From NCBI RefSeq assembly GCF_964204645.1, contig NC_134026.1, positions 11,746,450 through 11,810,449 on the forward strand: a stretch of DNA of 64,000 nucleotides. Reading direction: 5' to 3'. A program made the position numbers and the translations under genes. This DNA is from Tubulanus polymorphus. Lineage: Eukaryota; Nemertea; Palaeonemertea; Tubulaniformes; Tubulanidae. Positions 1 to 64,000 of this stretch are shown here, piece after piece. Within the stretch, counting starts at the first letter, position 1. Every line of letters starts with the position of its first letter. The notes under the pieces were generated by a model, which worked only from the letters and a program-made list of their open reading frames with translations, did no database searches and was not told where the DNA came from.

Positions 1-145
1 GCTGTGTTTTCTGTTTGATAGAATTTGTAATAAATTGTAATTTCTTGTGACCTGAAAATACTAAGCAGCAAACTATAGGTATAGGTCGAGGTCTGAATAT
101 TGTAGTGGTAAATTCCAGGATTTAAAACGATCTAATACGCCGATT
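1..145. repeat. fragment of the TA-flanked MITE family
   Basis: Positions 47-145 resemble the right part of the MITE at 18657-18766 (shared cttgtgacctgaaaatact, gtcgaggtc, tagtggtaaa and tacgccg words). Truncated by the window edge. Confidence 0.6.
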
Positions 146-289
146 TCTTACTGCACCAGAATTTTTGCTTCCGCGGCCATACATTCAGCCACCCTCTGAT
201 ATGTGACATCATATGATTTTTATTTGAATATTTTTTCATATTATGAAAAACATTTCTTTAAAATATAAAATAGTTTCCATGCCGCGCCT

Positions 290-554
290 ACCTGTACCCT
301 ACGAAATTTTTGATGTGGACCGTAAACAAATGTATGTCTTTGGTCTTTTGACTACAAAATAATCCTTTAAGAAAGATATAATAGATTATTTAAACTTGTA
401 GAACTTTGAAGTCACGAATTAAATAGATTTTTCAAGCAATGCCCTTACCCCAAACAACCTCTAGCTTTCAAGGTAAACCACACTTTGCCCATGGGCAATT
501 TATTAAGCATTTCAAACCACTTCTCAGGTCGGCATGGTGTCCTTCGACCCCTAG
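290..554 (+). repeat. 3' end of Helentron-like repeat
   Basis: Ends ggcatggtgtccttcgaccc then CTAG followed by TT, the 3' terminus of the Helentron-like family seen at 4789, 16585, 28220 and 51036. The part before 480 resembles 20375-20490. The rest of 146-800 holds no gene that I recognise. Confidence 0.6.
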
Positions 555-1080
555 TTATTTGAGCCACTCGTATCAACTTGCTTAATTCTACTTATGAGCA
601 ATCATCTCTTGTGAGATGTTTGCTGCAAAGTATTATCACGTGGCACAAATCAAATCACCTTGAATAAATGGCCCAAATTTAAGGTATATAATATGGTAGA
701 CCAAGGTGAAAATTAGCGTCAACCGCCATTTTACTAATCTTTGTGTTGGGAACTCGCGTTGGCACTTGATAAAATAAATGGACAATGTGAGCCAATCCTA
801 TGCAGCAGTCAATGACAATCCTGTAACCCCCCCCCCCCTGTCAGACATCGACGCCTATTCGACATCATATCCGTGACGAAAGTAATCTTTAAAAATTCGT
901 GTCAAAGAGTAGATTGATAAGACGTCTTTGCGTGTCGTTATGATTTCCGATGTCTGTCGTATTGAAATCTCTGAAACATCATTTAATAAATTCAAATTCA
1001 AATAATAAAGAATGTTCTGCGGTTCGAGACAGAGAAACGTTCTGCGGATGATAGCTACGATGTTTTCTTAACCCGTAAAT

Positions 1081-2266
1081 ATGGCGACGCGCACCTCGAA
1101 CTCGGCAATGCTACAGCAGCAGGATTCTTCGTCAAAGTAAGTTATTATGAGATGATAAAAACTCCCAAAAAATAAAAAGTGCTAATTGCAATAATCTTTA
1201 ACGCACAATATACATGTTTGATGAATCAGTATATAAGCATTTCGGCTGGAAAACAGCAGATGAAAGAGTTGCGCAATTCCATGAACTTCGTTGACGTTGT
1301 CAAGGTTGTGTGGAGTAGGAAGTAAATACGGAATTCCATCTAATTTTTGATGTTTTTTCTGAGTCCTCGGGCCACAAATCTAAATTGGGTTTGATTTTTA
1401 CTTAATTTTCTTTAGTTGAAGTAGGTCTAGGCCTATCAATGGGGCTATTTACAATCTCTGATGACTATTTTATCTATCGGAGTGTCGGCACATGACATGA
1501 AAAGCCTACTGCTGTTTCTCAGAACAATTTCTGCTCACTCCTTTCACCAGAAAAGAAACAGATTTCTCACCTCCATGACAGGAGATCTTACCATTTTGAT
1601 CAGTTCAGTCATATCCATCAATCAGTGAAAGTAGGAACTACATAAGTGATATTTCGTCGACATCTGGAATGTTTTATTGATTATCTGATTAAACATTAAT
1701 TTTTGATTTCAGTACCAGTAGGCCTATGTCTAAACCAAAAAGTCGTCCTTACAGTGTGCAATTGCCTGATAAGAGGCATGTGGGATTAGTTGGAAGCTCT
1801 TTTGAAGAACTTTTACAAAAAGGTAAGAACTCATTTTTCTGCAAAAAGCATACATTTGTCTAGATAAGCCTAGTTCAGAAGGTAGGGTTGTGTTTTTCTG
1901 TCTTATGTCAAAGATTATTGACATAATGCAGTGGAGGTTATATCCCCCATCAGGTTTTTCTTCTCGGTAGATTATATTTGAGCTCAATATATGGATATAT
2001 TAAGGATCCACTATGATCTCCATATCTTAAGTTATTGGTATTTTATTCTACTTTTCAGCTTGCGAGAGGGCTGGTATAAATAACGGGACTTTGAAGGCAG
2101 ATATTGGTGGAACGTTGATAGAGGTGGATGAAGAATTTTTTCAGCATTTACCTGCAATGAGCAATATGAAACTCATAGATGAGAGTCAGGCTTCTGATGT
2201 TGAGACTGGGTCTAACACTGTGGATGATAGTACCAGCAGTAATAGAACTTTGGATCTATGTGTCTG
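1081..2266 (+). CDS. CIDE-N-like domain protein, three exons
   Basis: Exon 1 at 1081-1135 starts ATG (MATRTSNSAMLQQQDSS), with donor gtaagt. Exon 2 starts at 1712 after tttcag and ends at the gtaaga near 1821. Exon 3 starts at 2059 after tttcag. Phases agree across both introns. The product has RPYSVQLPDKRHVGLVG, SSFEELLQKACERAGI and EVDEEFFQHLPAMSNMKLI. This resembles the CIDE-N fold of DFF40/DFF45 (RP..V...D.....V..SLEELL.K...., GT.VDDEEYFQTLP..T..M.L), a protein-protein interaction domain known from apoptotic nucleases and their inhibitors. A Ser/Thr-rich tail follows, then a stop at 2264-2266 unless another splice joins it to 2454. Its position inside an inverted-repeat unit suggests a transposon gene rather than an apoptosis gene. 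Confidence 0.55.
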
Positions 2267-2453
2267 AGGCTAAAATTGCTATTCAACTCTGGCTCTGGAG
2301 TGCATCCTGGTGGAATTATATGCCAGAAACGCAGTGGAGCTATTTAACAACCAATAGGCTTATGTCTGTCGGGAACTATATATGAAACACTTAATATCTA
2401 TATTTTATCTAATTATTGCTTTCAAGATTAAGATTTTATATGCCTTTAAACAG

Positions 2454-3305
2454 GCTTCATCCTCCACTAGCACTGGGTCTGAATCGAGTACGACTAAACG
2501 TAAACGTATATCTGCTGATGTCCGAAAACAAAGAGATCTACAAATTGACGCTGAATTGAATGAACTGAAACTGTCGAACGAATTATTATTAAATGACCGA
2601 ATTGAACTTAATCTAATCAATCAGGCAGATTTCATACGAGAAGAAATAAAGAGTAACAGGGACGAAATTAATATGCTTCGTGAAGAGAAAAGGAACCTGG
2701 AAAAAAGAATTTGAAAGCTGTTAGGGATAAGAGACACCTAACGAAAAAGAAAACGGTATTAGAACGAGAAATGGTTCTAGGCGAAAGGGACGATGCCCAA
2801 GTACCAAGTTATTCGGGAAGTCGATCGTGGAAACCCCTCTTCTGTTGCAAGTGAAAAGTTGGTAAAGTCTCCCATTTCTGAACTAAATAAAAAGTACCTA
2901 AATGACCGAATGAGTGATGAACCAAAGTATACGCAGCATGGGTCACATGTTAAAGTTTTACGGTTTAATTCGATCTCTCTTGAAGAATATATTAAATGTC
3001 AAGAATATGCTTGTAGATTATTAGCCCATAAGTCAGAGTCTTGTACATGTATGAGAAATATAGGCATTGCAAAGTTCATTTTAGCAAATGAGCCTGTTAC
3101 ATTACGGGATATATACAATCATTGCTACCCTCGGTCAAAATATTATCAGAAAACGTATTATAATATGGTCCTTGAGATGCCAACGGTCGTACTCGAAATG
3201 GGATGGTTTGCTGGCTTTTTTTATTTTTTATGGAACGTGTGGATTCATCACCTGCCATCAGGTTGGAACCTCTGCTTTTGCTCCATATATGGCGACTGGT
3301 TCTAA
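2454..3305 (+). pseudogene. coiled-coil ORF continuation with frameshifts
   Basis: After a possible acceptor (aaacag before 2454) an open frame reads ASSSTSTGSESSTTKRKRIS and then a Leu/Glu-rich coiled coil to a stop at 2712-2714. The coding pattern resumes in another frame (KAVRDKRHLTKKK, to about 2850) and then in a third from 2793 (a Cys-containing stretch KSESCTCMRNIGIAKFI). The first shift is at an A-run near 2701. The basic TKRKRIS looks like a nuclear localisation signal. No family was recognised. It is probably the remainder of the CIDE-N-like ORF, now broken. Confidence 0.45.
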
Positions 3306-3545
3306 GTGACTGAACTGCTGGCGAGTGGCGACGCATCTGTAGAATTTTGCCATTATTCCCTCCCCCTTCTATCTGACTGGGGACAGACATGCTTTTTGCT
3401 CTTGGCTTTTTAGCCCACTTCTGGTTCTAAGTGACTGAACTGCTGGCGAGTGGCGACGCATCTGTAGAATTTTGCCATTATTCCCTCCCCCTTCTATCTG
3501 ACTGGGGACAGACATGCTTTTTGCTCTTGGCTTTTTAGCCCACTT
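3296..3545 (+). repeat. 125-bp direct tandem duplication
   Basis: Copy 1 is 3296-3420 and copy 2 is 3421-3545, apparently identical, starting ctggttctaagtgactgaac. Each copy ends in tttttagcccactt, so each includes the first nine bases of the adjoining Helentron-like element. Confidence 0.9.
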
Positions 3546-4789
3546 GGGACTTTAGTCCCAGCGGGCTATTGCGTTCACTTTTCGTCCGTCGTCCATCCGT
3601 CCGTAGACGGAATCCAGTTATTTTGGGAAGTTTTGAAGACGCTTTATGGTAATGTCTTGATATTTGGGTTACACATGTATCTACCCTAGACACATCTTCA
3701 GCCCAAAAACTGGCCCTGTCAGATTCAAGATGGCCGACTGGCAGCCATTGTTGTTCGCCAAAATCAGCGCTTTTCACACATTTTTGAACTTTATGAGGGA
3801 AATTTTAAAGACGCTTTGATCAATTACCTTGATCTTTCGGTTATATGTGAATCCCTCCAGGGCCCATCAGCATATCAAAAATTGGGTCGATCGGACTCAA
3901 GATGGCCGTCCTATGACCTTTTTAGTGCCCAAAAATGTTAATTTTGGCCCAAATTCTGAGTCCTGTAGCTTCCTACTGGTTTACCATTTCTCATTGCAAT
4001 TTGTGATGGGTATTCTTTGGAAAGGGATGTTTTATACCTGAGACAGGTATTTTTCATCAGCCAATTATGACGCAATTGGCGGCCATCTTGGTGTCACCAG
4101 TACTCATTCGTAAGTGGGAAAAAGTTTTTTCACATTATATTGATACCTAAGCGTATTTTGTTACCACAATCATTAAGAAAGTTGTAGCTCATAACGTGTT
4201 CTATGATTGTGGTGAGTTTCAAGGTCATTGGATTTTATATATGGCCACCAGGGGGCGTTGAATTATGCAATATCTTAGCATTTCTATATTATATTCGTAC
4301 CTATGCATATTTTGTAACCACAATCAATTGGAAAGTTGTAGCTCATGACATAATCTATGATTGTTGCGAGTTTTAAGGTCATTATATATTCTATATGGTC
4401 ACCAGGGGGCGTTGAATAGTAGAATAACTTAATATTTCCTTATTATATTGGTACCTAGGCATATCTTGTTACCATGATCAATTACAAAGTTGTAGTTCAT
4501 GACATGTTCTATGATTGTCGTAAGTTTCGAGGTAATTGGGTTTTGAATATGGTCACCAGTTAAATAGTAGAATAACTTAGTATTTCCATATTAAATTGGT
4601 AACGAGGCATATTTTGTTATCACAATCAATTACAAAATCGTAGCTGCTGACATGTTCTATGATTGTGGTGAGTTTCAAGTTCATTGGTTTTTGTATATGG
4701 TCACCAGGGGGCGTTCAATATTGATATTGTTAGATTGTTGAGTATTTGGAACCACTTCCCAAGTGGGCATGGTGTCCCTGGACCCCTAG
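3537..4789 (+). mobile_element. Helentron-like non-autonomous element, full-length copy
   Basis: The 5' end is AGCCCACTTGGGAC with a palindrome ggactttagtcc, then a (gtcc)n microsatellite. Four diverged internal units of about 150 bp follow, each ending near accagggggcgttgaa. The 3' end has hairpin CCACTTcccAAGTGG (4752-4766), and 23 bases later CTAG followed by T. The 5'-terminal GCCCACTTGGG is the exact inverse of the subterminal CCCAAGTGGGC (4758-4768). Such asymmetric inverted repeats, a 3' hairpin, a CTAG end and insertion between T residues are known for Helentron/Helitron2 elements and their non-autonomous HINE/DINE-1 relatives. No Rep or helicase ORF is present. Confidence 0.75.
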
Positions 4790-5160
4790 TTAGAATTTGA
4801 AGCAGAAAGGATGAGGCTGGTTGTTAATAACATGGATCTCAATTGTTTTCATGCATAAAAAGTCAACATCTATTTTACAGAAAAAGCAAAGCAAAAGGCA
4901 TGGTGGGGTTAAATAATGGCAAAAGAAAGGCAGCACACTACACAAACTTTAACACCAAGGTGTTTTTAGAATTTGAAATTAAACTTATTGTGATAAGGCG
5001 TCGTTACCCGATATTGGATGGGTGATACTCCGTCGAATAATGTTTAAAATAGTGGTGTTCTGATGTCGATTCCAGACATCAAGGAAATAAAAATAGTGTT
5101 GATGTAGTGTCGATGTCCTGACTAGAGGGCGGCGGTACAGGATTGTCATTGCCCGCTGCA

Positions 5161-6891
5161 CTAGTAGGAAGTAAATGATAGATTGGTTCCGTGTTGATAC
5201 TAACTTCTACTAATTAAAGCGCCTAAGGCATTGGAGCGAGTAAAATTTTCTTCTTATAAGAATTTTAAAAATTTGTTGCCTTAACATCTGCCTGTAGTTG
5301 AATAGGCCAACCGCCCTGTGAAAGATTTTACCTGTAGAGAACACTGAATAAACATTATCAATAGAAGTAGCATACTCGCAAATTGACCATTAGGCATTGT
5401 TTTATCTTATATTTTCATGCTGTTTGTAGGTATTAGGTCAACAAATCAATGACTTTCATATGCCAGACATCAATGCTATTGGTACGTACATGGGTTACAA
5501 CATCTGTCAACATTTCAGAGCTACCAAATGATGTGGACATTCATCTTAACCTCTTCCCTACCACTAGTGATGTATATTTACGTCGCAAATAATGACCTTC
5601 TCTCACATGCATGACGTATTATTTACATCACAAATATATTCATTTACTTCAAATGCTGGTGTGGTGAGTCATTACGCTGCTGGTGTGTAGCGATACTAAA
5701 CGACCTTGCGCTTCAATTTAGTTTCACTATTTACTCATAGATGGCGAATTAGTGCCTCAAATGCCGAACTAAATCGAATTGAATTTTCGCTTGAGTGACA
5801 ACATGCACCATTTTGAGCGGAAAACAAAAGGGCATGCCTTTTTCTATCTGTATTTTTTAACTGTATCTTTTATAAAACGTCATCCTGGTCCAGATTCGGT
5901 GTGGCTCATGCATTATCAATTATTGGGCTATGTTTCAGAACAATTTCCCTTGGTTCAGATTGGTGAGTTGAGGTTAACCAATGTCAGCCATCTTGGATTC
6001 GAAATTGCTATGGTATTTTTGGAATCGGTGCCTGGAAAAATAGTTATCCTCCAAATAGAGCCAATTTTCATACTGAAATAGACCACTACACTTCTTTTTG
6101 TTGATATGATGACCAAAGAAATTTAATTGAACAAAATATTTCTTAGAAATATGGTACTGAAATAATTAAGAACTCAACATTGAAGCTTATTGTACTGTAT
6201 GGCTAATGTTTGATCTGAGTGACTCCTGGGCACCTCAGACTGCACAGATAATGATGAAAACTGTTGTTTGTATTCTCCAATCAGTCTATGATAAGATTAA
6301 GAAACAATTTCTGCATAATTTATTTGAAATTAAATCCTAAATGCTAATCCTATATGTATCTAGGCCACTAGGCACCCCTTGACCTACTAAATCAAAAGAA
6401 TATTGCCAAAATGATAACTAATGTTGTGAATTTTGGCATTTCTTTTTTAATTAGGTTAAATATACTTCATCAAAACTCACATCGTAATGATAATTTTTGA
6501 GTATATTATTTATCGTCAAGAACAAAAAGCAATACATATGTTATTTTTCAACAAACTTTCATGTTAGTTTTCTAACTAGTTTAGCTCCTGTTTTAGTAGG
6601 AGTTGATTTGTTTGCAAAATTTGAGGGCCCTGGGCTGGGCGGACTCACTGTAGCCAACCAATCTTCCTTTATTGATGTAAAATATTAGCAGGCACCCAAA
6701 CATGAAAACAGTATGCACACATGCAATTTTGTATTTTTTAATCCAAAAAATACCAATTCAATAGAATAATGCTTACCCAATTGGCTGTGTGAAGAAAAAA
6801 CCCCAGAAATAAGCTAATACCTTTTCAAATCATCAGCAGAGCAAGTTTCAAGAAAAATGTACAGTTTCACAGTTTTCTTTTCTATTGTTAG
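5161..6891. other. non-coding stretch before first visible Hook exon
   Basis: No convincing exon was seen on either strand. In particular, no Hook/CH-domain motif (such as a W..TF or DNWRL-type block) was found. The only recognisable element is the DIRS-tail fragment at 6620-6670. Confidence 0.5.
6620..6670 (+). repeat. fragment matching the DIRS 3' non-coding region
   Basis: The words gggccctgggctgggcgg and actcactgtagccaacc match gggccctgagctggacgg and actcactgtggccaacc at 43562-43600 in the DIRS element. Probably a relic of a second DIRS copy. Confidence 0.6.
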
Positions 6892-7040
6892 GTGAAGAAG
6901 GAAGTAGGCCTGAACTGGGCAGGTTATTGCAGCTTATTTTAGGCTGTGCAGTAAACTGTAATCACAAACAAGAATATATTGAAAAGATAATGGCTATGGA
7001 AGAAACTGTCCAGCAGAGTGTTATGCATGCCATACAAGAG
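6892..7040 (+). CDS. HOOK: Hook exon: end of the Hook domain
   Basis: Acceptor ttgttag before position 6892 and donor gtaaac after 7040. The first two bases complete a codon from an exon that I cannot find. It reads [17 protein letters not shown], then [16 protein letters not shown] and METVQQ-type helix residues ending HAIQE. This is the conserved last helices of the dynein-LIC-binding Hook domain, so the family call rests strongly on it. Confidence 0.95.
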
Positions 7041-10000
7041 GTAAACCAGTTGCATTAGTTTCATTTCTTGCACCCTTGTCTCAAATTTGTTTTTTATCAA
7101 TGATTGTTATTTCTTCTGGTCATTTTTAAAGTTGATGACAAAAGAAGCACCCGCAAACATTTCAGAAAATTTCTCAGAACTCGGAGAACAGGTACTGTAA
7201 AACCTGTTGGAAATAAACTGACATGTAGAGTAAATGTACAAAAAATGTAGCTAGCTGCAAAGCCATAACTGATAACGAAACTTCTCCTACTCATTGCGGT
7301 ATATCCTTTTATCGTGAGGGTCTTAAGATTGAGAACCTTAGTCTCGAAAAAAAGTTTTTTCACCCACCTTCCATAATGATTCCTTCCTTTGCCATACGTG
7401 CAAGCTTCTAGAAGCATTAAATCATGGACATACTTAATTTTTAAACAACATATACATGTATTTGAGAAATCAGATGCTCGAACTGCGGAACATAGCCAGT
7501 TGTTGCCTAGTACCACACATCCCAGACACATTTTTCAAGTTGGTAAATGTTGCCACGCAGTGCTGAGGGTAACTGACAATTTTTCAATGAAGGTTTTACT
7601 TTTTACACCTAATGATGGGTAAAAGTATACATTAAGGCTAGGTGATTTCACACTTGGAAAAATCTTTTGAATCTAGTAGAATTGATGATTTAGATGTTCG
7701 CACACCTGTTTTAATGTTTACATTGCTCCTGCTGAACGCGTAGTACTGTGTCTTTTAAAAGAACTATGTCATGACAGTGATGGCTTAGATATATTGTCAA
7801 TAGCTATGAATAGGAAATCAGTTATAAGAACAATTCAACTTAATTTGATACCTGTTTGGCATTCAAATTCAGACAAAATGTCTCTTGATTTTGAAAGTCT
7901 ACATATTAGTGATTATAATTAGCGGTTGAACAGACCGCATCTGTTCAAGCTAAGCACAAAAAATAGGATTTGAATAGTAATCCATGGCATTCTCTGGTAG
8001 ACAGCAAGGAGCAACTAAGTATAAATCATCATTTTGGATTATCATTTAGTGATAGTAAGTAAGATCATGGTTTGATATCAAGGATATTTTGACTTATGAA
8101 CTGATGACAATTAGCTGCAGGAATAATTTCAATTTTTTGCTTGAAATATACTGCGTATTGGTAGCAGCTTTGATCACGATATTAGAATATTTCCTCATCG
8201 ATCCCTATTTCAAAATTTAAAGATAATATTTGTAAAAGATTTGTGATGTGCTGTTCTATCAAAACTCATCTGCAGCTTGAGACTAAAGATAGTTGGGTAT
8301 GAATCGTTGAAACATTATTCCTTTGAATATTTGTCGTAAAAGGGCTGTAGAAATTTATTGTAAGTTTTTGTGGAGTTTTCAAGCATAAGTTTTCAAACTA
8401 CTTGAATGCTAGTGAGATCAAAATCTGTGAATGCTTATAACAAGCTTTTGAATCCGGTCAATCGTCCTCGACCAGTCAGATGCCCGTATTTGCCGTTTCT
8501 ATTTCATGTAGAAACTTCTATGAGCTCTGCCAGTTAGAAATTGATCACTTGGCCAACCCCTTCTCTGAAAACGAAACGTGGAAGTGTGGGATTCAAATCA
8601 ACCGACATCGTCTTAAAAACCTGAGCCTTAACCACCTGAGCCACAAAGGCTTGATAAGAATGATTAGCATTTCATAAGCTATGATCTATGTGAGTATTCG
8701 CCTAAACATAGAGTATCACAATGTCTTCCTTTTAATTACTCTTATGATTGATAAATTAATTAATCTTTTTATTTGGTAGTTCATTTATTTCTTGTCTATT
8801 CAAAATTTATATTGTTATATTTCGAAAGAAAAAAAATGTCAGTTACCCTTAAATATTCACCTGTGCTTGCAAAATTTTATGAAAATTGTTCATTATACAT
8901 CATCGTTATAGCAGATTTCTGAAAGAAAAAATGATTGTGAATGAAGCCTGTCAATGCCTTGTGTTTTAATGCAAACGCTATACAGTGTTGTCGTCGAATG
9001 TAACACTCTAATCCGTGTATATTGTAGATAAATTGAAGAAATCCAACAATTCAAATTTTATATGAGATAATTTATTAAAATGAAACCACAACGTTTTGGC
9101 TGTTGACTAACAGCCATCATCAGGTGGAATGACCAGCAAACTGAAGTAAACAGGACGAACAAAAGCGATGTGTAAGAATGAGTTTAACAGAACAAGTGAC
9201 AAATGAAAACAACCATAAAATCTACAAACAGTTAGGATTAATACTAAGTGGAGTAGAAGTGGACACATAGTGACATTAACCTTGGAGTAATCATTTGACA
9301 AATGATTACTCCAAGCATTAACCAAAATCTAGTAGAGAGTTGATATGTCTGGATAATAATTGATTATTAGGAGAAAAACCAGTATTTATATTAGTAGATA
9401 AGTTGGATTTCGAAAGTTTGTACTTGCTGCCCTTAAGGTTTTCAGTGGCTGACCAGTATTTTAACAATAGAAACTTGTATGTGTTACTTGAACCTGACTA
9501 TATAAACCCTGTATACAATGTCACCTCACTTCACTATTTTGGTAGCAATACATAATGTTAGATGTACATCAGAAGTTGGTTGTTTTTGCTGATGTTTTTC
9601 CTGGCTGATGTTTATCATCGTAATTCACTTGTTCGTTGTCTACAAATGCTGAAGTGTGGCTTTACTGCCGACATTTATTGGTCCCTCGAGCCGGTTGTCC
9701 GTAACTAGTGATTTCAACCGAAGGCAGCAACAACCAGCCTTGAAACAAGAGCGAGGATCCCACAAATCTGTTTTCACGAGAAGATGCAACACTGCTGATG
9801 ATATCATTGATGTGAAAGGAAGCCGACGTGAGCTGCGTCAGTAACTGTCGCAGATCGATAAGACCGTAGAAGAAATCCACGCAATCAACGAGAGATATGT
9901 CGCGATGTTGACTAGTGACCAGGAGGTTGCTGATGCACATAGTTATGTGGCTGAAGTAGAAACCCGTCATCGCCTTGTTTCTAAAACCATACGGGAAAAT

Positions 10001-13000
10001 CTAACTTCAAGACTGAATGATGGTACATCAGGTATCTCAAAGGCAAGCTCTACAACCTCCACGTGCTCTAAGACCGCTGATGTTAAAACCAAGCTGCAAG
10101 TTGTGCAGCTTACTCAACTGAAAAACAGATTGGAACAGGAGAAAAAAGAGCAAGAACCCCGTCGTCGTCGCCTCCTCCAAGAAGCCGAAGATGCAGCTGT
10201 AGTTGCAGCACTTGAAGCAAGTTTGATCAGAAGTGGAATTAATCCGCTAAATTCTATCCCAGTGGATATGATCGCGGCATTTCACTCTCAAAGAGCCAGT
10301 ATCAACAACAATTTAATTGATTCTAACAGCTGTAAGTGGTCAAACTCACCATGAGCATCGCTAACTCGCTGGACCCCAGCTGATTGTTACTATAGTAACA
10401 GTTAAGAGTGAATAAAGGGCAAAACTTTTCCAAACTTACCCAAAGAAAATGAAGACATTAGCTATGAAAATCAGTTTTGAAGTCTTGTTGCATTCAAGAG
10501 TGAATATTTTCAAAGGGTACCGAAGTAGATATTTACATTACAAAGTGTCAGAACTAATATCCAAGTTGAAACATGATATTTAGACAGATTTGCAGGCAAA
10601 ATAACAGCACACGACTCATGAGATAATTCCAGAAGATAAATAAATCCACTAAGTCATTTGAAAAATATTTCCACAGACTCTGACGAGCTGTTAGGTCAGT
10701 GAAAATAATCTTAGATATTGTAGATGTCATTGTACAAATATGTGAATCTAATAGATGAAGAGATATTTATTCGCAGGTCAAATCTTTGTTTGACCAGGTA
10801 GGTGGAAGTGAAACTCCCACCTCCCTGTTTTGACACATGATTATTCTTAAAATGGGACTAAAATTCAAGAATGGCTATTTAGTAAAATAAGATGATATTG
10901 GTTTGTTTTAATATGGTCTTGGATGAGGATGGCTTTATCCTTATGAATGACGATGCAGTTGATGGGTTATTATGCACTCTTAAATTCCGTAGTCGCCTGA
11001 CCGCAGTAACACATAGAGTTGAGTAGTAGGAACCACAGGGATCCAGAAATGTTGTGATAACAACTCTTTGATACACTGCGATCATTTCCACTGGGATAGA
11101 CTTTAGAGGAGCAGCGTGTGCATGACTTTGATGATGTTGAAGAAGCTGATTCCACTCATGACCAGCCGCTAGCTACTGAAACTATGATACTGCTCCAGCC
11201 TCTAGATGTTGGAACCAGCTCCAGAGGTCGCCATGGAACCGACCAAAACTTTGACGATGCCCGAAATCATCATGGAAATGACCGAAACGTTGATGATATC
11301 CGAAATCGCCATGGAGACGACTGAGACTTTGAGGCCAACCGACACCATCATGACCGAAATGACACCCGCTTCCGCCAACTAGACGACCGAGATGATGACG
11401 GTGCCTGCCGTTTTGCTCGACGAAATCCGCCGCAGAGAGCAATACAAACATTGTGATTTTTTATGAATCCACTCCCGACCAATGGTCCCATGTTCCGGGT
11501 GTACTGCCGCAGAGAGCAATACAAACATTGTGATTTTCAATGAATCCACTCCCGACCAATGGTCCCATGTTCCGGGTGTACTGAACGCTGCTGATATCTG
11601 CTCTCGGGGTGCGTCAACCTCTGAACTGGCTGCCGATAAAAGATGGCTGAACAGTCCAGAGTTTTTGTTGGATCCAAAGCATTGGCCACACCAAGACAAA
11701 GATACGACTCCGCTGCAAGATGACGACCCGGACGTAAGAAGAGTATCTTATAATACCAAAGCTGTGTTGATCCAAGTTTTACCCGATGCAACCAGGTTCA
11801 CGTCATGGATTCGTTATGTGTGTATTGTTGTTTGGGCCATTCGCTATGTCCAGAATCTGATCCGAATTGTGAAGAAAATACCCGCCGAACTTGGTCCATT
11901 AACTACGCCGGAGTTGAAGAAAGCAGAACTATTACTTCTACGAGATGTTCAAGCCAGAATTTCCGCGTCAGAGGTTGAAGCCCTGTGAGAAAAGAAGCCA
12001 TTACGAAAAAGCTGTGTCCTCCAATTAACGCTGATGCTTGATGATAAGGGTCTGCTGCGTGCTTGTTTGCTGATACCCTTGATGCTGACAATTTTCTGCT
12101 AGCGCTTAGACATTTTATTGCAAGAAGAGGAAATCCGATTACCATCTGCTCAGACAATGGTACGAACCCTAAGGGAGGTGAACGAGAGCTTCGGGATTCC
12201 TTAACCGAATGGAACCAAGAACAGATCACTGACGAGCTTGCTCAACATGGTGTCCAGTGCTGCTAAAAACTGCTCTTAGAAAATTGGCTTACCCAGTAAA
12301 GATTTTGAACAAAGCATATTTTAAAGCCAGGACTTCTCTCACTTTGGATGTAAAGATTTGACCACAAAATGCAGAGCTCAAAGGAGTATTGTAATCCCGT
12401 ATCTACCCACTTTGGAACGGTTCACCGCGTGTATTTATCAGTAGTAAGCACCATTGACTCTAGATTAGTCTTCCAATATCATTATACACTCAACAATGTT
12501 TTAAGTAAAAACAAACCGAATGGTGAGCTCATTGAGTCTGGGGTCTATAAGATACCCTGAAAGGATTGGAAACGTGATGTACATCGGGGAAACGGGTCGC
12601 AATCTTAGTCAACGTGTTAAGGAACATAGGGTAGACATCCGTAATCAAAAGCCTGAAAGTGGGATAGGAAACCATGTTTTTACAACCAACCACCAATTTT
12701 ACTTTCAAAATTGTAAACTCATTTATCCTTGTAAAGACATCCATAAGAGACACATATTGGAATAAGCCCTTATTTGTAAACTTTCGAAATCCAACTTGTC
12801 TACTAATCTAAATACTGGTTTTTCTCATAATCAATTATTATTCAGACATATCAACTCTCTACTAGATTTTGGTTAATGTCACTGTGTCACACTGCTATCC
12901 CCATCCACTTCTACTCCACTTAGTTACATAATTTGTATTCATCCTAACTGTTTATAGATTTTATGGTTTCTGTGGTACCCCTTTGTTGTTTTCATTTGTC

Positions 13001-16000
13001 ACTTGTTCTGTGAAACTAATTCTTACACATCGCTTTCATATGTCCTGTAAGTTTGTACGCTATGTTACTTCTTTTTTCTGGTCATTCCACCTGATGATGG
13101 CTGTTAGTCAACAGCCAAAACAATGTGGTTTCATTCTAATAAATTATCTCATATAAAATTTGAATTGTGGGATTTCTTCAATTGTTATACAGTGTGTCCC
13201 AATAACACTGATACAATGTTTCATCAACTGCAGTAGTGCATGTAACTAGCTTAAGCCTTCCTAATCTGTTCTGTTTGATAAATGGAATATGAAAATATGA
13301 AGGCTTCTATCAGGCGCGGATCCAGAGGGGGTTTTGGGGGTTCGAACCCCCCTTTTCTGACCAAGTGCCCTTTTGAAAATCATATATGAAAAAAATTCCA
13401 CCCGACATTGATCAATGACAGAAGTCCATAGTACTTGTATAAAAATGTATGAAAATGTACCTTAATTTTCAAAATTTTCTGGAGGAGGTCCCCCAGACCA
13501 CCCTACAGGTCTATCGCGCTTTTGGCACGCGCTGAGACTCCCTCCATACTTAATAAAGTACCCTTTTCATATGAGGTTAACCCCCTTTCTTTCAGCCTGG
13601 ATCCACCCCTGTTTATGAACATTAGACCTGTTATGAGCTAAGTTATTTCTAGGCTGTACCGTTCAGTAATCAGCATACAATCAACCTCGTTTCACTTGTC
13701 AGCGTATAATTTGTCATTTTGGATCGTCATCTATCCTTGAAATTGAATTACGCTTCCCGATTTTCTTTGGTTTCTGTGGTTAATTTGTTATTCAACGGTT
13801 GTCATTTTACTTGAGTTGTCACTGTTTTGCAAGTCCCTTCTTATTTTTTTTTGTATAAAATGTGGAATTCACCTAGGTATCAGCACAGGCACTCGCCGAT
13901 GGGCTTGGGATACAGTTGCTGGGGTTTTTGATAGTGTATCTGTGTTTTGAGTGGTTATTCTGCAATAAATCCGAGAAAAAAACGTCTTGGACCTTGGTAC
14001 TGATACGTTTAGAAAGATAATGGCCGCTGGCTCCACACACGGCGACCTCACAAAATACTGAACAAACTTCGTTTTTCAATCTAAAATCAAAACTTTTATT
14101 TTATATGACACTTACTAGTGATATGACAGTTATATATCCTATTATTCCATCCAATTGTGAGACACTGTCAATTTGTGAAACGTCTTTAGTAATATAAAAG
14201 AAAAGGTAGTTGACGAAGCGTGAGCGTATAGGAAAAACTTTACAGGCGTTGAGACGGCAACACTAGGTCACCGAACGTCGTTCAACCGCTGAGTGACGTC
14301 ATAACGAAATCCTGCTTTATTTGAATATAGAAGGGGAATACTTGTAGCAGGTGCCCGTGTGACCTAGTGTTGCCGTCTCAAACGAAGTTTGTTAGTGTTT
14401 TGTGAGGTTGCCGTGTGTGGAGCCAGCGGCCATTATCTTTTAAACGTATCAGTACCAAGACATTTTTTCTCGGATTTATTGCAGAATAACCACTCAAAAC
14501 ACAGATACACTATCAAAAACCCCAGCAACTGTATCCCAAGCCCATCGGCGAGTGCCTGTGGTATCAGCCCATGATTCAAGTATCCCATAAACATGACTAG
14601 TAATTTGAGTATAAAGCGGAAATGTACTGAAGTTATCAATCTGATGAATCAACATTTTTGAGCCTGTCCTTAAAGTGACAATTACAGCGAGGTTGACTGC
14701 TGTTGTTAATGACAATCTTTTTCGGACAAATTGTACAATGAACCAATTTTTTAGTTGAAACGCACCACTGAAGAACTACAATCAGTTATACAACAGAGAG
14801 ATGAAATAGCCACTCGTTGTCGAGAATTAGACTTGCAAGTACGTAATCAATTATTCGTCTTATTTAAACATATGTTTTGGTATGCTAGATAATTCTCATA
14901 ATGAATCAATTATCTTCCACTCAATGGTACTTGCAAAGTGAATAAATAGCCTTTAGTTATAATGTGCTTAGAATAATTGGGTCAAAATTTTGCGGGATAA
15001 TAATTGTTATGAAAGTTAATTCTTTAATTTGAACTTTGAAAGGTTGCTGCCTTACAAGATGAACGAGCCACTCTATCATCAGAATATGAAAAACTTCAAG
15101 AGCGAATGAATCAATCGGATAGTTTAGATGACCCAACGTAAGTGATGATTCCATTTCATTCAACCTTACATGCAGCCTTTAGTGAAATTCCTAACATAAT
15201 ATCAAGCATGTGCAAAATGTTGTATGTGTGATTTTAAAACAATCTTCATAAAACAACAACCTTGTATAGCGAGCGTATATCAAATAACATATACTCTATT
15301 TTCTGGTGTATAAGTCAAGTTTTTAGCCCACTTGGGACTTAAGTCCCAGCGGGCTATTGCGTTCACTTTTCGTCCGTCGTCCGTCCGTCCGTCCGTAGAC
15401 GGAATCCAGTTATTTTGGGAAGTTTTGAAGACGCTTCAAGGTAATGTCTTGATATTTGGTTTATACATGTATCTACCCTAGACGCATCTTCAGCCCAAAA
15501 ACTGGCCCTATCAGAATCAAGATGGCCAACTGGCAGCCATTGTTGTTCGCCAAAATCAGCACTTTTTACACATTTTCGAAGTTTACGAGGGAAATTTTGA
15601 AGACGATATGATCAATTACCTTGATCTTTCGAATATATTTGAATCTACCAAGGGCCCATCAGCATAAGAAAAATTGGGTCCATCTGACTCAAGATGGCCG
15701 TCCTATGACCTTTTTAGTGCCCAAAAATGTCAATTTTGGCCAGAATTCTAGGTCCTGTAGCTTCCTACTGGTTTGCCATTTCTCATTGCAATTTGCGATG
15801 GGTATTCTTTGTAAAGGGATGGATGTTTTATACCTGAGATAGGTATTTTTGATCCGCCAATTATGACGCAATTGGCGGCCATCTTGGTGTCATTAGTACT
15901 CATTCGTAGGTGGGAAAAAGTTTTTCGACATTATATTGTTACCTAAGCATATTTTGTTACAACAATGAATTAGAAAATTGTAGCGTATAACGTGTTCTAT

Positions 16001-19000
16001 GATTGGGGTGAGTTTCAAGTTCATTGTTTTTTGTATATGGCCACCAGGGGGCGTTGAATAATACAATATCTTAGTATTTCTATATTATATTTGTACCAAT
16101 ACATATTTTGTTACCGCAATCAATTGCAAAGTTGTAGCTCATGACATCATCTATGATTGTGGTGAGTTTTAAGGAAATTAGTTATTCTATATGGTCACCA
16201 GGGGGCGTTGAATAGTAGAATAACCTGGTATTTCCTTATTATATTGGTACCTAGGCATATTTTGTTACCATGATCAATTGCAAAGTTGTAGTTCATGACA
16301 TGTTCTATGGTGAGTTACAAGGTTATTGGGTTTTGAATATGGTCACCAGGGGGCGTTGAATAGTAGATTAACTTAGTATTTCCATATTAAATTAGTAACG
16401 AGGCATTTTTTGTTATCACAATCAATTACAAAATCGTAGCTGCTGACATGTTTTATGATTGTATTGAGTTTCAAGGTCATTGGTTTTTGTATATGGTCAC
16501 CAGAGGGCGTTGAATATTGAAATTGTTAGATTGTTGAGCATTTGAAACCACTTCCCAAGTGGGCATGGTGTCCCTGGACCCCTAGTTGAGACAAAAAATC
16601 ATGTCAAAAAACGTAGGTCGACTTATACACCGACTACACTTTCAATATCGTTTAAACTGATGATGTTTAAGAGTTCAAGGTTGCCATTATGAAATGGAAT
16701 ATTAATTTATGTTAGGCTACACTCGTATACCAATTATGTATCTTGTGTATATAATAGAAGGAATGAGTCGAATTGGTCAAAATTTTAAAAACATCTTTCA
16801 GAACAACCACTGGGAGACGATACCAAACATTACAGCATCAGGTCGAAAAGCTACAGGATGAAGTGTATAGGCTAGAAGCAGGTGAGAAATATTGTATCCT
16901 TTTGCCACATGTATTTTCGGAATGAACTTAATCGCCCATGCTACTGGTAACATATAAACTAGAGTCCATAGCATGGCTAATTCATGATGAAAACGTTCAT
17001 TTGCGAATATTCTGTTGAAATTGTTTAAAAATGTGGAACTTTACTTAAAAGGCCCAGAAAAGAATAGAGCTAATCTAATTGATAGAAATGAAGGCTTAGA
17101 TATCCAATAAAGGATATTTGTACATCCATCCATGCAAGTTCAAAAGGAACTCATTCTACTTAAAATATTTAGGGTTAAAAGGGTTAAAAAATCGATTTAT
17201 TTGAGCACATTTTTTTATGCAGCATCTTAAACTGTCCAAAATTACACATGTAGAAATTCAATGATATTTGTGCGGGAAGATCTTTATCTTGTCAAAATCT
17301 TACGCTTTGTTCAGTAGTTATGGGCTTTTAAAGACAAAACCCATCAAATTCTTGGTTATATTTAATTTGTGTTGACCCGGTTTGAGCTCCCTCATGATGT
17401 CATAGCCAGGTGCGCATTAAACGTAACATTGTATCAAGATATGTGGTGAAAATGTGGGTTCAAAATGAGGAAATTTTACTTCCTTGTTTTCCACACGGCC
17501 GATCATTGATAGCATCAAATTTTTAGTGATAGTCTGATATTAGCATGACTGGAATACTTGTTTTATCGTCATTAATTGAAGTCAATATCATTTCATTCTT
17601 TTCTTGGTTGGTTTTCAAAGAAGCATTTTTGCATACTGATAGGCCTACAGCGTGACAGATTTTAACTTCACTTGTTAGCTCTACAGTTGTCGAGCCACTG
17701 GACCATTTGTCCTTTATCTGCTCATTCTTACAAAAACCTTCTTACCATTCCCATGATGACTATGGTTTTCTGATGCTTCGTACAAACCCTTTGTTATTTT
17801 GTGGGATGCTATAAGAGTTATCGGACGTTGGTCATTGATTCTTTCTATGACTACCTTCATTTTGAAAATGCATGTGGCAGCATTACTGAAAGCTAGTTAT
17901 CCTTTTTCAGATAAATTCTTAAATATTGATTTGCCATTTCAGCTCGCGATGATTACAGAGTAAAAGTAGAACTTCTTGAAAGAGAAGTGATAGAATTACA
18001 GCAAAAGGTACAAGTAAAACCTAATCATGGAACCCTAATACTTCTATGATACAGCCTCTAAAATATACTAAATTCACGCAGTCAAGGGGTTAGGAGAAAA
18101 AATTAATATGAGACTATGTTAAATCCACTAGAACTTTTGAAAAGAATAGCATTTTTATTAGCACATAGTTCATTCTCAATTTCAATGTCATTCATATTAT
18201 TGTCTGTGAGTACCGTAAAAACCGGCGTATAAGTCTACGCGGCGTATAAGTCGAGGTCGATTTTTAGACCTACATTTCATGATTTTAACATATATCTGGC
18301 TTATAAGTCGAGTCCCTTCTCTTAGAAGAATAATTACTAGTATCATTGTATTGAATAGTTTGTTTTGATAACGATGTGTGCTGCTGTGTGTTTAATCAAT
18401 AGACTGTTACACACACTCAGGTATAATACACTACCATACAGTGATACAGTAGTGTGAGTCACACGCTATATATAGCCTAATGTATTAAGCGCTGCTATGA
18501 GCGCGCATATATGAATACATCGTTTTAAATGAAGCTGTGTCAAAATGAAAGAAGTTTTTTTCATTAAATAACTTTATTTATCATGAATAATTATTCAAAC
18601 TGTTATAGCAGTAAGAAGATGAACACTGTCTTTTTTGTCTGGCAGAATCAATATTTCTTGTGACCTGAAAATACTTCGTAGAAAACTGTACTCGGCGTAT
18701 AAGTCGAGGTCAATAATTTAGTGGTAAAATCAAGGGTTAAAAACTCGACTTATACGCCGGTTTTTACGGTATGTATATTGTGCTACATGATTGTATTACT
18801 GTTCTTATGTATAATTTCTGTATTTATCCACAAAAATTTAATCTTATGATGGTAATTGTCTCCTGTTTTATTTTTCAATCCATAGAATGACGATATGACA
18901 TCGTTAGCCGAAGAAGCTCGTTCGTTGAAAGATGAGATTGATTTCCTGAAACATAATTCTGACAAAGTTGCAAAATATGAATTAACTATCGAAACATACA

Positions 19001-22000
19001 AAAAGAAAATGGGTAAGAACAGCTCAATGTGACAGTGTGACCAATTCCTTCCGGAATGACTTGTGCCAATAGTTTAGTCAATGTGGGACCTTTTCAGCCC
19101 ACTTGGGACTTCGGTCCCAGCTGGCTATTTGCGTTCACTTATCGTTTGTCGTCCGTTCGTCCGTCTGTAGACAAAATCCAGTTATTTTAGGAAGTTTTGA
19201 AGACGCTTCAATGTAATGTTTTGATGTTTGGGTTACACATGTACCCTAGACACATCTTCGGTCCAAAAATTGACCCTGTCAGATTCAAGATGGCCGACTG
19301 GCAGCCATAGATGTTCACCAAAATCAGTACTTTTTACATTTTTTTGAACTTTTTGTGGGAAATTTGAAAACCCTTTGATCAATTACCTTGATTTTTCGTA
19401 TATATTTGAATCCCCAAGGGCCCATCACCATAAGAAAAATTGGGTTGATCGGACTCCAGATGGCCATCCTATGACCTTTTTAGTGCCCAAAAATGTCAAT
19501 TTTGGCCCAAATTCTGAGTCCTGTAGCTTCCTTCTGGTTTGCCATTTCTCATTGCAATTTGTGAAGGGTATTCTTTGGAAAGGGATGTTTTAAACCTGAG
19601 CCAGGTATTTTTGATCGGCCAATAATGACGCAATTGCCGGCCATCTTGGTATCATCACTACTCATTCGTAGGTGGGAAGTTTTTCCACATTATATTTTTA
19701 CCTAAGCATATTTTGATACCACAATCAATTGCAAAGTTGTAGCTCATGTCATTGTCTATGATTGTGGTGAGTTTTAAGGACATTAGTTATTCTATATGGT
19801 CACCAGGGGGCGTTGAATATTAGAATGACTTAGTATTTCCATATTAGATTGGTACCTAGGCATATTTTGTTACCTTGATCAATTGCAAAGTTGTAGTTTA
19901 TGACATGTTCTATTATTGTGGTGAGTTTCAAGCTCATTGGGTTTTGCATATGGTCACCAGGGGGCATTGAATAGTAGAATTACTTAGTATTTCCATATCA
20001 AATTGGTAACGAGGCATATTTTGTTACCAAAATCGATTGCCAAATTGTAGCTCATGACATTGATTTGGGTGAGTTTGAAGGTCATTAGTTTTCGTATATT
20101 TTCACCAGGAGGCATTGAATATTGAAATTGTCAGCACTTTAAAACATTTCGCAAATGGGCATTGTGTCCCTCGACGGCTGGTTGGAGGAAAATATTCCAT
20201 ATTAACTCATCATATTTGTATTTGATAATTGTAAGCATTGTTATAGGACACATCTCCGCCCATGGAATTGAGGTCACCCAATTGTTTGGTTTTCCCTTTG
20301 TTAGCGATAATGGAGTTGGCATTAAACCAATTATGTAAAATTTTAGTAGTACAATCCGGACTCTGGACATAGATCATTAAGAAATGTATGTTTTTGGCTT
20401 TATTTGGCTACAAAATAATTTGTGAAAAAGATAAAATGCAATGTGAAATAAAACTTTGAATGCTTAAAACTCAAGAGGCCATGCCCTTGGAAAAAAAGCA
20501 CCTGTTTTCAAAAGTTGAAGCCCATGACATATTCTCGGATTGTACTGAGTTTTAACCCTTTCAATACCACATAGTGTCTCCGCTGCTGTACCGGAGGGAA
20601 TTTAGGGGTTTATAGGTGTATATTTGAAACTTCATAGAATAGTTCCAAGATATCTGACACAGAAAATTTATATAGCATGTTGTTGATAACTTTTGGGCCA
20701 ACAATGTAGACATAAATAATTTGGATATAAGTGAACTTGAGGTCAAGGTCACATACTCCAAGATGGCCGCCATGAAAAAAATTCACGATAAAGTTTCAGA
20801 TAAACTGCTCTGTCTCCCAGCAAAATGCACTGATCTATTCAATTCCAACTGAAATTGTATGCCATATATCCTTACTTTATGTAGTAAAAATTTCAAAGCA
20901 ATAGAACAACTAAAATTTTTTATTTTTCCACTCATTTACCATGATATGTCGGAAGGCCAGATGTAAGGGGTTTCATTGGGGTATAATTTCAGGCCTCAGA
21001 AAATTGTTACCTATGTATTTGACACTGATACATTGTATACCATGGTGTTGATAACCATTGGGCTTACAAATAAGACAAATTATTTGGATATATGTGACAT
21101 TGAGGATGGACGGTTTCTGGTTCTTCATTATTGTTATTGGTGTCCATTGCCATGACAACCGTATCAACAGGGTCTAAAAAAGTTGTCACTGATATCATTT
21201 TCATCATCAAAATCATAGCCGGCACTATAAACCTATTTTCTGACTAAGTCTCATCATCTGAACTGCTGCTGTCATATTCGTTGTCACTCTCAATTTGTTC
21301 ACTACCAAATTCCACGTCACCTGCATCACTGTCAGCATCATATACAAGCTGCTGAACCGTTTCATCCAGCCAAATTGTTTCAAAATCAGCAAAATCAGCA
21401 CCGGCTGATACTGATAGATATGCCCTTCTAGAAGAAGGGTTAAGTGATACCGTATCACATACGGTACGGGTATGCTAGCTTGTCAATTTGTACCGTATGC
21501 CAAACGGTAGTGGTATTGTAAGGGTTAATGTCATTGGTTCCTGTATATGTTTATGAGGGATTGATGAGGGAACATTGCATATTGAAATTGTCAGATTGTT
21601 AGCAATTCAGCAACAGTTACTAAATTTGCATTATGCCCCCTACATATTAACTAAGAACATTTTGTGATCTTTCAGAGGAAATGGGTGACTTGAAAAGGCA
21701 GTTAAAGATCTTAGAGGAAAAAAATACCAGTTACATGCAACAGAATATGGAATTAGAAGAGGTATGCATATTGAATTCCATAAGTGTTGTCTCTTCATTC
21801 TGTTGCTGATGCTGCCATACCTAAATATTAACATTGAATATCAGTTTAATTTCTTGAAGCCATATGGCTTATATATATTTCTATATTAAGAAATATATAT
21901 AAGCCATCAGTCATGATTTTGGTATTCATTCTCAGAATTAAATGACAGCCAAAAGTAGTTGTGTCAGTCGGTGGAATGGCTAGGCTACTTGAAGCAGAAA

Positions 22001-25000
22001 GCAGCAAAACCTGAGGGGAATTTCCCAACATAGAAATTTGTGAAAAATTGGGCATTAGCCTAAATGCAATTTTAAAGCATCTACAAACACAATATGAATG
22101 TTTGATCAAATGCTATAAACTTCTGAAGACAATGTTCAAGCCACGCACGCAGGGGTTCTAACAAACACTAACTCACTTGAAAGATAAATGTCTTACCTTC
22201 AAACGGGAATTGATATGTCCACAAATCACGATTTTTAATGGAACCGAGGACAGCGTAATTTCGTTATACTTTTTTGTGGGACAGCTGTATATGTCTGCTT
22301 GATGGACTTTTAACCGAAGAAGAATGGTTATGAGATATGGATGCACATAAACAATTTCTAAAAAATTGTGTTGTAGCTGTAGCAGCATAACCCTTTCAGT
22401 ACTGACCATATACCCACCTGAGAGAGTAATCGAAGTTTTTGGTGATTTTACTAAAACCCTTGGTATAAAGATACAGCAAGTTTTATAAAAGGGATACTGT
22501 GCCCCATGGAGGGCAACATAGTGGCCAAATATTTTGGTGATAAAAAGATTAATTTTTATACAAATTATGTGCGTCACGTAACCTAATTAGCATAATTTAT
22601 ATAGTTTTTCAGAAAAATCTCAAATTAAATTTGGATATCCTACCAATTGCTAAAGCTTGCTTTTCTATTCTGCAGTATGTTCGGATGATTATCTGAGATT
22701 TGATGGTAAAGTTCCCTGTGATTAAAAGATTATGGCCATTTTAGTGTAGAAAGGTAGTTCACACAATTAGAGAAATAATTAATTAATATTGATCCACTAA
22801 ATATATTTCAAAACTACTGTTTGTACAAAGTAGCTGAACTACTTCAGAGGTTTTTCGATAGATGGCTCATGGGTAATATGACAATTGTACCCAAAAATGT
22901 GAATTTTTGCCCGAATTCCGAGTCCTATAGCTCCTGGTTTGCCATTTTTCATTGCAATTTGTGATGGGTATTCTATGGAAAGGGATCTTTAATACCTGAG
23001 ATAGGTATTTTTGATCAGCCAATTATCACGCGATTGGCGGCCATCTTGGTGCCATCAGTACTCATTTGTAGGTGGAACAATGTTTCTCCACATTATATTG
23101 ATACCTGAGCATATTTTGCTCCCACAATCAATTGGAAAGTTGTAGGTTATATCATGTTCTATGATTGTGGTGAGTTTCAAGGTCATTAGTTGTTCCATAT
23201 GGTCACCAGGGGGCATTGAATAGTAGAATAACTTAGTATTTCCTTATTATATTGGTACCTTGGTATATTTTGTTATCACACTCAATCACAAAATCGTATA
23301 TGCTGACATATTCTATGACTGTGGTGAGTTTCAAGGTCATATGTTTTGTTGTTTGGTCACCAGGGGTGATGAATTTTGAATTTGTTTGCCTATATGCACC
23401 AAAAAAATGCCTTCCATTTTTTTCCTTGGTGATCAGTGAAGATCACCAGGGATCAGAGATCACTTTCAGCTAATCACTGCTCTTCAGTGGTTCAGGCCAT
23501 GGCCTACATAATCGCACTTTTTGAAGTCATTATGAGAAAGCTGCGCTCTTATTGGTTGTTTAGGGAATACCCTCAGCGGCTGAGATTCCAGCATTAGAAA
23601 GCATCACGAAAAAACACTGCCTGGCATTGAAGGGACATTTTGCCTGATTGTGTGTTAAAACTTTTTCGAAGGTGGTTTCCGATTCCAGTTGATCAGGATT
23701 TCAGGATGTATTGACAGTGCAAAAATGTATTGTTACATATAAATATTGTATAAGAAACTAAATTGTTATATGTTGTTATTGATGGTGATATTTCATTGAA
23801 AATTTCACTAAAGGCCCACTGGCAGTATAAAAGCCCAGACATATGTGTTAATGTGCAATATATTCATTTCTGCAGTCAAAATTATGTTTTAGACCCTCCT
23901 CTTTGAGTAATTAAGCAATTTCGTTGGTATTTTCTTCAAAATTTGAATCTTTGAATGACGTAAAGGGAGGAGTTATCCAGTGAATCAGCATAGCTTGCAT
24001 GGCACGGTAACGGTAACATGATACCCTAGGTCATCACTACACATAAACAAAAATATAGGCTAATTCATAGTACCTGAATCTCACTACAAAAAAACTTTTT
24101 TCCCGATCAAGGAATCAGTCTGAAAATTCATACACTTGTTAAGCTATCTACCTTCAGCGTTATGCCCAAATTTCATCAAAATCAGATGTAAATTGATAAT
24201 TTTTAAAAATCTCAAAATTTCGTCAAATTCTTTAATCTTGGTCCTTTTCTTACAGAAAATGATCACAAGCTTCAGATTTTCATCCCCAATAAAACTGCAC
24301 CATTTAAAATTACCTCAAAACTTTATATGAAAATTTATGCATTTGTCAGATATTACAGTGTGTGACCTCTACAGTTACAGTTGTGAGCCTCCCTTACTCA
24401 CTGTAAATATCATCAATATGTTACTGTAGCTAGTGGGACTGCCCATCTCAAGTGCTTACCACCCTGTTATCTACTGCTCATACCAATGGGCCTTTAAGAT
24501 CAACAAATTATCAAAGGAGTTTAATGAATGATTATGTCATTCCAGTTATATCTAATTATAGTACTCAATCAGTTTGTTTATTATCACATATATAAGAGCT
24601 TTTGCTAGTGTACTGATGACGCAGCTTCATTTATGAAGATAGCTCCTATATGCCAATGATACGATTCAAAACTGAGAGGGAAATTCAAAATCTTTAAGAT
24701 ATTGTTCGTAATAGGCTGGATCTTGGTGTAAATTGATGATGGCTTTTGCATTGGAATATATTCATTCGTTAAGTTATATGACAATTGGGAGGGCTCAATT
24801 TGGCCGAATTCCTGAGAAAACAAAATAAATGTGTGTGAATCCATTGAGGCTCTAAACTCAACAGTAGTACCACATGATCTGGTACCAGTGACAACTGATT
24901 AGCCTTTTATACTGCAAGTTGGCTTTAACAGATGCTCATGATTGGTAGCATCGTTCAGTTAGTAATTTGAAATGATATGTTCATATTTCTTATCTTGGTT

Positions 25001-28000
25001 TGAGATATGAAATATTTTATATTTCCAATGAAATGTAAACTGAAAAAATGTATCCAAGTCCGCCTGTTGTAAGTTGTCTGATTCATATATTTTGTATTGT
25101 CATATTCCTAAATGCCCTGTGACTTGAATTAACATGCCAAGTTAAGCCTCTGTTGTATTATGTAGAATTCCTAATGTTTATAATAATCTCCTCTTAAGGA
25201 TGTTCGGAAGTCAAGTACATTGAAGTCTCAATTGGAAATGTACAAACGTCAAGTACAAGAATTGCAAGGGAAATCTTCAGAGGAAACAAAACGTGCTGAT
25301 AAGCTAGACTTTGAAAATAAAAGACTTCAGGAAAAAATCTCATCTTTACTGAAGGAAAAAGAGGTAAGAGGTAACTGTAGAAGTCGGACACGTATGAGAT
25401 GTTGGTGTCCTTTCGTGTCAAGAAAAATTCTGGAGTTGCTTAACGCTTAGGCTGGTTTTAGTTACACATCATGTTACATGTTACATGTTACATGTTTAAT
25501 TAGTAACATGACTTAGTTACATGTTTGACAACCAAGTAAACTTTAGTTTGTTTCCAATATTTAAATCGAAAGTCCAATTCGAACTCAAGGGTTTTCTTTT
25601 GGTGAGGCCTAATTTGTAGTCGGTGTGGAACCTTTCATTTTGGAACAATAATGAGTGGGGGTAGGTAGTCATTCAAGTCATGATTTACCACATGTTACTT
25701 CATATTGTTGAAATCTCGCGAGAATGGCGCAACATTGAAACTGGCAATAAATTGCAAATATCATTCAAATTTTTTGTACATAATCATAATCTATCCGATA
25801 AAGTGCCGATAAACAATTGCATGTTTACGATCAGTGTGTTTGGCCGCGATGGTTGCCTGGGAAACAATTTTTTTTCACAAGAGAGTTTCCGCCATCTTAT
25901 TGGCAGTGCGCATATTGATTTTTTGCCACGTATGTCATTCATATATTTCATCTCATAAACTTTTGGAGGATTTCATTAAAGAAATAGTCGTAAAGCCTTC
26001 AAATGATCGCACATGCGATAGGCCGCCCCGCTCGTGCTTGAAATGGAAAATCAGTTAGTATCTCTTATGATGATGAGTGATTGAAAAATAAAAGATGAAA
26101 TCTAAATCATTCGATTCTTTTAAAGAAATGCATTGGAAAATGTGGTTTCGATATAAACTGAATTTTTTATTATCTCATTTCACATGTTGCCTCTCCCTGG
26201 ACATATTAACTACACTTACTACGATCGTTGTGATCTGTTTGCTGGCAACAAATGCACACATATCACATTACACTACCAATTCAACACCCAACTACCCACA
26301 GCTTTTATATAACCATCCTATTATCTAGTTTGTTTCTCCCTGTGTTCCAATAGATACCATTGTAACCATGCAGTTCCAATCATCTCACCTGATAACTTTA
26401 ACAATGTGTTCAGCAACTGTTCCTATCGAACTTTCAATTGCAAGTTGATCCACATGCTGCAATGAGTTCCAAATGATGCCACCAGGGGGCTGTGCTAAAA
26501 ACTGATGTTAGCACAGTAGAGCTTTCAATTATAAGCAGACTTTTAGCTCACTCGAGACGTCATTCTGTAATTTTGGGAGGTTTTAAGACACTTCAATGGA
26601 TTGTCTTGATATTCGGTTTGTTCATGTATCTACCCTAGCCACATCGGTACCTCAAAATCTGACCAGATCAGATTCAAGATGGCTGACCGGTGGCCTTGTG
26701 GTTCACCAAAATTAACACTATTTTCTACGCATTTTTTAGTTTTCAAGTGTTATTTGGAGACACTTGAGAATATTTTCTCAATATTTCATATTAATATGTT
26801 CAGGCTACAGTTTCTGTCATTGTTATTTTGTAAAAATACATTATACCTTAGATCTAAAAAATCAAAAGGCCACACCTGACCTTCCAAAATTGGTCTGTCT
26901 AGGACTAATTATAAGTAAAATGTGCAGTGTGTGACCCCTTTTAATTTTTAGCCCACTTGGGACTTTAGTCCCAGCGGGCTATTGCGTTCACTTTTCGTCC
27001 GTCGTCCGTCCGTCCGTTCGTTCGTCCGTAGACGGAATCCAGTTATTTTGGGAAGTTTTGAAGACGCTTCAAGGTAACGTCTTGATATTTGGGTTACACG
27101 TGTATCTACCCTAGACACATCTTCAGCCCAAAAACTGGCCCTGTCAGAATCAAGATGGCTGACTGGCAGCCATTGTTGTTCACCAAAATCAGCACTTTTT
27201 ACACATTTTTGAACTTTTTGAGGGAAATTTTGAAGACGCTTCGATCAATTACCTTGATCTTTCGGATATATATGAATCCTCCCAGGGCCCATCAACGAAA
27301 CAAAAATTGGGTCGGTCGCACTCAAGATGGTCGTCCTATGACCTTTTTAGTGCCCAAAAATGTTAATTTTTGCCCGAATTCTCAGTCCTGTAGCTTCCTA
27401 CTGGTTTACCATTTCTCATTGCAATTTGTGATGGGTATTCTTTGGAAAGGGATGTTTTATACCTCAGACAGGTATTTTTCATCAGCCAATTATGACGCAA
27501 TTGGCGGCCATCTTGGTGTCACCAGTACTCATTCGTAAGTGGGAAAAAGTTTTTCCAGATTATATTGATAGCTAAGCGTATTTTGCTACCACAATCAATT
27601 AGAAAGTTGTAGCTCATAACGTGTTCTATGATTGTGGTGAGTTTCAAGGTAATTGGATTTCGTATATGGCCACCAGGGGGCGTTGAATAATACAATATCT
27701 TAGCATTTCTTTATTATATTCGTACCTATGCATATTTTGTAACCACAATCAATTGGAAAGTTGTAGCTCATGACATCATCTATGATTGTTGTGAGTTTTA
27801 AGGACATTAGTTTTTCTATATGGTCACCAGGGGGCGTTGAATAGTAGAATAACTTAGTATTTCCTTATTATATTGGTACCTAGGCATATTTTGTTACCAT
27901 GATCAATTGCAAAGTTGTAGTTCATGACATGTTCTATGATTGTGGTGAGTGTCGAGGTCATTGGGTTTTGAATATGGTCACCAGGGGGCGTTGAATAGTA

Positions 28001-31000
28001 GAATGACTTAGTATTTCCATATTAAATTGGTAACGAGGCATATTTTGTTATCACAATCAATTACAAAATCGTAGCTGCTGACATGTTCTATGATTTTGGT
28101 GAGTTTCAAGGTCGTTGGTTTTTGTAAATGGTCACCAGGGGGCGTTGAATATTGAAATTGTTAGATTGTTGAGCATTTGAAACCATTTCCCAAGTGGGCA
28201 TGGTGTCCCTGGACCCCTAGTTTTCTGGTGCCCTTAAATGAATGTATCATCAAAAATATTGTCCACTACACCACCTGCACACATTTTGATGTTGTCTGTG
28301 AATTCCATGTTGTAGTGTTGTCATAAAATACGGCATCTGTGCACTAGCCAGCGTTTGGAGTGTATTTAAAATTTTTATCTTGTTAGGCCAGCCATAGGCT
28401 GAGCCTATTACTATACAAATGGAGGGATTAAATGACATGGTTTCCAGAGCTAAAGCCCTTTGACTGCGCAACTGAGCATTTATTCATACAAATCATTCAT
28501 TAAAGCATTTTCATTCTCCAAATCCTAGGGAGCTGAATTTTGAAAAAGGGCCTCGTTAAATTTATATGACCTTTTTCGTGAAAATCTGAACGCAAAATAT
28601 CAGTTTTGAAAAGCCATTCTGAAAGCAAAGACACCTCTATGATTGGCTTAGCCACAAAAATCAGCAGCTGTTCATGTGGCCCCGTGGTATCATCTGCTGT
28701 TTTACTTCTGGGTTTTATTTAAAGGAATTAAAATTGTATTTTTTTTGTATTTGTTTGGTTTTTGGGTGGAATTTTTTATTTGCACTACAGAAATCATTGG
28801 CAATGGATGTGCAAAACGTCACAGGTCTATGTGTACACATACAAGCTATTTGGCAAAATATCATTGACAAAGATGTAGAATGGCTCCCTGTGATTATATA
28901 ATGAGCTCTATTCGAACGACGAAATGTTATATTGCATTGAATATCATTAGAAGAAGTATTGTTTGATTATATCGGAGGCGGCAGGTATAAATAAAAATGA
29001 TAAGTAAATCGGATTATTCGGTCAAAATGGCGGATGTATACACGATTTGGAAGTCTGATATAAAAGCAAGACCCTGACATGGGTACATGAGGTCAATATG
29101 AAAATGTGTAAACATATAATTTCAATATTCAAAAATTTGTTCGATATAAGGGGTATGCAGGATTGATGAAATTAGCAATTTATAATAGCATAGCTGTCAT
29201 ATACGGCTCCAGTTCCTCTGATGGCATGTGTATTAGGTGACAATTCAATTCTTTATTGATCCTTATTGCCTATAAAATTCCGGGACAAAATTCCCAAATT
29301 CAATAAAGTTAAAAATCTCAAAATAAGAAAATACAACATACAAGACACACGCAGAATTCACACAGAATAACATAAACAAAATATTTTAAATGACAATGTC
29401 TACTTCAACCCACTCAAGAGGAATGTATGATGTAATGATGAACCAGACATTAGAAGAGCTCTTCCCTCAACCATGGAGGCAATGAAGTTGCAGACCAGTT
29501 TAGAAGCAAAAGTGAATGAAGTCGGTCGCAAATTATCAATTATCGACAATTTTCAATAAATAAATCAAATGAAACCACTACAACAGTCGAAGACCTGTAT
29601 CATCTACCCAATGGCCAAATCTCATAATTCCCCAAATTTCTTAAAACTTCGATTTCAAATTTGCGATTCCACATAAGCTTATCCCAAAAATTCTATATTT
29701 TCGCAGGTGTCAAATACTTTATTAAAATTATTTTTCTTGTTCTCAAATTGCATTTGCTCAAACTGAGAAAATTTCAGAAAATCCAGTTCAATTCTATTCC
29801 GCATTCAAATCAATAAGACCAAGGGAAAAGATTGATCTGAAGTATTTGTTCCTGCCAGCTCCCTGTCTGCTACTTATGAAAACACGGTTGTACTGTATGA
29901 ATTATAGGTATTGACTATGAGGGAGTGAATCTGACTGATATAACCCTCAGAATGCATTATTTGCCATTTATAGAAAGCTGACATGCTGGGCCACCTTCTG
30001 TTATCTAAGTTACTCGACTATAAGTCGAACTAAATGAAACCGAATGTCCGTTAGTCGGGACTAAATTCCGGAAATAGTTCGAAAATCAAGCGCATTTGGT
30101 TATTAGTTCCGACCACTAGTCAACTGGATATGAAAACCGAATTTGGCCCTGGCTATAGTGCCGCTTATTTTAATAGGGACCTGTAGTCTGACGTTTTTGA
30201 AAAAAGGCAGGTCATTTGTTTTAAAATCACTATAAATAATCACTGGAAATGATCCATATTTTCAAAATTTTCTTGGGCAACCCCCAAACCCCCTGCATTC
30301 TCATTCTGCATGTTCATATAGGGCCTACCATTATACAATGCCGCCTATGATGTTTCGCAACTTGTCTTCTATATTTCTCGCCATTGGTCTTGTTAACAGT
30401 TCATATGCCCATGGGTTAAATGTAAAGGCTACTGTCAGGCAAAATTCCATTACATTGAAACTTGGATCAAGACCTTTCCTAATACATGTTCAGGCTATTT
30501 TACCCCTTCGATTAAAGTGCTTTTGGCTCCCGGTCTAATAATCACAGCGTCTTCTTATAATTGTTATATTTCACCACTTTGATTGATTATACTAGTTGAT
30601 TTGGTTTTGGTACTTGTATTTTAGAGGTTAATGATAGAACGAGATTCATTGAAGGAAACAAATGAAGAATTGACGTGTTCACAACTATCTGGTGGTAAGT
30701 TTCTGGAAACGGCTTGTCACGTTTCATGCAGTCTCGAAGCTTCAGCATCTTACTAGAGCAAATGTTAGGATACTTTTGGGTCCCGCTTTATGCAGCAATT
30801 AGTCGAAATCCTGACCAACCCCCCATGGTTTGATGGACAATCAATGTGGTTTGTCTGACTTAAAGAGTCAAACATTCTATAGAACCATAGCAAAATTGCA
30901 CCAAGAAAAAAATTCATCCTTGAAAAAAGTTAGTACATTTCAGCTCTAAATTGATTTGGCTGATGTTAATTCAGCCTCATCAGGTATGATATACGATATG

Positions 31001-34000
31001 AACTATGTACACTGACTCTGACTCTGGCTCTGACTCTGATCGATTTGTCCCATATAGTCATTTGTTTGACAATATCTATTCATCTGAAATTGCATGATAT
31101 ACTTTCAATCTATAAAGAACAACATTGTGGGTGTAATGGTGTCCCTGGACCCCTAGTTGGTTTACCTATGCCATCACTTTTGAGCAGGTGCGTCCGCTTT
31201 TTGGTGGTATGGTTTTTTATGCTAGTAGTAGTGCCGATTTGTATGTGCGCAAACTGTCCATGACATGAGCGCCTAGCCACATGCAAAGAAGCGGGATCAC
31301 GGCTATCGATTCCTCAGAGATTTCTGCCGAAAATGATATTTTTGACGGCGGATTTTTCCTATCCTCGGTTTTAAGGCATAAACATCCCATGACCTTCATG
31401 TATGATGTTTTGACAGAGATTCCTCATTAACGGGGTTCCCTATACATCGCAACAACAAATCAGAGCTACGCGCACCTGCTACGGAGTCCCGTCGAAAGAC
31501 TGTTTAGTAACACATTTTCCTTGCCAAACTTGTATTCTAAATCTATAATGTATGAAAATTGGTGCACCAGTGCTTATTTTGGTGAATAAAATGTGTGTAT
31601 GAAGATGCCCATGAATTTTACGCAATATTTATTTGCATATAGAAAACACCGAACAGGTGAACTAGTATTGTTTAGGATATAAATAATCGTCATTTGAGGT
31701 ATCATCATAGCTTGGCTGCAGCAATCCCGTCCTCGAACGGGCATCGTGTGGGAATTACATGAGCGGCTTACATGCAAATCGTCATGACGCTCGGTTCCCT
31801 CACCGTACTGGCGCGGCTGCGGTGCGACGAAGTCGGCTGTAGCTTACTGATGAATTTATCAGTGAAGTTGCGTTACTGCGGCTCTGCTGTGGTTTTGTGA
31901 ATCGGATCATATTTCTGACTGGGATCAAATATACTCATATCCCTACAAAGTAGGGGCACACAATTCAATCGCCTAGTTTGCCCCATCCTCCCCCGGCAGG
32001 GATCCGAACCAATCCCTACTGTGAGAGGATGAGTTTGCCTGCAAGTTTGCTCGTCTGCCTGCACTCGACGGCTTCCGCCGAGCGATCTGCTTTTATCAAC
32101 TCAAGGCCGTTGGAAGCAATTGTTGATTGACTGCAACTGAGTTGAACTGATAGCATGTAGTGTGAATTTCACGCAATTTACAACGTACGCTGTCAGAATT
32201 TCGCTCTTATCGGGCGTATAAATTCGTCAGCGAATTTAATCATCGCAATCAGGCGAAAAAATACGCTCGTGTGCCCTTGGCTTTTTCTGATATATGTTGA
32301 ATTATGTCGAGCATTTCATAAGGCTGTGGTAAACCTTTTGGCCCATGGGCAATTATTTTCTATAAGGCTGATCCCAGGTTGTCATTTATATACATGTTCT
32401 TAAGTATCATTTGGAAAGTTTATCTCAAAAAGTAGGAATTAGAGGGAATTTGACATTCAACCCATTAGCACTCAAGCCACCCGAATCCACCCCGACACTT
32501 TTTTTGTATGCTGCACAGAAACATTTATAGTGGGATTATAACCCAATAGCTTATGATAAACAAAACACCCAAGTCCTCGAAATACCGTATAGAAATCAAC
32601 ATCCTCCTATTTAGGGAGGAAAATTTTCCGGATTGATCCGGAATTCGGGATTTTTCAAGTCCGAGGTCATTTTTCTGAAAAGCCTAAAAACGATGAGAAA
32701 ATGTGAGGGGGTATGGTTTATTCGAAAGTTTGTTGGTACCGGTGGCCGTCAAAGCGCCGCAGACCGGACATTTATTTCGTTATGCGTTTAGATTCTAATA
32801 CTGACGTTTAACAAGTGTATTAATTTCCTTCTGTTTCAATTATCGATCTTTCGGCGATAGCCGTGCACCTGTGTGACGTGACCTCATTTGTACACGTAGG
32901 CTATTTATAGCCGCCAGTAGTAGTATGTGTGGTGAGAAAACATACTGTGTGTCTCGAGTGTCTATACTCAACACAGTCATTTGGGTAGCGCAGTGTGCAG
33001 CGCACTGTTCACTTATTTAGGGGTTCGACCTCTACTGCTTGAGATGCTGATTGTTAGTGAAATGTGGATGTGGCGCATTGGAAATAGACATTACATTGCA
33101 AAATATGGTGATCGTTCATGATGGGCTCAAGTTCACGCTAAGTGCTCGGAAAACACTTTATATTTCAAAAGATTTTCTTGGGGGAGGGCTTCCAAACCGC
33201 CTGGGGTTGGTTCGCGCCTTCGGTGTTCGCCAGGTAGTGCAGGTGTGTAACTTTTATTTTTCCGGATTTTTCTTCTCTGGTGACTTTCCTCCCTGCCTAT
33301 TTCAATCGCTAGAGTATTTAGAGTATGAACATGACCGATATGTGCTTACTTCAAATCCAAGTAAGTTCGAATGAATTTCGGGGGGCTAAAGGACACAATT
33401 TTGGTGGCCCACCTCATCAAATCTAATATCATACGAAAGCCTTGACTAATTACTACAAAATAATACGAACTTGTAATACATGGAAATAAACAGTTAAATG
33501 AGCTATTCTGTGCTATTTGAGTGCTAATGGGTTATGCCTCTTAGTGCCCTAATGAAATATGTAGTATTTTCCAATGTTGTTAACTAAAATGCCATAGTGA
33601 CGTTTGGTGTACATCCCAAAAACATGTATTTACTTTGCCAGGGTTTAATCATTGCTTCACTTATTTGGGCATTCTACATACGTCCATAAGGCACAGCAGT
33701 AATTTGGAAATATAGTAAGGGTAAAAAACTAAATTATTCTTGGTGTCTAGATAAATTTCTAGTGTACAACATCATTTGGTGATATCGTTTTTTCATGTAC
33801 AACATGATCATTTTTAGCATTGGTTGACGTCTATGACGTCATGCCAATGCTAGAAAAATGGATCGAAAGTCGTAGTCGAAAAAAAACACAGACTCTTCTC
33901 ATTTTCCTAGTAACTTCAAATTGTTCTTGTTCAAATTGTTCACTCTGTTCTTGTAAAACATTAGACACAGCTGAAAATGACTCAAAATAATGTTTCGATT

Positions 34001-37000
34001 ATTCTCAGATTTCTGATTAATTGGCCAAAAAAGTAATTCTATCGCATTTTTAGGCCAGCCATAGGCTTAGCCTATTACTACACAAATGGAGTGAATTTAA
34101 ATGACATGGTTTCCAGAGTAAAGGCTCTTTGACTGCGCAACTGAGCATATATTCATACAAATCATTCATTAGAGCATTATCCATTCTCCAACCCCTATAA
34201 AGCTGAATTTTGAAAGAGGGCCTCGTTAAAATTTAGTAAGTCAGTCGAGATTACCTTACAGTTGTACGTTGAATACGAATCTTCTGTAAGCGAAAGTGCC
34301 GAATGGGTTTTAGTATACAAATCTTTATTTGAATCTCTTGGCTGGGACATGATGGAAAACATCAGAATAAACTAGTTTCGTCTTTAACAGAATCGCGTCA
34401 ATGAGGTTTAACAATACAAATAGCGTAGGCTAAATCGTTCGGCAGAAAAACGAAATTCATTCAATTCTTAAGTCTATGGTCCTCCCAATCAACATCGTCA
34501 TGGAACATTTTCCGGCAGATGTAAAACATTAACCAACAACTTAATACCTTACTACAGTATAATCGACCAATGCCTCAAGGCCCATGGGCCTCTTGTGTTT
34601 TCTCTTAAACGTTTTTGGCAAACAGATTTTATCTACCTACCAACCCACCTTGAAAACTTACTCGGTCGGTGTTACTGCAAACAAACATATATTTTGAGAT
34701 TGCCCAACTAAACCCTTTTATTGTGAAATAGTTTTACATTTGATTTCTGTGTTCCCATTGTCCCGCCATTCATTCCTAGGATCCAGCATTGATATTTTTC
34801 ATTGTTTCTTCTGAATGTAAGAAATGGTGAAATTTTCGAATTTTTTAAAATGGCCTGAAATTTGCCTACCAAATTGTCTGGAATGGCATGATATTCAGAC
34901 TGACCTGGAGGCTGAGCTGTGAGTTCATAAAAGTTAAGATAGAAATATGTGATGAGATGATGTTACCCTAACGACATTTTCCTTAGTGACCCTCCTTTGA
35001 AATGGCAATTACTGGGGTGATACCTGAATGATCAAATTTAAGAATGTGAGTCAGGTTAGTATTACAATTCCTTTCTGCATTGATTACCCAACAATAGCCA
35101 CCTTCAAGTACTTCATTTCTGTTGAATCTGCAAGCCTCTTCAGGCTCTGCAAGCCGATTCCCTCTGCAAGCCTCTGGGATATTGAAATGTTCTATTTTTA
35201 CACATAGTTGATATTCAAGATCCTGTTGAATCTGGTCGATCACCGATAACTCCAAATTTTGAACTCATGAATATACCTCCGGAAGTAAGGTAATGATCAT
35301 TTACTGGTTGAAATATTAGCTGAAGGACACAGGAACTGTTGTTCTCATCATGAAGTATCCAAATTATATGTTACAGGGAAAAATTAATTCGTTTGCAACA
35401 CGAAAACCAGATGTTGAAACTATCAAAATCAACAGCGGATGAAGAAGATGTGCAATTAGTAAAATCCATGCTGGAAGATGTGCAATCAAGAAATAGTGAA
35501 ATAGAATCAGAAAATAGGTAAATAACAATCTACAGTTGTTAGCCCTTTATGGACAATGTTGAGTTAAATCTTTCCTTTTCAGAATTGCAAATCAAAGAAT
35601 TATCGAGTTAGAAGCACAGATACAAGATATACAAGAGCAGAGTTGCAGTACATCTATTGACCATAGTCAGTTCAAAAAACAATTGAAAGATCAATTGCAA
35701 AAGAACAAGCAAACTGAACAAGAACTGCAAAAACAGCACACGTACATCGAGGAGTTAGAATCTAAGGAATCGATGAGTAAAGATACAGAGGAAGAACTGA
35801 GAAGTCTTCTCATTAAAAAAGATGATGAAATGAAAGTAATGGAAGAAAGATATAAGAAATATCTAGAGAAAGCAAAGAGTGTAAGTTAAAGCACCCAAGT
35901 ATTTGAAGTGTTCTACAATCTAAAAGAGTAGTGCCATGATGTTGAATTTTCATTGCTGGAAACTATTTACAAGGAATGAAAATTAGGCAATCAAGCTCAA
36001 AAAGATACCTTGTTTCTCATAAGCTCTGCTGTGACCAAAGGTCAGCGGATAAGGGGGTGAGCCGTCGTCGTTGTTCGTTCATTTATGCGTCTGTAAACTT
36101 TTTCTTCCACTAAGCCCCTGGGGTGGAGTTTCTATTTCTTTAAATTGCTACTTGATCTACAGTTTTAATCAGATCAATTCCAAATTTGGTATGAATGTTC
36201 TATGGACCGAGGCCTATAAAGTTACAAAGCCATTTTTTGGATTTTTCCCCCAGGGGTGGAGTTTCTATTTCTTCATATTGCTACTAGTCATATAGTTTTA
36301 ATCAGATCAATTCCAAATTTGGTATGAATGTTCTATGGACCGAGGCCTATAAAGTTACAAAGCCATTTTTTGGATTTTTCCCCCAGGGGTGGAGTTTCTA
36401 TTTCTTCATATTGCTACTAGTCATATAGTTTTAATCAGATCAATTCCAAATTTGGTATGAATGTTCTATGGACCATGGCCTATAAAGTTGCAGAGCCATT
36501 TTTTGTATTTGTCCACCAGGGGGTGCCTCTGGGGGGAGTTTCTATTTCTTCAAGTTGCTTTATTAGTCCTATTAGTCCTATAGTGTTAATCAGATCAAGT
36601 CCAAATTTGGTATGAATCTTCTAAATCTATGGACCTAATACCTACAAAAAACTGAGCCCTTTTTGGATTTGGCTTCAAGGGGGCATTCCTAGGTATGCAG
36701 CTTCTATTTCTTCAAATCACACAGCGGAGCTATATAAGCCAATAGGCTCCTTGTTTTGATGGGTTGTGTTGATCGTTGGTTTGTTCCTTTGACACATTTA
36801 CAGCACAAAATCTAACCCAATTGTTGTTTGCTGAGATCAATACTTTTCAGCCCACTTGGGGCTGGTCCCAGAGGGCTATTGTGTTCACTTTTCATCCTTC
36901 ATCCATCTGTTCACCTGGAATCCAGTTACTTTTCGAAATTTTAAAAATTTTGAAGGATAGTAATGATATTTATATTTAGATTTGTACAACTGAAATATGC

Positions 37001-40000
37001 ATTTGAAGTTTGATTTCAGTAAAGTCTTGAATGAATTCAGTTTATGGAAGGACTTTTTCAAATGCACAACAGAAAATCTATCTTTAACAATTGTGCAAGG
37101 TTTGGGAAAAATAGCATTTTCTGAAGTGGCTGCTGTAGGCGTGAATGTTCTGATATGCTAAATAGCCATTTTGCTTGCAAGTTCAATTATATTTTACTCA
37201 ACTTGAAGCATCAAACAATTCAATTTTATTCAGATTAAAATCTGATTTACTTATATTCAGCATAACCATCAAATCTAATTTAAGTTTTGTTCAGTATAGA
37301 TTGATTGATCGCAAATGATTGAGAAGAAAAGAATAATTAATTTAAAGCATTGATGTGATGTGATGTGTGTCACAATTGTACCGTGTTCATTAAAACATCT
37401 GCTCGAGAGCACTGGACCTCTGGTCCTCTAGTCTTAAGGCGAATTTGTCATGTCACCAAATTTGATTTTAAGTAAAATCTTTTCTATCCTGGCATAATCA
37501 AATTTGATTTGGTCAAATTTTTTAATTTAACACGGCATCAAATTCAAATCGATTCATCAAATCACCAGTGGGATTTGATACGATTTGATTTGATTTAAAG
37601 ATGGCAGACTCTAAATTTCTTTTTCAAAAGAGTGCCATTCAGTAAAAATGCCCTTAGCTGTTTTTGAAATCTCGATGCACGTGTCACATCAACTCATGGT
37701 TTTAGAATCCACGATAAGTATTATCAAATGGAAAATATCAAAGCTGCCCCAAATGTTCAAAAACTCAGTGAAACTGAAACTCATGTGTTGTAGAAAATGA
37801 TACTCAATAACCAGGGGCAGCATATTTCCATCGAGTACTGTACCCTTTCCTATGGTTTTTGCCAATATTTTCTAAATTTGGATTGATCGCCGATGGTTTT
37901 TCTATACGACCCGGCCCTCCGGTATTGCATTTAGCCACCTGCGAAATCCGCCATCTTTTTTCTTGGCGTTCTAGCAGTAGAACGCGTTGGATTTTTTCGC
38001 CGTAAAAATCTGGGAATAAGATATTAAGGAGTTTTCACTCTCATAACGGTGAGTCCGTTTGGTTTGGGGGTTATCCCTGGTTTCTATTTTTCGGTAAGAA
38101 TTTTATTTACAAATATAATTTGATTGAATTGAATTGAATTTATTATTGTGACAGAATGATTATGCCGCCCCCTCCTAGGGGTCAACATCGTGGCGGGGAG
38201 GGATTGTTTGGCGCCAGGGACAATCACGATTCGTGTGCGTCTCGTGCAGGCGCAAATCCGGTCAAATATGTGCAAGGAGCAATCCTTGCAAGATTTGCGA
38301 GGTGTGGTCCGAGGACCTTTGGCTTCGGGCCGATAAGGCTCTTAAACTAAGAGATCGTCGTCAAGTTAATAGCAGGGATTCGTCGGTTTCGTGCCAACCG
38401 ACGTCTCTAATTCTATTTCTAATCGTATAGCGGAGCGGTCGCCGGTCGTTCTGATAATTGGCTTCCCAACTCCGTTCACCGGGGAGGAACGCTGGTTCAC
38501 CGGCACCGGTCTCCAGTCATTCACCGGTCACTGGTTGTTCAGCCGGTTCGGCCGGTTCAGACTACATGTTCTGAACCGAGCGCGCGCCGCGGTAGTCGGG
38601 AACGGCCCGTACCGGTTCGGTCGGTACCGGTCCGGTCCGGGTCGGGCATCGGTCCGGTCCAGACGTCATCCGGTTCAAAACATTGGGTTCGTTCATCGTC
38701 TGATTCTGATCGTCGCTCCGGGGATAGAGCTCGCTCTCCCACTAGACGTCGTGAGCGTAATAAACGCGCAAGATCTCCTCGCAGATCAACGTTTGATCGC
38801 GAGAGGGATTACGATCGTTATTGTAGGAAGTTTCGCCGTCGGTCTTCTCATCGTTCGTCGACGTCGGTTAGCGATGAAGGCGATTCTTCTAGTAGGTCTC
38901 GATCCCGTTCGAGGGACCCACACCGAAGTCAGCATGATCGTCGGGATACTGGAAAATTCCTGACTCAGAAGGATTTCCATGTATTTGAAGAGAAAATTTT
39001 AAACTCGTTATCATCGTCGCAACAAGTCGCTGCAACCTCTACAACAGGTAAGCCTATTCCTGATTGTCCGGTTAGAAGTTCGCCAGCCCACTCAGTTCTT
39101 CGGAATTCTTACTCTGAAATCCTGGATGCTGCGGTAGGGTCTGAGTTCAATGAGGATCCGGTCCCAGAAGCGGCAATTCCTTCTGGGGTCGTTCCTGTCG
39201 CGAGCAATTGTGGGTTGCCCCAGACGATGGGGACTTCCCTGGCTCGCAATGTATCTCCGTCCCGTTCAGTTTTATCCGAACCAGCGGGGGACATGCCATT
39301 TAGAGCGATGATAAGTGAGTTCTTTGTCAAGCACGGGGCAACTCCCGCTAAGCCCACAGCAGCTCCTCTGGTCGGTGAGTCAATGGAAGCTTATTGCCCT
39401 CCAGACTCCGATCTTAACGTTTTACGGGAATCGTCGGCGGTTTCGAGAGAATGGGCTCGATTGGATACGCAATTATGGGGTGAATATCGGCCTGGAACAT
39501 TTTCATTTCCCCCTCCAGAATGGGGTATGAAATCTGGGAAATATTTTAGTTCAACCGATCCACCTATAGGCGCATTTCGCTCAGCCTATTACGCAACTCC
39601 AGGTGCTGTGGATCACAGTCATAACTGCCTGGATGCTGATTATACTTTGATCAGCCCGGATACTGTTACAGCACAGTCCGGTATTCGTTTGCCTAATGCC
39701 GGTTTGGTGGCCATGACGTCAATCCTGGACAATCTTACCAGGGTTGGTTCGTTTCAGGATATGGCACTTAAGGTGTTGACGGGTGAGCTTCGCGAGACTC
39801 ACGCTGCCGAGTCAGTTGCCCTAAAACTGGAGGGAATGGATCGGATTATCCAATCTTTGGCTCGGTCTGTTTCGCATGTAATTCCGTCGTCGGTTCGGGG
39901 TCAGGCTAATCTTTTGTTAGCCTCCCGTCAGTCAGTGATGGACTCCAGTTCCAAAACTCGTCTACCGGATATGGTGTCCAATGCTTTGCTGAGAACTCCA

Positions 40001-43000
40001 TTGGGGACGTCTTCACGTCTCTTCTCCGGTTGGTGCGCTCCGGTTTCCGCAGAGCTGAGGAAGATTCGGGAGGTCCAGGCCAAGTCCTACCCCCGAACTC
40101 CGTGGAAAAAGCGTTCTGGTCCGACGCCGGCGGCGCTAGGTTCGGCACGGACGCAAACAGGACCATCTCAAACTTCAGTGCTTTCTCAGGCGGCTTCGGA
40201 TGCCGGTTGGAGAACTAGCGCGCAACTTCAACAATCGTGTCAAGCCTCGTCCAGTCGTAACAGTTCCGGTTCGTATCGAGGCAAGGGGACGGCTCCAAAA
40301 AGGGGCTCTTCCTTTCGGAAAAACTCGAAATGAATTCTTGGGACCAGTGGGAGGTTGTCTGCAGCAGGCAGCAACCCACTGGTCCGACCTTTTCGGAGAC
40401 GGTTGGCCCTCCCGGGTCGTCTCTCGTGGCTACCGTCTCCGTTTCCTAAGGCGACCGCGCCTGACGAGGTCACTTCCCGACATGCGGCCAAAACCAGGTC
40501 AGGAGGCCTTAATCTCTCCGGCTCTCAAGGAATTGGCCGAGAAGGGAGCGATAGAACCAGTTTGCAACGAAACTTCTCCCGGCTGGTTTTCTCGAATATT
40601 CATGGTACCAATGGCCACAGGGGGTCACTGGACAGTGATAGATCTGTCATCCCTCAATCGGCACCTAGACATTCCAAGGTTCCGGATGACCAAACCCAAG
40701 GACGTGATTCAAGGGCTCCGTCCGGGTCAATGGGCGGCTTCGTTGGGCCTGAAAGATGCTTACTTTCAGGTTCCAATTCACCCAAAATCTCGGCGATTTC
40801 TCAGGATAAAGTGGAAAGGCCGCCAGTTCCAATTCAGGTCTCATCCATTTGGCCTACGGCCCCGTGGGTTTTCACCAAGTTGGTCAAGTCAGTTCAGAAG
40901 GTACTCAGTCGCGAATTCAGCTCAGGAATGTCGGGAGGCAATGACCTCAGTCTTGGACTTAGTCCATCACCTAGGGTTCCGCGTAAACAGGGAAAAATCT
41001 CAGTTGACGCCGGCCCAACAGTTCACTTATCTCGGCATGGACTTCGATCTCCAAATCGGCAAAGTCTTTCCGTCAATGGCTCGAGTAGCCAAACTTCAAG
41101 AAGCTGTAGTGGGAGTGTCCACAACCCCGAGAACAGCTCGTTACTGGTCACGGCTTCTAGGCTCCATCAGCTCCATGGGTCTGGTGGTGCCCTTAGGCCG
41201 CCTCAGAAGCAGGCGCTTGCAACAATATTGGAAAGTCTTCTGGTCTCGGTCGAAGGACAACTGGGAGACCTTGATTCCCGTACCTCCAACCGATCTAAGT
41301 CCGGATCTTCAGTGGTGGGCGGCAACTACGAATCTTCGGCGCGGAGTGTCACTAGCCCCGTTAGAGGCTCCAGTTCGTGTATTCACAGATGCCAGTCACC
41401 AAGGATGGGGGCACATCTGGAGAACCGAGTCAAAGCCGGGAGATGGTCTCGCTACGAGGCCACCAACCACATAAATTTCCTAGAAATGCTGGCCGTGTGG
41501 AAGGCCCTGAAGTTCTTTCACAGGAGAGTGGAGGGCCACGTTTGGTTAGCCACAGGCAATTCAACAGTGAGGGCTTACCTTCAGAACCAAGGGGGCACTC
41601 ACTCAGAAACCCTCACGGGTCTGTCGGCCAAAATTCTTCTTTGGTGCCACACAAAGGGCATGTCCCTGACTGTGGCACATTTAGCAGGGAAAAGGAACGT
41701 GATGGCCGATGCTCTATCTCGTCGAGGTCAGGCTATTGCGACAGAATGGGTTCTCCACCAAGAAGTAGCCAATCTGGTTTGGGGCATGTTTGGCAATCCG
41801 CTGTTGGATCTGTTTGCCACCCGGTTCAATCGGAGGTGTCCTCTGTTTGTGTCCCCGTTTCCAAACGCGGAAGCGTGGGGGGGTCGATGCCTTCTCTCTG
41901 GACTGGTCGGGGATGCATGCATATGCGTTCCCTCCCACAACAGTCCTGCCGCGCTTGCTGGTTCGAGATCAGTCAATTGCAACATATTTCTGGTAGCACC
42001 ATGTTGGCCGGCTCAGAAATGGTTTCTACCACTTCTCAACCTACTGTGCGACATCCCCAGGATTCTTCCGAATTTCCCATCGCTTCTGTCTCAGGGGAAC
42101 TCTCGGCATCATCCAAACAGCCAGTGGTTAAATCTACTCACCTGGCCATTGTCCAGCGATCCTTGTCAGCTTCAGGCTTTTCAGAACAGGCTGCCTCCTT
42201 TATCGCAGGATCTAAGCAGCCATCAACAAGTACCATTTACGATGCCAAATGGGGTCATTTTGCGGATTGGTGTGCTGCAGGGGAAATTGATCCATGCTCA
42301 CCCTCTGTAGCTCAATTGGCAGATTTTTTACTGCACCTATTTGTAGTAAAAGGTTTGCAGGTTATAACTATTAACCCTTTCAGTGCGTCTACACCGCAGT
42401 GCGGTGTATAAATCAGTGATGGATTTTGCTAGTACACCGCACTGCGGTGTATTGATGTAATTAGTAATTTGTAATTATCTCTATTGAAAAATGGCAGCAA
42501 GTGTCAAACATAGTGAAATACTAGTAACTAACGATACACCGCACTATAGTGGTATTCCCATTGTTCAACACACTAGGGTGGAATTTTTTAGAATTTTCAA
42601 ATTTTCTCCAGCACTATAGGGTATTAATTAGTCAGCACTGAAAGGGTTAAAGGTTACCACTCCGCGATTTCTCATACATTGCGTGCTTCTGGACGGCCAA
42701 ATGTAACAGGGGATCATCGGATATCCCAGCTTGTTGCAGGGTTTTCTATTTCCCGGCCTCGAGTACCAAGGATAGTTCCACCATGGGATCTGTCTGTAAT
42801 TTGAAGAAGTTAATGGAGGCTCCTTTTGAACCTCTTTCGGCAGCGTCATTTGCGAATTTGTCAAAAAAGACTGTATTTCTGCTGTTCTTGGTTTGCTCGG
42901 CCCGTCGCTCTGAGATTCATGCGTTTTCAGTCCGACGAGGTCGTATTGTCTTCGGGCCAGCGGCCTGCTTTGGAGTTTTTGGCAAAGAACCAACGACCAG

Positions 43001-46000
43001 GCTCGTTTGGGCGTCAATGGCGAATGGTGAAGCCCTAAAACATCGAGTGGAAACGGGTCTTCCGGACAGGACATTATGCCCTGTGCGGGCGTTGTGTTTC
43101 TATTTAGATCGCTCTGCTCCACGGAGGGGTTCGCGGGAGCGGTTATTTATTCCGCTGCTGGATCACCTGAAGGGTGATATTTCTCGGGACACAGGGGCCC
43201 GATGGGTCTCTTCACTGATCAAGGACATTTTATTGAAGGAGAATCTTTCCTCGGAGGGAGTGGTTTCTCATCAAGTGAGGTCTATGGCTACTTCCTGCGC
43301 AGCCTTTTCAGTCGGAAGTCTGTCGGGCCGCCTTTTGGAATTCTCCATCGACATTCACGTCATTTTATTTACGGGATGTTTCAGGCCAGTTAGGCACATT
43401 AGCTTCACTCGGTCCTGTTGTTATGGCTCAAGGTGTCCGTTCTTTCCGATCGGACCCTTTAGCGTTGAATATTTATGTTGCATTATCAGGATCACAGGGG
43501 GTGTATCCATGTACATAGTTTGGGTTCATATTCGCAAGTATTAATTTCACAAAATTCAGGGGGGCCCTGAGCTGGACGGACTCACTGTGGCCAACCGTTC
43601 TTCCCTGCCCTACAGTGCTCCATTCCGTGCTTGGGTAAGTGCTCTCTTTTTTCCCGTTTGAGCGGTGGTTTTTCTATCTACCTTTCCCACCATCCTTGTG
43701 CTAGGCTAGTCTAGCAAAAACCATAGGAAAGGGTACAGTACTTGACGGAAATATTACAATTTTTGGAACTAAAATTAGTATTTCCGAGTAGTACTTACCC
43801 TTTCCTATGGTGGGAATCCCGCCGACCTGCCCTGCATAGCTGCTTTTTTTGGGTCTGCTATGACGTAAAAAGATGGCGGATTTCGCCGGTGGCTAAATGT
43901 AATACCGCAGGGCCGGGTCGTATAGAAAAACCATTGGCGATCAATCCAAATTTAGAAAATATTGGCAAAAACCATAGGAAAGGGTAAGTACTACTCGGAA
44001 ATACAAATTTTAGTTCCAAAAATTGTAATTTTCTTGTCAGCGGTTTGAACAAATAGTCAAATTTATCCTGTTGTGCAAATCTGCTTCGATTAGATGACAC
44101 GTGACTAGCAAATTATGATTAGAAGAATCAAATTTGATTTGACGTGATATATATACCTTTAGTTTTACATGAATACAGACATGGTAGGGTGCAATATGGT
44201 AGGGTGCAATCAATATACAGTTGAATTAGTACAGCTGTAGCATTTCGTGTAAATAATTTACAGCCTAAGTTTGTCCAATATAAAGTAAGAATTTAGTTAG
44301 CCTTGACCACTAAGTCAATATATGGACAAAATATGGACAGCCTGTAATGGAATCAAACAATATGATAACCATTAGAAATGCATAATACCTTAGGGCCCAC
44401 AGATTTCATACATATAACCATAATTCACCCCCTATCCTATTTGTCGAACTGTGGCAATCTTTATGGGGGACCTCTTTTTCATTACAGGTACTTTTTTGGT
44501 TCTGTCTTATGCCTCCAATGACATGTTGGTTGCCTCAGATTATCCTGTTCCTGGAATAAAGTGTTTAGAATTTTACCTACTTAAATTCATGTTATGACAA
44601 CCCATCATATCCTCCCCTGGCATGAATTTTAACTTTATGCCATCGTAAGACTCTGTCATGACAAGAAACCCTACCTTATCACTGTGAATGCGCGGGTTAG
44701 CTGCATGAAAACATTCAGTGCCTGTTTACTGATGCAAAGTCACAGTGAGGTAAATAGAGGATAAGAAAACCCAGGCTGAAATGAAACATTATTTCTGATT
44801 GGCTTATGTGACATTTTGTGCATTCAAGCTTATCAGACTGGGTTTGATGCCGTGGCCGAGTCTCAGCCTTTGCGCCTCAAGAGGAATATTTCTAGCATTC
44901 ATTATTTTTAGATATTGCAAATTACATGAGCAGAACACAATTGTAGTTATATTTCTGCACATATGAGTTATCCAGGTTTTTACTCTGGCATATTTATTTT
45001 TGTTTATAGGTGATACGTACATTAGATCCAAAATTTAATCCATCTGCGACACCAGAGGTGCAAGCATTGAGAAATCAGCTGCAGGAAAAAGATCGTCTTA
45101 TTGAACATTTAGAGGTAATCGTACAGAATTTTTGAAATTATGTGAAAGTACGGTACAGCCTAGAAGAAACTTAACTCCGTTTTCATTTGCGTTTAGTTTT
45201 ATGTCGTTTAAACCGCGTTCTGTAATTCGTTTTCGTTTAGTTCCGAACGCGTTCGAAACTCGTTAGGGATGAATATCCGTTTCTAAATAACGCATTTTGT
45301 TGCATGCTTATGGGTGCAACAAAACTTCGAACGCTCCTATTGAGCGTTTATAATGTTACTGCATGTATTTTACCATGTAGTCATCCAAATACAAGAAGTT
45401 GCTCTCAAAAAGAAGGGAGCTGCATTCGATGAGTGATACATTTGAACCGCGGTAGTAACTAGATTGATTCGCGTTTCTATTTCGTTTTATCAAAAAGGAA
45501 AAATGAAAACGCAACGATCTCTGACGAACGCCGGATGCGTTATGAGTTATGTTACTTCTAGGCTGTACCGTAGGTGGGCTGAATGATTGAATATTGGTTA
45601 ATGATAAAACCCTTTCTGAAATATCTCCCTTGTGATGGTGCACAACCGGTGTCTTGCATCAACATACAACTGTTCTGTTACTATGTTAAGTTGCACATGT
45701 GTATTCTGGAGTCAGGTTGTCCAGCATCCGATGTCCATCCGTGGACATATCCTGCTAGGGCAAACATCTTGATTTGTCTTGGTATACAGCCTACAACTCT
45801 TAAAGGGTTTACATGTAACTTGGTGTGATGATTGGGGCAGGTAAGATGTTCACTATTTTTGAAAATGGATTTCATCAGCCATCAAATATGGCCGCCAGGG
45901 TAGCCATCTTGAATTTCTTGTTAGCTGTTGTATTAGACTAGAGAGACGACCAGAAAACAGAACTCAGTACGAGGATCAGTTTGATCTTACAAATGCCTCA

Positions 46001-49000
46001 TGATTTATTCATACACAGATATTTATATGCTGCAAATATGATGGTCACAGACCGTCAATAACAAATGGTATTGAATTCAGAAATATAGAAATGTACAGTT
46101 CATTGGACAGTTCAGTCACACTCATAATAACGACAGTTGACATAGTTGAGTCACTCCATAGGACCGACATTAGGACAATACAGCAGGGAATATCTGGTGG
46201 ATATCTATGAAACTTGATGTGAGAGTTAAGACAGGTTTATCTGCGTTCGACTTCAAGTCTTACAATGTGGGGGGATTGCGTGGGGTATTTGAGGCCGCAA
46301 GGTGTAACTATAGTTTGGATTCAGATAATTCTCTCTGACTTGAAAAGATGTCAGACTGTGATGTTTCTAATCATTCAATTTGAACTTCTGTATTAAAAAA
46401 GAGTTCTACTATGTGAAAGAAATTTATTTGAAAAAACAGAAAATCTTCTCTAGACTAAAGTGTTTATCCCACTTACATGGATCTGATAGTTTACTGTATA
46501 TCTGAAATTGATTTATTTGTTTGCTCTTAGAGGGACCAAGACCGCATAAGGAGCTCACGGGAACAAGAAGAAAAGTTGCTGGTATCTGCATTTTATAATC
46601 TGGTGAGTAAAGGAGACAATGTTGTCCAGTACTATGAATCCATTTTCTTCTGAACATCTTTATACAAGGATATACATTGATAGAAATTCATCTATCCAGA
46701 TTTCACAATAGATTTTACTTCAACTTATCGACTGAGATAATGTGACTTAACTGTATCAATGACAATGTTTTATTCAAGACTATGCTACGAGGTACCACCA
46801 GGCAAAACCCCAAATACACATTTAGGTGGCAGCACTGTACACATGTAGTATATGTAACAGAGATAAGAATTCCACGGCAAACCGTAGTTTTTGTACCAAA
46901 AAACATTTTTTTCAAAATAGTTTTAAAATAATGTAATAGTTTAAGGGGGATGATGGTGTCACTGACCCTGTCTGGTGCGACTGGTAATTGGGCTTGTCTG
47001 TTGCAATTTGTAGTCGGGCGACCCTAAAAGCGTTCAGTGCCTGTTTTACAAATCATCACGCATGTTGCTTTTTATTTCACATTTACCGACCTATTTCAAC
47101 ACTGATTTAAAGGGGTCATGAAGAGGTTTTGAAAACAAATTTTAAATCAATTTTTTTGGGTAAAACATTTACCGTATGCATCTTTAGTAGTCTCACGAAA
47201 AAAATTTTTAATTTCATTATCCAAACTCGAGAGAAGCCCGCAGCAACCGGACGCTCGCGTTTGCGCGGTGATGTTGATGGCTTTCCCTAGTGACCCACAT
47301 CGCTGTAGTGTGTACAACATACTGGCTGGCTACGTATGTATGCAGCACACATTACTACTACACGGGACGGTGCAGGCTGGGATACTACTGGGAATCAATA
47401 TAACAAATTGGAGAACAAAAAGTTGTGAGGGGAGAAACCGTTATTCAAATTAACACTATTTCCCGAGTTTTCAATAATCAGAGCTGATTCCATAATGTGT
47501 CGTTTAATTTTTCCGGACAGTGGAAAATTATGGAGGCATTTTCAAAATCAAAATTGTTGCTGGTTTCGTATACGTGATTGGCAACACCACTTACAGGCTT
47601 AAAATTCTTTACATCATTTCTATGTTCACGCATGCGCTTGTGTAAATCGCGCCCGGTTTCACCAATATATATTTTATTACAAACTTTACAGGGAATTTTA
47701 TATACACCAATCTTCAGGAGTTCAATTTTGGGGGAGTTACGAGTAAGATTATGACTAAGTTTGTTGTTATGAGTAAAAATGAGTGAGTAAAAATGAGTTG
47801 TTTATTTAAGAGATGGAGGGGTTTTAGATTTTTCCAGAAAAGGAACAAAAGGTACAACAACAGGCTGTTTACGCGCGCGGGTCACTTGAGAATGACAGAA
47901 ATGTGAACGATGGACTCTCAAGAGAGCTTTATCCAAAATGTCGTCGGGGGGGGGGGGGGGGGGTTGAATATGCTATTTTATTAATAGAAGTCTTGATCTG
48001 GGTTCATTCATCATCCAAGAAAAGAGGGGCACAAATCCTAAGCGCACGAAGGAATAAGCCTTGCGCAACACTAAGTTTAATGTTGAAGGAGAAATAATGC
48101 AGGTATGATCCAGAGCGGGTAGGTTTCCTATAAACTGATAATTTTAAACAAGACAAACAATTGTGAATACAAACATCAAGGAAAGGGATTATCCCATCAA
48201 CTTTCAATTCAAATGTGAAGTTCAAGGAGGGATAAAAAGAGTTAATAAATGTGAGAAATAGATCAATCTCAAAGTTAAAAGGTAGAAGCACAAGAATATC
48301 ATCAACGTATCGTAACCAAAGTTTAGGGGGAGTATCCGTGTCAAGAGGTAGTAATTCAGTTTCAACATGTTCAAGGAATAGATTCACTAGAATGGGACTA
48401 AGCGGGTTCCCCATAGCCATGCCAAAAACCTGTTCGAAATATGAATTGTTGAAACTAAAGAAGGAGTTCTGAGTGCAAAGTTCAATTGATTCGATGATAC
48501 AATCAGTGGGAATGTCAAAATTAAAATCCAACGAAGGAAGTTTACGTTTAAGAAAATCCAGGGTAGGCCTAAGAGAAACATTGGTGAAAAGAGAACTAGC
48601 ATCAAACGAAATGAATCTATCGTTACCAGGAATAATGTGTTTTAACCGTTCTACTTAATCTTGGTTGTGTCGTAAATGCGAGGGGGAGAAAGAACAGGTT
48701 TGGAATGGGCTCTGATTATCGAAAACTCGGGAATTATGTTTATTTGAATAACGGTTTCTCCCCCCACAACTTTTTGATATCCAAATTTCTCGCGTTTCTT
48801 GTACCCCCGTTATATTGACTCCCTCCATTAGGTGCCTTGAATATCGCTTGCTTGTTTCCACTCACTCCCTGATTATCGCCTTTCATGTTCCTTCTCTTTG
48901 TTTTCATCTGATTACCCCTTAGCTTGTCCTCACGTTTTAATCACTTTAGTTTGTGTCTTTTGTTTTTAAATTACTTTAATCTATATTGCCCTTAGTTTGC

Positions 49001-52000
49001 CTTTGCTTACTTTACTATTGTTTTCCAGCTGTTCTGTCCATGCTTTAATCTATTCCCCTTTCGACATTTTAATCACTCACTCAGACCTGCCAATTGTTAT
49101 GATTTTCCCGTAATCGTTACGGATTGACAGCACAAATTATGGTGTTACGAGTGGGTGCTCAAAAATACGATTTTAGTCTATTTTCATTACGTTTTACGAA
49201 AAACTCAAGCAATGTTACGTTTCTTAAAAAATATGTCGCGAATGAAGTTTAAACAGGTTGATTTTATTATCGGAAACTAAAATAGGAGTTCTTAGCACAG
49301 GCCACTTGTTCTGCTAGTTGATGTACACGCCAAGCTTCCAATCAATATCGCTGAGTTACACAGGCCGCTGGCATATACGTGGTTTCCTGCACGCACTCAA
49401 TACAGTACATCTATCAGCTGGCTGTCAACGGGGCAACCTGCTACTATTGATCTATTGTATATACTCTCTGCTGTAAAAATAATGACAATTGCTTGCAGGC
49501 GTTGAATCATTTTTTGGAAGTAACCTGACTAAGTTAATTTATTTGTATATCAATCGATGATTCTGCGTTATTTATTTGGTCAAAATGAAAAATAAATTAG
49601 AAAAAGAATATTTCTTAACAACGACCTCTCACCGCCAACCAGACGCATCGGTTCTCTGCTGTAATCAGTGTGTCTGTACATGGCGGGTACCGCGACCAGG
49701 ATTGCAATGATTTAATAGATTTAGACGTCATTTTAAGTGATGAACCTAATCAATAAGGAACCGGCAACAAAGAGAAGGAAGCCCACCATTTTGAAGATAA
49801 TGCACTGTTAAGTTTCCTTGCATGAATGTTTTGTAGAGGCTCACACTCACACTTTTTTTGTACTGACTAGTGACGAGTTAAGTATTAGTAGCGTTAGGAG
49901 TTGACAATAATAATCTACACGTCTCATGCCGGTATTACAAACGTACAATATCATATCGACAATTGAAATGAAAAAACACAACGCAAAATCAAGTAAAATT
50001 AACCGTTTTTTTGTTCAATCCAGCGCCATATTATACAGTACACGCTTGTTACTGAAAAGCTTCAGATATTACTGAAAATTTATGATATTGTTCTGATTTA
50101 GTCAGACACGGGGTTGGCAGGTCTGCTCACTCTGTTACTATTGTTTTGGTATTGTATAAAAATCTTGTAATATTCTCCTGTTCTCACCTGATGATGGCTA
50201 ATAGTCTTTAGCCGAAGCGTTGCGCAAATATATATATACTCTTCTATTCAAGTTTCTTGTTTTGGCTGAATTTATTGTGGGATTTCTCTCGTTAGGTGAG
50301 ACAGGTATTTTTGATCAGCCAATTATCAAGCAATTGGTGGCCATCTTGGTTTCATCAGTATTCATTCGTAGGTGGAAATAAGTTTTTCCACATTATATTG
50401 ATACCTTAGCATATTCTGTTACCACAACCAATTGGAAAGTTGATTGGTTTTTGTATGTGGCCACCAAGGGGCGTTGAATAAAATAATAACTTAGTATTTT
50501 GATATTACATTGGTACCTATGCATATTTTGTTACCACAATCAATTGCAAAGATATCGCTCATGACATGGTACATGGTTGTGGTGAGTTTCAAGGTCATTA
50601 GTTGTTCTATATGGTCACCAGGGGGTGTTGAATAGTAGAATAACTTATATTGGTACCTAGGCATAATATGCCTATATATATATATATATGGTGACAGAAT
50701 ATTATTTTGTCACCATAATTGATTGCAAAATTGTAGCTTATGACACATTCTATGTTTGTGGTGAGTTTCAAGGTCATTGGGTTTTGTATTGGTCATCAGG
50801 GGCATCGAATAGTAGAATAACTTAGTATATCCATACCATATTTGTGCCGAGGCATATTTTGCTATCACAATCAATTGCAAAATTGTAGCTGCTGATATTT
50901 CTAAGATTGTGGTGAGTTTCAAGGTCATTGGTTTGTGTATATGGTCACCAGGGGACGTTGAATATTGAAATTTTTTGGTGATTGTTGTCAATTTGAAACC
51001 ACTTTCCAAGTGGGCATGGCGTCCCTGGACCCCTAGTTTGTCAATAGAATTCATGTACATGCCCACAAATAACTGAATACTCTTTGAGCTGTGGTAGGAA
51101 GGAAAATAACATCAAATCTAATTCAACTCTATTCTGCATGGAGTTTAATGAGATGAGGAAAAATTGATCCTAGGTATTTTTTCCAGACTGTTACTTTAAA
51201 AAACATGATAATGCTGTGTGAATTGTATTGAAGCAGAAAGTGTATTTTGTCACATATAATCCACAAATTGCAACATGCATGAAAATCAAATATCACTGAC
51301 TGGCCGTTGTCCACCTGCTCTTGTTTCAAACTTAATACAGAAGTATGCCAACAGTGAGTTGTATCGAAAAATGATGTGAGCGTGATAGAGCCTCCAATTC
51401 TCCACACATTTTTGGCGGACCATACGTTTGCCTATGCAAACAGTCTGGTGAAGCAGTTTTCATTGAAAATGAATTGAGTGTGTCAACAAGGCACAAACAT
51501 TGACTATTGTACCAATAGTGTTGATTTTTGGTTTTATGGTTTGACTTAATGAGTTCTCGAGCCCACAAAAATTTCATAGTGATCGAGTTATTTTTAGGGG
51601 ACTTATTCTTGAAAAACATGTAAAAACCCTGCTTTTTAACACTATATAATGACACGTTTTTACATATGACAATTTGCATACTTGGAATTGAAATATGTAA
51701 AAATTCAATCCCTCCTGGAAGTGTTGTTGTTTTTTGTTCGACTGATCTTCATGTACTTTTCGACCTACAGGCCCTCACTTTATAAAGCCCCTTAATTTTC
51801 TCGCTTCTATTTATTTGAGTTGACCTTTTAACCTGAGCTACAATGAATGTGATTGGCTGTTTGTGGGATATATGGGAAATTCTGGAAATTTCGGCGCTTC
51901 TGCTGTAATTGGGAAAGCCTATTGGAACCCAAAACAAAATAGAGCATTTCATTCGGCTAGGTATCGTCTGTTCGCTTATAATTTGTTCGTTGTTACGAAT

Positions 52001-55000
52001 ATAAGCAAGTAGGCTATTTAATTCAGTATATGAACTAGCAAGTATGATGATACCAATGGCAGGGTTCGTAGCGGGTTTTCCAAGTGGGTATTTATTTGTA
52101 TATTTATGGAAAAAATCGTAGCCAGTATTTGCTTTGATTTCCATGAAAAAAACAAACAAAAAGTCTGCATATGTTTGTATTTTTTCACATTTTGTGGATG
52201 GATGGATTCTGACTTGTGAAATTGCAGTCAATCTATTAATACTGCGTTGCTAATACATTTGTAGGCCTACAGTATATGGCTGTGTGTTGGAAATTACCTG
52301 AGCGAGTCTATAGATAGGCAATGATAGTATACACAGCACTCTCACTAACTGTGCAACTGAGCATATACTCATACTAATCATTCATTAAAGTGTTACCCAT
52401 TCTCCAAATCCTAGCGAGCTGAATTGTGAAAAGATTAATATGAGTTTTTTTCCCGCAAAAATCTGAACACAAAAATATTGGTTTTAAAAAGCCAATCAGA
52501 AGGCAAAGACTCCCTTAGCCGCAGAAATCAGCAGGTGTTCACGTGAACACATGTTTTACTTCCAGGTTTTATTTTAAGATTTAAAGTTGTCTTTCAAGAT
52601 TGATTTCTGTGAAATCGTAAGTTGATTTGGTTTTTGGGTGGAATATTTTTATTTGTAAAATAGCATTATCTCAAATCGCATGGATGACCTTGATATGGTT
52701 ATTGGCCATGTGCTCAAACTGCAAATTCAATCAAATTTTATATTGCAAAAATATTCAATTTCACTTTATTGAACAAATAAAACATCAAATCCAATTCAAT
52801 TTTGTTTTATTGATCAAATTTCTGAAAAATTGGTTTTCTTCCCAATTCAAATAAATAAGACCAAGGGAAAAGATTGATCTGAGGTATTTTTTCCTGCCAG
52901 CTCCTTGTCTGTGCTACTTATGAAAACACAATTGCACTGTGTAAATTATAGGCATTGACCAGGTATAGAATACATGCAATATGAGCTCTTGCGCGAACTG
53001 TTACTCGCGCGAGCATTCTACGAATTCAGCGCTTTGCGCGAGGTGAAACTATCGACGGGAGCCGTTCGAGTACGCGAGCTTTAAACTCGCGCGAGCATTC
53101 TACGAATTCAGCGCTTTGCGGGAGGTGAAACTATCAACGGGAGCCGTTCGAGTACGCGAGCTTTAAACCACCACTCCGCCCCGTTCGAGTGCGCGAGCTT
53201 TAAACCACCACTCCGCCCCGTTCTAGTACGCAAGATTTTTTGAGAACATTTTTATACGCAAATACGATATTCAGATATTTTATGAACATGTTTGATGAAC
53301 ATTTTACGCCTAAGTTGCACGGATTTAGGAAAACCCACAACCACGTATATTCATGATGAATCATCATAGGCCTACGACGGTACTACAAGTAATGCTGAGA
53401 TCGTCTCAATTGATTGACGGATTGCCATAAAAACAGCAATTTTTATTTCCCGATCTTACTTTTCTGCAAGAAGTCATAAAAATTATCTTTGTGCATATAT
53501 ATATATATTTGAAATTTTGAATAATGCGTTATATAGAAAAATGGTTTTCATTTAAAAGATAAAAAATAAAAAACCACCGTCCTCGACGTTTCCAACTAAG
53601 CCGCGAGTTTTCAGTATTTTTAACTTACACAGCTCGTAGAATCGTATATTTGTTAATCGTGGAATCAAGATGCAAATTGTGGTGAATTTTAGTGGGAACT
53701 AGACGCCATGATGAATCATTTAACCCTCTAACTTGATTAGTTATTTTTGTATTTGGCTCGGCGAACTAATTTAACAAATTAATCCTAAACAAAAAGACAT
53801 ATTTTGCAAATGTAGTGGGAACTACTAATTTTTAGTAGCCGCCGCCGCAAATTGTGACTGAATGATTATGCCCCTAAATGCGTAATTAGATTAAACCATA
53901 CATTGTCATCTCTCCCTGATTTTCAATATAAATTCTTAAGCCTTGAATTATAAACCTTAATATACATTCAACCTTCCAAACGAAAAGACTACATTTTATA
54001 GCTCCTTGAAATACATTCCGATACGTACACGTGTGATAATGAATGCTGCGGCGCGTAAGGCATGGCAACAGGTCGAAAAAGCAGTTAAAAGATACGCGGA
54101 GGTGACCAAAAACGAAGTTGCAGCTTTGTGTTTTTTTGAAAACCGATCCCAAAAGATTGAGAGTGTTTTGACTGGGACTAGCGATTTAATGCAGGAATTA
54201 ACCGAAAAAAGTGGCGAAATCTTGGAGAATATGAATAAAAGAAAAGGTGATGACCGTGATGGAGTGATATTGTCATGTGAAAAACTTTGCCTGCCGGATG
54301 TGAAGAAAATTTATGGAAGATCATTATGCGATTTGAACAGCAATGAAGTTCGAGGACTTTGCGCTAATTTAGTATTCACGAGCAGAAAACTCTTAGGAAG
54401 GATAGGTAACAATCCGAAATGGGGTGACGAATCGCAACGTTTACCCTGGTGGCCTGAAACACTGGAATGGAAAAATCCCCGGTGTGATTTCAGACCAAAA
54501 AATCAGCGTGATATAACATTTGCAGAAGCTATACGCAAAGTTTGTGGAGCTGCATATCAGTTCCATGAAGTATCTCAACTAGCCGGTAAGTTTTTTATGT
54601 AATAATATTTAATGACATTATTTTTTTCATGAGGCCTTTCATATAGTTCGAACAATTAGAATACATATAATTAGTATCTTCAAGAAGTGATATAAAAGCG
54701 GTGGATAAATTTAATATCATAAACTTATTTACCTGTGAACCTAATTTAGCAAACTAAGGGAGCAGTGAGATATGACCATCGTAAATTTAACTAAATGCAT
54801 TTAATTTTAGACTGCCTTTTTCATGATTAAAAAAGTTGGTCTCAATATACATGTAACAATGTTGAAATATATGTCCACTTCTCAACAGGCGATGACATTC
54901 TGGCAGAACTGACACGGCTTTCAGAAAATTCGTCATTCGTTTCTGTATTACCAGCACCAGTTGAATTCGCCGATGTACCAGAGACTGAATTCGCAGATGT

Positions 55001-58000
55001 ACTAGAGACAAGTAAGTAACACAGGAGACTTGTTTGACATTAGTTGGGCTATTTATCCTAATGTTTTGGATGTTCAAATAATAACTAAAAATTCTAACAT
55101 TTTTCCAAACTGCAGCAAGATATTCTTTACAGTATATACAAATACATTTTTCTGAGTTAACCTTCAAAAATCTAAAGTTCTGATCTATATACATGTCGAT
55201 ATTCTAAAAATTATAAAAATGTATGAATTCTATTACGAAAATAATGTAAATTATTTCTTTGTCTACGTATTTTAGCCGAGAGCTCGTCATGTAACCCAAG
55301 TGCTGTCAATCATCTGCCTCCATCATTTCAACTCGGCGAGTCCATGATTATGGAAACAATTGAAAATGGCAACATCAGTGACATCTTGAAGCTGAACGTA
55401 ACAGAAATATCAGGTAAATAAATACATTAATGCCTAATAACATTTTTCTTCAAAAATCTAAAGTTCAGATCTATATACATGTCGATATTTTAAAAATTAT
55501 AAAAATGTATGAAATAATAAAATTCAACTTATGAATGAAATTATCAATTAAATAATTGTATGAGTTCATGAAATAATAATTTTCTAAATAGCCAGGATGA
55601 ACGAATATGATGGACCTGAAATCCTAAGCAGCACAACAGATGATGTTTATGAAGACAGTAGCTCGAAAGGTGATAAAGCCGTCAGCAAAACATCAATAAC
55701 AACAGAAACTAAACGCCCTAACAGGAAGAGGAAACCAACAGAGAAAATGTCTGAGTACTTGAAGAAGCGCAAAGTTCTGTAAATACATGTATCAATAAAA
55801 CAATTAAAATATTCATATTTCCTTGATGTTATAGAATCAATATTTGAGGAAAGGTACTTTATCACTACGATGCATTAATCTTCTGTTTCTTATCCCTATT
55901 CTTTATTGTTAAAAACAAAGCAATGTTACGAACAAAGTTTTCAGGTTTCATGTATGCAAGCTGAGCTTTTAACCTTACAATGCCAGCATTAGCTTGTTCA
56001 TTGATTTGAGTATTAATGCTGTGCAGGTCAACATTGGACTTGTATGTATCTAACTTGTAACCTTCACAGCATCCAACATGATTCTTCCAATGCATACGGT
56101 CAACACAGAACATAGTATCTTGAAAAAACTGTGGTTCCCTAAAAATCATATAAAAGAAAGTAAATACTTTAAGAAATAGAATTATTTCTAAATAAGGTCA
56201 CGTGCAATGAGATATTTTACTATTGCGATTACAATTATTTGTTTTAAAAAAACATACCGGTTCAAGCTATACTGATGTAGGCGACAGGCATTGTCATATA
56301 CAATAACTTTCGGAGCTTTTGCAAATCTTGTTTTGAAGATGCTAAAAGGGTGCCTGGGAGATTCGTGACTCTGCATAACCTAATTAATAAAAGTGGATAG
56401 TTTATTTCATACATGAGTGTAGTTAAAAATTACACTGATCAATTAAGTTAGGCATTAATAACTTTAAAACACACTGTATACATAATTTAAGATGCAATAA
56501 TAAAAATAAATTAAATAATAATTTGTTTTTAATCTTAAATCCTGTATGTAGTAGGTTTGAAACTTATTATCTGTTCTCCACATTGAGTGGTAATTCTACT
56601 ATTAAGTTAGACACATACCTGGAAACCATAGTTAACACCATGCGAACAGAAAACTGTGAAGATGCCCGGAGTTAACACCCAGTGAGTTTTTGCATACTTG
56701 TTACAACTATCACCTCTTCTATATTTAACACGGTCATTCTTTGCATCCATTTCGTAGTTTCCGTCTCTAAAATAATGAAGGGTCAAATAAATCAGGTATA
56801 TTTACAATACAATTTTACTTGTTGCATAATTACTGTTTCACTAATTATTACCTGTGTAGTTTTGGGAGACAGGGAAAAAACTTAATGTATTGAACAGATC
56901 TTCATTTGTTGATTCCTGCAGCACATGCTTGGGATAATCAGATACCTGCAAGAAAAAGTAAAGTTCATGCTATCATGGAGTTAACTAGTTTTTCAATTTA
57001 TAATTTTTAATTTATTATCACATAATGTACCTGGAAGCAGACTTTGGCACGTTGAATAAGATCCCTCAGGAAACCAATACAATACTCATCTAATCTACCA
57101 GTAGACTGTCTGATATTCTGAATGTAGTTGTGTATAATAGGTGCACATCTTATGAGCTCGCCTATTTCAGCATGGTTTTCGCTTTTAAAAAAATCAGTTT
57201 CAGCAGAAAGACATCTTTCGACTAGAGCAGCATTTGTATGAAGTTCGTTGACTGCACAACTGCACAAGCTGGTCCATTGCATGATGAACACTCTATCATC
57301 ATGTTTACTCCCAGAAGTCACAGGACTATCTGCAGATATTATAGGCTGAACATCTTGCAATGAATGGAACAAATCCTTACGAAAACCGAGATCTACACCA
57401 TCGCTTATTACCACGCTTGGGTAATCTTTACAAAGTGGACAATGAAACTCTGATGTCCAGTTGAAATCGAGAAGTCGCATGAATGCACTCCAACTCTTTT
57501 GCAATGTGTGCCGCGGTATTACTGATGATCTTAGTGAAATATTTGCGGATCTCTCCAAGCTTCTGGAATAAATACACAATCAGAATGCAAATGTCTGGTT
57601 ACTTTCTCCATTAGTTGTTGTATATTATTGAAAGTTACTAAATAAACAAACCCCAACTACCTTTGATATGATGACAGGGGATTTCTAGCCTCAGGCATGC
57701 CATGCAGATATTTGAACAACAGTCTGTAATCTACCAGTTGACAGTTATTAACATTCAACAGTAATTCCCTCTGTCCATCAAAGAAGAACTGACAATTACA
57801 ATCACCGATTGATGGTCGATTATTCACTGCAAAATAAATATCATTACTTGAATATTAAAATAAATTTCATGGGATAAAGTTTAAAAATGTGTCAATACTT
57901 TAAATATATGTACATACAGGCTCGTACATACCATTTATTCTTTTCAAAACACCACCAAGCAATGTGAACTCCTGGCTGCCTGTTTCATTAAATACAGTGG

Positions 58001-60427
58001 CCTTTTTATCGAAACGCCCATTCATCAGAACAGGATCGCGACAATCCCACGAAAAATTATGAGTACATCTTGACTCTGCATCAAAAATAGGCACAAAATT
58101 CTCTGGGTATGGCATGCCATACATTCGGTTCTGTAAGACCATCTGCAGTTCAGTGGGTAGCGGATAAGAAATAAGATGACGTGACACTACCGACATGCTT
58201 GTGTGAATATGTGAAACATTTGATAACGGAGGCTGAGGTTGTATGCCCTTTTCATCACACCAGTCTTTATACATGTTAACATCAACACAATTTGAATTGT
58301 ATTTGCATGTTTCACAAATAAAATGCGCCATGCGACCGCTCCACTTAACAATGTTCACTGACTGTTGACAGGTAGCAGAAATTAATATAGGCGCTTGCGA
58401 CAGAATATGGATATCTGTTCCATCAGCTGGCCACACACACATTTCTATATCCCTGTATAACATAGTTATGGCAAAGCAATGCTTGCAATAATTTGCTTCA
58501 CACCGGACCTTAAACTGAGAGATTGCTTCCGTTAAATTTTTGTCCAATGACGATAATTCTTTCATGCGCCCGTATCCAACGGGACAGTTACAATTTAATA
58601 TCGAGCACTCTCCATCCGCCGAAAAGTATCGCAATTGCTTCTTTACAATGAAATGTTCGTTGCCATCTGCCAGTACAAAGACTCCAGGAAATAAATCCCA
58701 GTATTCTTTGTTCTTTCTTAAAGTCATCAAATATATCTTATTTTCATCCAACGGACATTCTATGTGTACGGTTGTGACACTTGGATTACTGAAATAAAAA
58801 AATATAAATATATATATATATATATAAATTACTAAATATTAAAAATAAATAAATAAAACATTTTTAAGTTTAAAATCAATCATCCTGGTTTCCACATGTT
58901 TTACTCAGGATCAAACATAAAAAATGAAAAAAGAAATACATGCGTGAAAACAATGTCATCACAGAGGTCATTATTTCGGATAATCCCTTCGAGCTGAGCG
59001 AGCGAGCGCTCGAACTACGACGACAACGCCCCCAATCGGCCTCTTTCTGTTTATCATTTGATTTCTATAAGTCACAGAGGAAAGCTAAAACAATCCTATT
59101 CTGGATACAGTTAAATTTCTGGTAAGTTGATTCAATATAGCTACAAACCTGGTTTTATTTTGTTGCGAGCGCGATTTCAATGACATTGACAATTATTGGC
59201 TTTCTACTCGACCGTCACCGGTCGTTGTCGTTGTTGTTGCATCATCGCCACCTTGCTGACGATTTTCAAATAATCCTCTTCGACGACGTTTCTTGCACGG
59301 CTGCTTTTTCTCCTCTAATTTTTGTTTTTTTTTAACAATCCACGTGGCTTAATCGAGGCATAATTATTCATATAAATATCTAAAGTATGCACACGGAGAC
59401 GTGACGTTCACGCCGCTTTCTTAGCTTGTGATTGTTAAGAGTGCCATAAACTGGCACGGCAGGCTTGTGTTGCCCTGTTAGCACGCGGACTAGGCCAAAT
59501 GATAAACTATCGAAACGAAACAACGGTATTGAAAATAATTAACATTTTATGACTGAACATTTACCATTTGACATTTTTGTAAACAGATAATTCGGAAAGT
59601 TACCGGTCCTATTAACATCTATATCCAGCTCTTATAACAGGTCAGTAAAAAAAATCATCGTTGGTTTCGTTTTCAGATTTTACGCTCCGGGAAAACTTTA
59701 GATTTTTCGTATTTTATTGTAGACCCAGAAATGTCATATTTGATTCGGAGACACGCTCAAGTTTTTATCATGGATTAATTTGATCCTTTCAAGTTGCAAA
59801 CCACGCACGAACGCTCACTCACTCGCGTACTCGCTAACCACACTCCTCGCGATCGAGTTCCGAGTGGCCTTCTCACTTCGCGCGTGAGCTTCGAGTAGGC
59901 CTTCTCACTTCGCGCGCTCGAAAAGCTCGCGCAAAGCCGAATGCTCGCGCGAGTAACTCTTCGAGCAAAACATCAAAACGATACCGATTTTATAGCTCCA
60001 TTGAGCTGGGAGTGTATTTTGACAAATACCCAGTATAACCCACAGAGCATGATGTGCCATTTTATGAAAAGCTGACAGGCTGGCCATAGTGCCCTTTGGA
60101 GCTCTTGTTGTATTCTTCAGTCCAAATCAATCAGTATGCGGATGATCAATTGCTGTGAACGAGCACCTTGTAAATATTATACCTGTTGATCTGTCTAAAC
60201 CATTACTATATAACAGGATTAAGCCATCTCACACCGAAGATGTTCACACTCATGAGTGTTTTAACTTTTTCCTATTATTCTATTTGCAGGGCATGCAGTT
60301 ACATAGGAAAGCTGGTGAGGAACGCTTAGCTTATATCGGTGCTGGTCAATCGTTTCTTGCGCGACAAAGACAGGCTCAAAATAGACGCCTAATTTCATTA
60401 CCACATTCCAATGTGTCTCCTCGATAA
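6892..60427 (+). CDS. HOOK: Hook-family dynein/cargo adaptor, 16 exons, 5' part outside window
   Basis: Hook proteins link dynein-dynactin to vesicles: an N-terminal Hook (CH-like) domain binds dynein light intermediate chain, a long coiled coil binds dynein/dynactin, and the C-terminus binds the FTS-FHIP complex. Exons seen: 6892-7040, 7132-7191, 14755-14838, 15043-15137, 16802-16881, 17943-18007, 18886-19012, 21676-21761, 25199-25363, 30625-30694, 35208-35289, 35377-35517, 35583-35880, 45010-45114, 46531-46602, 60290-60427. Every junction has AG and GT and all phases fit, giving 604 codons plus TAA. Vertebrate Hook3 is about 718 residues, so about 115 N-terminal residues are missing. Family signatures include [23 protein letters not shown]-like [23 protein letters not shown]-like [31 protein letters not shown] and [13 protein letters not shown]. 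Five introns exceed 4 kb and are filled with transposons. Which vertebrate paralogue is closest was not decided; a single invertebrate Hook is likely. Confidence 0.95.
7132..7191 (+). CDS. HOOK: Hook exon: linker after Hook domain
   Basis: Twenty codons, phase 0 on both sides, beginning [11 protein letters not shown] and ending ELGEQ. It matches the ELMSKE linker that follows the Hook domain in vertebrate proteins. The next exon is 7.6 kb downstream. Confidence 0.9.
7192..9029. other. 5' part of a 7.6-kb Hook intron
   Basis: No gene was recognised. It holds a tRNA-derived SINE-like segment at 8577-8656; the rest is AT-rich and unassigned. Confidence 0.5.
8577..8656 (-). repeat. tRNA-derived SINE head
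   Basis: On the reverse strand: TGGCTCAGGTGG, a good RNA polymerase III A box, and about 35 bases later GGTTgatTTGAATCCCA, a B-box-like sequence. The tRNA fold is imperfect, so a SINE or tRNA pseudogene is likelier than a working tRNA. Confidence 0.55.
9030..9425 (-). mobile_element. Penelope-like element 3' end (reverse orientation)
   Basis: The reverse complement closely matches 12777-13190 and contains the same tail (ccacctgatgatggctgtta, then agccaaaac, then aataaattatctcatataaa). It is the mirror partner of the + strand copy, so the two ends flank the BEL/Pao remnants between them. Confidence 0.75.
9274..9323. repeat. 35-nt perfect palindrome insertion with 8-bp duplication
   Basis: 9281-9315 is an inverted repeat with 16-bp arms (cttggagtaatcattt) and a 3-nt loop. 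It is flanked by cattaacc at 9274-9281 and 9316-9323. The matching Penelope-like copy near 12870 lacks it. Confidence 0.85.
9656..10354 (+). pseudogene. BEL/Pao-type Gag fragment
   Basis: A single frame with one internal stop at 9842-9844. It contains GSRRELRQ, then after the stop [19 protein letters not shown], and further on a charged coiled coil with [16 protein letters not shown]. This layout is typical of the N-terminal Gag region of BEL/Pao retrotransposons (RG.R..L...I..ie..., then a Glu/Lys helix). It is followed 1.1 kb later by BEL-type pol pieces. The assignment rests on pattern and context. Confidence 0.55.
10355..11117. other. unassigned stretch between BEL/Pao pieces
   Basis: No coding pattern or known repeat end was recognised on either strand. 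Confidence 0.4.
11118..11429 (+). repeat. degenerate short tandem repeat, Asp/Asn/His/Arg-coding
   Basis: Variants of a 35- to 40-base unit (gaccgaaa..ttgatgat..ccgaaatcaccatgg) repeat through 11220-11390. They encode a low-complexity [15 protein letters not shown] peptide. Probably an expanded part of the retrotransposon between gag and pol. Confidence 0.5.
11430..11583 (+). repeat. 77-bp tandem duplication in BEL/Pao pol
   Basis: Copies at 11430-11506 and 11507-11583 differ at about two positions (ttttttatg versus ttttcaatg). The unit encodes part of the RNase H to integrase spacer (PDQWSHVPG). Its length is not a multiple of three, so it shifts the frame. Confidence 0.9.
11482..11988 (+). 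pseudogene. BEL/Pao pol fragment (RNase H to integrase spacer)
   Basis: Contains [34 protein letters not shown] and [17 protein letters not shown]. These match the BEL/Pao region W..VP...NPAD..SRG...L....WL.GP.FL and the ELK.AE...I..VQ integrase zinc-region lead. RT itself is absent. Confidence 0.8.
12063..12262 (+). pseudogene. BEL/Pao integrase core fragment
   Basis: Contains [19 protein letters not shown] and [18 protein letters not shown], matching the D.DSF..ALRRF..RRG.P..I.SDNGTNF.GA..EL core of BEL/Pao integrase with its second catalytic Asp (SDNGT). It ends abruptly where Penelope-like sequence begins. Confidence 0.85.
12262..13190 (+). mobile_element. Penelope-like element 3' part with GIY-YIG endonuclease
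   Basis: Begins with the RT thumb/linker ([18 protein letters not shown]), then [22 protein letters not shown] and [20 protein letters not shown]: the GIY-YIG endonuclease of Penelope-like elements (VYKI..., YIGETGR). The frame breaks between GVYKIP (to 12560) and VMYIGE (from 12573). After a stop at 12763-12765 comes a 3' UTR ending in the ctgatga/agccaaaac stem. 5'-truncated and inactive. Confidence 0.85.
13091..13128 (+). ncRNA. hammerhead-ribozyme-like motif in Penelope-like tail
   Basis: Order: CCAC, CTGATGA, stem TGGCTG...CAGCCA, AAAC, then GTGG, which can pair with CCAC as stem I. This is the order of a hammerhead core (CUGANGA, stem II, GAAA). The G before AAA is replaced and no normal stem III or UH cleavage site is visible, so this copy is at best a relic. 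Hammerhead motifs are known in Penelope-like elements. Related copies are at 9076-9125 (reverse) and 50184-50225. Confidence 0.35.
13311..13611. mobile_element. short TIR element (hAT-like MITE)
   Basis: Ends CAGGCGCGGATCCAG and, reversed, CAGGGGTGGATCCAG, an imperfect 15-bp terminal inverted repeat. 301 bp, no ORF. A convincing target duplication was not found. The CAGGGG start resembles hAT MITEs, an assignment by resemblance only. Confidence 0.6.
13640..13665 (+). repeat. single end of the CGGTACAGCC MITE family
   Basis: Reads gttatttctaggctgtaccg, matching the right end of the MITE at 45151-45570. No partner end was seen nearby. Confidence 0.55.
13884..14560. mobile_element. foldback element with roughly 180-190-bp inverted arms
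   Basis: 13884-14074 and 14381-14560 are near-perfect reverse complements (cacaggcactcgccgatggg ... acaaacttcgtt). Inside the spacer a second inverted pair, gagacggcaacactaggtcac (from 14249) and its complement (ending 14380), nests against the right arm. No coding pattern. TG-type ends and a target duplication were not identified. Confidence 0.85.
14755..14838 (+). CDS. HOOK: Hook exon: start of coiled coil
   Basis: Phase 0-0 exon reading [11 protein letters not shown]...[14 protein letters not shown], matching the family pattern LK.TTEEL...RDE...RCHELDMQ at the start of the first coiled coil. Acceptor tttttag, donor gtacgt. Confidence 0.95.
15043..15137 (+). CDS. HOOK: Hook exon: coiled coil 1
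   Basis: Reads [19 protein letters not shown] then [13 protein letters not shown], matching the vertebrate VAALQEEKSSL...ERLNQSDSIEDP segment. It ends in phase 2 at donor gtaagt, and the first base of the next exon completes the codon. Confidence 0.95.
15300..16633. mobile_element. MITE (gtgtataagtc type) split by a Helentron-like insertion
   Basis: Left half tctggtgtataagtcaag ends just before the Helentron-like copy at 15325. The right half, from 16586, ends gtcgacttatacaccgac. The two outer ends are inverted versions of each other, related to the MITE at 18211-18771. Confidence 0.65.
15325..16585 (+). mobile_element. Helentron-like element, full-length copy
   Basis: Same 5' AGCCCACTTGGGAC, (gtcc)n tract, internal units ending accagggggcgttgaa, 3' hairpin ccacttcccaagtgg and CTAG end followed by TT as the copy at 3537-4789. 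Confidence 0.75.
16802..16881 (+). CDS. HOOK: Hook exon: coiled coil 1
   Basis: Reads [19 protein letters not shown] then VYRLEA, the counterpart of the vertebrate GRRHLQLQTQLEQLQEE...RLEA segment. It enters in phase 2 and leaves in phase 1 (donor gtgaga). Confidence 0.95.
16882..17942. other. Hook intron, nothing recognised
   Basis: About 1 kb without a coding pattern or repeat end that I could identify. Confidence 0.5.
17943..18007 (+). CDS. HOOK: Hook exon: coiled coil 1
   Basis: Reads [19 protein letters not shown] then QQK, matching the AKDDYRIRCEELEKEI.EL segment of the family. Acceptor atttcag, donor gtacaa. Confidence 0.95.
18211..18771. mobile_element. TA-flanked MITE (mariner/pogo-like)
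   Basis: Ends TACCGTAAAAACCGGCGTAT and its exact inverse, continuing into aagtc: a perfect inverted repeat of about 25 bp with TA at both extremities, as in Tc1/mariner insertions. The body holds extra copies of ggcgtataagtcgaggtc in both orientations. No transposase. Confidence 0.8.
18886..19012 (+). CDS. HOOK: Hook exon: coiled coil 2
   Basis: Reads [32 protein letters not shown] and ETYKKKM, matching the family's NDELTTLADEAQSLKDEID...HSSDKV...ESYKKKLED. Leaves in phase 1 at gtaaga. A TA-flanked MITE (18211-18771) ends about 110 bp upstream. Confidence 0.95.
19096..20180 (+). mobile_element. Helentron-like element, diverged copy
   Basis: Starts cagcccacttgggac, has the same internal units, and ends in a degenerate cgacggctg|gtt in place of CTAG. 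Older than the copies at 3537 and 26950. Confidence 0.65.
20375..21655 (+). repeat. diverged Helentron-like repeat interrupted by a TTAA element
   Basis: Flanks of the TTAA element (cccatgacatattctcggat ... tgagtttt and tgtcattggttcctgtatat ... gaaattgtcagattgttag) match the internal units and 3' portion of the Helentron-like family, so they were once continuous. Confidence 0.6.
20552..21528 (-). mobile_element. piggyBac-like TTAA element, decayed
   Basis: TTAA at 20552-20555 and 21525-21528. Ends CCCTTTCAATACCAC and, reversed, CCCTTACAATACCAC. On the reverse strand near 21245-21370 an acidic stretch ([14 protein letters not shown], then [14 protein letters not shown] before a stop) is typical of piggyBac transposase N-termini. 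Most of a transposase is missing, so this is an internally deleted derivative. Confidence 0.7.
21676..21761 (+). CDS. HOOK: Hook exon: coiled coil 2
   Basis: Reads [17 protein letters not shown] then [12 protein letters not shown], matching LGDLRRQVKLLEEKNT.YMQ.T..LEEE in vertebrate Hooks. Acceptor tttcag, donor gtatgc. Confidence 0.95.
21762..22859. other. Hook intron, mostly unassigned
   Basis: Contains the hairpin at 21864-21907 and a lone ccctttcagtactg end (about 22392) like the TTAA elements, but no matching partner. No gene. Confidence 0.4.
21864..21907. repeat. perfect hairpin, 19-bp arms
   Basis: atggcttatatatatttct and its exact reverse complement, separated by the 6-nt loop atatta. 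Confidence 0.85.
22860..23390 (+). repeat. 5'-truncated Helentron-like copy
   Basis: Contains gcccgaattccgagtcctat, the ggcggccatcttggtg block and three caccaggggg-type unit ends. Neither terminus is intact. Confidence 0.6.
23391..25198. other. Hook intron, nothing recognised
   Basis: AT-rich, with no coding pattern and no identified repeat end. Confidence 0.45.
25199..25363 (+). CDS. HOOK: Hook exon: coiled coil 2
   Basis: Fifty-five codons, phase 0-0. Contains [36 protein letters not shown] and [10 protein letters not shown]. The KADKLDFE block is one of the most conserved in the family. Confidence 0.95.
25364..26540. other. Hook intron with small tandem repeat
   Basis: A few copies of gttacat sit at 25470-25495. 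Otherwise unassigned, with no gene. Confidence 0.45.
26545..26720 (+). repeat. degraded 5' part of Helentron-like repeat
   Basis: Starts tagctcactcgagac, then tgtcttgatattcggttt and agattcaagatggctgacc, matching the first 200 bases of the family. Confidence 0.55.
26950..28220 (+). mobile_element. Helentron-like element, best-preserved copy
   Basis: Starts agcccacttgggactttagt after a run of T, followed by (gtcc)n and (gttc)n. It has four internal units with intact caccagggggcgttgaat ends and finishes gtccctggacccctag|tttt. The hairpin here carries one change (ccatttcccaagtgg). Confidence 0.75.
28383..30010 (+). repeat. long interspersed repeat B, copy 1
   Basis: Begins ggccagccataggctgagcc. 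Its parts recur at 34052-34240 and 52330-52960 plus 59999-60110. It includes agaccaagggaaaagattga and ends gaaagctgacatgctgggcc. The 29220-29580 part has no counterpart in copy 3. Superfamily unknown; the ggccagcc start and ggctggcc end may be short inverted repeats. Confidence 0.6.
30625..30694 (+). CDS. HOOK: Hook exon: RERDSLKET block
   Basis: Reads [19 protein letters not shown] then QLSG, matching [14 protein letters not shown]. Leaves in phase 1 at gtaagt. The following intron is 4.5 kb. Confidence 0.93.
31118..31156 (+). repeat. solo 3' end of Helentron-like repeat
   Basis: gtgggtgtaatggtgtccct then ggacccctag followed by TT. Confidence 0.6.
31950..32035 (-). repeat. possible tRNA-derived SINE fragment
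   Basis: The reverse strand carries GGTTCGGATCCCTGCC, close to a pol III B box. No clear A box was seen upstream. Confidence 0.3.
32978..33045 (+). repeat. tRNA-like SINE head
   Basis: gggtagcgcagtgtgcagcg resembles an A box with D-arm, and ggggttcgacctct about 30 bases later resembles a B box. The cloverleaf is poor, so a SINE relic is likelier than a tRNA gene. Confidence 0.4.
34052..34240 (+). repeat. interspersed repeat B, copy 2 (5' part only)
   Basis: ggccagccataggcttagcc ... gcgcaactgagcatatattc ... gctgaattttgaaagagggc, closely matching 28383-28560. Confidence 0.7.
35208..35289 (+). CDS. HOOK: Hook exon: variable linker
   Basis: Enters after acceptor cacatag in phase 1 and leaves in phase 2. 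It reads [19 protein letters not shown] then LMNIPPEVR. The last residues are the family's (T)PEIREKL start, so this is the less conserved linker between the second and third coiled coils. Phases on both sides fit, though the linker itself is not diagnostic. Confidence 0.85.
35377..35517 (+). CDS. HOOK: Hook exon: [11 protein letters not shown] block
   Basis: Reads [18 protein letters not shown] then [15 protein letters not shown] and SEIESENR. The [14 protein letters not shown] motif is diagnostic of Hook proteins. Confidence 0.96.
35583..35880 (+). CDS. HOOK: Hook exon: coiled coil 3
   Basis: The largest exon, 99 codons. It begins [17 protein letters not shown] and ends [18 protein letters not shown], matching the family's coiled coil 3 and its conserved [15 protein letters not shown] end. 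Donor gtaagt. The next exon is 9.1 kb away, across a DIRS element. Confidence 0.96.
36021..36753 (+). mobile_element. second Helentron-like candidate built on a 133-bp tandem repeat
   Basis: 5' aagctctgctgtg and 3' subterminal cacagcggagct are imperfect inverses. A hairpin agccaataggct then ccttg, followed by TTTT, closes the 3' end. The architecture resembles the first Helentron-like family but the sequence is unrelated. Confidence 0.5.
36120..36740 (+). repeat. 133-bp tandem repeat, about 4.5 units
   Basis: Units start ggggtggagtttctatttct at 36120, 36253 and 36386, with a diverged fourth from about 36531. Units 2 and 3 look identical over 133 bases, which points to recent amplification. 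Confidence 0.9.
36848..36970 (+). repeat. 5' fragment of Helentron-like repeat
   Basis: cagcccacttggggctggtc followed by cagagggctattgtgttcac, diverged from the family's first 120 bases. Confidence 0.6.
36971..37821. other. Hook intron before DIRS element
   Basis: AT-rich, with repeated tcaaatttgattt-type words. No gene. Confidence 0.4.
37841..37961 (+). repeat. DIRS left inverted terminal repeat
   Basis: Reverse complement of 43867-43986 with scattered mismatches, for example cgatcgc versus tggcgat contexts and ccctccggt versus ccgcagggc. Confidence 0.88.
38156..40333 (+). pseudogene. DIRS Gag-like region, at least two frameshifts
   Basis: Starts [16 protein letters not shown] at 38156. 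After a shift near 38225 it reads [20 protein letters not shown], then [13 protein letters not shown], a Cys-rich and helical N-terminus shared by animal DIRS Gag proteins, with a stop at 38428-38430. The region 38450-38680 is GGTTCC-rich low complexity. From about 38650 a third frame stays open to 40333: an Arg/Ser-rich stretch, then a domain with [15 protein letters not shown] and a basic C-terminus (GSSFRKNSK). The last 134 bases overlap the RT frame. Confidence 0.75.
40200..41474 (+). pseudogene. DIRS reverse transcriptase, YxDD box deleted
   Basis: Contains [92 protein letters not shown] and [12 protein letters not shown] (start of RNase H). These are motifs of DIRS-type RT. After the HPFGL block the frame shifts, and the segment that should hold the [YF]xDD active site is missing: the sequence passes from FTKLVKSVQ (another frame) straight to [19 protein letters not shown]. 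It therefore cannot encode an active polymerase. Confidence 0.88.
41470..41760 (+). pseudogene. DIRS RNase H end
   Basis: In another frame from the [20 protein letters not shown], then [20 protein letters not shown] and [15 protein letters not shown], matching the DIRS RNase H (N..E..A...AL..F, D.T.a..y.n..GG, G..N..AD.LSR). The usual Asp of the D.T/S triplet reads ATGNST here. The frame change follows the ENR...GR stretch near 41430-41470. The G7 run at 41878-41884 marks a further shift in the following spacer. Confidence 0.82.
42120..43500 (+). pseudogene. DIRS tyrosine recombinase, interrupted by MITE and frameshift
   Basis: The N-terminal core-binding part ([36 protein letters not shown]) runs up to the MITE at 42371. 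Beyond 42650 it continues [17 protein letters not shown], then [15 protein letters not shown] (first catalytic Arg) and [14 protein letters not shown] (H..R box). A frame change near 43305-43320 then separates this from [18 protein letters not shown], which holds the Tyr nucleophile at about 43367-43369. Removing the MITE while keeping one TTAA leaves the frame open across the insertion site. Confidence 0.88.
42371..42650. mobile_element. piggyBac-like TTAA MITE inside the DIRS recombinase
   Basis: TTAA at 42371-42374 and 42647-42650. The terminal inverted repeat CCCTTTCAGTGC is exact at both ends. Contains two copies of acaccgcactgcggtgta. Apart from one 4-bp TTAA the flanking recombinase reads straight through. 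Confidence 0.9.
43714..43810 (+). repeat. DIRS internal complementary region
   Basis: The first half (gcaaaaaccataggaaaggg then tacagtac) is the inverse of 37822-37862. The second half (attacaatttttggaactaa ... gtacttaccctttcc) is the inverse of 43971-44040. Confidence 0.88.
43867..43986 (+). repeat. DIRS right inverted terminal repeat
   Basis: Reverse complement of 37841-37961. Confidence 0.88.
44041..45009. other. Hook intron, nothing recognised
   Basis: No gene or identified repeat end between the DIRS element and Hook exon 14. Confidence 0.45.
45010..45114 (+). CDS. HOOK: Hook exon: VIRTLDPK block
   Basis: Reads [19 protein letters not shown] then [16 protein letters not shown], continuing directly from the YLEKAKS of the previous exon as in vertebrate Hooks. 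Phase 0-0. Confidence 0.96.
45151..45570. mobile_element. 420-bp TIR MITE, TA-flanked
   Basis: Ends CGGTACAGCCTAGAAG and its exact inverse, flanked by TA on both sides. The body is rich in gttt/cgttt words. A related single end is at 13640-13665. Begins 36 bp after Hook exon 14. Confidence 0.8.
45571..46530. other. Hook intron, nothing recognised
   Basis: No gene. A few words (ggccgccagggtagccatctt) recall the Helentron-like family, but not enough to call a copy. Confidence 0.4.
46531..46602 (+). CDS. HOOK: Hook exon: C-terminal REQEEK block
   Basis: Twenty-four codons [17 protein letters not shown] then VSAFYNL, matching the family's SQREMEEK.IVSAWYNMG. Donor gtgagt. The following intron (13.7 kb) holds Penelope-like and KDZ elements. 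Confidence 0.95.
46603..47403. other. Hook intron before Penelope-like cluster
   Basis: No gene or repeat end was recognised. Confidence 0.4.
47404..47490. repeat. inverted repeat arm of Penelope-like pair
   Basis: aaaaagttgtgaggggagaa then accgttattcaaat ... cccgagttttcaataatcag is the inverse of 48706-48780. The two Penelope-like copies thus meet head to head, as in the inverted pseudo-LTR arrangement known for this group. Confidence 0.85.
48004..48531 (-). CDS. Penelope-like reverse transcriptase core, partial
   Basis: An open stretch of 175 codons with motifs B and C of Penelope-like RT (AMGNPLSPI and YVDDIL). The preceding 130 bases keep the same frame and supply motif A ([10 protein letters not shown]), so the open region really extends to about 48660. 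It ends at FLDDE and a stop. No telomerase-type or LINE-type features. Confidence 0.9.
   Translation of the reverse strand: MDFNFDIPTDCIIESIELCTQNSFFSFNNSYFEQVFGMAMGNPLSPILVNLFLEHVETELLPLDTDTPPKLWLRYVDDILVLLPFNFEIDLFLTFINSFYPSLNFTFELKVDGIIPFLDVCIHNCLSCLKLSVYRKPTRSGSYLHYFSFNIKLSVAQGLFLRALRICAPLFLDDE
49082..50125. mobile_element. 1044-bp TIR element of unknown superfamily
   Basis: Ends CAGACCTGCCAA and its exact inverse TTGGCAGGTCTG. Flanked by ctcact at 49076-49081 and 50126-50131, a likely 6-bp target duplication. Contains cgtaatcgttacgg and several acgttttacg words. No ORF of note. Confidence 0.8.
50184..50225 (+). ncRNA. hammerhead-ribozyme-like motif, second Penelope tail
   Basis: CTGATGA (50188-50194), stem TGGCT...AGCC, then GAAGC where a hammerhead needs GAAAC, then gttgcgc. 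It keeps the G of GAAA that is lost in the 13091 copy. Activity is doubtful. Confidence 0.35.
50297..51036 (+). mobile_element. Helentron-like copy, 5'-truncated
   Basis: Starts within the family at gagacaggtatttttgatca, has four internal units (one with a tatata insertion at 50674-50689), and ends cccaagtgggc...ggacccctag|ttt. Confidence 0.7.
51037..52320. other. Hook intron, nothing recognised
   Basis: Open frames on the reverse strand at 51129-52231 show no family resemblance and no coding pattern that I trust. Confidence 0.4.
52985..53235 (+). repeat. KDZ left-end GCGC-rich tandem repeats
   Basis: Two 82-bp units (53003-53084, 53085-53166) start actcgcgcgagcattctacg and end cgagctttaa. 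Two shorter units of about 37 bp (accaccactccgccccgttc ... gcgagcttta) follow. TGCGCG-type words occur at 52990, 53035 and 53190. Confidence 0.88.
54039..55782 (+). CDS. transposon-borne NRF1/EWG-like DNA-binding protein, four exons
   Basis: Exons 54039-54585, 54889-55011, 55276-55413 and 55592-55782 join in phase to 332 codons plus TAA. The ATG at 54039 is the first in frame. Residues about 10-180 resemble the NRF1/EWG DNA-binding and dimerisation region: near residue 130, [19 protein letters not shown], then [19 protein letters not shown] and [20 protein letters not shown], parallel to NRF1 G.GKPGWG.ES..P.WWPED.PW.N.R.D.R...Q...SW..ALR.....CY..HG. The acidic/Ser-rich middle ([16 protein letters not shown]) may be an activation or interaction region. 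The end is basic ([20 protein letters not shown]), NLS-like. NRF1 itself is a host transcription factor that binds TGCGCA half sites. A role in binding the element's GCGC-rich ends is an inference. AATAAA follows at about 55793. Confidence 0.8.
55865..58788 (-). CDS. KDZ transposase, at least seven exons, one likely frameshift
   Basis: Exons in reading order: 58788-57932, 57826-57661, 57562-57031, 56945-56852, 56766-56619, 56379-56258, 56138-55865, all AG/GT bounded, about 730 codons visible. The first exon enters in phase 2, so a 5' exon lies further up. A SWIM-like zinc finger (LNCNCPVG ... [11 protein letters not shown]) comes first. Then [20 protein letters not shown] (first catalytic Asp), [28 protein letters not shown] (second Asp), [18 protein letters not shown] and [11 protein letters not shown] (probable catalytic Glu), the KDZ order of DDE residues. 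Exon 4 fits its neighbours only if one base is added, most simply in the A6 run at 56875-56880. That is either a disabling mutation or a homopolymer error. Confidence 0.85.
59225..59335 (-). other. possible 5' exon of KDZ transposase (basic stretch)
   Basis: The reverse strand reads [20 protein letters not shown] then [19 protein letters not shown], an NLS-like basic segment in an open frame upstream of the first assigned exon. The splice donor and phase are not resolved, so this is only a candidate. Confidence 0.3.
59800..59967 (-). repeat. KDZ right-end GCGC-rich repeats
   Basis: Contains cttctcacttcgcgcg twice (from 59870 and 59901), ctcgcgcaaagc and ctcgcgcgagtaac. The last two are the inverse of the left-end gttactcgcgcgag and ctttgcgcgag. 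Confidence 0.85.
60290..60427 (+). CDS. HOOK: Hook last exon and stop
   Basis: Begins [20 protein letters not shown] then [13 protein letters not shown] and ends SNVSPR before TAA at 60425-60427. It matches [29 protein letters not shown], the C-terminal cargo (FTS/FHIP) binding end. No clear AATAAA was noticed close downstream. Confidence 0.96.
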   Translation, partial: GMQLHRKAGEERLAYIGAGQSFLARQRQAQNRRLISLPHSNVSPR

Positions 60428-61910
60428 TAGATAACACTCTTGTATCTTGTATTAATACTGTGATCGATGTTTGATTAATGACTGTCTACCCAAAGTAAGC
60501 GAATGTAGGTAAAAAATCCCCCTAATTTCAGTTTTCTATCAAATTTAAGTAAAAAACCTAAATGAAAACAGATAATACTTTTCAGAAATATGATAATATC
60601 ATTTTTATGCATGTTACTTGCTAAAAGTCACAGAATAATGTAATTTTTATGCTCGTAGCTTGGTCAAAGTCATCGATTATCCAAGGTGAATATTGTGAAA
60701 AACATTACGGAAAATCTGAAATTTTTGAAAACTAGTAAGTTTTTCAACATAAGAATATTGAAGTAATTTGTTTTGAATATTGCTGTGAAATCAAATTTGG
60801 GGGGGACTTTTACCAGGTGGGATTTTTACCTATGGGGGATTTTTACCTGTCACCAAAGTAAGGTAATGGTATCAATTCACCAAAGAGCAGCCACGATGTG
60901 ATTTATAAATTGATGTCAAATGACTGAATATAATGTGAAATGATAAAACTGTAAGGGATCATTTCAAATAGTCATGGAATGATGGAGATGTTCACTTAAG
61001 ACAAGCTGTGCCTACATCTCATACATTTAGAAATGCAGTGGAACCTTGTTACAACAATTAACAAACTTCAGGGGACCAGAAAGTATGTTCTTTTTAACCA
61101 AAATAATCATTATATCTAGTATGAAATTATAAAAAATGTCCTATTTTGGATGAAATTCCATTGTTAGTAATAACTTAGTAATGTATTATCCAAGGTCACT
61201 TATGAAGAAGTTCCACTGCAGTTTAATTCCCAAACTACAAAAATATCCTATTTAGCCTTTCAGCTTCCTATTTTATTCATCTTCTGCCATTTGTTTGCTT
61301 ATCTGTTGATTAATCATCTGTTACATTCAGGCCGTTCATCAGGCATTCCCTGTGAATGGAATTATTTTTTGTGAATGATAATAGTCTGGCAGGAAATGAC
61401 AGATGCCAAATGCCAAAATCTCTTCGGGCTTTTGCAATCACTTTAGATGGAATCCTATTATTTTGGGAATAGTGGGTGGGTTAAGTGCAGAAAATCACAC
61501 GATGATACAAAGGTCCACTTTGGAATGGAATTACCTTAAGGTGATTGCAAAAAATCTAAAGATACAATTGAGATCACCCCTTACATTTGAAATATTGCAG
61601 TTTTTCAAAATGGTCATTACCGCCAGTACTGAAAATTAATTTTGTAACATAACTTTGCTACCAAGTAACCTAGAGTCTTTACCCACTAAATCATGGTCAA
61701 ACTATTGGGTGAAATGGTTGTTATTCAATTTTGTCCAATACATTAGACCATTATCAAATGTCCACAAACATTGTTACTGAAAATGAATCGACAATGAATT
61801 TGCAACCAAATAACCGAAAGTAATAAAACCAACATCATTTCCTGCTTAACCATTGTCAAACTATCAGATGGAATTATTGGTATTTGATTTGGGATTATTT
61901 TGATATCAAG
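60428..61910. other. Hook 3' flank
   Basis: Probable 3' UTR and flank. No second gene was recognised. Repeated cccccctaattt / gggggattttacc words at 60515-60850 look like a repeat, but no ends were defined. Confidence 0.4.
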
Positions 61911-61914
61911 TGTA

Positions 61915-62293
61915 TACATGTGTTTACCCTAGACGCATCCATGGAGGTACCGGAAGCGCAAAAATTGGACTTGATCAGAATCGACAAATTGTAACTACTG
62001 GATATACACAGCTGATATCTTGTCATTAGGAGGGAGATAGGGGCTTGAATTAATGTGGAAAGTTTTGTCCATCAGCTCAAAACTGTTTGGAAGTACTGCA
62101 AGTAAATGAGCAAAATATCAATGAATTTTCCCATCCCGCTAATCAATGCCTCATTGTGTTTCTTGATCATAACGCCACTGGCAACGAACGCCCTTTAGTG
62201 GCTGTCCTATAACCTTTTTAAGCCCAAAACGGTCTGTGAGCATCCATTTTATTCTAATCAATCCTCATGTGTTGGTTTTTTTTTGGGAAAATA

Positions 62294-62364
<71 letters not shown>

Positions 62365-62620
62365 GACCTATGCATATTTTGTATCCACAATCAATTGCAC
62401 ATTTGTAGCTCATGACATACTTGTATTCTATGATAACAGGAGTTTCAAGGTCATAGGTATCTGTATATGTTCGCCAGGAGGCATTAGTTGCAGAATTACG
62501 TGGTATTTCCACTTTATAAACTGGCACCTATATACATACCTATTTTGTTATCAATAAAATTCTGGCTCTAGTTCTATGAGTTCAAGCTCATTGGTTTGTA
62601 CACCATGGGTTGTTGAATAC
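61915..62620 (+). repeat. degraded Helentron-like copy with AT microsatellite
   Basis: gtttaccctagacgcatcca, cctataacctttttaagccc, then after the microsatellite gcatattttgtatccacaat and caggaggcatt follow the family's order, with much divergence. Confidence 0.5.
62293..62361. repeat. (TA)n microsatellite
   Basis: About 70 bases of uninterrupted ta/at dinucleotide. Confidence 0.97.
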
Positions 62621-63676
62621 AGTTAACCTCGCTTAATCCGCAATAAGTACTTATTCCGTATAAATAAATTGGTCCCGTTTTTCAGTAACGTTATTCCCAT
62701 TAAATTTCTATGTCTAATTCGTACTCCATAATCCGTATTTTCACTTATTCCGTAGACAAATGCATGGTCCCGTTGTCCAATTTATATGTTAATCCTTATG
62801 TGTAATCTGTATCAGCTGTCAGCTGGCGGGAACATACACTTGAAGTGAAAAAAGTAATAACATCTGTATTCTAATGAGGTTAATGTGGTCAGTAGGAAAT
62901 ATGAGAAACTCCAGAAAACACTGAAGTTAATGTGTCAATGTCATAGTCTCAAGCTTCACTAAATATTCAGTACAGATGCTATTATCTGTCAATCAGTGAA
63001 AGTCCTTTGATGATTCGCCCTCAAATGCATGGCCTGTGAGTTATCTGTACTAGACACACAATGGCTTCAAATAGTCCTACTCTACTAAAACCAGTTGGTT
63101 TGTGTTTCATCACACCAGGGAGTGGTTTCTTTCCATGTGTAAGTCATTTGAGAAATAACTAAACCAGCTATTATACGGATTGTGCACTTAAATCATAGTT
63201 TATACGGGTAATAGTTAATTCGTATCAATTACGAATTATCGGTTATCTGGGTTGTAGGTAAAAATCCCCTTGATAAAAATCCCCAAATGTTCAAAGTAAA
63301 TAAAAATCCCCACTTCGTGATTTTCAAGATTCGTGATTTTCAAGAACATTTCAAAGCAAAATGTTTCTCCAATTTTGTTCATTTGCAATGAGACTGAAAT
63401 TTGTTTGAACTGCCCAATGGAATCTTTTGTTGGGATAGATTCTTTATGTAAACTCTTAGAATAAGATAAATTGTTAGAATTATTAAGAACTAGAGTAATA
63501 CCCGTAGAAACCATGGGTGATTTCCTTTGGCCCAGAACTTCAAACTGTTCAATTTATTCCCAATGAAATTAAGTGCGGCCGTTTAAAATCTATGTGTCCG
63601 TGCCCGTGGAGACTGTCAGTGAGCTTTGATGACCTGTACCCGTGGAGACCGGGAACTATCAGTGGTAAACAAAATA

Positions 63677-63748
63677 TGGCCAAGGTGCGCGGGATTCGAA
63701 CTCCTGCCCCACCAGGTGCCAGTCTTGAGCTCTACTAACGGGGCCATT
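63677..63748 (-). repeat. tRNA-derived SINE head or tRNA pseudogene
   Basis: On the reverse strand: GGCCCCGTTAGTAGAGCTCA (A box TTAGTAGAGCTC) and 30 bases later GGAGTTCGAATCCCGCGC (B box GTTCGAATC). The acceptor stem does not pair cleanly, so a SINE is likelier. Confidence 0.6.
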
Positions 63749-64000
63749 GTGAATGCATAATGATACAGTACTGTAGAATTGCTTTGGTGCAGTAAAAGTT
63801 CTATTATTAGAATTCCTGCTTACTGATTGGCTGAAATTTTGTCTGCATCCGTTTGGCCCCCCTATAATTATTTTCACACCCGTTTATACCGGTTGCATTA
63901 GTTTATACAATGATTGACTACCGCACAAAATTTCAAGTCCCAATTCTTCTCCAAGGCCACGCTATTTGGTACAAAGTTTCGTATTAATATATAGATAATG

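Follow-up and report, generated by a model that had tools for sequence, protein, structure and literature searches.

The window, as we call the whole 64,000-nucleotide stretch analyzed here (C2:11746450-11810449), contains at positions 52960..59998 a 7039-bp mobile element that we named the family A copy of the KDZ-NRF1 element, KDZ standing for the Kyakuja, Dileera and Zisupton DNA transposons. Its edges were set by comparison with the loci L028 and L045-L047 and with the other families of the element described below, and they differ by one base from the original prediction (52961..59998). The latter also described a convergent gene pair within one 7-kb element, and both genes are indeed present, convergent and located between the element ends. 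The termini are 5'-CAGG..GCTC-3' and form imperfect short terminal repeats (CAGGTATA/GAGCTATA); the ends that we could locate start with CAGGTATA or close to it and finish with TATAGCTC or close to it. A 7-bp target duplication flanks the element, with cattgac on the left (52953..52959) and cattgag on the right (59999..60005), which agree at 6 of 7 positions. This duplication is perfect (7/7) in nine other copies (L028, L029, L030, L036, L038, L040, L044, L047 and L041, the last being flanked on both sides by gacactt), which ruled out an 8-bp duplication. The left subterminal region also carries an 82-bp tandem duplication (53003..53166, + strand) that repeats most of the inverted pair presented below.

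The exon structure of both genes was inferred from splice signals and reading frames. The first gene, on the + strand, has four exons and a 332-aa product. Exon 1 (54039..54585) encodes the DNA-binding domain and is additionally supported by Pfam and by sequence matches in the PDB; it is followed by exon 2 (54889..55011), exon 3 (55276..55413) and exon 4 (55592..55782), which encodes a basic tail and the stop. The translation combines an acidic middle with this basic tail. The Pfam family Nrf1_DNA-bind (PF10491) matched the 332-aa protein with an E-value of 1.4e-10 (41.7 bits, cutoff 23.5). By sequence, the PDB returned chains of human NRF1, 8k3d (8k3d_A, 4.3e-7) and 8k4l (1.8e-6), the third and last match being at 0.9. 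The four-exon protein with an NRF1-type DNA-binding domain that had been predicted from the sequence is thus confirmed. The Pfam alignment pairs residues 27-181 with profile positions 56-208 and includes the dimerisation half of NRF1; in a profile comparison (hhalign) with the NRF1 of the host, only about residues 96-181 were aligned and the dimerisation half lay outside. A single-sequence fold of exon 1 had a low pLDDT (39.5), and a protein search of a large public protein database returned none of 1289 candidates at E <= 0.001.

The second gene, on the - strand, encodes the transposase in at least seven coding exons. Seven were located between 58788 and 55865, giving 729 codons free of stops up to the stop at 55865; a first exon was sought upstream of them and not found. 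In the order of transcription, the first located exon (57932..58788) is followed by an exon that takes part in a weak match to CxC4, below the Pfam cutoff (57661..57826), by an exon with a DGVDLG motif (57031..57562), the Asp of which we take to be the probable first catalytic one, and by the exon 56852..56945. The KDZ core, recognized by Pfam, extends over the last three exons (56619..56764; 56258..56379, with YDNAC; 55865..56138, with NEQ and the stop). When isolated, this catalytic core matched KDZ (PF18758) at 6.7e-7 with 29.7 bits, above the cutoff of 26.6. A scan of the whole 729-aa chain returned only CxC4, at 0.0051 and below cutoff, so the KDZ match belongs to the core and not to the whole chain; CxC4 in family B was also below cutoff (3.2e-4). 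By comparing the cores of five families, we found that three of the five match PF18758 at E <= 1 and that the Asp of YDNAC and the Glu of NEQ are invariant in all five. A DG motif lies upstream, and these residues are candidates for the catalytic D, D and E. With seven exons located and a core above the PF18758 cutoff, the multi-exon KDZ transposase announced for this locus is real. Among viral contigs searched for the transposase core, 48 pattern matches were obtained and none was confirmed.

Copies and families across the genome

We searched the one genome from which the window comes (267.8 Mb) with the NRF1-like exon and found 21 places. Eighteen of them were taken as 10-kb regions, leaving out the window itself, C1:16092679 and C7:9487733, and two loci with ends only (L046 and L047) brought the set to 20 regions. 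Grouped by sequence, the NRF1-like gene falls into seven diverged families: A (window, L028, L035, L045), B (L029, L030, L032), C (L031, L037, L041), D (L033), E (L034, L036, L043), F (L038, L040, L044) and G (L039, L042, L026). With one row for each transposon family and one for host NRF1, PF10491 was matched in 8/8 rows at E <= 1.

Matches to a downstream, convergent transposase were present in 11 of the 20 regions (L028-L033, L037, L038, L040, L041 and L044). Searching with the catalytic core gave at least 54 exon matches at 18 or more loci, and at 14 of the 18 core loci found a convergent NRF1-like gene lies no more than 15 kb away. The four others are C5:14667697, C7:14082373, C4:15898954 and C5:12766984, the last one being a core remnant whose convergent NRF1-like gene is 24 kb off and which was counted as unpaired. 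Seen from the other side, a core is missing within 15 kb of 8 among 22 NRF1-like loci; the pairing count excludes host NRF1 as well as the second pieces of C1:13887 and C8:6497. In eight elements (window, L028, L029, L030, L038, L040, L041 and L044), we located the two ends and matched both genes. It had been put forward as a check whether the genes move together, as a pair flanked by the same ends; in this genome, this holds for 14 of the 18 core loci and for eight complete elements.

Copies that have a catalytic core therefore carry the pair as a rule, and several kinds of deletion copies exist besides. L036 (631-3356 in the reverse-complement orientation of the locus) measures 2.7 kb; its target duplication is perfect, no transposase was matched in it, and its NRF1-like exon contains a stop. 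L047 measures 0.95 kb, also has a perfect duplication and matched neither gene. Since the genome holds seven diverged NRF1-like families and 14 of the 18 core loci are paired, the association between the NRF1-like gene and KDZ is, judging by this divergence, old.

Other arrangements were seen along the way. At L046, two left-type ends (L046:2410 and L046:7833) lie inverted 5.4 kb apart, and neither gene was matched in the 10 kb. A search with the transposase N-terminal exon pointed to further loci without a detectable core. One of them, C4:15811815-15812681 (- strand), is an open 356-aa frame related to the N-part of the transposase, with no core near it at E <= 0.001 and no NRF1-like match at E <= 0.01 in a 4.2-kb stretch that starts 1.8 kb below it (15805800-15810000); it is a truncated copy, or possibly a host gene. 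On C5, a transposase N-part (12735662), the core remnant mentioned above (12766984) and an NRF1-like gene (12791401) follow each other in convergent order over 56 kb, and may represent a single element that nested insertions have pulled apart.

Inverted half-site pairs in the element ends

The ends are filled with family-specific GC-rich words. In the window, the left end has a single half-site TGCGC at nt 31 (52990..52994, + strand) and an inverted pair TACTC-GCGC-GAGCA at nt 43 (53002..53015). The right end has an inverted pair TGCTC-GCGC-GAGTA (59942..59955), the outer edge of which is at nt 44 from the end, and a single half-site TGCTC at nt 32 from the end (59963..59967, - strand).

We then compared 11 ends, chosen as the best-kept one per family and side (left: window, L029, L037, L034, L040 and L039; right: window, L029, L031, L036 and L040), family D having no located ends and family G a left end only. 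First, a TRCKC word starts at nt 43 or 44 in 11/11 ends, that is in six families, and is also found at nt 31-32 in 8/11, while its inverted partner GMGYA starts at nt 50-53 in 10/11; nt 11-30 differ between families. Second, the spacer within the pair is 4 bp in families A, B, C and E and 2 bp in F and G, with one letter of the second half-site deviating in G. Third, in families A, B, C, E and F, the best-kept left and right ends agree in the kind of site and in its distance from the terminus. In shuffles, the chance of TRCKC at nt 43-44 ranged from 0.004 to 0.022 for a single end, and the products of these values are not probabilities, as the ends are kin; ends and families alike are related by descent and not independent. 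Some ends depart from the scheme: the right end of L041 has no pair at this place, that of L043 has a shifted and altered pair, and half-sites are altered in the left end of L036, in both ends of L046 and in the right end of L047.

TRCKC was derived from these same ends and is partly circular as a criterion, and the published NRF1 motif served as an outside test. Within the terminal 110 nt, the site that best fits the published dimer motif TGCGC-N(0,2,4)-GCGCA falls at nt 43-44 in 9/11 ends. At both ends of family A, the window's own, the pair at nt 43-44 has 3 mismatches to the NRF1 motif and better matches lie elsewhere. The right end of family F reads TGCGCATGAGCA, one mismatch from TGCGCATGCGCA. 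F and G, the families with the 2-bp spacer of NRF1, are also those that group together, weakly (84/72), and that are nearest to host NRF1.

In the binding study of human NRF1, the tightest of the spacer series are AT as a 2-bp spacer (Kd of 0.31 uM), the 0-bp spacer (0.57 uM) and a 4-bp spacer (0.91 uM), with CG as a 2-bp spacer at 1.09 uM (PMC10810270). The same study reports that replacing G by T within one half-site, which is what TGCTC shows, weakens binding about sevenfold (PMC10810270); therefore, the transposon protein would need to tolerate this substitution. Because related copies carry pairs resembling the NRF1 site at a fixed place near their ends, the NRF1-like protein probably recognizes the ends of the element.

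Contact residues and relation to host NRF1

According to the crystal structure of NRF1, R206, N242 and R244 read bases, and W224 and D246 touch the backbone (PMC10810270). Counting one copy per family, R206 is R and N242 is N in 7/7 families, and R244 is retained in five families (A, B, C, E, F) and replaced by K in two (D, G). W224 and D246 are invariant among the eight aligned rows. Decayed copies deviate: in L038, R206 is replaced by L and D246 by E, in L043 a stop stands at R244, and L041 ends before N242. The proposal, made with the original prediction, that the accessory protein may recognize the ends thus gains support from the kept base-reading residues together with the NRF1-like inverted pair at nt 43-44.

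The two genes differ in conservation, with 60-71% identity between families for the transposase core (five families) versus 28-59% for the NRF1-like domain (seven families). Between the window and L028, a single pair of copies with few changes, dN is 0.024 and dS 0.053 for the NRF1-like gene; for the transposase, dN = dS = 0.023, and the L028 copy has two stops. We make no claim that the window copy is active.

Using the human NRF1 domain as a query, we found 17 places, 16 of which were already known from the search with the NRF1-like exon; the remaining one is host NRF1 (L048, C3:7491987), which shares 60% identity with the human domain across 45 residues. The presence of such a gene is in keeping with an animal genome. 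The transposon domains are 22-34% identical to host NRF1, the nearest being F and G (30 and 34%) versus 22-29% for the others. In a nine-row tree, host NRF1 pairs with human NRF1 (100/99) and the seven transposon families stand apart from them; on the transposon side, only F and G are grouped, weakly (84/72). In addition, a frame change between neighboring open stretches indicates an apparent intron inside the domain of host NRF1, and the transposon gene covers the domain with one exon. As host and human NRF1 group at 100/99 and the gene at C3:7491987 is a separate one, a recent capture of this host's NRF1 is ruled out. The suggestion that host and transposon may have exchanged NRF1-type domains, in whichever direction, is supported in part only, the relation being old and the NRF1 at C3:7491987 a separate gene.

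A putative end-binding partner of the transposase

We consider it fairly probable, on the strength of the sites and contact residues described above, that the element is a two-gene transposon of the KDZ superfamily in which the NRF1-like protein serves as a sequence-specific, end-binding partner of the transposase. In such a system, the NRF1-like protein, and not the transposase, would bind the inverted pair, dimerise and recruit the transposase. It would read TRCKC half-sites, into which TGCGC, the half-site of NRF1, fits, through the three contacts of NRF1. A dimer would occupy the inverted pair 43-44 nt inside each end, as well as single half-sites nearby, and would mark or bridge the ends, bringing them into register for the transposase, whose KDZ core would do the cutting and joining.

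The nearest working model would be Harbinger, by likeness of working and not by membership. Harbinger elements encode, besides a well-conserved transposase, a more divergent Myb-like protein that binds the ends; through its interaction with the transposase, the two can enter the nucleus together and the transposase can act (PMC9179366). The element described here likewise has two genes, with a conserved transposase and a divergent partner (60-71% versus 28-59%), but it is no member, as its transposase belongs to another superfamily (KDZ core) and its DNA-binding domain is unrelated (PF10491, not Myb-like).

Alternatively, it could be the cysteine-rich part of the transposase that reads the inverted pair. 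The NRF1-like protein would then be a transcriptional regulator of the element, an activator or repressor working on promoters close to the ends, and would stay outside cutting. The ends, which hold the sites, presumably also contain the promoters of both genes, an acidic middle and a basic tail are what a transcription factor may have, and both genes share descent, so that changes in the sites could follow either of them. However, the site resembles that of NRF1, whose contact residues are kept, and the agreement of left and right ends in the kind and distance of the site (families A, B, C, E, F) is easier to reconcile with end recognition than with regulation at two different promoters. We regard this alternative as unlikely, but as one to be taken seriously.

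We find it improbable that a single capture from a host brought in the NRF1-like gene as a passenger that plays no part in transposition. It is true that some core loci have no NRF1-like gene, and that deletion copies with perfect duplications exist (L036, without a transposase match, and L047, without either gene), from which it follows that neither gene is needed in cis. Nevertheless, a passenger would hardly be expected to be kept across seven families with R206 and N242 unchanged in the representatives and R244 either R or K, although the domains are only 28-59% identical. Moreover, in the few changes between the window and L028, dN is below dS for the NRF1-like gene (0.024 < 0.053), versus dN = dS = 0.023 for the transposase. 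Finally, chance neighborhood or nested insertion, for which we found no supporting point, was rejected and deserves next to no credence, as the convergent order recurs at 14 of the 18 core loci and is also seen within elements flanked by target duplications.

Returning to the two-gene transposon with an end-binding partner, its likeness to KDZ elements consists of the PF18758 core above cutoff, a possible CxC4 cysteine cluster of the kind associated with KDZ (weak match, below cutoff) and a long multi-exon transposase. According to a study of fungal elements, Kyakuja makes 7-bp duplications, as the present element does, but has 5'-CA..TG-3' termini described there as lacking terminal inverted repeats, in contrast to 5'-CAGG..GCTC-3' and a short imperfect repeat here (PMC12730594). 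In the same study, Zisupton and the Dileera element described there make 8-bp duplications, compared to 7 bp here, and the partner in fungal KDZ elements is a TET/JBP dioxygenase, whereas here it is an NRF1-like protein (PMC12730594). With NRF1, EWG and P3A2, the protein shares the DNA-binding domain, the contact residues and a related inverted half-site pair (PMC10810270). It differs from them in being encoded by a transposon, with a single exon over the domain, 22-34% identity to host NRF1 and a separate group in the tree. Binders such as TnpA of En/Spm, which are unrelated to the proteins described here, also use short half-sites repeated near both ends, as is seen here.

Literature searches, with subscription journals and Repbase entries outside their scope, found no paper that pairs NRF1 with transposons; none of the titles and abstract openings among the matches listed describes a KDZ element with an NRF1-like partner, and no paper on HMGXB3 with KDZ was found. 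The element would give a transposon superfamily a second protein whose DNA-binding domain is structurally understood, together with concrete end sites for testing, and it places the NRF1 domain in mobile elements as a long-lived family. As a consequence, the origin of NRF1, from host to transposon or the reverse, becomes answerable by trees over animals and their relatives. The DNA-binding mode of NRF1/EWG was reportedly termed novel when it was solved. A tentative and rather unlikely idea is that the ancestor of NRF1/EWG was an end-binding protein encoded by a KDZ transposon, and that its site TGCGCATGCGCA goes back to the inverted pair of the transposon ends.

Elsewhere in the window, further mobile sequences appear to be present. 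An ORF on the + strand (11467-11988), without a Pfam match at 0.001, resembles, as we see it, part of a BEL/Pao-type polyprotein. The stretch 38373-43544 (+ strand) is GC-rich (0.46-0.55) and filled with long overlapping ORFs, one of which matches RVT_1 (4.3e-7) and another of which, of 297 aa, has no Pfam match at 0.001; we take it to have the look of a DIRS-type retroelement. Lastly, a reverse transcriptase ORF on the - strand (48004-48654; RVT_1, 1.9e-8) presumably belongs to a Penelope-like element.
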